Origin: a virus
Reading direction: 5' to 3' (one strand)
Virus record (IMG/VR): IMGVR_UViG_3300045049_000090
Location: 1-37,905 of that record
Length of the DNA stretch: 37,905 nucleotides
Both the position numbers and the translations under genes were made by a program. Below are positions 1 to 37,905 of the stretch, piece after piece (position 1 is the first letter of the stretch; each line of letters starts with the position of its first letter). Under the pieces are notes generated by a model that saw only the letters and a list, made by a program, of their open reading frames with translations, was not told the DNA's origin and did no database searches.

Positions 1-116
1 TAGGCGGCGGCGGCGGCGGCGTAGGCGGCGGCGGCGGCGGCGGCGGCGGCGTAGGCGGCGGCGTCGGCGGCGTAGGCGGCGGCGGCGGCGGCGTAGGCGG
101 CGGCGGCGGCGGCGGC
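1..116. repeat. GGC/GTA/GTC trinucleotide-register repeat, left part
   Basis: Low-complexity tract of ggc units interrupted by gta and gtc, 116 nt here. It is the left half of a tract split by the window ends (right half 37767-37905; together 255 nt, 85 codons). It is coding on the minus strand (Ala, Tyr, Asp). Such tracts are prone to slippage and to assembly breaks, so the true copy number is uncertain. Confidence 0.9.
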
Positions 117-542
117 GGACTGTGCCTCTTTTGCTGCTGCTCGCGTCTTTTGCTGGCACATAGTGCGCCACTTGTCACCAAACCCGCGTTTATCAGCCAC
201 GACTTGAAGGCATGGCAGAACCGTGACCCACATCCATTCCATTACGATCTTGCGCCGTTCTTTCTCATGCTGTCGGCCCGTGCCGGCAGCCAGCGGAAGC
301 AGATGCTTCCACTCTGCGCTGTTGCGGATATCGGCCGGCATCGAGTCCTGAACCTTGATGATCCAGCGGCCAATGACGGGCGACATGCAATCCGGAATAC
401 GGTCGGTAAGTTCGCCAGTCAACGCCAGGTTGATCGATGCGATGCTGCATGCAGCTTCTTCACTCCCGAGCCCCGACGGGATCGGATGGGTTGAAACCCA
501 ATCCAGAATGGCTTTCTGTTGTTCTTGCGTGATCGTGCTCAT
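1..542 (-). CDS. Ala/Tyr/Asp-repeat phage protein, N-terminal part (continues at 37905)
   Basis: The start ATG at 542 overlaps the ninG stop as ATGA. About 140 non-repetitive residues, with several Trp and Cys, precede a low-complexity tail built only from GCC, TAC and GAC codons (Ala, Tyr, Asp), which is still open at base 1. Position 37905 joined to 1 gives a TAC codon and keeps the frame, so the gene continues at the other window end and stops at 37698; total 249 codons, about 85 of them repeat. Proteins with similar Ala/Tyr tracts and a short Trp/Leu-rich C-terminus occur in other phages and in some immunity-like families. I cannot assign a function. Automatic callers would miss it because both ends of the window cut it. 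Confidence 0.8.
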   Translation of the reverse strand, partial: MSTITQEQQKAILDWVSTHPIPSGLGSEEAACSIASINLALTGELTDRIPDCMSPVIGRWIIKVQDSMPADIRNSAEWKHLLPLAAGTGRQHEKERRKIVMEWMWVTVLPCLQVVADKRGFGDKWRTMCQQKTRAAAKEAQSAAAAAAAYAAAAAAYAADAAAYAAAAAAAAAYAAAAAA

Positions 543-1138
543 ACTGTTTTCTCCTTGGTGATGCGCCGCTCGAGGCGCTTGGCTTTCCTGTTCATGACTT
601 GCTTCAAACGACGGAGGTAGTCGATCGACCACTTTCCATTCCCCTGCATTGCTTCTATCTGCTCGACGCGCTCAATTCCGATACGGTCGATCAGTCCAAT
701 CCGGTAGTTCGTGTGCGAACCACCTAACTCGCGATTACATTTCTTGCACTGGGCCCGGATGTTCGGCAGGTAGAACCGAAGATGCGGCGCGCTTCCTACC
801 GATCGGTAGTGACCGGCATCAACTGCACCGCCGTACCGCTGCTGAGGATGGGCACCGCACGAAATGCATCCGTGGCCGGCCAGCAAGTCGCGAAACCTCA
901 CGACCCGGTTCACAGCGACTTGAGCCTCAGCAATCCATTCACGGCGCGTCTTGAGCCTTTCCTTCGCCTCCCGCATCTTCTTCCGCTCCGTCCGCGCTTC
1001 CTGCTCTGCTTTCTTCGCTGCAACGCGCCGTGACCATTCCATCGAACAGTGAACCGAGCACACCTTCGACATGCTGCTGATCGGGGTGAACTCGCGGGCG
1101 CAGATGCGGCAGCGCTTAGGCTTCAGAACTCGATTCAT
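539..1138 (-). CDS. ninG: NinG/Rap-like recombination protein
   Basis: 199 residues from the ATG at 1138, which overlaps the upstream stop as ATGA; the longer TTG start at 1150 is not needed. It resembles lambda NinG (Rap), a Holliday-junction and recombination endonuclease that promotes phage exchange. Visible marks are the N-terminal zinc-type pairs (CRIC, then CSVHC), a basic helical stretch rich in KAE/ER residues, CISCG, an AGHYRSVG motif, and C-terminal QCKKCN. This matches the family's order and usual length of about 200. It sits after the P-like gene, as in the lambda nin region. Confidence 0.9.
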   Translation of the reverse strand: MNRVLKPKRCRICAREFTPISSMSKVCSVHCSMEWSRRVAAKKAEQEARTERKKMREAKERLKTRREWIAEAQVAVNRVVRFRDLLAGHGCISCGAHPQQRYGGAVDAGHYRSVGSAPHLRFYLPNIRAQCKKCNRELGGSHTNYRIGLIDRIGIERVEQIEAMQGNGKWSIDYLRRLKQVMNRKAKRLERRITKEKTV

Positions 1139-1773
1139 CGCACGTCCCAAAGCCGCATGCCGCGCATTCGATAGTCATCGATGACCGTCTGCCGAATGTC
1201 CGCGTATTGCTGCTTCAGCTCCGGGTCGATGCAGTTTTCGACAACGAGACGGCCGGCCTGCGATGTGATCGCGTCCGTCGCGCAACGCAGAACTTCAAAC
1301 GGAAGCGGCGCCCCGCTGGCGGACTTGCCGCGAATCACCAGCGTGTAAGCCCATTCCGCAGTCGGCGTCTTCGCCATGATCCGATTGCCGAACTGCCGGA
1401 TGCGCCCGAGGTTTTCGTCGACGGTCGCTTGGTCTGCACGCTTTTCGTTGGTGAGCTGAGGCGCCGTGGCGGAGGCTTGCTCTTGCCGAGCCTGCTTGCA
1501 AAGCGCGACAAATTCCGGAAGCGTCGGCGGCTTCGGAAGAGCCATCAGATTTTCCCGGCCAGCCTTCATTTGCTGCGAACTCAGCTTCGAAAGCTCGATG
1601 CCCCACAATCGCTTCACCTGCTCGATCTTCGTGCCGCGCCAGAGATCGGCGAAGCGCGCTCCATAGCAGCCGGCCATCGTGCTGAACAGCGCTTCGACCC
1701 AACGCTGCGGAATGGCAACGACGGGCCAGTCAGGATCAGGAACCCAATCGTCGGATATCGGAAGGCTGCTCAT
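1135..1773 (-). CDS. Lambda P-like replication protein (helicase loader)
   Basis: Start chosen at the ATG at 1773 because GGAG lies 6 nt upstream; the ATG at 1785 is only 1 nt from its GGAG. 212 residues. The segment LWGIELSKLSSQQMKAG, followed by a Pro-rich PKPPTLPEFVALCK motif, matches the lambda P replication domain pattern (W...L..L....I..G ... PP.L.EF..LC). Such proteins recruit host DnaB to the origin-bound initiator. It overlaps the O/DnaT-like gene by 38 nt and overlaps ninG as ATGA, the lambdoid O-P-nin order. Confidence 0.75.
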   Translation of the reverse strand: MSSLPISDDWVPDPDWPVVAIPQRWVEALFSTMAGCYGARFADLWRGTKIEQVKRLWGIELSKLSSQQMKAGRENLMALPKPPTLPEFVALCKQARQEQASATAPQLTNEKRADQATVDENLGRIRQFGNRIMAKTPTAEWAYTLVIRGKSASGAPLPFEVLRCATDAITSQAGRLVVENCIDPELKQQYADIRQTVIDDYRMRGMRLWDVR

Positions 1774-2503
1774 CGATGACTCCATGCTCCACCGGTTGAT
1801 GCGCGGGCTTTCGCCCAGTCAGTTGCGCGATCACATCCGCGCGTTCATCGTGGTAATTCGGCGGACTTCGGCCGCTCTGCGTCCGCTGTCGCCTCACCCA
1901 ATTTCGCCACGTGGCGGTCCAGTCAAGCTTCGTGCCGTCCTTCCCGGGCCTGGCAGTCCAGTAGTCCCGGAACTCGCTTGCGACTTGCTGCACGTTCAGG
2001 TCTGGCCGTTCGGTTCTGCAGAACGTCGCTTCCTCCTCGGAGGGATACCAGTCCTTGGGCAAGCGCGAAGCGCGTGCTACTGAGCTTGAAGTACCACTTA
2101 CTTCTCTCTTCTTCTCTTCTCTACTCTTCTCTAGACCGTTACCGGAACGTTTCTGTAACGTTACCGGCTCTTCAGCACTGCTAAGTCTTTGTTTTTCACG
2201 AAATTTCGCGACACGGCTTGCACTGGAATCACTCTTCTTCTGGCGATCACCCCATGCATTGATAACGAGCTGCCCGTCATCGTTTAACGCTACAAGCTCG
2301 CGCTGTAACAACTCATGTAACGTTACTGAAGCGTTACGGCGAAGAGCCCAGTCAATGCTTGCTTCGGTCAACTTCGTATTGCCGTCGTCCTCAGCAGCAG
2401 TTGCGACCATCAGCAATTCAATCCATGTCCGGAACTGCGCGTCCGAGAGCGTCCCGACTTTCGGGTCGTTGAGCATCTCGCTATACAGGCGACACCAGTC
2501 CAT
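1736..2503 (-). CDS. Phage replication initiator, O/DnaT-like
   Basis: 255 residues. The N-terminal about 90 residues look like a winged-helix replication-organiser domain (MDWCRLYSEMLNDPKV ... WIELLMVAT). A charged hinge follows, containing EKSREEKKREV. The C-terminal half has the DnaT-type pattern LPKDWYPSEEE ... FRDYW ... WTATWRNWVRR. Family members bind the phage origin or load primosome parts. The hinge DNA is a long polypurine/polypyrimidine tract flanked by GTAACGTTAC palindromes, which suggests the origin lies inside the gene as in lambda O. It precedes the P-like gene. Confidence 0.8.
   Translation of the reverse strand: MDWCRLYSEMLNDPKVGTLSDAQFRTWIELLMVATAAEDDGNTKLTEASIDWALRRNASVTLHELLQRELVALNDDGQLVINAWGDRQKKSDSSASRVAKFREKQRLSSAEEPVTLQKRSGNGLEKSREEKKREVSGTSSSVARASRLPKDWYPSEEEATFCRTERPDLNVQQVASEFRDYWTARPGKDGTKLDWTATWRNWVRRQRTQSGRSPPNYHDERADVIAQLTGRKPAHQPVEHGVIDEQPSDIRRLGS
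2094..2340. other. Candidate replication origin inside the initiator gene
   Basis: The 10-bp palindrome GTAACGTTAC occurs at 2155-2164 and 2317-2326. Related half sites lie nearby (CCGTTACCGG at 2137-2146, GCGTTACGG near 2331-2339). A plus-strand polypyrimidine run of about 40 nt (2094-2133) adjoins them. Lambda's origin has iterons plus a biased tract inside gene O. No binding data; assigned by analogy. Confidence 0.45.
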
Positions 2504-2513
2504 TGCCTATCCT

Positions 2514-2600
2514 TCACTTCCGCATCAGCCAGAAAAACATACCGAGCAGCCCAACAAACAGGGCGCTCCATGCGATGGATGCTCCGAGAAGGGGTGTCAT
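2514..2600 (-). CDS. 28-residue single-span membrane peptide
   Basis: A very short gene: the ATG at 2600 overlaps the upstream HTH gene's stop as ATGA and it ends 10 nt before the initiator gene. After MTPLLGAS comes a hydrophobic stretch of about 17 residues (IAWSALFVGLLGMFFWL) and then MRK, a positive-inside tail. Translational coupling and a clean membrane span argue it is real. Function unknown. Confidence 0.5.
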   Translation of the reverse strand: MTPLLGASIAWSALFVGLLGMFFWLMRK

Positions 2601-2965
2601 GCCGCTGCCTCCAATGCCGCCACCTTCGCGCGAAGCTCTCGAAGCTCCCGTTCCTGCGGCGTCTCGACTACTGTTTTGAACCCGAAGACCTTGTCTTCGT
2701 ACTGGCGGATCGCGTAGTTGCCGCAGAACTGCTGGAACCGAACCCGCATGTCGTAAGGCAGGTACTTCTTCCCGGCCAAGATGTTCGACAGGTGCGACTT
2801 CGGCAGCCCCAACAGCGCCGCGGCGTCGCTCATCGAATACTTGACTCGCCGTTTGTTCCAGCAAAGCAACACGGCGTCGTGCTCGTTGCGCAAGCGGCTA
2901 ATCAAATACTCAGCTACCCAGTCAGGCTCTTTGACGGCCTGAAAAACCGGAATCTCGGTCTGCAT
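2597..2965 (-). CDS. HTH regulator in the CII position
   Basis: 122 residues; GGGAG lies 6 nt before the ATG. The central segment SMSDAAALLGLPKSHLSNIL is a helix-turn-helix, followed by AGKKYLPYDMRVRFQQFC. The C-terminal 20 residues (QERELRELRAKVAALEAAA) look like a short coiled coil, suggesting oligomers. It lies between cro and the replication genes, where lambdoid phages keep cII, so a transcriptional activator role is plausible. Sequence alone does not show CII homology. Confidence 0.6.
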   Translation of the reverse strand: MQTEIPVFQAVKEPDWVAEYLISRLRNEHDAVLLCWNKRRVKYSMSDAAALLGLPKSHLSNILAGKKYLPYDMRVRFQQFCGNYAIRQYEDKVFGFKTVVETPQERELRELRAKVAALEAAA

Positions 2966-3035
2966 GCCCTACTCCCTTGTTCTTCTTGGAAAGTTCTTGG
3001 TGTTCCACGTAGCGTTCCATGTGCTGCATCGCGGA

Positions 3036-3062
3036 AATTTAAGGCGTCCTAACGACGCCTTA
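3036..3062 (-). terminator. Stem-loop just after cro
   Basis: On the minus strand a perfect 9-bp stem TAAGGCGTC/GACGCCTTA (3062-3054 and 3048-3040) has a 5-nt loop and the tail AAATTT, 7 nt after the cro stop. The T-run is short, so this may be a weak, tR1-like attenuator rather than a full terminator. Confidence 0.5.
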
Positions 3063-3069
3063 CGAAAAC

Positions 3070-3297
3070 TCAAGCAGCAGCGAGTGCCTTACGAGTCTTT
3101 GTCTTGGTTACTCCGCAAACTTCTGCGTGGACACGCTGGATAGCCCTGAGCGAACTCAACGAACAACCACGCTGACCGCCGAGGATTCGGTTGATAGTCG
3201 GCTGAGAAATGCCGATGCGCTTAGAGAGCGCGACTTCACTCTCTTGCGTGGCCTGCTTGATCTCGTAAAGCAGCTCAGTGGGGGTGCGGAATTCCAT
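3070..3297 (-). CDS. Cro-like HTH repressor
   Basis: 75 residues, ATG at 3297 with AGAGG 6 nt upstream. The segment SEVALSKRIGISQPTINRIL forms an XRE-type helix-turn-helix, followed by a basic C-terminal tail (KTKTRKALAAA). It diverges from the CI-like gene and is the first gene of the minus-strand early operon, read from the promoter at 3357-3330. The role, repressing early promoters and committing to lysis, is inferred from position and size. Confidence 0.75.
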   Translation of the reverse strand: MEFRTPTELLYEIKQATQESEVALSKRIGISQPTINRILGGQRGCSLSSLRAIQRVHAEVCGVTKTKTRKALAAA

Positions 3298-3327
3298 GTG
3301 CGGCCTCTGCCGTATGTGTGTTCCCTA

Positions 3328-3368
3328 CCATTCTATACGCGAATGAATGATTGTCAATGCACGAATGG
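3328..3368. promoter_or_regulatory. Operator region between cro and cI (OR-like)
   Basis: CCATTC at 3328-3333 and GAATGG at 3363-3368 bracket repeated ATTC/GAAT half sites. The dyad CATTC-N11-GAATG (minus-strand sense) overlaps the -10 of the cro promoter. The same arrangement is found at 4388-4430, as expected for sites shared by Cro and CI. Confidence 0.65.
3330..3357 (-). promoter_or_regulatory. Early promoter for cro (PR-like)
   Basis: Minus-strand -35 TTGACA (3357-3352), 16-bp spacer, -10 TAGAAT (3335-3330); expected start near 3323, giving a leader of about 25 nt. Almost the same promoter recurs on the plus strand at 4401-4428. Confidence 0.8.
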
Positions 3369-3376
3369 ATGAAACT

Positions 3377-3405
3377 TTGACCTTGCCTATGCAGGATTGC
3401 ATAGT
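3377..3405 (+). promoter_or_regulatory. Promoter for cI (PRM-like), leaderless transcript
   Basis: -35 TTGACC (3377-3382), 17-bp spacer, -10 CATAGT (3400-3405). The predicted start, about 7 nt further, coincides with the A of the cI ATG at 3413, and no Shine-Dalgarno sequence precedes that ATG. Lambda PRM likewise makes a leaderless cI mRNA. Confidence 0.6.
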
Positions 3406-3412
3406 CACTGCT

Positions 3413-3958
3413 ATGAACTCAGACAACGCACGCGGCTTCGGAGATCGGCTCGATGAGCTGATGCAGGCCAACCCTCTATATGCTGGAAATCGCGGGCAGT
3501 CGGCTCTTGCGAGGGCGTCCGGTGTTCCTCAGCCGACCATCAGCCGAATTCTTAAGAAGAAAGCGGCTCCCGAAATGGAAACCGTCACAAAGTTGGCTGT
3601 GGCCCTTAGCGTGACATGTGAGTGGCTATTGACCGAGCGCGGCCCGAAATACATCAAAGACATGCACCAATTTGGTGTGGTTAACCCCGATGCAATTGCT
3701 ACCGAAGAAATAAAGTCGATCGAAATTTCAACATTAATCAATCTCTTACAGAATCTTCATACGGAAGTTACAAACATCTTGACCTATGTGCAGGGTTTTC
3801 CCTCGGTTTCCGCAGAAACCAAACATTCACAAGATAGGGATATTTCGTCGGTCAGAGCCACGGGGGCGGCTGCGGCGGATCTTCTAAAAGAAGGCCGGCA
3901 CGAGGACGAACAACATGGGAAACACGAAATTAGGCCGCCAAGAGGTAGTAAGACTTGA
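3413..3958 (+). CDS. CI-like phage repressor lacking a peptidase domain
   Basis: Start chosen at the ATG at 3413 (181 residues) because the promoter at 3377-3405 would begin the mRNA there; an upstream in-frame ATG at 3347 lies inside the operator. Residues about 20-75 carry an XRE helix-turn-helix (ALARASGVPQPTISRILKKK). The remaining about 100 residues have helical segments and a polar tail but no recognisable LexA/S24 Ser-Lys peptidase motifs. It probably maintains lysogeny by binding the flanking operators. The missing cleavage domain makes RecA-driven induction unlikely by the usual route. Confidence 0.75.
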   Translation: MNSDNARGFGDRLDELMQANPLYAGNRGQSALARASGVPQPTISRILKKKAAPEMETVTKLAVALSVTCEWLLTERGPKYIKDMHQFGVVNPDAIATEEIKSIEISTLINLLQNLHTEVTNILTYVQGFPSVSAETKHSQDRDISSVRATGAAAADLLKEGRHEDEQHGKHEIRPPRGSKT

Positions 3959-4100
3959 CGACTACAGACGTATGGCATCGACTCGACCACCCTCTAACCT
4001 CGCGGAACACCAAAAATTCATTGCTGACCTACAGCGACTTGCCGATTGCATCCTCGGAGCAGCCGAGATCCTTTCGCGAATCAGGCCGCCACGCCAATAG
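3915..4100 (+). CDS. Small hypothetical protein overlapping cI
   Basis: 61 residues, with GAGG about 10 nt upstream of the ATG; it overlaps the last 44 nt of the CI gene in another frame. The first 20 residues are basic (RLDDYRRMASTRP); the rest is helical (FIADLQRLADCILGAAEIL). It is in the same transcript as CI and so likely expressed in lysogens. No family recognised. Confidence 0.5.
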   Translation: MGNTKLGRQEVVRLDDYRRMASTRPPSNLAEHQKFIADLQRLADCILGAAEILSRIRPPRQ

Positions 4101-4123
4101 AACTAAATCTGATAAGGAATGGC

Positions 4124-4336
4124 ATGAAACGAGCAATTCTTTGCATGTGCCTTGTGATGGTTGCATGCGCGCCGCAGACTTGGCATAAGTCCAACGCCTC
4201 TTCGGAGGACTTCGAAATGGACAAAGGGGAATGCCAGGCTAGAGCATTTTCCATCCCCAACGCACCTCCGATGCAGATTGCAATCGTCTTCAACAGTTGC
4301 ATGCGAGGACACGGCTGGTACCTCTCGCGGGACTGA
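4124..4336 (+). CDS. Small predicted lipoprotein expressed with the repressor
   Basis: 70 residues from the ATG at 4124, which has AAGGA 5 nt upstream. The N-terminus MKRAILCMCLVMVACAPQTW is a short lipoprotein signal with a lipobox-like MVAC; cleavage would leave Cys15. The mature part has a spaced pattern (F..D...C...A ... F..CM..HGW) seen in small proteobacterial outer-membrane lipoproteins. As the last gene before the terminator of the repressor transcript, it is a candidate lysogenic-conversion or superinfection-exclusion gene; that role is inference. Confidence 0.65.
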   Translation: MKRAILCMCLVMVACAPQTWHKSNASSEDFEMDKGECQARAFSIPNAPPMQIAIVFNSCMRGHGWYLSRD

Positions 4337-4351
4337 CTCCACCCTTCCAAC

Positions 4352-4376
4352 GATCCCGCTGCGGCGGGATCTTTTT
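4352..4376 (+). terminator. Rho-independent terminator of the repressor transcript
   Basis: Perfect 8-bp stem GATCCCGC/GCGGGATC with a TGCG loop, followed by TTTTT. It separates the repressor operon from the plus-strand early promoter 25 nt on. Confidence 0.9.
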
Positions 4377-4387
4377 CCCCAAAAAAT

Positions 4388-4430
4388 ATTCATTTGCGTA
4401 TTGACATCCATTCATTGACGTATAGAATGG
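4388..4430 (+). promoter_or_regulatory. Early promoter and operator for the plus-strand operon (PL/OL-like)
   Basis: -35 TTGACA (4401-4406), 16-bp spacer, -10 TAGAAT (4423-4428). The dyad CCATTC-N11-GAATGG spans 4408-4430, and an upstream half site ATTCATTTGCG begins at 4388. The sequence nearly matches the cro promoter region, so one repressor should control both early operons. Confidence 0.8.
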
Positions 4431-4470
4431 TACTCAACGTCACGACAGACGAACAACCGAGGAGCCGGAC

Positions 4471-4584
4471 ATGAGCCGAACCGCACGCAGCCTTAAGCAG
4501 TACATCGATCAACCGCGCTACGACGCCATGGCGACCATGCACATGCGGTTCCTGGCATCGATGCTTATCGCCGGTCGGTACTGA
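4471..4584 (+). CDS. 37-residue hypothetical protein
   Basis: First gene of the plus-strand early operon. A strong GGAG lies 6 nt before the ATG. The peptide begins MSRTARSLKQYIDQPRYDAM and ends IAGRY; it is basic and Met-rich. Too short for family assignment, but its position, start signal and spacing support it. Confidence 0.55.
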   Translation: MSRTARSLKQYIDQPRYDAMATMHMRFLASMLIAGRY

Positions 4585-4612
4585 TCACCGCTCCCGCTAC
4601 AGGAGAAAGACC

Positions 4613-4735
4613 GTGCGACTCGTCGACAAGTGGATCGGGTACGACGACTGGTTGACTCGCGATCTACCTGATGACGAGCCCGAGCAAGACGAAGAACCGG
4701 AAGACGAACCCGAACACGAAACTGAGGATGACTGA
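4613..4735 (+). CDS. 40-residue acidic protein
   Basis: GTG start with GGAG 7 nt upstream. The first half (MRLVDKWIGYDDWLTRDLPD) is followed by a Glu/Asp/Pro-rich tail. It ends 1 nt before the next gene's ATG. Small acidic early phage proteins often bind or mimic nucleic-acid partners, but no specific role can be assigned. Confidence 0.55.
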   Translation: MRLVDKWIGYDDWLTRDLPDDEPEQDEEPEDEPEHETEDD

Positions 4736-4736
4736 C

Positions 4737-5039
4737 ATGAAAGTGACCATCAAGGCTCATGTGCACGCCAAGCAGGATGAGGATTACGACGTCGAAAAGG
4801 GTGAGTTTGTGTCGTGCGTCAAGTACACGATTTTTCCGTACAGCATGCAGGACGTTAGCCCCGAATATGTCTGCCTTGGCCTGCAGGAATTCACGGCCGA
4901 CATCCCGGATGGTTTCGATGTCAGGCAAGGCATCGTCGCAAACCTCGAAGAAGAAAAGCGTAAGGCGACGGCTGATTACCAAAAGCGCCTTACCGAACTG
5001 AACGCGCAGATTCAATCGCTTCTCGCGATCGAGGCATAG
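4737..5039 (+). CDS. Hypothetical early protein with C-terminal coiled coil
   Basis: 100 residues from the ATG at 4737, with GAGG 9 nt upstream. The first about 60 residues are beta-rich (MKVTIKAHVHAKQDEDYDVE ... SCVKYTIFPYS). The last 35 form a heptad-like helix (LEEEKRKATADYQKRLTELN). No recognised domain; small proteins of this type are common in the early operons of Burkholderia phages. Confidence 0.65.
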   Translation: MKVTIKAHVHAKQDEDYDVEKGEFVSCVKYTIFPYSMQDVSPEYVCLGLQEFTADIPDGFDVRQGIVANLEEEKRKATADYQKRLTELNAQIQSLLAIEA

Positions 5040-5051
5040 CAGAGGTGTGAC

Positions 5052-5195
5052 ATGAAGACCGGCTACGTGACCCAATTCTTTTACCTTCAGTACGCAGTCC
5101 TAATGCTGGTGGAGTACGTATGCCGGAACGGTCATCGTATTCATGTGCGTACTGAGCCGATCGACTGGCAGGACAAACGGATGATTTGGTGCTGA
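5052..5195 (+). CDS. 47-residue hypothetical protein
   Basis: AGAGGTG lies just upstream of the ATG. The peptide has a Phe/Tyr-rich start (MKTGYVTQFFYLQYAVLMLV) and a Cys-His-rich middle (CRNGHRIHV). Its stop is 1 nt before the ATG of the next gene, indicating coupling. Function unknown. Confidence 0.5.
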   Translation: MKTGYVTQFFYLQYAVLMLVEYVCRNGHRIHVRTEPIDWQDKRMIWC

Positions 5196-5196
5196 C

Positions 5197-5307
5197 ATGA
5201 CCACCACCAGCCTCCTGATCGGCGCGGCTGCGCTGCTGATCCTCGCCGCTGTCGTGATTCTTCGCGCGATCAAGCGCTGGAACGACGACGACCACCACCG
5301 CGGCTGA
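5197..5307 (+). CDS. 36-residue single-span membrane protein
   Basis: Short N-terminus, about 20 hydrophobic residues ([20 protein letters not shown]), then a polar Asp/His/Arg tail. It starts 1 nt after the preceding stop. Probably an inner-membrane peptide; no function assigned. Confidence 0.5.
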
Positions 5308-5332
5308 GCCGCAAACCACCCCGGAGACCCAC

Positions 5333-6007
5333 ATGAAGATCGAAATCCTGAACCGCTGGACCCTGAAAGTCATTTTCGAGTGCGAAGCGGATTCGATGAA
5401 GGTTGCTGTCGAGCTGGCTTGCAAACAGGGGACGTACCTGAGCGACGCGTACCTGAGCGGCGCGAACCTGCGCGACGCGGACCTGAGCGGCGCGAACCTG
5501 CGCGACGCGGACCTGAGCGGCGCGAACCTGCGCGACGCGAACCTGAGCGGCGCGAACCTGAGCGACGCGGACCTGAGCGGCGCGAACCTGCGCGACGCGG
5601 ACCTGAGCGGCGCGGACCTGAGCGGCGCGAACCTGCGCGACGCGGACCTGAGCGGCGCGAACCTGAGCGGCGCGAACCTGCTGCCGATCAAGGCAGATTT
5701 CATCGAGGTGATCTCACAAGCCCCACGTGAAGTTCCGGCGCTGATCGAAGCGCTGAAGGCTGGCCGCGTTGACGGCTCGACGTACTCGGGCGAATGTGCG
5801 TGCCTCGTTGGCACGATCGCGAACGCGCGCGGCATCGACGTCGATTCGGCCGAACTCGGCATCCCGAAGGACTCGTCGCGCCCGGTCGAACGATTCTTCA
5901 TGGCGATCCGCAAGGGCGACACGCCGGAAACGAATGCTGCGTCGAAACTGGCGCTCGAATGGGCCGAAGCGTGGCTTGATACGCAGCGCAAGGCGTTTGC
6001 TTCGTAA
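5333..6007 (+). CDS. Pentapeptide-repeat protein
   Basis: 224 residues; GGAG lies 6 nt before the ATG. Residues 1-34 form a capping region. Residues about 35-116 contain 16 near-perfect pentapeptides of the type A(D/N)L(S/R)(G/D), which predict a right-handed quadrilateral beta-helix (four faces, four to five coils). The C-terminal 105 residues form a separate Cys-containing domain ([16 protein letters not shown] ... [13 protein letters not shown]). Some pentapeptide proteins mimic DNA and bind gyrase, but others do not; a role here is not established. The repeat DNA gives rise to a spurious long Arg/Ser-rich reading frame on the other strand. Confidence 0.8.
5435..5680 (+). repeat. 15-bp tandem repeats encoding pentapeptides
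   Basis: About 16 tandem copies of a 15-bp unit, consensus gacctgagcggcgcg or aacctgcgcgacgcg, in frame with the pentapeptide protein. Near-identity at the DNA level suggests recent expansion. Confidence 0.85.
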
Positions 6008-6032
6008 TTCGCATCTCACACCGAGAGACCAC

Positions 6033-6410
6033 ATGAACAAGATCAAATCGACGCCGGGACCGTGGCGCATCGTTGAGCGCGAGATTCTTGAGGACGGTGG
6101 CGTCTATCCGAGGCATATCGTGGGCGGCGACGCAGATCATCAAGTTTGCCTTTTAGAAGGCCCTGCGACGGCCGAATTGGCGATCAGGAATCCAGGCGAA
6201 TTCTGGGGAAACAATCCGAACTGCGACTTGATCACCGCCGCGCCCGACATGCTCATGATCCTCGAAATGCTCGCCGCCGACGCTGACGCCGGCAAGGTCA
6301 TGATCCCGTCCGGCCTGCGTCTGTCCATCGACGCCGCGCTGATCAAGGCCGGCCGCAAGGAAGCGCCGGTGCCGGTGCGGCACATCACGACGGCGGGAGG
6401 TGCGCGATGA
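6033..6410 (+). CDS. Phage hypothetical protein, TPGPW family, copy 1
   Basis: 125 residues from the ATG at 6033. The N-terminal STPGPWRIVE motif and the central CDLITAAPDML motif are shared with the protein encoded at 6915-7283 and with many small phage proteins. The family function is unknown. The 3' end overlaps the next gene as ATGA. Confidence 0.65.
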   Translation: MNKIKSTPGPWRIVEREILEDGGVYPRHIVGGDADHQVCLLEGPATAELAIRNPGEFWGNNPNCDLITAAPDMLMILEMLAADADAGKVMIPSGLRLSIDAALIKAGRKEAPVPVRHITTAGGAR

Positions 6411-6799
6411 ACAGCATCAAGAACGGTGGGCCGCGCGAGATCCAGCGCGTGCCCGAGCACACCACGGCCGATGTATTCGAAAACGCGATCCGTACGTTCG
6501 GGGTCGTCGCGGCGTGCGAGTGGTTCGGCCATGCACCGGAAAGCGAGTTCACGCGCGATACGGTTGCCGCGCTGATGGAGCGCGCGGCTACTGCGCGCGA
6601 ATCGTACCTGCTTGCAGCACTTCAAAAGGCCGAGCGTGCGCTTACCAAGCTGTCCGAAATCGATTGCGGATGCTCACCTTGCACCGGTTCTTGTCGTACC
6701 GGACGCGGCGCCGAGATTGAACTTGAGGGGCGGATGGACGCTGCAAATTCGGCGGCGATAGACGCACGCGCTGCGATCATGGCAGCACGGGAGGCATGA
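6407..6799 (+). CDS. Hypothetical early protein
   Basis: 130 residues, starting in an ATGA overlap with the preceding stop. Predominantly helical. A Cys cluster (CGCSPCTGSC) at about residues 86-95 could bind metal. It shares its last base with the ATG of the next small gene. No known family. Confidence 0.6.
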   Translation: MNSIKNGGPREIQRVPEHTTADVFENAIRTFGVVAACEWFGHAPESEFTRDTVAALMERAATARESYLLAALQKAERALTKLSEIDCGCSPCTGSCRTGRGAEIELEGRMDAANSAAIDARAAIMAAREA

Positions 6800-6918
6800 T
6801 GCGCGCCCCTCTCAACAGCCTTCCCGACTGGTTCCCGCTTGCGGTGATCGGAGTGCTTCTGCTGCTGGCCGGCGCCATTGCCCCGCCGCTCGAAATTCTG
6901 ATGGGGATTGCACGATGA
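6799..6918 (+). CDS. 39-residue membrane protein
   Basis: Start taken at the second of two tandem ATGs because GGAGG is 4 nt upstream of it and only 1 nt from the first. The peptide has one clear hydrophobic span (FPLAVIGVLLLLAGAIAPPL). It overlaps the next gene as ATGA. Function unknown. Confidence 0.5.
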   Translation: MRAPLNSLPDWFPLAVIGVLLLLAGAIAPPLEILMGIAR

Positions 6919-7283
6919 TCACGAAACATACGCCCGGCCCATGGACGAATCACGGCCGTATTACCGGACCTGGGCTGCCTCATTCCGCTATCGCGGCCGA
7001 GACGCTGATTGCGCGCGTCTTCTCGAAATATTTTGGAGATGTCGAGCAGGAAATCGCGAACGCGAACCTGATCTCCGCCGCGCCGGAGCTGCTCGAAGCG
7101 CTGGCGAAGATCGTCGATAGCGCAGAGCAACGCGCATTCGAAGACTGGCTTGCGAGCAATTCCCCGAGCCGTTGCGTCGAGCAAGTACAGGATCAGTGGG
7201 AACAAAGCTCCGAATTCGCTGATTTCTGTGAGGATTGGGAAATCGAACGTGCTGCAATCGCCAAGGCACGAGGCGAATCATGA
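6915..7283 (+). CDS. Phage hypothetical protein, TPGPW family, copy 2
   Basis: 122 residues. It begins with HTPGPWTNHG and has ANLISAAPELLEAL centrally, as in copy 1 at 6033-6410, so the two look like diverged duplicates. The C-terminal half is acidic and helical (FEDWLASNSP ... EDWEIERAAI). Overlaps both neighbours by ATGA. Confidence 0.65.
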   Translation: MITKHTPGPWTNHGRITGPGLPHSAIAAETLIARVFSKYFGDVEQEIANANLISAAPELLEALAKIVDSAEQRAFEDWLASNSPSRCVEQVQDQWEQSSEFADFCEDWEIERAAIAKARGES

Positions 7284-7447
7284 ACCCGATCACTTACCTG
7301 TGCGGCGCACTCGACCGCCTGTTCGAACGCCGGCCCATCACCGCGATGCTGCTCGCACTGGCAATCGCGTTCGCATGCGCGGTCGGCATCGCATATATCG
7401 GCGTTACGCCCGAGTCTCAGCAATTCCCGTATCGCACTACCACGTAG
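7280..7447 (+). CDS. 55-residue membrane protein
   Basis: The ATG at 7280 overlaps the upstream stop as ATGA. After a basic N-terminus (LDRLFERRP) comes one transmembrane segment (AMLLALAIAFACAVGIAYIG) and a short polar tail. Function unknown; it sits just before the recombination genes. Confidence 0.55.
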   Translation: MNPITYLCGALDRLFERRPITAMLLALAIAFACAVGIAYIGVTPESQQFPYRTTT

Positions 7448-7487
7448 TTCAACTTACGCCCGGCTTAGTCTCGGGCACGGAGAAATC

Positions 7488-8294
7488 ATGAGCAATATCG
7501 TTGCAAGCAACATGACCACCACTCTCGCGTCGAAGCTGGCGCAGCGTTTCGGCCTGGATGCGAATCCGGAAGTGCTGGATATCCTGAAGGCCACGGCGTT
7601 CAAGGGACAGGTGTCCGACGCGCAGATGAGCGCCCTGCTCGTCGTCGCGACGCAGTACTCGCTGAACCCGTTCACGAAGGAAATCTACGCCTTCCCGGAC
7701 CGCAACAATGGGATCGTGCCGGTCGTCGGTGTCGACGGCTGGGCTCGGATCATCAACGAGAACCCGCAGTTCGACGGGATGGAGTTCGCCCAGGACGACG
7801 AGCAATGCACCTGCACGATCTACCGAAAAGATCGCCATAGGCCGGTCGCCGTGACGGAATACATGTCCGAGTGCAAGCGTGACACCGGTCCGTGGAAATC
7901 CCACCCGAAGCGCATGCTGCGCCACAAAGCAATGATCCAGTGCGCACGCATGGCGTTCGGCTATACGGGCATCTATGACCAGGACGAGGCCGAGCGCATC
8001 GTGGACATGGGATCAGCCCAAGAGGTGCGTCGATCGGCCGTCGAAACGGCTCAGGCTGCCCGTCCTACCGCGGAGCGCACCGAGCGCCATGAAGTGCTGA
8101 TTACCGAACTGGAATTCATCGCCAAGGAAGGCGGTCAAGACGCGCTGGCAAAGGCATGGGGCGGTGGCGTTCTGCCGAATGGTGATGCCCTCTCGGCTCA
8201 GGACCGGAAAGCCATCGGCGCGGACGAGCTTGCACGCCTCAAGGAAATGGCTGGCACCGAAGATGTGAACTTCACGGAGACGCGCGATGAGTGA
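7488..8294 (+). CDS. bet: Single-strand annealing recombinase, Bet/RecT type
   Basis: 268 residues; GGAG lies 5 nt before the ATG. It matches the phage Bet family of annealing proteins. Visible signatures are the early LKATAFKG, the core YSLNPFTKEIYAFPDR, PVVGVDGWARIINENPQFDG and HKAMIQCARMAFGYTGIYD. It pairs single strands made by the partner exonuclease encoded next, with an 8-nt overlap. A Red-like set for end-joining, concatemer formation and genetic exchange. Confidence 0.93.
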   Translation: MSNIVASNMTTTLASKLAQRFGLDANPEVLDILKATAFKGQVSDAQMSALLVVATQYSLNPFTKEIYAFPDRNNGIVPVVGVDGWARIINENPQFDGMEFAQDDEQCTCTIYRKDRHRPVAVTEYMSECKRDTGPWKSHPKRMLRHKAMIQCARMAFGYTGIYDQDEAERIVDMGSAQEVRRSAVETAQAARPTAERTERHEVLITELEFIAKEGGQDALAKAWGGGVLPNGDALSAQDRKAIGADELARLKEMAGTEDVNFTETRDE

Positions 8295-8913
8295 CGTTAT
8301 CGAACAGCGCACCGATGAATGGCGGCTGGTACGTGCCGGCAAGATCACCGCTTCGCGCTTTGCTGATGTGATCGATGTCACCAAGGCGGGAAAACCTACC
8401 GCGGCACGCTCGAAATACCTGCGTGAAATCGTGTTCGAGCGCATCTCGCAGGCTCCGAAACATGAAGTTGGAGGCCAAGCGCTTCGCTGGGGAACGGATG
8501 TGGAATCGTTCGCCCGCGAGGCGTTCGAGCTTGAGACCGGGATGATCGTGACGCCGGGACAGTTCGTACTCCATCCGGACTATCCGTTCATCGGCTGCTC
8601 GCCTGATGGCCTGATCGGAACTGATGGCGGATATGAATCCAAGTGCCCCATGGACGAAGCCGTGCACATCAACACGTGGCTGTCCGGAATGCCCGAGAAT
8701 CATGTCCCGCAGGTGCAGGGCTGCATGCTCGTCACGGGTCGCGACTGGTGGGAATTCGTTTCCTACGATCCTCGTGTCGCAGAACGCTTCCGGCTCTACC
8801 ACCAGTGTATACAGCGCGACGACGACTTCATTGACATGCGTCTGCTTCCCGAATTGCTTAAGTTCGAAGAGGAAGTGAACGCGATGATTGCTCAACTCGA
8901 AGCCAAGGTCTGA
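8287..8913 (+). CDS. YqaJ/lambda-exonuclease-type recombinase nuclease
   Basis: 208 residues, GGAG 7 nt upstream of the ATG. Family marks in order: QRTDEWRLVRAGKITASRF, GTDVESFARE, and the nuclease core CSPDGLIG followed by YESKCP (Asp, then Glu-x-Lys), then a late QVQGCMLVTGRDWWEFVSYD. It is the 5'-3' resecting partner of the Bet protein and overlaps it. Typical length for the family. Confidence 0.92.
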   Translation: MSDVIEQRTDEWRLVRAGKITASRFADVIDVTKAGKPTAARSKYLREIVFERISQAPKHEVGGQALRWGTDVESFAREAFELETGMIVTPGQFVLHPDYPFIGCSPDGLIGTDGGYESKCPMDEAVHINTWLSGMPENHVPQVQGCMLVTGRDWWEFVSYDPRVAERFRLYHQCIQRDDDFIDMRLLPELLKFEEEVNAMIAQLEAKV

Positions 8914-8915
8914 TT

Positions 8916-9302
8916 ATGAAAGTCTTCGTTCTCCGGGACCCGCAGCATGCCCACTCGCTCGTCTCGTTTCTGAAGGCCAACGCTGGCCCTCAGGCGGCTT
9001 GCGGAAAGCCCCTGATGGTCACGGTGGACGAATATCACGCGAAACGCAGCAGCGAGCAGAACCGCCTTCTCTGGGCGCTCCTGACCGAGATTGCAGAACA
9101 GGTTGAGTTGGAAGGCAAGCGGTTCGCCAAGGAAGCTTGGTACGCCCACTACCTCGACCTCTACGCGCCCAAGCAGGAAGGTCCGCGCGGACTGGTTCCA
9201 GTTGGATCGAGCCAGATGACGAAAGAACAGTTCGCCAATTTTGTGACACGCATCGAGTGCCATGCAGTGCAGGAACTCGGCGTGGAATTTGCAGCGATTT
9301 AG
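8916..9302 (+). CDS. ninB: NinB/Orf-like recombination mediator
   Basis: 128 residues starting 2 nt after the exonuclease stop. It matches NinB: KRSSEQNRLLWALLTEIAEQ, the AKEAWYAHYLDL segment, and C-terminal MTKEQFANFVTRIECHAVQE. Lambda Orf/NinB binds single-stranded DNA and SSB and can replace RecFOR functions. It completes a Red-style trio. Confidence 0.88.
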   Translation: MKVFVLRDPQHAHSLVSFLKANAGPQAACGKPLMVTVDEYHAKRSSEQNRLLWALLTEIAEQVELEGKRFAKEAWYAHYLDLYAPKQEGPRGLVPVGSSQMTKEQFANFVTRIECHAVQELGVEFAAI

Positions 9303-9316
9303 CGTCGCCCCCGTTT

Positions 9317-9344
9317 GGGCGGCTAGTACAGCGCCCGACTTTTT
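9317..9344 (+). terminator. Possible weak terminator after ninB
   Basis: A 5-bp GGGCG/CGCCC stem with a 10-nt loop is followed 3 nt later by TTTTT. The stem is short, so partial termination or attenuation at most. Confidence 0.3.
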
Positions 9345-9381
9345 ACCCCTGATGCTGATGCAACGAATTGAGGATGCGACC

Positions 9382-9696
9382 ATGAGGCAGCAATTTTCGC
9401 TTTTCGAGGGCGATGCGCCGTTTTCTCCGTGCCGCGGCGATTTGCCGGCAATCAGGCCGGCGAACATGCGCACCTCCCATGGGATGCACGATCCGAAGTA
9501 TCGACACGGCTACTCCGTTTCGGCCGCCTGGTGCGTCGAAGAAACGCATGCAGACGACCACAACGTTCGTGTGTCTGGTGGCGGCATGGACGCGCCCGAG
9601 GAAATTCCGGTGGGATCCGTGAAGGCCTGTTTCTGGGATGGGCGGTTGACAGGGCTAATTCAGCGCACGGTTAGCCGCGAAAAGCGGCGCCGCTGA
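9382..9696 (+). CDS. Hypothetical early protein
   Basis: 104 residues from the ATG at 9382, with GAGG 8 nt upstream; the longer frame upstream has no start signal. Begins MRQQFSLFEGDAPFSPCRGD and contains a Gly/Met segment (VRVSGGGMDAPEEIPVGSV). C-terminus basic. No recognised domain. Confidence 0.5.
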   Translation: MRQQFSLFEGDAPFSPCRGDLPAIRPANMRTSHGMHDPKYRHGYSVSAAWCVEETHADDHNVRVSGGGMDAPEEIPVGSVKACFWDGRLTGLIQRTVSREKRRR

Positions 9697-9749
9697 TCAC
9701 TCTTATCTCTCTGCACGCTCTTTTTAACTGATTGGGGAAATAGAGACAA

Positions 9750-10319
9750 ATGAACACCACCGATAAGAGCCGCGCTGATGCGCTGACGGCTAGTGCTCAC
9801 GTGTTTGCGTTCTACCGGTTCATGTTCGACTACGACCCAGAAACCGGAGTGCTGACCAGGAAGAAGACGCCGGACTCGCATGGCAGATTTCGCGATTGCG
9901 ACTACATCGTGAAGTCGACCAACGGGAAAGGCTACCTGATCGTCCGCGTCAACGGAAGAAATCGGCGCGTCCATCGGCTTGTTTGGGAAATGCATTACAG
10001 CGTCGACGCCCCCGAAATTTTGGACCACGACAACCATATCCGAAGCGACAACCGGATCATCAATCTTCGACCTGCAACGCAGTGCGGAAACAATCAGAAC
10101 GCCCATAGGAAGCCTGGCTCAACTTGCCAGTACCGCGGCGTGCGCTTCGAGCGTCATGTCGGCAAGTACCGCGCATCGATCACGGTCGGCGGGAAGTACA
10201 TCAACCTCGGGCTGCATACCGATCCGGCCGTCTGCGCCCACCGATATAACCGAGCCGCCATCGTTCTGCATGGCGAGTTTGCAATCCTGAACGCAGTGCG
10301 CGGAGTCCATGATGAGTGA
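9750..10319 (+). CDS. HNH endonuclease with AP2 DNA-binding domain
   Basis: 189 residues. The N-terminal half contains the HNH-type core: RRVHRLVWEMHY, then EILDHDNHIRSDNRIINLRP, which includes the DH and N ligands. The C-terminal half is an AP2-like domain (YRGVRFERHVGKYRASITVG). This architecture is typical of phage homing endonucleases. It lies as a free-standing gene between ninB-side and accessory genes and overlaps the next gene by 8 nt. Confidence 0.88.
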   Translation: MNTTDKSRADALTASAHVFAFYRFMFDYDPETGVLTRKKTPDSHGRFRDCDYIVKSTNGKGYLIVRVNGRNRRVHRLVWEMHYSVDAPEILDHDNHIRSDNRIINLRPATQCGNNQNAHRKPGSTCQYRGVRFERHVGKYRASITVGGKYINLGLHTDPAVCAHRYNRAAIVLHGEFAILNAVRGVHDE

Positions 10320-11343
10320 ACAACCGAAGAATCAGCAGCCCGCAGCAGCGCCGATCGATGAGCCGCTGTGGGACAGCAAAGGCAATGTGATCCACGAGGC
10401 CGTCGACAGACTCGGTGCCGCTCGCGCACCCTCGCCGGCGGACGAGCGGGCGGCGTTCGTGAAACTGATGGGCTACGACCGTCCTGAGACGGAAGGTGTT
10501 GCTGTGGACGTGTGGGACAGCCAACGCACGACGTGGCTCGAAGCGCTTGCCTTTGCCCGCGCCGCATCTGCCAACGAGACGGGGGCGCAAGGGGCGCCGC
10601 GGTACGCGGAATGGCTGCATCTGCGCGCGCATGGTGAGTGGCCGAACGGCGTGCCAGAGTGGGCGCGCGACTATACCGGCCGCATGAACGATTTCACGGC
10701 CGCTACCGCCGTAATCGAGGAACTCGCGGCGCTTGCGTCGCGTGCGCCCGCGCAGGCGGCGGAACCGGTGGCGGTCGTAAGAGTCGGCAACTTGCCGCAC
10801 GGGCCGTTTAGCTTCGACACGACTCCGCATGGCGTCGATACGCTGTCTACTGGGTTGCACAAACTCTATACGGTCCCTGCGCAAGCGGAAGCGTTAGTGA
10901 CGACTTCGAGCGGATGGCAACTGGTTCCTGTTGATCCGACGATCGAGATGTGCGACGTGATGCGCGTCGCAGTTAATGGTGGATGGTCCGATTCAATGGT
11001 CTGGGCGAAAGCGCTTGCCGCCGCCCCGCAGCATCGCGCGCAGGCGGACGCTCTTCCCGAAATCGACCCTCCGCAGGCTGGCGGCAACAAAGGTCGACTG
11101 CCGGCGCTCGCCCGGACACGTGAAGGCGGCAACCTCTACTCGCTCGGATACAACCGCGGACTCAAGAAGGGTCGCGATGAGGCCGCGCAGCCAGCCGCTC
11201 GGGAGGGGCTGACGGACGAGCAGCGCGAGGCGGTCGAGTTCGTCATCGGCTGGTGCGAGCAGTGCACGCTCGCGGACAACCCGTATCGAGCGCACATCAC
11301 GGCTTTGCGCGCCCTTCTCCAAGGAGCCAACCATGCCGAATGA
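10312..11343 (+). CDS. Large hypothetical accessory protein
   Basis: 343 residues. The second of two tandem ATGs was chosen because GGAG is 6 nt upstream of it. Ala/Pro-rich and composed of patches seen in other phage accessory proteins: a short region EWLHLRAHGEWPNGVPEW, linkers, and VDPTIEMCDVMRVAVNGGW, then GLTDEQREAVEFVIGWC. The modular look suggests a mosaic of small domains. No catalytic motif seen. Overlaps the next gene by 11 nt. Confidence 0.6.
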   Translation: MSEQPKNQQPAAAPIDEPLWDSKGNVIHEAVDRLGAARAPSPADERAAFVKLMGYDRPETEGVAVDVWDSQRTTWLEALAFARAASANETGAQGAPRYAEWLHLRAHGEWPNGVPEWARDYTGRMNDFTAATAVIEELAALASRAPAQAAEPVAVVRVGNLPHGPFSFDTTPHGVDTLSTGLHKLYTVPAQAEALVTTSSGWQLVPVDPTIEMCDVMRVAVNGGWSDSMVWAKALAAAPQHRAQADALPEIDPPQAGGNKGRLPALARTREGGNLYSLGYNRGLKKGRDEAAQPAAREGLTDEQREAVEFVIGWCEQCTLADNPYRAHITALRALLQGANHAE

Positions 11344-11740
11344 AAACGTGCTGACCGCTGCCGACCGCGCCACGATCATGGACGCCTGCCAGAGCATTTC
11401 GCGCAGCGCCTACGCGTTGAGGGACTGTCACACCGTCGACGGCGACTGGGGCGACGATCTGGACGCGAAGGCATGCTACGACGCCGAACTGCAGTTGCTC
11501 GAGCGCCTGACCGCGCTGCTATCCCATCCGGGCCAGCCGGAGCCGCGCGCCGAGGTGACGTGGGAAGAAGTGAATCGTCTTCGTGAAATAGCTCGGCTGA
11601 TCGGTTCCATATTTGTGCATGGCAACTTCAAAGCGGAGACGCACAACGAACGTGAGCTGGAAAAGCTACTCAGAGAACAGGGCTGCTTCTTCGAAACGCT
11701 CGCTGATTACGACGCCGCCCGCGCAGGAGAAGCATCATGA
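11333..11740 (+). CDS. Hypothetical accessory protein
   Basis: 135 residues; AAGGAG lies just upstream of the ATG. Mostly helical and acidic, with the segment LLEQ-like ELEKLLREQGCFFETLADYD near the end. Overlaps the next gene as ATGA. No family recognised. Confidence 0.6.
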   Translation: MPNENVLTAADRATIMDACQSISRSAYALRDCHTVDGDWGDDLDAKACYDAELQLLERLTALLSHPGQPEPRAEVTWEEVNRLREIARLIGSIFVHGNFKAETHNERELEKLLREQGCFFETLADYDAARAGEAS

Positions 11741-11889
11741 AACACCCCGAATACATCGTGATCCGCGTCAAGCGTCCGGAGGACTATGACGACGTGTGCG
11801 CTGAACTGGTCGCCGAGGACTTTCTCGCTACCCATGACAACGGCCACTGGGAGTACGAGGTAGCCGACGATTCTGGAGAAGCATCATGA
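11737..11889 (+). CDS. 50-residue acidic protein
   Basis: Starts in an ATGA overlap with the previous stop and itself ends in an ATGA overlap with the next. MKHPEYIVIRVKRPEDYDDV suggests a small beta-alpha fold, and the C-terminus is acidic. Function unknown. Confidence 0.55.
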   Translation: MKHPEYIVIRVKRPEDYDDVCAELVAEDFLATHDNGHWEYEVADDSGEAS

Positions 11890-12185
11890 CCCAGCCGATT
11901 CTGTCGCGCGAGGAAGTACTCAAGATCGTCCGCAAGAAGCTGAAGGAGAACAACGACCGGGACAAGCTGTCGTCGGATGTGTTCATGAAGCTGTATGCGG
12001 AATTCGAAGCCGCCATTCTGGAGAAGGTTTGCGGGGAGCCGGTGGCTTGGTTCGTTGAGGGTTCGCGCACGTTCGTCGATCGTGCATACACATCCGAATC
12101 CACAGCCGATAGTCATATTGCTGATCGAGGTGAGGACGGTAGCCGGAAGGTTCCGCTCTACGCCATCAACCGGAGCAAATCATGA
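11886..12185 (+). CDS. Hypothetical accessory protein
   Basis: 99 residues. N-terminal helix (SREEVLKIVRKKLKENN) followed by the segment GEPVAWFVEGSRTFVDRAYT, which resembles a short domain repeated in many phage accessory proteins beginning EPVAW. Coupled to both neighbours by ATGA. Confidence 0.6.
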   Translation: MTQPILSREEVLKIVRKKLKENNDRDKLSSDVFMKLYAEFEAAILEKVCGEPVAWFVEGSRTFVDRAYTSESTADSHIADRGEDGSRKVPLYAINRSKS

Positions 12186-12379
12186 GCACGAAACCGAAGG
12201 TTCTGATCGAAGTAATCGCCGGCCGAGCTGGTCATTGCCTCTCCATCGGAGACGACTCAACCGGCTATCGGCTCGCCGGCCCGAAGCCTTGGGGCGGTGG
12301 AAATGTGGTGCACAGGTTCGAAGTCGACCCCGACGAACTGCGTCATGAACTCGACCGCTTGACGAAGAGCCAATCATGA
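12182..12379 (+). CDS. Hypothetical accessory protein
   Basis: 65 residues; beta-rich start (KPKVLIEVIAGRAGHCLSIG) and a helical end (VDPDELRHELDRLTKSQ). ATGA overlaps on both sides. Similar small proteins accompany EPVAW-type genes in phages; function unknown. Confidence 0.55.
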   Translation: MSTKPKVLIEVIAGRAGHCLSIGDDSTGYRLAGPKPWGGGNVVHRFEVDPDELRHELDRLTKSQS

Positions 12380-12636
12380 AGATCACCGATGACATGCTGA
12401 CGGAGGAATTCCCGCCGCACATCAAGCCGGTTTATGTCGGAGTCTATCCGGCATCGATGCTGGTCGAAACGGATCGATTCGGCACTTGCGATCTGGAAAT
12501 AGGCTTTGCCAAATGGGACGGTCAGCGATGGTGTGCGATGCGCGGCGACGTTAGGTCGGCGAACGCCGTACCGTCAGGTAAGGCTGCATCGCAAGCCAAG
12601 TCTTGGCGCGGACTCAAGGAGAAGCACCATGGATGA
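12376..12636 (+). CDS. Hypothetical accessory protein
   Basis: 86 residues. A central FAKWDGQRWCAM motif is a short pattern found in several phage hypotheticals. Starts in an ATGA overlap and ends 8 nt inside the next gene. Confidence 0.55.
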   Translation: MKITDDMLTEEFPPHIKPVYVGVYPASMLVETDRFGTCDLEIGFAKWDGQRWCAMRGDVRSANAVPSGKAASQAKSWRGLKEKHHG

Positions 12637-13063
12637 GCGCGAGATGTTCGAGAAGTACGCCTATCAGATGGGCAAGCGAGATTTCGAGCAAAACGAATTT
12701 GGCGACTATCGCAACCCGTTCACGCAAGAGCCGTGGAATTTCTGGCGCGCTTCTCGCGAGGCACTGGAATCCGCTCGCCGCACCACGCCCGACAGGGAGT
12801 GCGAGTGGAAGTGCGACGACATAGACAGCGGCACTTGGGAATCATGCTGCGGCGAAATTTGGACATTCACCGACGGCGGCCCGGTCGAAAACCGGATGCT
12901 GTTCTGCCATCGGTGCGGCGGCAAGATCAAGACCGCCCGCACAAGCGATCAGAACCAATGCGACGGATGCGCGATCAGCGCGCCACTGACTGTTCGAGGC
13001 AATCACGCAATGCCGGACGGAGGCTTCATGGGGTGCACGAGAGACAGGTACAAGGGAGGCTGA
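12629..13063 (+). CDS. Zinc-ribbon-like hypothetical protein
   Basis: 144 residues from the ATG at 12629, with AAGGAG 7 nt upstream. The middle carries CEWKCDD ... ESCCGEIW ... FCHRCGGKI, a spacing suggestive of a zinc ribbon, and the tail has CDGCAIS. The first 45 residues are helical and acidic. Function unknown; nucleic-acid or protein binding is possible. Confidence 0.6.
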   Translation: MDEREMFEKYAYQMGKRDFEQNEFGDYRNPFTQEPWNFWRASREALESARRTTPDRECEWKCDDIDSGTWESCCGEIWTFTDGGPVENRMLFCHRCGGKIKTARTSDQNQCDGCAISAPLTVRGNHAMPDGGFMGCTRDRYKGG

Positions 13064-13064
13064 C

Positions 13065-13718
13065 GTGATCGACACCGAGAAGATGAAAGCGCTGGCGGCC
13101 GATCTGCGCAAATGCAGCAGCGGCCGCTACAAGTGGTACGCGATGGGCGGTGACGAAACCTCGTACTTCATGGACTTCGACTGGGGCTATGACGCTGACC
13201 GCTGGTTCAGCGACCAGCAGAAGTCCAGATCAGCATGGATCGAGCAAGAAGGCATCCACATCGTCAAGAAGCTGTTCCAGACCGAATTGGAAACGAACGC
13301 ATCAGAAGCCGCCGACGCCATCGACACCTTGCTCGCCGCTCTCGACCAGAACCGCATCGACCAACTGGAAGCACAGGGTGCATTCGAGGAACTGGATCGC
13401 GAGAACGGTGGCCTCCGCGCGGCCCGGCTTGCCTACGCCAGCGAGTTGCCGCCCGACGCTGAAGGGCTGCCAGATGTCGGTAACGTGCACGCGAACATCC
13501 GCAAGCTCAAAGCCGCTCTCGAAGCCGCTGCTGCGGATAAGCGGGATGCGGAGCGGTATCGGTACATTCGAGCGTATTACACGCGAGTGGTTTTCATGCA
13601 AGAGGAAGGCGATGAGATTGATCTGCGGGCGATTGGTGAGATCGGCGATGCATACGAAATCCAAGTGCTTGATCAGGCCGTAGACGCTGCCCTCTCCCAA
13701 CGCCAGGAGGAATCGTGA
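13065..13718 (+). CDS. Hypothetical accessory protein with helical core
   Basis: 217 residues from a GTG at 13065, with GGAGG 5 nt upstream. N-terminal domain with Trp/Asp-rich residues (YKWYAMGGDETSYFMDFDWG), then long helices (LLAALDQNRIDQLEAQGAFE) and a C-terminal domain beginning KRDAERYRYIR, a motif shared by many phage hypotheticals. Overlaps the next gene as GTGA. Confidence 0.6.
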   Translation: MIDTEKMKALAADLRKCSSGRYKWYAMGGDETSYFMDFDWGYDADRWFSDQQKSRSAWIEQEGIHIVKKLFQTELETNASEAADAIDTLLAALDQNRIDQLEAQGAFEELDRENGGLRAARLAYASELPPDAEGLPDVGNVHANIRKLKAALEAAAADKRDAERYRYIRAYYTRVVFMQEEGDEIDLRAIGEIGDAYEIQVLDQAVDAALSQRQEES

Positions 13719-13870
13719 GCGAAGAAGAAACAAAGCGTTTCTTGGCGCAATTCGAAAAAGCGAAGAAAGAGTTCGCATCGTGGCCGGAATGGATGCGCAG
13801 GGAAGCACGACAAGTCGCCGCAACATTCCCGGTGTCCCGCGCCCCTGCTAGTGAGGGAGAACAGAAATGA
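13715..13870 (+). CDS. 51-residue basic-acidic helical protein
   Basis: GTG start with AGGAGG 4 nt upstream, overlapping the previous stop. Highly charged (SEEETKRFLAQFEKAKKEFA), with WPEWMRREARQVAATF next. Overlaps the following gene as ATGA. Small proteins of this pattern are common just upstream of ABA-sandwich genes. Confidence 0.55.
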   Translation: MSEEETKRFLAQFEKAKKEFASWPEWMRREARQVAATFPVSRAPASEGEQK

Positions 13871-14193
13871 CCGACAAAGAGATGCTTGAACTTGCTGCGA
13901 AGGCAGCGGGAATCACGATTGGATGGAAGAATAATATCCCATATACCGGCATGGGAAGTTATATGCCCATTGCGTGGAATCCTCTGTTTGATGACGGCGA
14001 TGCGTTGCGGCTGGCGGTGAAACTAAGTATGCAGTTGGATATTAGCGCGTCCGGCTGCTTGGTATATCTCAGCAATAGTGAGGCTCCAATTGGAACCTGT
14101 GCCTATTCGGAGACGCGTGATATTGAAGCAGCCACGCGCCGCGCCATCGTCCGTGCAGCAGCAGAGATTGGGAAGCGTGGAGAACAGAAATGA
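13867..14193 (+). CDS. Phage ABA-sandwich domain protein
   Basis: 108 residues. LELAAKAAGITIG at the start, WNPLFDDGDALRLAVKLSMQ in the middle and ATRRAIVRAAAEIGK at the end are the hallmarks of the phage ABA sandwich family (small early proteins of unknown role). Overlaps both neighbours. Confidence 0.75.
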   Translation: MTDKEMLELAAKAAGITIGWKNNIPYTGMGSYMPIAWNPLFDDGDALRLAVKLSMQLDISASGCLVYLSNSEAPIGTCAYSETRDIEAATRRAIVRAAAEIGKRGEQK

Positions 14194-14384
14194 ACACACG
14201 CGATATAGCAAACAAACTTTTTGCATATGCCGCCCTTCTTGAGTCCGAGAAGAACCGTGCCAGCGCCATGTATCAAATCACCGGATCTGATTCCGCTTCG
14301 GAGTTAATGAATCGGCTAGCATCAGAGTTAGATGAGATTCACAACATGGCAAATGAACTATGGGACAAGAAGGAATCAATTTGA
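14190..14384 (+). CDS. 64-residue helical hypothetical protein
   Basis: Starts in an ATGA overlap. Almost wholly helical (DIANKLFAYAALLESEKNRA; LMNRLASELDEIHNMANELW). AT-richer than the upstream genes. No family recognised. Confidence 0.5.
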   Translation: MNTRDIANKLFAYAALLESEKNRASAMYQITGSDSASELMNRLASELDEIHNMANELWDKKESI

Positions 14385-14428
14385 CGTGGATGCACTGCAA
14401 CGGATACTAGAGATCAGCTGGAGGTACC

Positions 14429-14638
14429 TTGGACTGCATGTTTCTCACCGACCAAGAGTTGACAGAACTCACCGGGAAGCGCCAGAACGCTGCACGCATC
14501 CGTGTCCTCAACAGCATGGGTGTGCAGCACAAGATCCGTCCGGACGGCTCGATTGCCGTCCTGCGAGCGCATGTCGAGCGAATCTTTGGCGAGAAGAAAG
14601 CGAATCCTAAAATGGAATGGCAGCCTGCCTGGAACTGA
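14429..14638 (+). CDS. DUF4224 protein, possible excisionase-like partner of the integrase
   Basis: 69 residues from a TTG, 4 nt after GGAGG; an ATG at 14438 is a possible alternative (66 residues). FLTDQELTELTGKRQNAARI followed by RVLNSMGVQHKIRPDGSIAV is the DUF4224 pattern, a small helix-turn-helix-like domain usually encoded directly before phage integrases. A recombination-directionality or DNA-binding role is plausible by position only. Confidence 0.75.
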   Translation: MDCMFLTDQELTELTGKRQNAARIRVLNSMGVQHKIRPDGSIAVLRAHVERIFGEKKANPKMEWQPAWN

Positions 14639-14640
14639 TC

Positions 14641-15699
14641 ATGCCGCGCCCCAGGAAGAAGGAAAACGTTGGCCTTCCGACGAGGTGGAAGCTTCATCAC
14701 GGGGCTTACTATTACCTCGTGCCACCGGGCCTTGAACCCATGTGGGACGGGAAGAAGAAGTTCCGCCTCGGCGCTTCTCTGCCCGAGGCTTACAAGGTAT
14801 GGGCTGATCGCGTTGGGCGTCTTGAAAACATCCGAACAGTGAGCCAATTGCTAGACCAGTACGCTCTTGAGGTCATTCCGACTAAAGCACCATCGACGCA
14901 AACGCAGAATATCTCCGCGCTGAAACCGCTTCGCGAACATCTCGGCACGGCGCCGCTTGCATCGCTGGTGCCGAAGATCATCTATGGCTACCTGCGTCAG
15001 CGCGGCGAAGCAAAAACCGGAGCGAAGCGGGAAGTGGAGGTGTTATCGCATGCCCTAACGAAAGCCGTCGAATGGGGATATATCGATCGGCATCCGTTCG
15101 CATGGCAACTCCGCATTGAGGGTGACAAGCCGCGCGATCGATACGTCGAGGATTGGGAGTTTGAGGAATGCCTGTCGATCAAGCCACGCCGACGCCGCGG
15201 CAGCGTATTAGCTGCACAGGCCTACCTTCGCATCAAGCTTCTTACCGGGATGGCTCGGGGCGACCTACTTCGCCTTCGTCCAGCCATCAACTTCAAGGAT
15301 GACGGCATCCACATCCAACGTCACAAGACGGCCAACACGACCGGCAAGCGGACGGTCTATCTATGGACTGATGAATTGCGAGCAGCCGTTAAAGATGCGC
15401 TCGACGCGCGGCCGGTCGATATCTCACCTTGGCTGTTCTGCACGCTCAAGGGGGAATGCTACCTCGACGAGTCGAACGGCCGAGCCGGCGGATGGGAATC
15501 GCTCTGGTCGAACTTCATGAATCGAGTCATGAAGGAGACGAAGGTGACGGAGCGGTTCACGGAGCACGATATCCGAGCCAAGGCGGCCAGCGATGCTGAG
15601 TCACTGGAGCATGCCCAAGCCCTTCTGTCGCACGCCGACAGCCGCACGACGAAGCGCATCTACCGCCGGAAACCGGAGCGCGTGAAGCCGGTCAGGTAG
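14641..15699 (+). CDS. int: Tyrosine integrase
   Basis: 352 residues from the ATG at 14641, 2 nt after the DUF4224 stop. The N-terminal arm-binding region begins PRPRKKENVGLPTRWKL; a core-binding SAM-like domain follows (about 55-155). The catalytic domain shows Arg in LTGMARGDLLRLR, HKTANTTGKR, HxxR in TEHDIRAKAA, LLSHAD and the nucleophile Tyr in TTKRIYRR. The gene reads directly into attP, which carries the 3' end of a tRNA-Ser gene. Confidence 0.93.
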   Translation: MPRPRKKENVGLPTRWKLHHGAYYYLVPPGLEPMWDGKKKFRLGASLPEAYKVWADRVGRLENIRTVSQLLDQYALEVIPTKAPSTQTQNISALKPLREHLGTAPLASLVPKIIYGYLRQRGEAKTGAKREVEVLSHALTKAVEWGYIDRHPFAWQLRIEGDKPRDRYVEDWEFEECLSIKPRRRRGSVLAAQAYLRIKLLTGMARGDLLRLRPAINFKDDGIHIQRHKTANTTGKRTVYLWTDELRAAVKDALDARPVDISPWLFCTLKGECYLDESNGRAGGWESLWSNFMNRVMKETKVTERFTEHDIRAKAASDAESLEHAQALLSHADSRTTKRIYRRKPERVKPVR

Positions 15700-15848
15700 T
15701 AGGAATGGTGGGTTATTCAGCGGTATCGCATGTAAACGAATCAATCACTTACGGAGCGATGTCGAGAATTATATGACCCTTTAGGGATGACACTAAGCCT
15801 TGTGCATCAACCTTCAGAGCCATAACCATGTACCGTTTAATCGCCTAT

Positions 15849-15877
15849 CGGGGGTTCGAATCCCCCTCTCTCCGCCA
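15849..15877 (+). other. attP core: 3' end of a tRNA-Ser gene
   Basis: A 29-nt segment with the T-arm CGGGGGTTCGAATCCCCC and the acceptor end TCTCTCCGCCA, as found in bacterial tRNA-Ser. No 5' half is present, so it is not a functional tRNA. It is the usual identity block that rebuilds the tRNA gene after integration. Confidence 0.85.
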
Positions 15878-15886
15878 AGCATGCAC

Positions 15887-15912
15887 AAGGCTCCGCGTTC
15901 TGGAGCCTTTTT
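15887..15912 (+). terminator. Rho-independent terminator after integrase/attP
   Basis: 8-bp stem AAGGCTCC/GGAGCCTT with a 7-nt loop and a T-run at 15908-15912. It ends plus-strand transcription before the convergent late genes. It could be the host tRNA-Ser terminator carried within attP. Confidence 0.75.
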
Positions 15913-15983
15913 CGTTTGGGCAATAGATCCGATGGTGGGTTATTCCCCATCCTTGATCATTGCGCCATTCCCATTCGCCGAGG

Positions 15984-16181
15984 TCAGCGCGGGCAGTTCG
16001 CCCGTCGCGCAAGCTCATGCTCGAGGATCTCGCGCTTCGTCTCAGGCGTGTCCGCTGGCGACGCCGTCATGGGCTTGACCCACAGGCAACCAGTGTCGAT
16101 GACGCGCGCCGGCGGCACCGTCGGGCAGGTTTGGCAGCCGGCGAGCAGCGCGGTAGCCGCCATGGCAATCAGCATGCGCAT
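15984..16181 (-). CDS. Rz1-like o-spanin lipoprotein
   Basis: 65 residues from the ATG at 16181, with AAGGA 6 nt upstream. Signal MRMLIAMAATALLAGC with the lipobox LAGC gives a mature lipoprotein rich in Pro and Cys (CQTCPTVPPARVIDTGC). It starts 2 nt after the i-spanin stop rather than being nested. In lysis it would be anchored in the outer membrane and fuse the two membranes together with the partner at 16184-16468. Confidence 0.8.
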   Translation of the reverse strand: MRMLIAMAATALLAGCQTCPTVPPARVIDTGCLWVKPMTASPADTPETKREILEHELARRANCPR

Positions 16182-16183
16182 GG

Positions 16184-16468
16184 TCAGTCCTTCCGCAGCG
16201 CGCCGATGTCGGCGAGCCGCGCGTCTAGGTCGGAATCGGGAACGGCCGCCGCCTGCTGCTGCGCAGTGGCCGCAGCGGCCGCTGCTTGCTGTCCGACCTG
16301 CGCCGCTGCCGCGTTGCTGGCGTCGACGGTAGCCTGCGCCTGAGCGACCTGAGCCTGCGCCTTTGCCGTCGCCGTCGCGGCCTGCTGATGCCGGAACATG
16401 CCGAACAGCACGCCGGCTGTCGCGAGCAGCCACGGGCCGAATTTGAGCAGGATGGGAATGATCGTCAT
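16184..16468 (-). CDS. Rz-like i-spanin
   Basis: 94 residues; the ATG at 16468 overlaps the endolysin stop as ATGA. One N-terminal transmembrane segment (LLKFGPWLLATAGVLFGMF) is followed by a long Ala/Gln-rich helical periplasmic part (AKAQAQVAQAQATVDASNAA), fitting an inner-membrane spanin subunit. Directly upstream of the o-spanin. Family assignment rests on topology and order more than on sequence. Confidence 0.7.
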   Translation of the reverse strand: MTIIPILLKFGPWLLATAGVLFGMFRHQQAATATAKAQAQVAQAQATVDASNAAAAQVGQQAAAAAATAQQQAAAVPDSDLDARLADIGALRKD

Positions 16469-17142
16469 GACTGAATCTCCGGGTGGTCGAGCGCGCCGAG
16501 TCCGCGCGTGCTCATGATGGCGATCAGCTTGTCGGCGTACAGCGGATCGGTCGCGTAGCCGGCCTTCGCGATCGCGCGCGCGAAGCTCGGGCCATCCTTG
16601 AATGCGAATGCTGGCCGATAGCGCGGATTCCCCGTCAGGAACGCCGCATGGTCGTCGATGCTGCCCTGCCAGTCGCTGTATGCGCGGAAGCGCGCCGTGA
16701 TCGTGATCGTCTCGCCGTTCACGACCTCGTGCGTGACCTGCGACGTAACCGGGCCGCGCCACGACGCATCCGCCTTGATGCCGAACAGGTTCATGCCCGG
16801 AGCGCGGCGCCCCCAGCTCGATTCGAGCGCGGCCTGCGCGACGGTGACGCTGGCCGGAACGCCAGTGTGCTTCGCACACGCCTGCGCCGCCGGCGCGATC
16901 GCGGCTATGAAGCCGGCAGGCGTCGAGATGTCGGCAGGCGTGGCCGGACGCGGCGGCGCTACAGGAACTGGAACCACCGGGGCGACGGCCGGTGCCGGTG
17001 CGGCCGCTGCAGGCTGCGCCGCAACGGCCGACGCGTTACTTGGTGAAGCCGACGGCACCGGCGCAGCGGCCGCCAATTGCGTAGCGGTCGGCGAGCGCCC
17101 GAACAGCGAGAAGATCGCGCGGAAGAGATCACTGAGCCCCAT
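16465..17142 (-). CDS. Glucosaminidase-type endolysin
   Basis: 225 residues; GGAGG lies upstream of the ATG. The short N-terminal amphipathic helix (MGLSDLFRAIFSLFGRS) and an Ala/Pro-rich linker (to about 75) lead to a FlgJ-like glucosaminidase domain: TPAGFIAAIAPAAQACAKHT, TVAQAALESSWGRRAPGMNL (Glu of ALESSWG is the likely catalytic residue), GIKA and the FRAYSDW segment. It cuts the glycan strands of peptidoglycan. Lies between the holin(s) and spanins, a standard lysis cassette. Confidence 0.88.
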   Translation of the reverse strand: MGLSDLFRAIFSLFGRSPTATQLAAAAPVPSASPSNASAVAAQPAAAAPAPAVAPVVPVPVAPPRPATPADISTPAGFIAAIAPAAQACAKHTGVPASVTVAQAALESSWGRRAPGMNLFGIKADASWRGPVTSQVTHEVVNGETITITARFRAYSDWQGSIDDHAAFLTGNPRYRPAFAFKDGPSFARAIAKAGYATDPLYADKLIAIMSTRGLGALDHPEIQS

Positions 17143-17392
17143 CGCCCCCTCCCTTCGATGTGAACTCGATCACACGCGCGATCATCGCCAGCGCGACACC
17201 GGCCGCCGGCCAGAACGTCTGCGGCACGCTCGGGAAGTACGTCTGCACATACGGGTAGATGCTCGGCCAGTTATCGGCCAGCATCTGCGCGAGGTGAGGC
17301 GCCGCGGCGAGTAGCGCGCTCAGCAGAAGCATGATGCGCATCTCCGACCACTTCCATGCCTCTTTCCAGTCTTCGACCAGTTGAATTTTCAC
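17129..17392 (-). CDS. Second holin-like membrane protein
   Basis: 87 residues from the GTG at 17392, with GGAG 7 nt upstream, overlapping the preceding stop as GTGA. An in-frame AGG at 17401 could be used, but the spacing to a Shine-Dalgarno is poor. KIQLVEDWKEAWKWSEMRIM is a conserved beginning of a phage holin-type family; two hydrophobic segments follow (MRIMLLLSALLAAAPHLAQML and TFWPAAGVALAMIARVIEF region). It overlaps the endolysin by 14 nt. Confidence 0.65.
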   Translation of the reverse strand: MKIQLVEDWKEAWKWSEMRIMLLLSALLAAAPHLAQMLADNWPSIYPYVQTYFPSVPQTFWPAAGVALAMIARVIEFTSKGGGDGAQ

Positions 17393-17592
17393 GACGTCGC
17401 TCCTTTCCGCGGGAACAGCCGATCGCGGATCTGCAACAGCAAAACGATGATCGTCAGCATCCCGACGAACCACGAAATGTCATGCCCCGTGAGCCACGTC
17501 CACCAGGTGACAATCCCGCCCGCCGGTACAGCGATCGGCGATGTCGCGCTGGCAACGGCGCTCGTCGCGCTCGCTATGATTTCCTTGCCCAT
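17389..17592 (-). CDS. Holin-like membrane protein
   Basis: 67 residues from the ATG at 17592, which follows GGGGGA; an upstream in-frame ATG at 17613 lacks a site. Two hydrophobic stretches (SAVASATSPIAVPAGGIVTWW and ISWFVGMLTIIVLLLQI) and a basic tail RDRLFPRKG. Size, topology and position before the endolysin suggest a class II holin or antiholin. Starts 11 nt after the tailspike stop. Confidence 0.65.
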   Translation of the reverse strand: MGKEIIASATSAVASATSPIAVPAGGIVTWWTWLTGHDISWFVGMLTIIVLLLQIRDRLFPRKGATS

Positions 17593-17602
17593 ACATCCCC
17601 CC

Positions 17603-19567
17603 TTAATTTCCATCCATCGTGTAGTTGATGCGCACCGTCACGGCGCCCGGGTTGGGACGTACCGAGAAGGCGAAAACCGCGTTCGAACAACCGGCGTTGT
17701 TGATGATGAATTGCGACGTCGGCAACGTCGAAGGGTCGCCGTTTGATATCGATCCGGCAAAAAATCCATGAGGGAATGCTGACGGATAAATAATCGATCC
17801 GTCTCCATTTGCGTTGAGCGTTACCGTCAGCTGACCGAACTTGTGGATGCTCCCATCCGGGAACACGAACTGGCCACCGCTCACGATCCATGACGGCTGT
17901 GCAATGATGTTATTTGAACCTTGGTCGCCGTAGTTCGACTGGCACTGGGTGAACACGTTGTCGCTCGTGACCAGTACGTTGCTCGAGTTCGGTTCGAGGA
18001 CGATCCCAGCGGTAAAGGCATTGATACGATTGCGTGAAATGATCGAACCTTCGGTGCCCGCTCCGCCGTTAATCTGGATACCGTACTTCGGAATGGTGCC
18101 GATCAAACCCATGAACGTATTGCCGTCGATCATGGCGTTCAAATCCACACCGGAAGTATTGACCTCGCCGGTGATCCCATAGTAGACCGTGCTCTGTCCG
18201 TCCGACGAGTTTGCATAGAATAGCGTGTTCGTGACGAAGAACTGTACGAAGTTCGTCGTAAGCACGCCGCCCCAATCCGTATTGAAGTGGCATGCATCAA
18301 CGGATAGTAAAGGCCGCGGGGCGCCACTAGCAATTGCCTGGATCCCTATACGGCATGCGATCGCGCCCGAATCAACCCAATAGACACCTTCCACCCATCC
18401 ACTGATCGAATATCCGATCTGACAGAAATAGACCTCGGTGTTCTTGAAGTAGATTTCGACTGGCGCGCCCCCGTTCACTTCGCCTTCGATGAAAAATCCG
18501 TTTGACGAGTGAATCGTCGCGTTTCCTCGATCGCCAAGCACGCGAACGTTGTCGATCGTGACGTTCCGCGCGTTGTAGAGATGTACGGCATTCTGGAATC
18601 CGTTGGTAGGTGCCGTTCCCAAAAACTCACAATCGCGGAGTGTGACAGTCTTACTCGTGCCGCCCTGCCCTTTGATCCACGACGCATACAAAAGGTCACC
18701 CGCCTTCATCGTGTTCGACCGGAATCCGATACGTTCGATCTCGAGCTGATAGACGTTGTATTCGCCGTTGGCGTCGTTACCGGTATAGCGGAAAGTGGAG
18801 GTGCCCCCCATCACAATGATCGAGCTCGACATTGTGTCGCCGAACAGATGTGTATCCCCGGTTCGCGTCAAATCAGCGGTCACAAGGCGTGTGCCTGCCG
18901 GGATATAGATCGAAGCAACCCCCGCATTGAGACATGCCTGGAGTGCCGCAGTATCATCCGTCGTCCCGTCTGCTTTCACACCGAACTGTCGGTCGCTAAC
19001 CGTCCCGTTATGTTGAAGTTTCCAGCGCGCGCCGTCATTTGCGACGATGATCGTGCCGCCGTTATCGGCGCTCGAGGTATCGTTGGGATCGTACTGGTAC
19101 GCGCCCCCGCCTCCATCATGCGGAGCGTAATAGCCGGTGACGAATGCTACTTGATAGAAAGAATGCGAAAGAGATCGGAGCGCACCAATTGAATTGACTA
19201 CTTTGTTGATGCCGGATAAAAGTGCATTAGCGAGTGTGGTGCCATCTGCAATGCCGATCATCGCCGCTCCACCTGGGCCCGCAAGATCGCTTGATGATGC
19301 AGATGAATCAACCAGTTGATCCCATATCAGGTTTCCTTGGCTATCGTATACGACTTGCCGATAGGAACCATTGCCATAGATGATCGCTTGCCCACGGCCA
19401 TCTAGAATTACAGGATTCGTGTTAAGTTCGCTCTGCGCGGCATCCTGCCATGTATCTTTCTTCGTGCTAGTGTTGGGGATGTAGAAGTAAACTTGACCTC
19501 CGACCAGCGGCTTACCGGTCGAGTCGATGAATTGCTGCTTGCCATTCGGCAGGAGAGATGCGGTCCT
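17603..19567 (-). CDS. Tailspike with P22-like head-binding domain (AGG start)
   Basis: 654 residues if read from the AGG at 19567, 5 nt after GAGG and directly after an in-frame TAA, so no ATG, GTG or TTG can start the head-binding domain. That domain spans residues 2 to about 105: FIDSTGKPLVGGQVYFYIPN, then DTWQDAAQSELNTNPVILDG, GRGQAIIYGNGSYRQVVYD and NLIWDQ, the typical tailspike cap that attaches to the P22-like tail machine. A pectate-lyase-like beta-helix follows (GVKADGTTDDTAALQACLNA). Conventional calling from the ATG at 19261 would lose 102 residues and the whole attachment domain. It likely binds or cleaves surface polysaccharide. Confidence 0.85.
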   Translation of the reverse strand, partial: RTASLLPNGKQQFIDSTGKPLVGGQVYFYIPNTSTKKDTWQDAAQSELNTNPVILDGRGQAIIYGNGSYRQVVYDSQGNLIWDQLVDSSASSSDLAGPGGAAMIGIADGTTLANALLSGINKVVNSIGALRSLSHSFYQVAFVTGYYAPHDGGGGAYQYDPNDTSSADNGGTIIVANDGARWKLQHNGTVSDRQFGVKADGTTDDTAALQACLNAGVASIYIPAGTRLVTADLTRTGDTHLFGDTMSSSIIVMGGTSTFRYTGNDANGEYNVYQLEIERIGFRSNTMKAGDLLYASWIKGQGGTSKTVTLRDCEFLGTAPTNGFQNAVHLYNARNVTIDNVRVLGDRGNATIHSSNGFFIEGEVNGGAPVEIYFKNTEVYFCQIGYSISGWVEGVYWVDSGAIACRIGIQAIASGAPRPLLSVDACHFNTDWGGVLTTNFVQFFVTNTLFYANSSDGQSTVYYGITGEVNTSGVDLNAMIDGNTFMGLIGTIPKYGIQINGGAGTEGSIISRNRINAFTAGIVLEPNSSNVLVTSDNVFTQCQSNYGDQGSNNIIAQPSWIVSGGQFVFPDGSIHKFGQLTVTLNANGDGSIIYPSAFPHGFFAGSISNGDPSTLPTSQFIINNAGCSNAVFAFSVRPNPGAVTVRINYTMDGN

Positions 19568-19652
19568 TTATACCTCTACTATGAATACTGAACAGATCAT
19601 TCGCGGCATTGGCGTTCCCATTGGCCTCGCGATCCTCTACGAACTCAAGTGC

Positions 19653-21905
19653 TCACGGGTTCGGCGAGAGGAGCGCAGGAAGGCTCCCGGCTACGACCCT
19701 AGGACCGAATTGCGCTACCGCATTGCCTATCGGGTTGGCAAATTGTGGGCGAGCTGTCAAAAGCGCTGCCACAGCGCGCTGACCCGCTGTCGTATACGGT
19801 AACGATCCCAGACCAATTCCTCCCAAAGTTGCAAGCGTCGGGCCCGGCGCAGTTGTAAGACCTGCGGCAATCCCGCCCGGCGCGAGCAAAGCCATGAGCC
19901 CACGACCAGCCGTTCCAGAGTCTGGATATTTCGATCCCAAAACACGCTGACCCGCGCCAGAAAGATCTTGCATGAGCGCGGTTCCTGTCGCCGTAGCCCC
20001 TTTTCCTGCGGATCGATCAGAAGCCTTAACTGCATTCTGAAGTTGTGCCGCAGTAAATATGCCTTCGTTGTTCATTGCCCCTTGCGATGCTGCCGCCGCT
20101 CTAACACGTGCAAATCGGGCGTAAGCGGCATTCGCATTTGCCAACCCTTCAACAGCATCGGCCGGATTGGTTCTAGCCAACGAACCTTCAATAGCAGAAC
20201 GAATTTCACCGATAGCAGCGCCAAGTTGACGATTATCAAAAGACGCATCTCCCGCGTATCCGCGCGCTAAATCCCCCAGTTCCTCTTGTACCCCTTTAAG
20301 GGTTTGACCGTCCATATTTCCTTGAGGACCCACCTTTCCAAATACCTGAGTACGTAAAGTATTCATAAAAGTTTGTCGCTGAGCATTCGGCAACTGTTGT
20401 GCCATGCCAGTCAAGCGCATGATGTCAGCCTGGAATCCCGGGTCCGTAGCCTGAAAAGACATGCGCCCCAAAGAATCGTCATAAGCTTGACGAATCGCAT
20501 TTCTGACTGCCCCAATCGCCTGCTGACCAGCGGGACCTTCATAGGTTGCCCCAATTGGGGCCAGCACTTCGTTATATGCTGCTCTATTGAAGTCTTGGAT
20601 TGCCCGTTGCTGAGAATTTTTAATGAGATCGCCGAGTACCGGAACACTTGATAATTTTGCTTCGGTACGAGCGAATCCGCCGCCCAAGATCTGTCCAGGA
20701 GTAGGCGTTACACCAGCATCCATCAGGCGCTGAACATCCGCAGATACTTGCGGAGCAATACCGCGACCAACAGCCATGAGAGCAGGAGACAAGATGCCTC
20801 CGGTAGCTGCGCCGAGCCCTAGTTGTTTCAGCTTCTCAGACCAGAAATCAGTAGGCTGCTGCCCCGTCACCAAGGATGTCAGGTTGGGAGTCTGATCATT
20901 CTCCACGGGGGCAAGAGCCCCGCTAGCAGCCCCCATTCCAGCGCCAATTCCTGCCGCGCCAAGATAGGTGCGCGCCACAGGGGCAACAGCAGCCAAAGGA
21001 GCGGTGGCAACGAGAGCCCCTCCAATATTGCCGGCACTAGCGGCCACCGGATGTGCTTGGGAATACGGCACGTATTGCTGGTTGAGTTGCGAGATCCCGC
21101 GATTGGCATCATTGACGAGCCAATTACCGGCGCGACCGATCATCCCCATCAGATCACTGCCGCCTTGGGTCATCCCTTGAGAATTTGAACCAAGGGACTG
21201 CAACCCATGACCGAGTAACTGTTGGGCACCGAGAACCGTCGAGCCGAATCCTTTACCAAGTCCTGCACCAATCGATTCAAGAACGCCAGGCGACGCAGTC
21301 GTTTGAGGTGCAAGCTGTTGTTTTGCGGTCGTGGTCGGCTGGGGAGATGTCTTCGAAAACGCGGCGAAGATCTGATCATCCGTTGGACCATTTTGAGCTT
21401 GCTGCGCATTTGCTACCGGTGCACCACCACTGAATGCCGAGAAAATCGCATCGTCACTCATTCCGTCAGATTGCTGGCCCACCGGAATTCCGGGCAGAGT
21501 CTGAGACTTCGCTTGCGGCATGTTGATTCGTCCTAGAACCTGTTGCGCATAAAGGCTATTACCAGTCTGAGCAGCTTGCGATCCAGCACCGTCCTTGTAC
21601 GCAGCCAGCGCCTTACGAGGATCATTGAACCGATCAAGCTGCTGCCCGAGATACCAAGATCCAACATCCGCGCCGACTTCCGGCTTCAGAAGGTCTTGCA
21701 TCGTGTACTTCGTGCCATTGGCTGAGTTGTAGTCGGACAACGCGGGTGCACGCACTTGCATCAGGCCGGCAGCCCCTTGTCCACCTCCAGTCTTGTTCCA
21801 CGCAGAAGGGTTTCCACTCGATTCTTGCTGGATGACCGCCCTTACCAAAGCAGGATCAAGATTGTGCTTCTGAGCCGAAGCCTGAATGATCGGCGTCAAA
21901 TCCCT
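19653..21905 (-). CDS. Ejection protein with lytic transglycosylase domain, gp16-like (AGG start)
   Basis: 750 residues from the AGG at 21905. The upstream gene's TAA is the in-frame codon just before it, and GGAGG lies 7 nt upstream; only AGG, GAT or a TTG could begin the protein. Residues 1-145 form an SLT-type lytic transglycosylase: TPIIQASAQKHNLDPALVRA, QQESSGNPSAW with the catalytic Glu, GAAGLMQVR, then AAYKDGAG. The rest is helical and Gly/Ala-rich, including glycine-zipper-like segments. It should be ejected with the DNA to bore through peptidoglycan, like P22 gp16. 85 nt separate it from the tailspike. Confidence 0.85.
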   Translation of the reverse strand, partial: RDLTPIIQASAQKHNLDPALVRAVIQQESSGNPSAWNKTGGGQGAAGLMQVRAPALSDYNSANGTKYTMQDLLKPEVGADVGSWYLGQQLDRFNDPRKALAAYKDGAGSQAAQTGNSLYAQQVLGRINMPQAKSQTLPGIPVGQQSDGMSDDAIFSAFSGGAPVANAQQAQNGPTDDQIFAAFSKTSPQPTTTAKQQLAPQTTASPGVLESIGAGLGKGFGSTVLGAQQLLGHGLQSLGSNSQGMTQGGSDLMGMIGRAGNWLVNDANRGISQLNQQYVPYSQAHPVAASAGNIGGALVATAPLAAVAPVARTYLGAAGIGAGMGAASGALAPVENDQTPNLTSLVTGQQPTDFWSEKLKQLGLGAATGGILSPALMAVGRGIAPQVSADVQRLMDAGVTPTPGQILGGGFARTEAKLSSVPVLGDLIKNSQQRAIQDFNRAAYNEVLAPIGATYEGPAGQQAIGAVRNAIRQAYDDSLGRMSFQATDPGFQADIMRLTGMAQQLPNAQRQTFMNTLRTQVFGKVGPQGNMDGQTLKGVQEELGDLARGYAGDASFDNRQLGAAIGEIRSAIEGSLARTNPADAVEGLANANAAYARFARVRAAAASQGAMNNEGIFTAAQLQNAVKASDRSAGKGATATGTALMQDLSGAGQRVLGSKYPDSGTAGRGLMALLAPGGIAAGLTTAPGPTLATLGGIGLGSLPYTTAGQRAVAALLTARPQFANPIGNAVAQFGPRVVAGSLPALLSPNP

Positions 21906-23408
21906 TTACTGGCCTCCCGGCATTTGGATGAGACCAGCACGAACCAGATTCCCGAGATCAGCCTTGAACTTTGTCAGTTGCTGAGGCGATTGACGCTTCA
22001 AAAAAGCTTGCTGCTGAGTTGGGCTCATTGATGTGAACACGAACGCGTCAGGATTGACCGCCTTGTTCCACTGAGACTGCCACTGGTTGAACTTGTCAGT
22101 CGTAAGGCCCGAATTCTGGAATGCATAATCCTGCGCGGCGCGCATCTTCTCTGCGGCCATCGTCTTGGCGAGAATGTCCTCGTTAGCAAGCTTCGAAATA
22201 TTCGGGTTTGCGTTTCCCGTCACCGCAGCGTTCAGTCGGGCATCTGTCCCCGTTCCAAGCGAACCAGAAACCGAAGAAGCATAGTTCGTCAAGATCTTTT
22301 TGAACTCATCGTAGTTTTGAACATCTCCGCTCCAACCAACCTTCTTGGCGACATCCGGAGCTAGCGCATTGAAGAACGATTTGGCCTGATTGCGCCAATC
22401 GGTTCCCGGGCCTGTCTGGATACCAGAAAGCGCGTCGCGAGCGTTCTCAAGAAGGTTGATCCGCATCGGAGCGTCCGCCGCAGCATCGTGAAGCGTCTGA
22501 GCTGCCGTATTGGAAGTAGCCCCCTGAGATGCAAGCGCAGCCTGCTGAGCAGGACCAAGGGATGTTTGCAAGCCTGGTACACTGCCCGTTTGGCCGCTTT
22601 GATCATAACGCCCCGTATAACCATTACCAGCTGGAGCATTTGGAACTCCACCACCGCCCTGCATCGCCAGCTGCTCCGCTTTCGTGATAATGCGTTGCTC
22701 GCCATTCGGTCCGACGATCGTGACGTTTTGTGCGAGTTCGCCAGGCGACAGACCTTTTTGCACCGTCGTACCCACCGTTGATTCGCCGGTGAGAGGATTG
22801 CGGTTCAAAAGAACGGTTCCGCTTCCGGTGTCAACAGCCACATTTTGCGGCATCAATGCTTGAATCTTCGCCTCTCCGGAAAGCGAATTCATGAGATGGT
22901 TGCGAATCCATCCAGCCTGTGAAGCAGGATCGGAGGGGATCGACTGGATCTCGCGCAACGCTGTATCCATGGGAAGCGTTCCAGCCTTGGTCGCTTCTAC
23001 GATCTGTTGAACAATCGGCGTCGACATATCCATCTTGCCCATATTCGGATCAAGAGCTAATGATCCGATCCGATTCCTGAGATCCTGTTGCTGCTTCAGA
23101 GCAAGCTCAAGCTTGCCTGTATCGTATTGAAGCTGGGAGTTGCGCTGTTGCGCGATCTGGCCCATGAACTCAGGCAAGAACGCACCTGCTCCGTTCTGAG
23201 CAGCCAGAGATTGCAGCTTATTGAAGTCCACCGATCCATCTGGATTCAGAGACTGAGAATACGCATCCGAAATGGCTTGGTTTGCCCCAAGGCGCATCGA
23301 ATTTTGTCGGAGCGCAAGCAATCCAGCAGCCGTTTGCACAGGCTGCTGGAGAGCTGCCATCGGATTGACTGGCTGAATCTGAAGAGGGATGGACGGATCA
23401 ATCGGCCT
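21906..23408 (-). CDS. Ejection protein, gp20-like position (AGG start)
   Basis: 500 residues from the AGG at 23408, with GGGAG 7 nt upstream; the in-frame TAA of the preceding gene is only one codon away (TAA GAA AGG). The expected N-terminus (M)PIDPSIPLQIQPVNP is recovered this way; the first ATG is codon 17. Ala/Gln-rich, long helical segments, no transmembrane span. Position between gp7- and gp16-like genes fits a P22 gp20-type internal ejection protein. Same frame as both neighbours. Confidence 0.75.
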   Translation of the reverse strand, partial: RPIDPSIPLQIQPVNPMAALQQPVQTAAGLLALRQNSMRLGANQAISDAYSQSLNPDGSVDFNKLQSLAAQNGAGAFLPEFMGQIAQQRNSQLQYDTGKLELALKQQQDLRNRIGSLALDPNMGKMDMSTPIVQQIVEATKAGTLPMDTALREIQSIPSDPASQAGWIRNHLMNSLSGEAKIQALMPQNVAVDTGSGTVLLNRNPLTGESTVGTTVQKGLSPGELAQNVTIVGPNGEQRIITKAEQLAMQGGGGVPNAPAGNGYTGRYDQSGQTGSVPGLQTSLGPAQQAALASQGATSNTAAQTLHDAAADAPMRINLLENARDALSGIQTGPGTDWRNQAKSFFNALAPDVAKKVGWSGDVQNYDEFKKILTNYASSVSGSLGTGTDARLNAAVTGNANPNISKLANEDILAKTMAAEKMRAAQDYAFQNSGLTTDKFNQWQSQWNKAVNPDAFVFTSMSPTQQQAFLKRQSPQQLTKFKADLGNLVRAGLIQMPGGQ

Positions 23409-23411
23409 TTC

Positions 23412-24248
23412 TTAGCTCCCGTATCCAAATGCACTAAGGCCCGCAGGAGCTTGGAACCCATAGTTGGCGCCAAGTCCGCTCGAGAACATCGGAGAATAGA
23501 ATGCCCCTCCCGAGGTAGCGCTAGGGTTCATCATCGAATACAACATGCCTGCGCCACCTAGTGACGACAGCCCACCGCTCAGGGCATTCGCGCCACCAAT
23601 CGCGCCAGCAGCCTGAGCATTCGCTCCCGAAGTCAAGAAATTGCCCGCGTTGTTGGCTGTTTGCATCCCTGCATTACCAACACCAGCTGCGGCATTCTGA
23701 CCAAGACCAATCAGGCTAGCCAATCGGTTATATTGATCCGCCTGCACGCCGTAGTTCGTACCGAACTGTTGCAACGCGTTGCCAAAGTTCGTTTGATACT
23801 GAGATAGTGCATTTTGGAACTGTTGGTTATACGTCTGATCGGCAAGACCGGTCGTGTAGTTCGCAAGTCCCTTCGCCTGAGCACCGGACAAATTAAGTCC
23901 CTTCGAAGCCATCTGATTATTCAGATTCTTGAGTCCTTGCTGGAGCGTGAACTGATACCCAGGCGTTTGCTCAAGCTGCTGCTGCGTGGGATTGAAGTTG
24001 AACGGCGAATATGAAAATTTCGGCGTGAGTGAACCGCCTCCGAGCATCGACTGAAGCTGACTGATGGACCCCGTACCGAGATCCATATACGGCTTCAAAT
24101 TCTGCTGCATCTGCTGGAATTGCTTCCATTGCATATCCGCAGCATTGTTTGCGGCCTGAGCTTGGGTGTCGGCAGCATCCGATGCTGCTCCTGATTGCAG
24201 GGCAGCCCCCGCCAGTCCCGCCCCTGCTACTGCAGCAGCTATGCACCT
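23412..24248 (-). CDS. Ejection protein, gp7-like position (AGG start)
   Basis: 278 residues from the AGG at 24248, with a perfect GGAGG 6 nt upstream. The resulting start (M)CIAAAVAGAGLAGAALQSGA is like the Cys-rich, Ala/Gly-rich N-termini of small podovirus ejection proteins; the first ATG is codon 39. Rich in Gln, Asn and Gly with repeats such as NALSQYQTNFGNALQQFGTN. Overlaps the acetyltransferase-like gene by 10 nt. Likely internal virion protein forming part of the trans-envelope channel. Confidence 0.75.
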   Translation of the reverse strand, partial: RCIAAAVAGAGLAGAALQSGAASDAADTQAQAANNAADMQWKQFQQMQQNLKPYMDLGTGSISQLQSMLGGGSLTPKFSYSPFNFNPTQQQLEQTPGYQFTLQQGLKNLNNQMASKGLNLSGAQAKGLANYTTGLADQTYNQQFQNALSQYQTNFGNALQQFGTNYGVQADQYNRLASLIGLGQNAAAGVGNAGMQTANNAGNFLTSGANAQAAGAIGGANALSGGLSSLGGAGMLYSMMNPSATSGGAFYSPMFSSGLGANYGFQAPAGLSAFGYGS

Positions 24249-24742
24249 GTTCCACCTCCAGGAAGATCTTTGAGTTTGAGCTCCATCACTACATCGTCAG
24301 CAATGTACCCACGACGTTGAAGTATCTCGTACAGCTTTCCGGTCATTGTGACGGGCCACCCAATGATGCTGACGCCGCGAACGCGCAGTGTTTCCTCGAT
24401 AGCCGACATGAAGCGAGGCATTGAGCAACGATGCCCTGGTTGCACATAGAACGTATCTACGTTAGCGCACAATTCGGTTTTCAGATGCAAGCTTTTGTAC
24501 AGAATGACCAATGCGTAACCATGAAGAATGCCATCTTCATCACGCAACGTCATTGCGATCAATGACTGATGGTCGGCCAGATAAAGATACTGATCGATAT
24601 CCGGATCGATCTGAAGGCCGCGCTGGCCATGATAGGCGCACGTATCCTTCTTGATCTCCGAACATTCGTCCCAGCTCTGCTGCCCCAGCGGAACAATCTC
24701 TTCCGCAAGTTCGGGCGTAAATTTCTCGATGGCAATCTTCAT
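24239..24742 (-). CDS. GNAT-like acetyltransferase in the virion operon
   Basis: 167 residues, ATG at 24742. Pattern of a GNAT fold: early IEKFTPELAEEIVPLGQQSW, the central beta strands YLYLADHQSLIAMTLRDEDG, DTFYVQPGHRCSMPRFM as a likely acetyl-CoA loop region, and YEILQRRGYIADDVVMEL at the C-terminus. The pyrophosphate-binding Q/RxxGxG/A motif is degenerate, so activity is uncertain. Located where P22 keeps gp14; a head-associated role is possible. Confidence 0.65.
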   Translation of the reverse strand: MKIAIEKFTPELAEEIVPLGQQSWDECSEIKKDTCAYHGQRGLQIDPDIDQYLYLADHQSLIAMTLRDEDGILHGYALVILYKSLHLKTELCANVDTFYVQPGHRCSMPRFMSAIEETLRVRGVSIIGWPVTMTGKLYEILQRRGYIADDVVMELKLKDLPGGGTGA

Positions 24743-24744
24743 GA

Positions 24745-25437
24745 TCAGCCCAAATACTCCAACCGGATATGGACGGCATACTTCATCGCGCCAGCCGTGC
24801 CAGAAGCATACCCAGCAGTTTGATACGTGATGTTCGTGCTGGCCTTCGCATAAAGGATCTGTTGACCATATCCGAATGCGCCGATAGCGTTAGCAGTGTT
24901 CGTTTGCGTAACGGCCGTCGCAGACAGAACCGTGCTGCTATCGTTGTCCGTCCACCCGATACCGACGCTCGGGAGCGTAGAAGAAGCTGCATCCGCAGTC
25001 GTCTCGACAGCATATGCCGATACCCGATACATTCCCGATTTACCGGCAGGAACCGCATACAACGTGGCCGCCGTTACATTGGCACCTTGGTTGACAAGAT
25101 TCTGTTGGGCGATTTCGACCGCAACACCATTGGCAACGAGCGGGATGCCAGCATATTGGCTCAATGGGTTTGTGATTTTGGCAACAGTCGGGTTAGGAAG
25201 GTTGCCCGACAGATCGCCGCCAACCGTCCCGATGTTCGTTGCGGCACTTCCCGATGCCATTTTGGCAGCAGTGATCGCACCATTTGCCACAGTAGGATTG
25301 GGGTATGTACCGGTCAAATCCCCGCCTGCCGCACCGCCAGGACCCTCACTCGCGGCAAATTGCGCTACTTCATTGATTGAAACGGTGCTGTCACCACCAC
25401 CGTTGGACACATAAAGACGCTCTTGACCAGTAAGCCT
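24745..25437 (-). CDS. Head- or tail-fibre-like virion protein (AGG start)
   Basis: 230 residues from the AGG at 25437, with GGAG 6 nt upstream; the first standard start is a GTG at codon 10 without spacing. N-terminus (M)LTGQERLYVSNGGGDSTVS. Two copies of GGDL(T/S)G(T/N)(Y/L)PNPTV, a motif typical of phage fibre shafts, followed by a C-terminal jelly-roll-like domain (SGMYRVSAYAVETTADAASS). Probably a trimeric fibre or decoration protein. Confidence 0.7.
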   Translation of the reverse strand, partial: RLTGQERLYVSNGGGDSTVSINEVAQFAASEGPGGAAGGDLTGTYPNPTVANGAITAAKMASGSAATNIGTVGGDLSGNLPNPTVAKITNPLSQYAGIPLVANGVAVEIAQQNLVNQGANVTAATLYAVPAGKSGMYRVSAYAVETTADAASSTLPSVGIGWTDNDSSTVLSATAVTQTNTANAIGAFGYGQQILYAKASTNITYQTAGYASGTAGAMKYAVHIRLEYLG

Positions 25438-25451
25438 GACCTTCTCCTGAA

Positions 25452-25793
25452 TTAGCTGCCGCTAGTTTCATAGACGCCACCCATCATCGTGATGACGGCT
25501 GCCGTTCCTGCAAGAGCCTGCAAAGTCGAACCGGGCGCAAGCTGGAGCCCAATCGCCGCAGGTGGGACATATGTTTGCCCCCCCGAAAGCGTAAAGCCAG
25601 AAAGAAAGGTGTTCGCCGCGCCTGCCGTTCCACCGTTTGGAACGTTGTACAACGTCACCGAAACAGGGTTAGCAGATGTATTGGTGATCGACAAATTGTT
25701 AATCGTGCCAGTCGTCCCAGAAGGGGCCGTGTAATAGGTCGCTGCCGATGCAGTCAACTGAGCGGGTGCAATGGACTTCGGAAGTCGTTGCCT
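25452..25793 (-). CDS. Small virion-type beta protein (AGG start)
   Basis: 113 residues from the AGG at 25793. GAGG lies 6 nt upstream, and an in-frame TGA stands two codons before AGG, leaving no ATG or GTG. A TTG at codon 13 would cut the start of the domain (LPKSIAPAQLTASAATYYTA). Beta-rich, with TNTSANPVSVTLYNVPNGG; resembles small phage decoration or fibre-associated proteins. Located between the needle-position and fibre-like genes. Confidence 0.65.
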   Translation of the reverse strand, partial: RQRLPKSIAPAQLTASAATYYTAPSGTTGTINNLSITNTSANPVSVTLYNVPNGGTAGAANTFLSGFTLSGGQTYVPPAAIGLQLAPGSTLQALAGTAAVITMMGGVYETSGS

Positions 25794-25796
25794 AGT

Positions 25797-26435
25797 TCAC
25801 CTCGGAATTCTAGTCATTGTGGGGGCTGCTGAATATGTCACTGTCAACGAATCACCCACGCTCATTTCAACAAGTTGACCGCCAGATACTACGGACAACG
25901 CAAGTGTACTTGATCCACGACCATATGAGAGAGAACTAACCGTTCCTCCGGTCATATGAACTGCTTGTCGAGAGGTCGCCACATAGGAAAACGGAGACGC
26001 CCCAACCGTAATCGAGGAAGTAGCCTGGGCCGAAGAAGAATCAACCATTGGGGCATGCACCAATGCTTCGAGAACAGGGGCGGCAAAACTTCCGGCGGCA
26101 TATATCGATTCAGATGCCAAGACGCCAGAATCTAAACCGACACACGGAAAAGACTCTGGCATTGCTGGTGCTATCGAAATAGAGGCTGCAATGGCCCTCA
26201 CCTGAGCAATTGCATCTGCCACACGCGTAGTCTCCTGCGAGGCCAAATCCATCTGAGGAATGAAGTCCTCAAGCCCCAGTACGTCCGCGATCGTAAGCTG
26301 GCCATCCCCACCACTGTCACCACCAGTTCGCCTAAACAGTTGGATGAAGAACAAAAACCATGCTTCTGTCCACTTCCCAGTACGAGGATCAATAGGTGCG
26401 ACATCAATGAGCGGAATGTTGGCGACCAAGTTCAT
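25797..26435 (-). CDS. Virion protein in the tail-needle position
   Basis: 212 residues from the ATG at 26435, which overlaps the gp10-like stop as ATGA and follows GGAGG. N-terminus NIPLIDVAPIDPRTGKWTEA is a pattern of phage tail-associated proteins; a helical middle follows (FIPQMDLASQETTRVADAIA), and the C-terminus is beta-rich, ending in SLTVTYSAAPTMTRIPR. It sits where P22 encodes the needle gp26, but the sequence match is not convincing. Confidence 0.6.
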   Translation of the reverse strand: MNLVANIPLIDVAPIDPRTGKWTEAWFLFFIQLFRRTGGDSGGDGQLTIADVLGLEDFIPQMDLASQETTRVADAIAQVRAIAASISIAPAMPESFPCVGLDSGVLASESIYAAGSFAAPVLEALVHAPMVDSSSAQATSSITVGASPFSYVATSRQAVHMTGGTVSSLSYGRGSSTLALSVVSGGQLVEMSVGDSLTVTYSAAPTMTRIPR

Positions 26436-27850
26436 TGATTGTTGGCCTCCGCCTGAATCCATGCGCCGAGAAGTGCCGTTTTGACAGGCGATGACCACGA
26501 CAACTCGAATACTCGGTCGCGAGCCATCCCAAGACGCTGGAACTGAATCGATGTGAGGTACTCACCCTCTTTGCCAAGACTGCTTTGGATTGCATTACCC
26601 CATGACCGGCCGCGGGTATCGCTCCATCGAAGAAATACAGGCACCTCAGCATTGTCGGAACCGTTCCCAACTTCCATATTGGCGATGAATTCCCGATACC
26701 GGATCCGGCTGGAATTGTCGTCTACGCTATGCGGAAAAGAACGGATGCGAGTAATCGGCTCTCCGTTGTCCGTATAGGAGTTTGCATCCCAGTGGTACAG
26801 ATTGCCGTTCTGCCAGTCTCCTACCACTTTGGTACCGTACGCAGACGCGTAACAGTTTGCCCTATGCCGATGAAGTTGGCCGTTCGTGTCAAGCCATAAA
26901 AGTTCGTTCCACTGCCCCGTACTGAGATCGAATTGCCATGTCTTATCTGACTGCGGGAAGGTCAGGACATAGAAGAAATGACCATCAAGCTGATATGTGA
27001 ACCCAATCGCTTGGTTCAGATCAGGATAGCCGTTCATCTCGTTGTCGAGCGCAAACGTGGAGATTTGAGCTGCGTTGAACTGTTCCGTCTTGCAGATCAC
27101 CGCAATCCCCTGGGGAGATTGCGACAACCAATACAGCTCACCATCCATCTGCGCAATTGAGGCCGCCGACATGCACCCATGCTGAATGAACGTGCCAGGC
27201 AACCTCGAGAACGGGAACGGCGTATCTCCTGCATCAAACCATACTTCGGTTGTGCTTTCGCCAAACAAGTACACGTATCGCTTGGCAACGCCAAGCCCGA
27301 CTAGCTTGTCTGAAAACCCAGCCTTCGACGCGAAGTCAGTTGCATCGAAGTTGACCTCATCGACCAGCGAGATATACCACTCACGCGTGTTAGGAATGTT
27401 CAGGACCAGATAGCCATCCACAAAGCCAACCGTCGTGCCGCCAGCGAAATCGCCGCCGTTGACAGTCGCCAATGCGTCATTTGCGAGGTTAATCGTGTAC
27501 CCAGTCGTCGTCCCGTCTACCATGAAAACATAGTTCCCGTTGTCTACCATGCTCACATAGCCGGAACTGGTCTGCAGGTTCCCGAGCTTCGTCATCGACC
27601 AATCTGACAAGATACGATAAGCAAAGGACCCGCATACCCCATACAGAACATTGTTCGATGCGAAATAGAGCTGCCGCCAGCCTTGACCGCTAGGAGCAGT
27701 TCCTAAAAGTTTCAAGCCAAGAGAGGGGTAGTACGTGAATGGAAACGTCGCGTCCTGCGGATTCTTCTCCGCATACAGATTGACGCAGCGCTGAGCCTCT
27801 GCAACAAGGCTCTTCGCCATATACGCGCCGGTCGTAAGGGCCAATTTCAT
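26432..27850 (-). CDS. Packaged DNA stabilisation protein, P22 gp10-like
   Basis: 472 residues, ATG with GGAG 6 nt upstream, overlapping the gp4-like stop as ATGA. It has the beta-propeller-like pattern of the phage stabilisation family: AEAQRCVNLYAEKNPQDA at the N-terminus, NVLYGVCGSFAYRI, GYLVLNIPNTREWYISLVD, YVYLFGESTTEVWFDAGDTP and PFSRLPGTFIQHGCMSAASI. It forms part of the tail hub closing the portal after packaging. Confidence 0.9.
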   Translation of the reverse strand: MKLALTTGAYMAKSLVAEAQRCVNLYAEKNPQDATFPFTYYPSLGLKLLGTAPSGQGWRQLYFASNNVLYGVCGSFAYRILSDWSMTKLGNLQTSSGYVSMVDNGNYVFMVDGTTTGYTINLANDALATVNGGDFAGGTTVGFVDGYLVLNIPNTREWYISLVDEVNFDATDFASKAGFSDKLVGLGVAKRYVYLFGESTTEVWFDAGDTPFPFSRLPGTFIQHGCMSAASIAQMDGELYWLSQSPQGIAVICKTEQFNAAQISTFALDNEMNGYPDLNQAIGFTYQLDGHFFYVLTFPQSDKTWQFDLSTGQWNELLWLDTNGQLHRHRANCYASAYGTKVVGDWQNGNLYHWDANSYTDNGEPITRIRSFPHSVDDNSSRIRYREFIANMEVGNGSDNAEVPVFLRWSDTRGRSWGNAIQSSLGKEGEYLTSIQFQRLGMARDRVFELSWSSPVKTALLGAWIQAEANNQ

Positions 27851-28593
27851 CCGGCGCTCCCAATATAGAAATCGCCGAAGATGTTGTAGGTCCCTTTGTT
27901 GTTACCGCGCAGCGCAGGCGGCATCTGAAGGCGCGGAATCTGAGCGTTTGCCTCTTCGATGATGCGCATCGAGGCTTCGGCCTTCTTCTCCGTAACCGGA
28001 TTCACCGGAAGGCCGTAGAACGGGTACAGTTCCAACACAAGATTCCACATCATCGCCGCACTGTATTCAGGCGGAAGAATGATCTGATCGTTGATATCTT
28101 GGAACTGCTGAAGCTGCTGCATCACCGTGATGTCGATCTCGTACTGATTGTTCGGGATCGGCCAGATGAACAGATTGGCGAGCGGGAAGCCACCGTCGTA
28201 GAACGCGAACTGCGGAAACGCGTTCAGGTCCTTGATCGAGATTCGGTTGTAATCCTCGCGAGCTCTAAGAATATCGAGCGGATAGCTCACCGGAAGCGGC
28301 GTTGCAACGTTCTGCCGGAAATACGCCGATTCCAGCTTAGCCGGACGTGGCATATCGAAATCGCCGCCAGGCCCGACGGTGTAGGAAATCGCGCCCGTCG
28401 CCTGCTTGGACGCAGTGATGAGCTGATAGACCATATACCGACGACGCTGCCACTGAGCCAGCATCATATTCAGGAGGTTAAACGAATCGTTCATATCCTC
28501 CGCGCTGGCGGTCTGCCCCACCCCCAAAACGTTCGCCGTCTTGAGCGCAAGCGAGATGATGTCAGACGGAGTGGTTGGAAGCGGGACGCTCCT
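27847..28593 (-). CDS. Tail accessory factor, P22 gp4-like (AGG start)
   Basis: 248 residues from the AGG at 28593, with AAGGAG 5 nt upstream. The A of AGG is the last base of the previous gene's TAA. The start (M)SVPLPTTPSDIISLALKTAN supplies the first helix expected in this family; a TTG at 28527 (codon 23) would lose it. Later marks: LNMMLAQWQRRRYMVYQL and the long C-terminal helical part. Gp4 rings join the portal to gp10. An in-frame stop three codons upstream of AGG rules out a distant start. Confidence 0.85.
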   Translation of the reverse strand, partial: RSVPLPTTPSDIISLALKTANVLGVGQTASAEDMNDSFNLLNMMLAQWQRRRYMVYQLITASKQATGAISYTVGPGGDFDMPRPAKLESAYFRQNVATPLPVSYPLDILRAREDYNRISIKDLNAFPQFAFYDGGFPLANLFIWPIPNNQYEIDITVMQQLQQFQDINDQIILPPEYSAAMMWNLVLELYPFYGLPVNPVTEKKAEASMRIIEEANAQIPRLQMPPALRGNNKGTYNIFGDFYIGSAG

Positions 28594-28766
28594 TATTGCT
28601 CCTTAGGCGGTCGACCGCGGCGTTTCACAGGCTCTTCTTTTGCAAGTGCGGCTGCTTCTTCATCAGCGTCATAGACGATGATTCCTGAGCCATCTGCGAG
28701 CGTCACCCATTTGGGATATTCCCGATACTCGTATGGCGCAGTGAAGTTGCGCATGTTCTGAAACAT
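28593..28766 (-). CDS. 57-residue protein with AT-hook-like C-terminus
   Basis: ATG at 28766 with GGAG 6 nt upstream. The C-terminal KRRGRPPKEQ contains an RGRP core, the AT-hook signature for minor-groove binding; the N-terminus is Tyr/Phe-rich (MFQNMRNFTAPYEYREYPKW). Found right after the coat terminator and before the tail factor. Possibly a small head-tail or DNA-associated protein. Confidence 0.65.
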   Translation of the reverse strand: MFQNMRNFTAPYEYREYPKWVTLADGSGIIVYDADEEAAALAKEEPVKRRGRPPKEQ

Positions 28767-28776
28767 CGTGCTCTCC

Positions 28777-28806
28777 AAAAAGGGAGCCGGAGGTACGTCC
28801 TCCGGC
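28777..28806 (-). terminator. Rho-independent terminator after the coat gene
   Basis: Perfect 8-bp stem GCCGGAGG/CCTCCGGC with a 5-nt loop, then TCCCTTTTT, beginning 25 nt after the coat stop. It should limit expression of downstream tail genes relative to coat. Confidence 0.85.
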
Positions 28807-28830
28807 CCCAAGTACAGCCCCGGAGGAGAT

Positions 28831-30033
28831 TTACAGCTGGTCGGCCACAATTACCGCCCATTCCGGACGGATCGCAGCGAAACCATACAGCACGTCAAGA
28901 CGCGTGATCAGGTTGTCCGACATGACGTCGTAGGCCGTGATCATCCGCATCGAGACGCCGTCGAACTGAGCGCGGGCCGATTCGACCACGCCGCTCGTCG
29001 GCATTTCGAGGTCAGCCGTTGCCAGGGTGAAGGCTTCCGGGAAGTACGCAAGGTTCTTGCGGTACTTCAGGCTAGCACCACCAAGCAGCGTGATTGCCGC
29101 GCCGTTGGCCGGCGATGCCGTGACAGTGTTGAATGCCGCCGGAGCCGGGACGATCGCCGGATAGATCGGGATCGAAGTAGCACCCGAAGCCACATCCGCC
29201 GTCACGACGAATTGACGGAGAGCAGCCTGGTCATCACCCGTGAGACGGTTGATCGCGTTCACCCCAGCAATGGTGATGATGTCGCCAGCCTTCAGCGTGC
29301 CAGTGATCGCGCTGACAGTCAGCGTGTTGCCCGTTTGGCCTGCGCCGTTGACCGTGCCAGCAGTGAACGTACCCGACGTGTGAACCTTGGTCGTCTGGTC
29401 CATCATCCAGTCGAAACCGAGGGTGTCACGCGTGATAAGGCCAGTCTCGAACTGATCCGAGATCTTGACCTGCGGGTTGAACAGGCCTTGCAGCGACGAA
29501 ACCGTATTCGCCTGCGTGATCGGATCGAGGATGATCTTGCGATCAAGACGCGGCGAAAGGTTCTGGTCAAGCGCTGCACCAGCCTGGAGCCAAGTCTTGG
29601 CGCTCGGGCTGATCAGATTGCCGCTACCGTCCGTGTTCATGACGATGTTGCAAGCCGAGTTTGCAACGTTCATCAGGTCACCAGCCATCACTGCGGCCAG
29701 TCGGTTGACTGCAGGCGCAAGGATGCGCTCGCTGTAGTCATCCAACGACATGGTACGCTCGGCCGCGCCGAACGATACAGGAACGTTCTTTTGCTTCGCA
29801 ACCGTGAGCGACGTGTTCTGTTCGTTGGTCCCCTGCGGAGTGATCGCGGGGCCATCGTTCACGACATAGTCGTTCGGGAGGCGGATACGCAGCGTGTTGC
29901 CGATCTTGGCGCCGCTGCGAGCGAACTGGTCGTCGTATTGACGATTGACAGTGCGAAGGAAGGCGTTCGTCTGCGAGAACAGACGAACGGCTTCATTCGT
30001 GATCATGTCGATTGTGAGAAGGCTGTTTGCCCT
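28831..30033 (-). CDS. Major coat protein, P22 gp5-like (AGG start)
   Basis: 400 residues from the AGG at 30033, which follows GGAG by 7 nt. This gives (M)ANSLLTIDMITNEAVRLF, the expected beginning of P22-type coats; the ATG at 30006 (codon 10) has no Shine-Dalgarno sequence. Further marks: NRQYDDQFARSGAKIGNTLR, IRLPNDYVV and an inserted I-like domain around residues 220-300 (GQTGNTLTVSAITGTLKAGD). It has its own promoter and terminator, fitting very high expression. Confidence 0.92.
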   Translation of the reverse strand, partial: RANSLLTIDMITNEAVRLFSQTNAFLRTVNRQYDDQFARSGAKIGNTLRIRLPNDYVVNDGPAITPQGTNEQNTSLTVAKQKNVPVSFGAAERTMSLDDYSERILAPAVNRLAAVMAGDLMNVANSACNIVMNTDGSGNLISPSAKTWLQAGAALDQNLSPRLDRKIILDPITQANTVSSLQGLFNPQVKISDQFETGLITRDTLGFDWMMDQTTKVHTSGTFTAGTVNGAGQTGNTLTVSAITGTLKAGDIITIAGVNAINRLTGDDQAALRQFVVTADVASGATSIPIYPAIVPAPAAFNTVTASPANGAAITLLGGASLKYRKNLAYFPEAFTLATADLEMPTSGVVESARAQFDGVSMRMITAYDVMSDNLITRLDVLYGFAAIRPEWAVIVADQL

Positions 30034-30170
30034 GTGTTTTCTCCAAAAGCAAAGTCAAAATAACCGTTTCCGGCATCTCGTCTCTGCCCTCGGGAGACAA
30101 CTTAACGGGCCAACCCGGTGATTAACGGCTCACCTCAGCCTATTTTCCCTGAGGGGCAAGCCCTCCGGTG
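30034..30170 (-). promoter_or_regulatory. Structured 5' leader of the coat mRNA
   Basis: About 137 nt between the predicted start and the coat AGG. Several hairpins can form: CTCAG/CTGAG, CGGG/CCCG and GTCTC/GAGAC, plus GAGAA/TTCTC overlapping the Shine-Dalgarno sequence. No open reading frame of note. It may tune coat translation or stability. Confidence 0.4.
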
Positions 30171-30176
30171 ATTCGG

Positions 30177-30204
30177 AGTATAACGAATCAATTCAAAATG
30201 TCAA
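30177..30204 (-). promoter_or_regulatory. Strong internal sigma-70 promoter for the coat gene
   Basis: -35 TTGACA (30204-30199) and -10 TATACT (30182-30177) with a 16-bp spacer. The scaffold stop TGA lies within the -35 box. Expected start near 30170. Confidence 0.75.
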
Positions 30205-30914
30205 CGTTTCTTACGTGCATTTTGATTGCGCCATACAAACCATTCAGGAGTACCTACGGCCGGTTCAGCACCATCAGAACGTGACGAACCATCGACAGGT
30301 TGAATCGGGGGCGGAGCTTTCGAGATCTGCTTCGAGAGCGCCTTGATTGCAGAACCGGATGCCTTTGCAAGCTCGATACCCATTTGAAGAGGGTCGAGCG
30401 ATGCAATGCGAATGGCTTCTCCCACGTTTTCATTCTTCCCCAACCATGTGAGAACCTTTTCCGGATTGGGAACGGCTGCAATAGCCCGCAAAAAATCCTG
30501 ACCGCCGACTCCGGCCATTTGAAGGTTGGTAACTGCCGTGTCGTAGTCCGCACCGAACTCTTTCTTGCCGTTTGCCTCGATCTGCGACAGCGTGCGCACC
30601 AATTCCTGCTGGCCCATGCGCTCCGTTGCGATTCGTTCTGCCGCCGTCTCGACAAGACGCTGAAGATCTTGAGGATTAGCGGGAGTGTTGGTGGAGGGAT
30701 CGGCCGTTGCTCCTGCGCGCAGTCGATTCAATTCGGCTTCGAGCGATGCGGCGCGTTCTTCTGCGGCCCGGCGAGCCGCCGTGATCTCACTGATACGCTT
30801 AGGAACCCATGAAGTATCGTGTTGCTTGACTTCTGGCTCTTGCGCAACCTCCGATGCACCTTCGGTGGTTTGCGGCTGAAGTTCGGTGGTTTGGTCTGAT
30901 TGAACGTCGCTCAT
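30201..30914 (-). CDS. Scaffold-like protein
   Basis: 237 residues from an ATG with GGAG 6 nt upstream. Acidic, Gln/Glu-rich N-terminus, a coiled coil (ITAARRAAEERAASLEAELN), a helical middle with LVRTLSQIEANGKKEFGADY, and a basic C-terminus ending NQNARKKR. Position between portal and coat and the helical, basic-tailed layout match P22-type scaffolds, whose C-terminal basic helices bind coat. Confidence 0.75.
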   Translation of the reverse strand: MSDVQSDQTTELQPQTTEGASEVAQEPEVKQHDTSWVPKRISEITAARRAAEERAASLEAELNRLRAGATADPSTNTPANPQDLQRLVETAAERIATERMGQQELVRTLSQIEANGKKEFGADYDTAVTNLQMAGVGGQDFLRAIAAVPNPEKVLTWLGKNENVGEAIRIASLDPLQMGIELAKASGSAIKALSKQISKAPPPIQPVDGSSRSDGAEPAVGTPEWFVWRNQNARKKR

Positions 30915-30930
30915 CTTTCACTCCGGTTGG

Positions 30931-33117
30931 CTATTGTTGCTGCTGAGATTGCTGTTGTTGTGGTTGCTGCGCAGGCGTCAAAACGTCCTGAATTCCTGCG
31001 GCATACATATTTGCCGGGTCGACTGGATCTTCCGTTACCCCAGCGCCAGGCTCTGCGGCACGTAGTGTTTCGGCCACAAGCTTGCGCACGATCGGTTCGA
31101 GTGCCTCATCCCCCATTCGCGGCATGAGTTTCGCAAGGCGGTCGGTTTCCGCCTTGAAGGCATCCAGAATCGTCTTGTTGTCGTTCTCCATCCGCAGGGC
31201 GAGATGGTTGAGCGCGTCCATATCGATGCGCTTCTGCTCGAGCTCGTGCTGAATGGCTTTGTCTTGAAGTGCATGCCCCAATTGCTCGATGATCTGCTGA
31301 GCCTGCTGGAGCTGCTGTTGAAGCTGCATGACTTGCGGAGAAGGACCGTCACCCAAAATCCCCGGTGACGTAGCCTGAATCCAGTTACGCATGCGTTCTT
31401 GGAGCTTGTCGGCCGCAGGAAAGTCAGCCATCAGCATGTACAGATCGCCAATGACATTCGAGAGTTGGGGCTGAGCCGCGAGAAGCTGCGTCATGGCATC
31501 AAATGCCTGCTCCCGACGCGTCTCGAAGTTAGGCCCAACCTTCGCGACCACGTCATAGGTACCAACCTTTGGATTGAAGATGGCCGCAACCTTCGCGTCT
31601 GGGCCATCCTCTACCTTCTGGAGCGATTGACGGGCCTGCGGATCGATCTGAATCTGCTGTTCATCGCCAGATTCACCCATGATCCGGATTACACGACGCG
31701 TGTCATAGACCTTCGGGATCAGGTCAATGAGCTGCTTGCCTGTGAATCGAATCGCCTTTGCCAGGTTGTCTTGGAAGTGGAACGTGACGCGCTCGCCCTG
31801 CTTCTGGCGTTGCTCAATGGCTACGCCGGCAATCTCATTGCCCTGCGCGCTAAAGGTTGCCTCATATTGGCCCGTCGCCATCATCATGGCGTGCTCGGCA
31901 GCCTGCATTCCCTCCATGTAGACCGGCGCACTGGTTGGAGGCGCTTGGCGCTCGGGCTTTGGTACCGGATTGCCTTTTTCGTCGGCCGAGTTGTATGGCA
32001 GATAGGCGTGATTCTGCGTGTTCGCAGCGGCCCAATAGTTCTCGAGCCCCTCGATTGCCTCCACAGGAGCGATATACGGCGACTTGCTCTGAAGCGCACC
32101 GTATTCGAGAGCGGCAGACGCGTTGTAGTTGTAGGCGCGCTGAGGGTCTTTCAGGTAGCGCACTAGACCCTTGCGGTCCAAGCGCCCCTCCATCACCACT
32201 TCTTCACCAGGAACCCGGATGATCGGGATATATGCGCCGATCCACTCCGAGCGCTCTGCAATCTCGTCGCCAACGATCAGATACCATTTGACCGTCCATT
32301 TCGAGACGCGGCGGCGTTGCGCATTTCCCTCGTTAAGCGCCTGTTCCAGCAATCCTCGAGCCTCGGGAGGAAGCGACGACTCGCGAACCATGCTCGTAGA
32401 ACCGTCCTCACGCTCTACCGCATACAGCCATTCTTTCGATTCTTCGCGCTCGTAGTACTCGGCCACCCGAACAGTTTGCTGGCTGTTCCAACCATCCGGG
32501 CTATCACTGATCGCCTGTTTCTTGATGATGGTGTCGTATTTCCGCTCAGCGTCATCCCGCGGCATATCGTTGAACACGAAGCCGAAGCGGGCATCTGAAC
32601 CGTCCTGCGTCTTGATGTGCGGGTCAAGATAGACTGAGAGAGGATCCGGCACTTGGCGGATGTAGATCTCTTGGTCGAACCCATCGGCATCCGTATAGTC
32701 CGTGACGATGCGCCAATAGCCGATCCCACCTGCAACCTGGAATTCGGTCGCCCGATCATAGGCTGTTTGCGCGTCCGAGATGTACTCGATGCGCCGGATG
32801 ATCTGCTCAAGAATCTGAGCCGAATCGTAGGTAGACTCGTCGCCCGTCGGGCTGACCGAAACCTGCGGCTTGTTCTCTTTGGACTGGTTGACGACATGCA
32901 GCCAATGGGTGTGCGTCTTGTTGATAGTCACCATCGGCTGCCCGGCAATCTGCCGAGTCGCGCGCACCTTCGCGTCCCACTGCTCCTGATTGTCGGAGTC
33001 AGCGAAATTGAACTTGATGTCGTCCTTGAAGCGCTGCCGAAAGGTGGATTCCCACTCTTGGCATTCCTTAAAACGCTTGTGAGCGCGCGCGATTATGTCT
33101 TTCTTGCGTTCAGCCCT
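30931..33117 (-). CDS. Portal protein, P22 gp1-like (AGG start)
   Basis: 728 residues from the AGG at 33117, with GGAG 10 nt upstream; the start (M)AERKKDIIARAHKRFKECQ fits the family. The only upstream alternative is a TTG at 33156 inside the previous gene. P22 portal marks: DDIKFNFADSDNQEQWD, QPMVTINKTHTHWLHVVNQ, GIGYWRIVTDYTDADGFDQE, VPDPLSVYLDPHIKTQDGSD and EIAGVAIEQRQKQGERVTFH; Gln-rich C-terminal barrel end. The dodecameric ring for DNA entry. Overlaps the previous gene by 8 nt. Confidence 0.9.
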   Translation of the reverse strand, partial: RAERKKDIIARAHKRFKECQEWESTFRQRFKDDIKFNFADSDNQEQWDAKVRATRQIAGQPMVTINKTHTHWLHVVNQSKENKPQVSVSPTGDESTYDSAQILEQIIRRIEYISDAQTAYDRATEFQVAGGIGYWRIVTDYTDADGFDQEIYIRQVPDPLSVYLDPHIKTQDGSDARFGFVFNDMPRDDAERKYDTIIKKQAISDSPDGWNSQQTVRVAEYYEREESKEWLYAVEREDGSTSMVRESSLPPEARGLLEQALNEGNAQRRRVSKWTVKWYLIVGDEIAERSEWIGAYIPIIRVPGEEVVMEGRLDRKGLVRYLKDPQRAYNYNASAALEYGALQSKSPYIAPVEAIEGLENYWAAANTQNHAYLPYNSADEKGNPVPKPERQAPPTSAPVYMEGMQAAEHAMMMATGQYEATFSAQGNEIAGVAIEQRQKQGERVTFHFQDNLAKAIRFTGKQLIDLIPKVYDTRRVIRIMGESGDEQQIQIDPQARQSLQKVEDGPDAKVAAIFNPKVGTYDVVAKVGPNFETRREQAFDAMTQLLAAQPQLSNVIGDLYMLMADFPAADKLQERMRNWIQATSPGILGDGPSPQVMQLQQQLQQAQQIIEQLGHALQDKAIQHELEQKRIDMDALNHLALRMENDNKTILDAFKAETDRLAKLMPRMGDEALEPIVRKLVAETLRAAEPGAGVTEDPVDPANMYAAGIQDVLTPAQQPQQQQSQQQQ

Positions 33118-33337
33118 GAGTGCAATTCTCCATAAGGCGCTGTTTGAGCAGTTCAATCATTCCTACCGCTTCAATACAATTCGGCAGCCAAGACCATTCG
33201 TTCATCACTATGCCGTCTTTTCGGAGGATAGATACTGCGATGCACGTAATCTCGCCCTCCATCGCCATTTGCTCGATATTCTGAGCTAACGTAAGAACAC
33301 TTTCATGCGAACTCGCATTAATCGGCATCAGTTTCAT
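33110..33337 (-). CDS. 75-residue hypothetical protein between terminase and portal
   Basis: ATG at 33337 overlapping the terminase stop as ATGA. SWLPNCIEAVGMIELLKQRL near the C-terminus resembles small conserved proteins found next to phage terminases. Otherwise featureless; function unknown. Confidence 0.6.
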   Translation of the reverse strand: MKLMPINASSHESVLTLAQNIEQMAMEGEITCIAVSILRKDGIVMNEWSWLPNCIEAVGMIELLKQRLMENCTQG

Positions 33338-34728
33338 GATCCCATCCAGCTACCCGGAGTATATCCGCTAATTACATGCTGCGGACGCGGCGTCGTTTGG
33401 TATTCCTTCTTTTTGGCTCGATCACGGACGATGCCGGGGAAAATCTCAGTGAGCGCCCAAATCAGCGCGTCAGCGCGGTTGGGGGAGCCTTCGCCGAGAT
33501 AGCCGACTGTCGAGAACGACGTAAGCTCATCCTCGAGCTCTCGATACTGACCCACATGCCTCACTTTCCCTTGCTCGTAGAGCGACGAGAACGGCTCAGC
33601 CCGCACAGCCTTACCGCGGGAAGCCGTGACCATCTTGAACGGCGTCCGAGCGCGAGCCGTCTGGATCACATGCTGAACCATTGCGCCACCGAAGTTCCCT
33701 TCACCCACCACTAGGTCAGCCGCATGCCGGTCGTATGCCGAGGCCGCAACCGACCCCCAAGTAGCAGGACCGGCCTTCACCGTACAGTCTTCCAGTAGAT
33801 AAGCCACGCCATTCGTGCCAAGCCCAACCACCGCAATGCCAATTTCATCATTGTCCGCATTGTCCACATCGCCAGAGCCAGAGGGATCAACAGCCACAAC
33901 AACACGCACCATGTCAGGAAGAGGCTCATCATCGTGATGGCGCCAGCGTTCGATCGTCTCTTCGGCAAAGAGTTGGTTTGGCGTCGCATCGCTGAATTCT
34001 CCCTTGAGAAAGCGCTTCTGGAGGCGCGCAGACATGCCCTCCAGCGTCTTCAGGTAGCTTTCGCTCAGGTTCTGAGCGTTGTCGTGCGGGTTGATCTGGA
34101 AGCTGTCGTAATCGGCAGGATTCGACAGGGGCTCGCCCGTTTCGGGGTCGACCTTCTGCACAAAGCGCTTGTATGTCCAGTGAGCCTTGCTTGGCGGATT
34201 GCAGTCGTAGTACGCCCGCATTTTCAGCGGCTCAGGCTTTCTTCCCTCGATGTGCGTGTAGACGAGCTGCGCCAGACGCGTAATAGCTATGTCGACAGAT
34301 CCCATGGGAATCTGGCTGCATTCGTTGAAGTAGAGGGTCGCGAACTCCTTCCCGAGCACCTTCTCCACGCGCTCTTTGTCGTCCAAGCCAGAAAACCAGA
34401 TCTCGCTATCGATTGCGTTGCCGTTCTCGTCTCGTACTCCCGTATGAATCACCGCATACCCATCGCCTTTGTGCATTGTGTAGCGGATGTTGGGGAAGGC
34501 GATGCGCATCACCTTGGGGAAGGTGTCCAGCACGATCGATTCGTGCACATGAAGCGCGCGGAAGCGAAAGATGCCATGGCGGCTTCCAGGAGCCTTGATG
34601 GCCCGCATCACGATGTTGCGGACATGCAGAAAGGTCTTGCCACTCCGCGAACCGCCGAACAGCATCAGATGCGTCGCCAATCCAGCGAGCATCACTTGCG
34701 CTTGTTCTTGACGGGGAGTTAGCTGCCT
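33334..34728 (-). CDS. Terminase large subunit (AGG start)
   Basis: 464 residues from the AGG at 34728, whose A is the last base of the previous TAA; GGAG lies about 10 nt upstream. Gives (M)QLTPRQEQAQVMLAGLATHL, the normal terminase start. Walker A is GGSRSGKT; a Walker-B-like strand is ATLYFNEC. The nuclease domain has VVAVDPSGSGD and a late NRADALIWALTE. The ATPase-nuclease motor packages DNA, probably by headful as in P22. No ATG occurs before codon 13. Confidence 0.92.
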   Translation of the reverse strand, partial: RQLTPRQEQAQVMLAGLATHLMLFGGSRSGKTFLHVRNIVMRAIKAPGSRHGIFRFRALHVHESIVLDTFPKVMRIAFPNIRYTMHKGDGYAVIHTGVRDENGNAIDSEIWFSGLDDKERVEKVLGKEFATLYFNECSQIPMGSVDIAITRLAQLVYTHIEGRKPEPLKMRAYYDCNPPSKAHWTYKRFVQKVDPETGEPLSNPADYDSFQINPHDNAQNLSESYLKTLEGMSARLQKRFLKGEFSDATPNQLFAEETIERWRHHDDEPLPDMVRVVVAVDPSGSGDVDNADNDEIGIAVVGLGTNGVAYLLEDCTVKAGPATWGSVAASAYDRHAADLVVGEGNFGGAMVQHVIQTARARTPFKMVTASRGKAVRAEPFSSLYEQGKVRHVGQYRELEDELTSFSTVGYLGEGSPNRADALIWALTEIFPGIVRDRAKKKEYQTTPRPQHVISGYTPGSWMGS

Positions 34729-34931
34729 TAGAAACGCTCTCCGTGAGCAATGAGCCAACCAACCGAGACCGTTACCTCATAAGGGCCACTATTAGCCAAT
34801 TGAACGACGGCGCCCGGCGCCTTCCAGTGCGCCCCTTCGAAACTAAATACCCATGCATCTTCGGAGATGAGATAGGCCAACTTGGCCTTTTCCCCTTCGA
34901 TGGCTTTTACGAAATTGGGATGAGGAATCAT
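34728..34931 (-). CDS. 67-residue hypothetical protein
   Basis: The ATG at 34931 overlaps the previous stop as ATGA. An AGG two codons upstream (34937) is in frame but has no clear Shine-Dalgarno sequence. Beta-rich (AKLAYLISEDAWVFSFEGAH). Its stop shares a base with the terminase AGG. No family recognised. Confidence 0.55.
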   Translation of the reverse strand: MIPHPNFVKAIEGEKAKLAYLISEDAWVFSFEGAHWKAPGAVVQLANSGPYEVTVSVGWLIAHGERF

Positions 34932-35191
34932 AACCCTTCGTCCAGATTGCTAGCCACTACCTTCACGGTACCGACGATCTCATGCTCGGCCTTGATCTCC
35001 TTCGGCAAGACCTTCGGGTAGATCTGCGACCAGAAGATGCGCTCGTTCACCGGATCTGACTTCGCCCATTCGAGCATCCCTTCAGCACCACCAAGACCAA
35101 TAGCCACCTGTTCGATGGCTTCCTTTACGTTCGCTGTCGTCTTGTTGGGCGTCCCCTTTTGGCGGCCGCCCGTCTTTACGCCCTTTGCCAT
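34928..35191 (-). CDS. Putative small terminase-like DNA-binding protein
   Basis: 87 residues, ATG at 35191 with only a weak Shine-Dalgarno. The basic, AT-hook-like start KTGGRQKGTPNKTTANVKEA is followed by a helical domain, LGGAEGMLEWAKSDPVNERI and FWSQIYPKVLPKEI. This pattern occurs in small proteins immediately upstream of phage terminases, some annotated as small subunits. Biochemical role unproven. Confidence 0.5.
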   Translation of the reverse strand: MAKGVKTGGRQKGTPNKTTANVKEAIEQVAIGLGGAEGMLEWAKSDPVNERIFWSQIYPKVLPKEIKAEHEIVGTVKVVASNLDEGL

Positions 35192-35237
35192 AGTCTAAAT
35201 CTATCTATTTCAGATCTCCGATTTGTGATTTGAACTG

Positions 35238-35504
35238 CTATTCAGCATGACGGAGCGTCACATCGCTTTGATTACGGAAGAACGATGCAGCATCGACCCA
35301 TCGCCCATCTGGGCGTCGAAGCAGGCAACCAGTTCCAAAACTCATCGTTGTTTGGTTACCGGAGATTTCCTGGTATCGAGCACATGCGCTCTTGTTGACA
35401 AAATAGTCAGCAGCAGTAACGCCGGCAACAATAAAGAGGACCGCGAAGATAGCCACGACCATCAAGGCGCAGACAACTCCAAATAGTTCTAAAAAATCTC
35501 GCAT
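35238..35504 (-). CDS. 88-residue single-span membrane protein
   Basis: From the ATG at 35504, with GGAG 7 nt upstream; the longer frame lacks a start signal. One N-terminal transmembrane segment (LFGVVCALMVVAIFAVLFIV), then a periplasmic part with Cys and the motif TGCLLRRPDGRWVDAASF. Such proteins occur in several phage late regions; role unknown. Confidence 0.6.
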   Translation of the reverse strand: MRDFLELFGVVCALMVVAIFAVLFIVAGVTAADYFVNKSACARYQEISGNQTTMSFGTGCLLRRPDGRWVDAASFFRNQSDVTLRHAE

Positions 35505-35588
35505 GCGTTTTCTCCGGTTGGTGAGAGCGGCCGGCGCTGATCTCCGGCTTTCGGGTTCTAGTGCTCCCCGCAACTACTCTCTTGCGCA

Positions 35589-35685
35589 TCAGCCTGCGCA
35601 TTCGCTCTCACGGCTCCAGACTGGCCGCTGATTCCTCATTTACCTCCGTTTAACGCCGAGCCTCTCTATCGGCGCACCAGTCTGG
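35589..35685 (-). other. Stem-loop leader with a 16-codon ORF beginning ATG AGG
   Basis: A 9-bp inverted repeat CCAGACTGG/CCAGTCTGG (minus-strand sense, 35685-35677 and 35624-35616) encloses GGAGG followed by ATG AGG. The short frame (35589-35639, 16 codons plus stop) can be entered in the same frame from ATG or from AGG, the latter at the better spacing of 6 nt. Lies between the tRNA and the membrane-protein gene. Could be a leader peptide; low certainty. Confidence 0.3.
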
Positions 35686-35720
35686 ATGCGTGAAAGCGCC
35701 CGTCTTTCCGGGCTGCCATG

Positions 35721-35795
35721 TGGTTGCGGGAGGAGGAATCGAACCCTCCAACTTCGGCTTAGGGGGCCGGCGTTATACCGTTTAACTATCCCGCG
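35721..35795 (-). tRNA. Initiator-like tRNA with CCU anticodon (reads AGG)
   Basis: 75 nt including encoded CCA. Acceptor 5' CGCGGGA pairs with TCCCGCA except for C1-A72, the mismatch that marks bacterial initiator tRNA; CGCGGG and CCCGCAACCA equal the E. coli fMet tRNA ends. D-stem GTTA/TAAC; loop AACGGTA. Anticodon stem has G29-C41, G30-C40, C31-G39 and a C27-A43 mismatch; loop CCCCTAA gives anticodon CCU, with C33 instead of U33. Variable loop 5 nt; T-loop TTCGATT, T-stem with one A-C and one G-T pair. Starts 8 nt after the HNH gene. All ten AGG-start genes lie downstream in the same operon. Likely an altered initiator; a decayed tRNA-Arg is the alternative. Confidence 0.82.
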
Positions 35796-35802
35796 TCAGT
35801 GG

Positions 35803-36297
35803 CTACTTCCAAATCTTCCGATGCTTGATCTTATGAACCGTGCATTTCGTCACGCCAAATCTCGAAGCTATTTCGCGTAGGGAGCCATCCGCTAAACGAA
35901 TCTGCTCAGCTACCGCTCGTGTAAGCTTCGCATTCCAATGATGCTCACCTACTGGTGGACGACCGTTAGGATTGCCACCTCTCGCTCTTCCCATCTCACG
36001 CGTATCACGGTTATTGTCTGCCGCGCTTCCAGCATAGATATGTGCCGGGTTGATACACAAAGACACGCCGCAGCGATGACAAGCAAAAAGATCACCACTC
36101 ACTTTCGCTAGCATCCGATGGATTCGGATGTCTTTTCCGTTCTTGCGAAAGACAGCATAAGGAGGCGCGCCACGCTTTGACTGAGTAACGCGTCCCATCC
36201 ACACCCAGCATCCTGTTTCCGTGATGCGCTCGACCTTCCGTTCAAACTCTTCCGGCAAATTCATCGCTACTAACCCGAGGCGAGGGATGGTGCTCAC
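35803..36297 (-). CDS. HNH endonuclease next to the initiator-like tRNA
   Basis: 164 residues from the GTG at 36297 (GTGA overlap). HNH-type core: CWVWMGRVTQ, IRIHRMLAKVSGDLFACHRC, then VSLCINPAHIYAGSAADNNR, which carries the Cys/His and Asn residues of this nuclease group. C-terminal helix-turn-helix (REIASRFGVTKCTVHKIKHR) for DNA targeting. A free-standing homing-type nuclease; its stop is 8 nt from the tRNA, so the two may be a linked cassette. Confidence 0.85.
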   Translation of the reverse strand: MSTIPRLGLVAMNLPEEFERKVERITETGCWVWMGRVTQSKRGAPPYAVFRKNGKDIRIHRMLAKVSGDLFACHRCGVSLCINPAHIYAGSAADNNRDTREMGRARGGNPNGRPPVGEHHWNAKLTRAVAEQIRLADGSLREIASRFGVTKCTVHKIKHRKIWK

Positions 36298-36503
36298 TTC
36301 TTCTTGCGGAGAATCTTGTTCGCTTTCGCGTCAATCTTCTCTTTCGACGACTCCGACAACTTGCCCTTCTTCACCATCTGCTCCGCGCGGGCCTTTGCGT
36401 TTGCAGTATGAGATCGATCCGGCATGGGATACTTCTTCTCGCCCGGAAGCCCGAATTCCTTCTTCGGGATTTCCTTCCGGGCTTTGGTTGTGAGCTTGCT
36501 CAT
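36294..36503 (-). CDS. Lys-rich small protein (DUF6582-like)
   Basis: 69 residues, ATG in an ATGA overlap. KEFGLPGEKKYPMPDRSHTA followed by NAKARAEQMVKKGKLSES is a pattern conserved in small phage proteins encoded near packaging genes; C-terminal KANKILRKKK. Strongly basic, so nucleic-acid binding is possible. Function unknown. Confidence 0.65.
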   Translation of the reverse strand: MSKLTTKARKEIPKKEFGLPGEKKYPMPDRSHTANAKARAEQMVKKGKLSESSKEKIDAKANKILRKKK

Positions 36504-36676
36504 TTGCTCACGCCCTTCCCGCCGATCATCGGGACGCCGTTCACGCGCACCGGCCCAGGCTTCGGGCCACTCGGCGGCTTGCCGCCATGGAACGTCCCTG
36601 CCTTTGCCGTGCGAGCTTCTTCAGCGCAGCGCGTTGCTTCTTTCATGTTCGAACCATCTTTCAGACCACCAGCCAT
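36500..36676 (-). CDS. 58-residue Gly/Lys/Pro-rich protein
   Basis: ATG at 36676, with TAGGAG 6 nt upstream, the first gene after the putative late promoter. Begins MAGGLKDGSNMKEATRCAEE and then Gly/Pro-rich (GGKPPSGPKPGPVRVNGVPM). Overlaps the next gene as ATGA. No domain recognised. Confidence 0.6.
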   Translation of the reverse strand: MAGGLKDGSNMKEATRCAEEARTAKAGTFHGGKPPSGPKPGPVRVNGVPMIGGKGVSK

Positions 36677-36692
36677 GACTATCTCCTAGAGG

Positions 36693-36753
36693 AAATCCGC
36701 CGGTTGGCGGTTACTCCGGATATTTTATAGAGGATCACTAATTTTATGGCGAA
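36693..36753 (-). promoter_or_regulatory. Candidate late promoter with downstream hairpin (PR'/tR'-like)
   Basis: -35 TTCGCC (36753-36748), 18-bp spacer, -10 TATAAA (36729-36724). About 10 nt past the expected start a hairpin CCGCC-AACC-GGCGG (36710-36697) is followed by ATTT. A late promoter followed by an early terminator is the lambda PR'-tR' plan controlled by Q. The -35 match is weak. Confidence 0.45.
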
Positions 36754-36774
36754 CTCGCTTGCCATGAAGAACGT

Positions 36775-37254
36775 TTATGCAACCTCTATTTCATCTTCAA
36801 CTTCCATTGGTTGAATGTGCAGGTTGCCTCGAAATTCGGTGGGACAGATGATCGGGGGCGGACCAAAGAGCGCAATGTCCTGCGGATGCCGGAAGGCCGG
36901 CCGCTGAAGCTCTTTTATGACCTTCTTCTTGGTCGCCTCGGCCTCTTTCTCTATCTTCCGAGCTTTCATACGTTGCCTTGATCGACGACTTAGGATGATT
37001 TTCGGTGTCTTGGGCGGCTTCGGAACATCCCGCCCATAGCCATACGAAAAATAGGCAATCATGTGATAGGCATCTACGGGACGCCATTCTGAGATGTGGA
37101 GCTTCGGCCGATCCAACTCACGCATTTCTTTGATGGCTGTTCTAACTCTCTGGTATGAAATACCGATCTCCGTTTCAAGCTCACGCATCGACTTAGGTGA
37201 TGACTTCTGTAAGACCGCGAGAATAAGATCGCGGGCGTAGCGTTTGTCGCTCAT
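36775..37254 (-). CDS. Winged-helix-like regulator in the Q position
   Basis: 159 residues, ATG with GGAGG 4 nt upstream. N-terminal segment ILAVLQKSSPKSMRELETEI followed by GISYQRVRTAIKEMRELDRP is a winged-helix-like DNA-binding unit; a basic helical middle follows (SRRSRQRMKARKIEKEAEAT). It precedes the likely late promoter, so a late-gene activator or antiterminator role is plausible; no Q homology was recognised. Confidence 0.6.
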   Translation of the reverse strand: MSDKRYARDLILAVLQKSSPKSMRELETEIGISYQRVRTAIKEMRELDRPKLHISEWRPVDAYHMIAYFSYGYGRDVPKPPKTPKIILSRRSRQRMKARKIEKEAEATKKKVIKELQRPAFRHPQDIALFGPPPIICPTEFRGNLHIQPMEVEDEIEVA

Positions 37255-37284
37255 GCTGCCTCCCTCTTCATCCGCCAGACCGAA

Positions 37285-37653
37285 TCAGAACCCTTCACCG
37301 TCGTGAAGGCGCTGCTTCAGCAGATAACCTTCCAGAAGCCAGATCTTGTTCTTGGCGTTGTCTCGAGCGATCTTGCGGCCGATCTCGGCGTCGAAGTTCT
37401 CGGGCGACGCGCAGGCACTTTCGCCGGTTACGGTGAAGCCGTTGCGCAGCACGAGCACGCAGAAAGTAAGCAGCGAGAGGGCTTCGAATTGCGGACAAGC
37501 CTGAGTGGCATCGGCCGCCGTGAAGAAGTACTCGCCGGCGATCGTTGCCTCGATGTCCGCCGGCGTGACGCGCGGCGCCGTCTTGCCCTTCCGCTGAATC
37601 ATGTCTTCAAGTTGCTCGTCGTCGCTGCGATTCGTGTTGGTTGCCATATTCAT
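37285..37653 (-). CDS. N4 gp49 / Sf6 gp66 family protein
   Basis: 122 residues from the ATG at 37653, with AAGGAG about 7 nt upstream; the longer frame is not needed. Matches the family pattern: CPQFEALSLLTFCVLVLRNG, FTVTGESACASPENFDAEIG, and IWLLEGYLLKQRL at the C-terminus. Function unknown in N4, Sf6 and relatives. Lies in the minus-strand early-late transition operon. Confidence 0.85.
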   Translation of the reverse strand: MNMATNTNRSDDEQLEDMIQRKGKTAPRVTPADIEATIAGEYFFTAADATQACPQFEALSLLTFCVLVLRNGFTVTGESACASPENFDAEIGRKIARDNAKNKIWLLEGYLLKQRLHDGEGF

Positions 37654-37697
37654 CTCACATCTCCTTTTTGATGCGCCGAACTTCGGCGCGTTTCCAG

Positions 37698-37905
37698 TTA
37701 TGCCGATACCTCTATAAGACGACGAAGAACATCGCAGGGATTGAAATGCTTCCATGCTTGATCTTTGGCGTAGGCGGCGTCGGCGTAGGCGGCGTAGGCG
37801 GCGTAGGCGGCGGCGTCGGCGGCGGCGTCGGCGGCGTAGGCGGCGGCGGCGGCGGCGTAGGCGGCGGCGTCGGCGGCGTAGGCGGCGGCGTCGGCGGCGG
37901 CGGCG
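37698..37905 (-). CDS. Ala/Tyr/Asp-repeat phage protein, C-terminal part (continued from base 1)
   Basis: This is the distal part of the gene that starts at 542. After the Ala/Tyr/Asp codon tract (down to 37767) comes a short unique C-terminus, KDQAWKHFNPCDVLRRLIEV followed by SA and a TAA at 37698-37700. The frame agrees with the first part modulo 3 across the join of the window ends. The N4 gp49-family gene begins 45 nt downstream. Function unknown; the C-terminal amphipathic stretch resembles the tail of other repeat proteins of this kind. Confidence 0.75.
   Translation of the reverse strand, partial: AAAADAAAYAADAAAYAAAAAAYAADAAADAAAYAAYAAYADAAYAKDQAWKHFNPCDVLRRLIEVSA
37767..37905. repeat. 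GGC/GTA/GTC trinucleotide-register repeat, right part
   Basis: Right half of the tract that continues at base 1. Unit changes occur only in whole triplets, so length variation would change residue number without breaking the frame. Confidence 0.9.

Follow-up and report, generated by a model that had tools for sequence, protein, structure and literature searches.

Bacterial translation is regarded as having a fixed start signal, with one initiator anticodon and ATG-like start codons. Engineered initiator tRNAs of E. coli with a changed anticodon (U35A36 for UAG, G34C36 for GUC) nevertheless start in vivo at the matching codon when that codon is changed in the gene (PMC2268962), in agreement with an earlier, sequence-only reading of the DNA studied here. 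In stop-codon recoding phages, suppressor tRNAs give stop codons a new meaning (code 15 and similar), with a late-gene bias in some phages and a likely role in timing (PMC10879173, PMC9523058). Many viral contigs also encode a canonical initiator tRNA(CAU). In some uncultivated Bacilli, AGG was reportedly reassigned to Met (eLife 2021 study).

Here we describe a phage locus that, with high confidence, encodes a second initiator tRNA, which would start late genes at AGG. Like the engineered E. coli initiators, it combines a changed anticodon with a matching codon changed in the genes; those are laboratory constructs, whereas the phage tRNA and the AGG starts are natural and occur in two lineages and many genes. 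As in stop-codon recoding, a phage tRNA re-means a codon. However, recoding alters elongation at stops inside genes, while the AGG system would alter initiation only and leave the sense codon normal internally. The CCU tRNA has the same acceptor signature as the canonical phage initiators, which carry the anticodon CAU and, unlike the CCU phages, show no excess of AGG starts. As in the Bacilli, a CCU-anticodon tRNA gives AGG a new meaning, but theirs is a whole-genome reassignment in elongation, whereas here internal AGG remains Arg. We found no report of AGG-start phages or of a natural precedent in the open-licence literature searched. The contigs with AGG starts were all assembled from metagenomes.

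The window, which is the whole stretch of DNA analysed, is a viral record of 37.9 kb. Most of its early genes are on the plus strand, and the minus strand carries the late genes, which run in descending order from ~36.5 to 16.5 kb:

3347-3958: repressor-like gene
14617..15699, plus strand: integrase (phrog_1)
17603..19567, minus strand: tail fibre protein (phrog_17640 and others), AGG start
19653..21905, minus strand: transglycosylase-domain virion protein (phrog_12507), AGG start
21906..23408, minus strand: late protein, AGG start
23412..24248, minus strand: DNA ejection protein (phrog_598), AGG start
24239..24742, minus strand: late protein, an exception with an ATG start and no overlap
24745..25437, minus strand: late protein, function unassigned, AGG start
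25452..25793, minus strand: late protein, function unassigned, AGG start
25797..26435, minus strand: late protein, an exception with ATG within an ATGA overlap
26432..27850, minus strand: head closure protein (phrog_578), an exception with ATG within an ATGA overlap
27847..28593, minus strand: head-tail adaptor-like protein (phrog_12985/637), AGG start with AAGGAG upstream
28831..30033, minus strand: major capsid protein (phrog_283), AGG start
30201..30914, minus strand: scaffold protein (phrog_8865), an exception with ATG here and AGG in the related locus L004
30931..33117, minus strand: portal protein (phrog_156), AGG start
33334..34728, minus strand: terminase large subunit, terL (phrog_979), AGG start with a TAAGG overlap with the upstream stop
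35721..35795, minus strand: tRNA gene, anticodon CCU, C1xA72, initiator-type acceptor stem

The integrase marks the window phage, by gene content, as temperate. A DNA search of the late region against named phages found no close relative, and the proteins scanned included no tRNA synthetase, formyltransferase or initiation factor. The early genes include a pentapeptide-repeat protein (5333-6007). Both ends of the window (1-150 and 37755-37905) consist of a low-complexity GC-rich repeat, with strings of CGC codons when read on the minus strand, which is perhaps an assembly edge.

ARAGORN calls a tRNA(CCT) at 35721-35795 on the minus strand and labels it tRNA-Arg. Covariance scoring matched it to the tRNA family (Rfam RF00005, 52.7 bits, E 1e-8). 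Its sequence is CGCGGGA-TA-GTTA-AACGGTA-TAAC-G-CCGGC-CCCCTAA-GCCGA-AGTTG-GAGGG-TTCGATT-CCTCC-TCCCGCA-ACCA. In the acceptor stem, C1 G2 C3 G4 G5 G6 A7 stands against U66 C67 C68 C69 G70 C71 A72, followed by A73-CCA. C1xA72, G2-C71, C3-G70 and A73 are all in the state of bacterial fMet tRNA, position 1 is unpaired in the predicted fold, and the C1xA72 mismatch is common to the window tRNA and the CCU tRNAs of all close relatives. Two features of an elongator tRNA-Arg(CCU) are absent: the paired 1-72, where the window tRNA has its mismatch, and A20, which the D loop (AACGGUA) lacks. The C1-A72 mismatch, the fMet-type acceptor and the anticodon CCU matching AGG had all been noticed in the sequence-only reading, and all three were borne out. 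The combination of C1xA72, G2-C71 and C3-G70 is linked to formylation, and C1xA72 together with the 3GC features turns elongators into initiators (PMC7949028).

Beyond the acceptor, the picture is mixed. The anticodon stem has the three consecutive G-C pairs that had been claimed for it (29-41, 30-40 and 31-39), of which G29-C41 and G30-C40 are canonical, but the third is C31-G39, where G31-C39 would be canonical. There is a C.A at 27-43, a C in place of U at position 33, and a U-A at 11-24, where initiators have A11-U24. The canonical bacterial anticodon CAU is replaced by CCU, which makes this tRNA a variant and no canonical member of the initiators. The window tRNA thus has an initiator-like acceptor, and the rest of it is initiator-like only in part; the hallmarks are present but, with A11-U24, G31-C39 and U33 missing, incomplete. 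A promoter scan around the tRNA found none.

We read every late gene of the window from stop to stop for its start codon. Ten start with AGG (at 34728, 33117, 30033, 28593, 25793, 25437, 24248, 23408, 21905 and 19567), and all ten lie downstream of the tRNA, which is located just ahead of the late operon, confirming the arrangement and the number given in the sequence-only reading. Most of the ten are preceded by a Shine-Dalgarno-like motif at normal spacing. A strict count of Shine-Dalgarno-positioned AGG in the window, with genes called by a simple caller, gave 4 against 0.8 expected, which is weak taken alone. Because AGG resembles part of the Shine-Dalgarno sequence, the start calls rested on comparison with relatives instead. 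These were gathered via TerL (63 loci) and the 23408 gene (50 loci), and together with the window form lineage 1.

In these alignments, the AGG codons fall at the standard start columns of the relatives. The TerL column holds ATG in 19 relatives and GTG in 13, and the portal column ATG in 21; AGG is found at both in L003 and L004. The capsid column reads ATG, GTG or TTG in 26, 6 and 4 relatives, respectively. ATG occupies the column in 30 relatives for the adaptor (AGG in L106 and L004), 22 for the 25793 gene (AGG in L106), 34 for the 23408 gene and 30 for the fibre. Three genes make a thinner case: the 25437 gene, with AGG in L004 and L106 and ATG in L006, its only other relative; the 24248 gene, with ATG at the column in nine relatives and many others starting elsewhere; and the 21905 gene, with ATG at the column in only three relatives and AGG in L106 and L107. 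Several AGG-start genes contain not a single ATG, GTG or TTG from the upstream stop to the conserved residues. The closest TerL relatives, L003 and L004 (96% identity), both combine AGG starts with a CCU tRNA. No CCU tRNA was found in the other lineage-1 relatives scanned, many of which are short fragments. The TerL start is variable in lineage 1 (L012, L020, L021, L034 and others), being ATG, GTG or a few codons further upstream.

The switch to AGG is not complete. The claim that late virion genes start with AGG holds for the ten genes above, but the scaffold, head closure (27850), 26435, 24742 and endolysin genes keep ATG. These exceptions partly make sense: the 27850 and 26435 starts lie within ATGA overlaps, where a T-to-G change would destroy the upstream TGA stop. 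The scaffold start swaps within the clade, with ATG in the window and L003 and AGG in L004.

Inside genes, AGG keeps its ordinary meaning. Internal AGG codons align with conserved Arg in the relatives (for example 61/62, 49/49, 47/47, 59/62 and 45/47), while start AGG codons align with their Met. AGG is therefore not recoded to Met, which rules out a global AGG=Met recoding, and only its meaning at the start is new. By these alignments AGG has a double meaning like that of AUG, in that it serves as the start in first position and encodes an amino acid (Arg) further into the gene. Internal AGG is also rare in the late genes of the window (9/5439 codons), which argues against an elongator role of the tRNA.

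A pattern scan of viral contigs for initiator-like CCU tRNAs (CGCGGG...CCTAA...CCCGCAACCA) matched, besides the relatives of the window, two low-GC contigs, G001 and G002. In both, AGG is the start of the late genes, although there had been no prior reason to expect this, and ATG that of most early genes. This second lineage has 30% GC, an SPP1-type portal and an SU10-type capsid, and G002 carries an integrase along with this portal and capsid. Considering that the portal and capsid families of G002 are unlike those of the window, the two systems very likely arose separately. Shine-Dalgarno-positioned AGG numbered 15 in G001 and 16 in G002, where 1.2 and 1.3 would be expected; in contigs that lack such a tRNA the number was 0-1, except in G009, with 3 against 1.8 expected. 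AGG starts were found in 12/17 late versus 4/29 early genes of G001 and in 12/13 late versus 3/32 early genes of G002, so a few early genes also appear to start with AGG.

All 11 lineage-2 capsid loci have an AGG start (one codon off in the alignment of L226), whereas the capsids of more distant relatives, used as the outgroup, start with ATG, GTG or TTG. In the capsid tree the AGG loci form one well-supported group; a long-branch ATG fragment, L231, is weakly placed inside it, which counts against the second-initiator reading. The AGG start is inherited together with the tRNA: at least 5 kb upstream being available, a CCU tRNA with a 1x72 mismatch was present at 7/7 AGG loci and 0/26 non-AGG relatives, a contrast that overstates independence because the lineage-2 loci are related to each other, which leaves the existence of a second lineage as the stronger argument. 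Among the seven, L222 and L223 are near-identical, and the tRNA of L230 was found by the pattern after ARAGORN missed it.

The lineage-2 CCU tRNAs are diverged in sequence, yet all that were read have a 1x72 mismatch (C-A, C-U or A-A), A73 and G30-C40. G30-C40 is constant while the 29-41 and 31-39 pairs vary, and the initiator D-arm pair A11-U24 is present in G002, L222/L223, L224 and L227. As in the window, the tRNA gene precedes the late genes. The CCU tRNA of G001 (L116, 231-304) has lost the usual TTCRA T-loop, and ARAGORN misses the gene. In G002 (L206, 13338-15740), an RNA-ligase-like protein adjoins an AAA protein resembling a kinase, and the two may serve tRNA repair.

A broader tRNA scan returned mostly CAU initiators and no third lineage, and a third scan with other acceptor spellings found known members only. 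The viral contigs whose initiator tRNAs have the ordinary CAU anticodon, in several cases with C1xA72, served as negative controls and had 0-2 Shine-Dalgarno-positioned AGG each. Initiator-like tRNAs with C1xA72 and odd anticodons were seen in L121 (CAG), L123 (ACT), L125 and L143 (CTG) and L153 (GAC). In three contigs with such tRNAs, G005 (CAG), G006 (ACU) and G009 (GAC), no non-standard start stood out at Shine-Dalgarno-positioned codons, and no AGG excess was found. An fMet-like CCU tRNA in an alphaproteobacterial MAG (L202; G010 contig C30:32140-32216) was rejected, as it has a chromosomal context and ATG-start genes; it is probably an assembly error or a curiosity. Two further genome matches, L200 and L201, are not tRNAs according to ARAGORN.

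These results suggest how the system could work. Host enzymes would charge the tRNA, and the unpaired 1x72, G2-C71/C3-G70 and G30-C40 should allow it to be accepted by the host formyltransferase, which should tolerate the 1x72 mismatch, as well as by IF2 and the ribosomal P site. Its CCU anticodon would form Watson-Crick pairs with AGG, and ribosomes placed by the Shine-Dalgarno sequence would start there. IF3 admits no pairing other than Watson-Crick at the first two codon positions (PMC10158994), so AGG should be readable by CCU but not by CAU. Most virion genes have switched their start from ATG to AGG, and the early genes, mostly ATG, would use host fMet-tRNA. Because of the position of the tRNA upstream of the late genes, their translation would follow its synthesis. 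Late proteins would then have to await the tRNA, and the virion genes would be translationally silent in the prophage and in early infection. This role as a late switch is suggested by gene order and by the mostly-ATG early genes.

The residue carried by the tRNA bears on the N-termini of the late proteins. C35, U36 and A73 fit ArgRS and favour charging with Arg, so formyl-Arg is somewhat likelier than fMet. Bacterial ArgRS, however, relies chiefly on A20 (PMC9976931), which the CCU tRNAs lack wherever the D loop is readable, and this makes Met or another residue possible.

Several other readings of the tRNA and the AGG codons were weighed. Many phages encode elongator tRNAs for rare codons, and the ARAGORN label, the U11-A24 pair and parts of the anticodon stem would all suit an ordinary tRNA-Arg(CCU) that decodes AGG inside late genes. 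Such a tRNA should not have a 1x72 mismatch in every CCU tRNA of AGG phages read, would have just 9 internal AGG per 5439 late codons to serve in the window, and leaves the AGG at start columns and its co-occurrence with the tRNA unexplained, so we consider this very improbable. Still less probable is that host fMet-tRNA (CAU) reads the AGG starts by virtue of a strong Shine-Dalgarno sequence, with the phage tRNA incidental. Weak initiation at non-standard codons is known, and Shine-Dalgarno motifs precede most of the AGG starts. However, a U-to-G change at the second base is not near-cognate, at a position where IF3 wants Watson-Crick pairing (PMC10158994), and AGG starts are confined to loci with a CCU initiator-like tRNA. 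The least credible reading is that the true starts are other nearby codons and the AGGs are Shine-Dalgarno parts or assembly errors: although AGG belongs to the Shine-Dalgarno core and the contigs are all metagenomic, several genes offer no standard start before their conserved residues, AGG stands exactly under the ATG of relatives in many genes, and the pattern repeats in independent contigs of two lineages.

A more serious contender accepts the second initiator but not the late switch. The system could be a neutral ratchet, in which the tRNA came first and ATG then drifted to AGG, or a means of keeping satellites and other phages from stealing genes. The ATG/AGG swap of the scaffold within a clade and the few early AGG genes in G001 and G002 are consistent with this, as is the resistance of ATGA overlaps to change, which a ratchet predicts. 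On the other hand, AGG starts are strongly biased to late genes, in both lineages these genes are preceded by the tRNA, and the integrase in the window and G002 fits silencing in lysogens. We regard the absence of a switch as a real possibility, if one clearly short of an even chance. The pairing of an altered initiator with altered start codons, as proposed in the sequence-only reading, is strongly supported by the start alignments, the co-occurrence, the second lineage and the Arg meaning of internal AGG. A fuller proposition is put forward tentatively, at nearly an even chance: that a non-CAU initiator with an AGG start arose at least twice in temperate phages, that their late proteins begin with formyl-arginine, and that the late genes of the prophage are untranslatable until the tRNA is made.

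If the second initiator is real, the start signal can be duplicated and split among gene classes, and an entire operon can be gated by a single small RNA. Unusual protein N-termini would be predicted, a natural orthogonal start system would be on offer, and the conservation of start codons elsewhere would become a testable question. AGG starts would also account for late genes of this kind being truncated or overlooked by gene callers.

A different tRNA occupies the same place in another member of lineage 1, L039 (TerL 68%). Upstream of terL, at 751-825, this locus has a CUA-anticodon tRNA that is Gln-like, with G73 and U1xC72. Its terL (1155 onward) is interrupted at codon 9 by a lone in-frame TAG (MKFTTRQL*AQ), a position at which relatives encode E or Q. 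In L039, TerL synthesis may be under the control of a phage amber suppressor, which would make this the stop-codon equivalent of the AGG gate.
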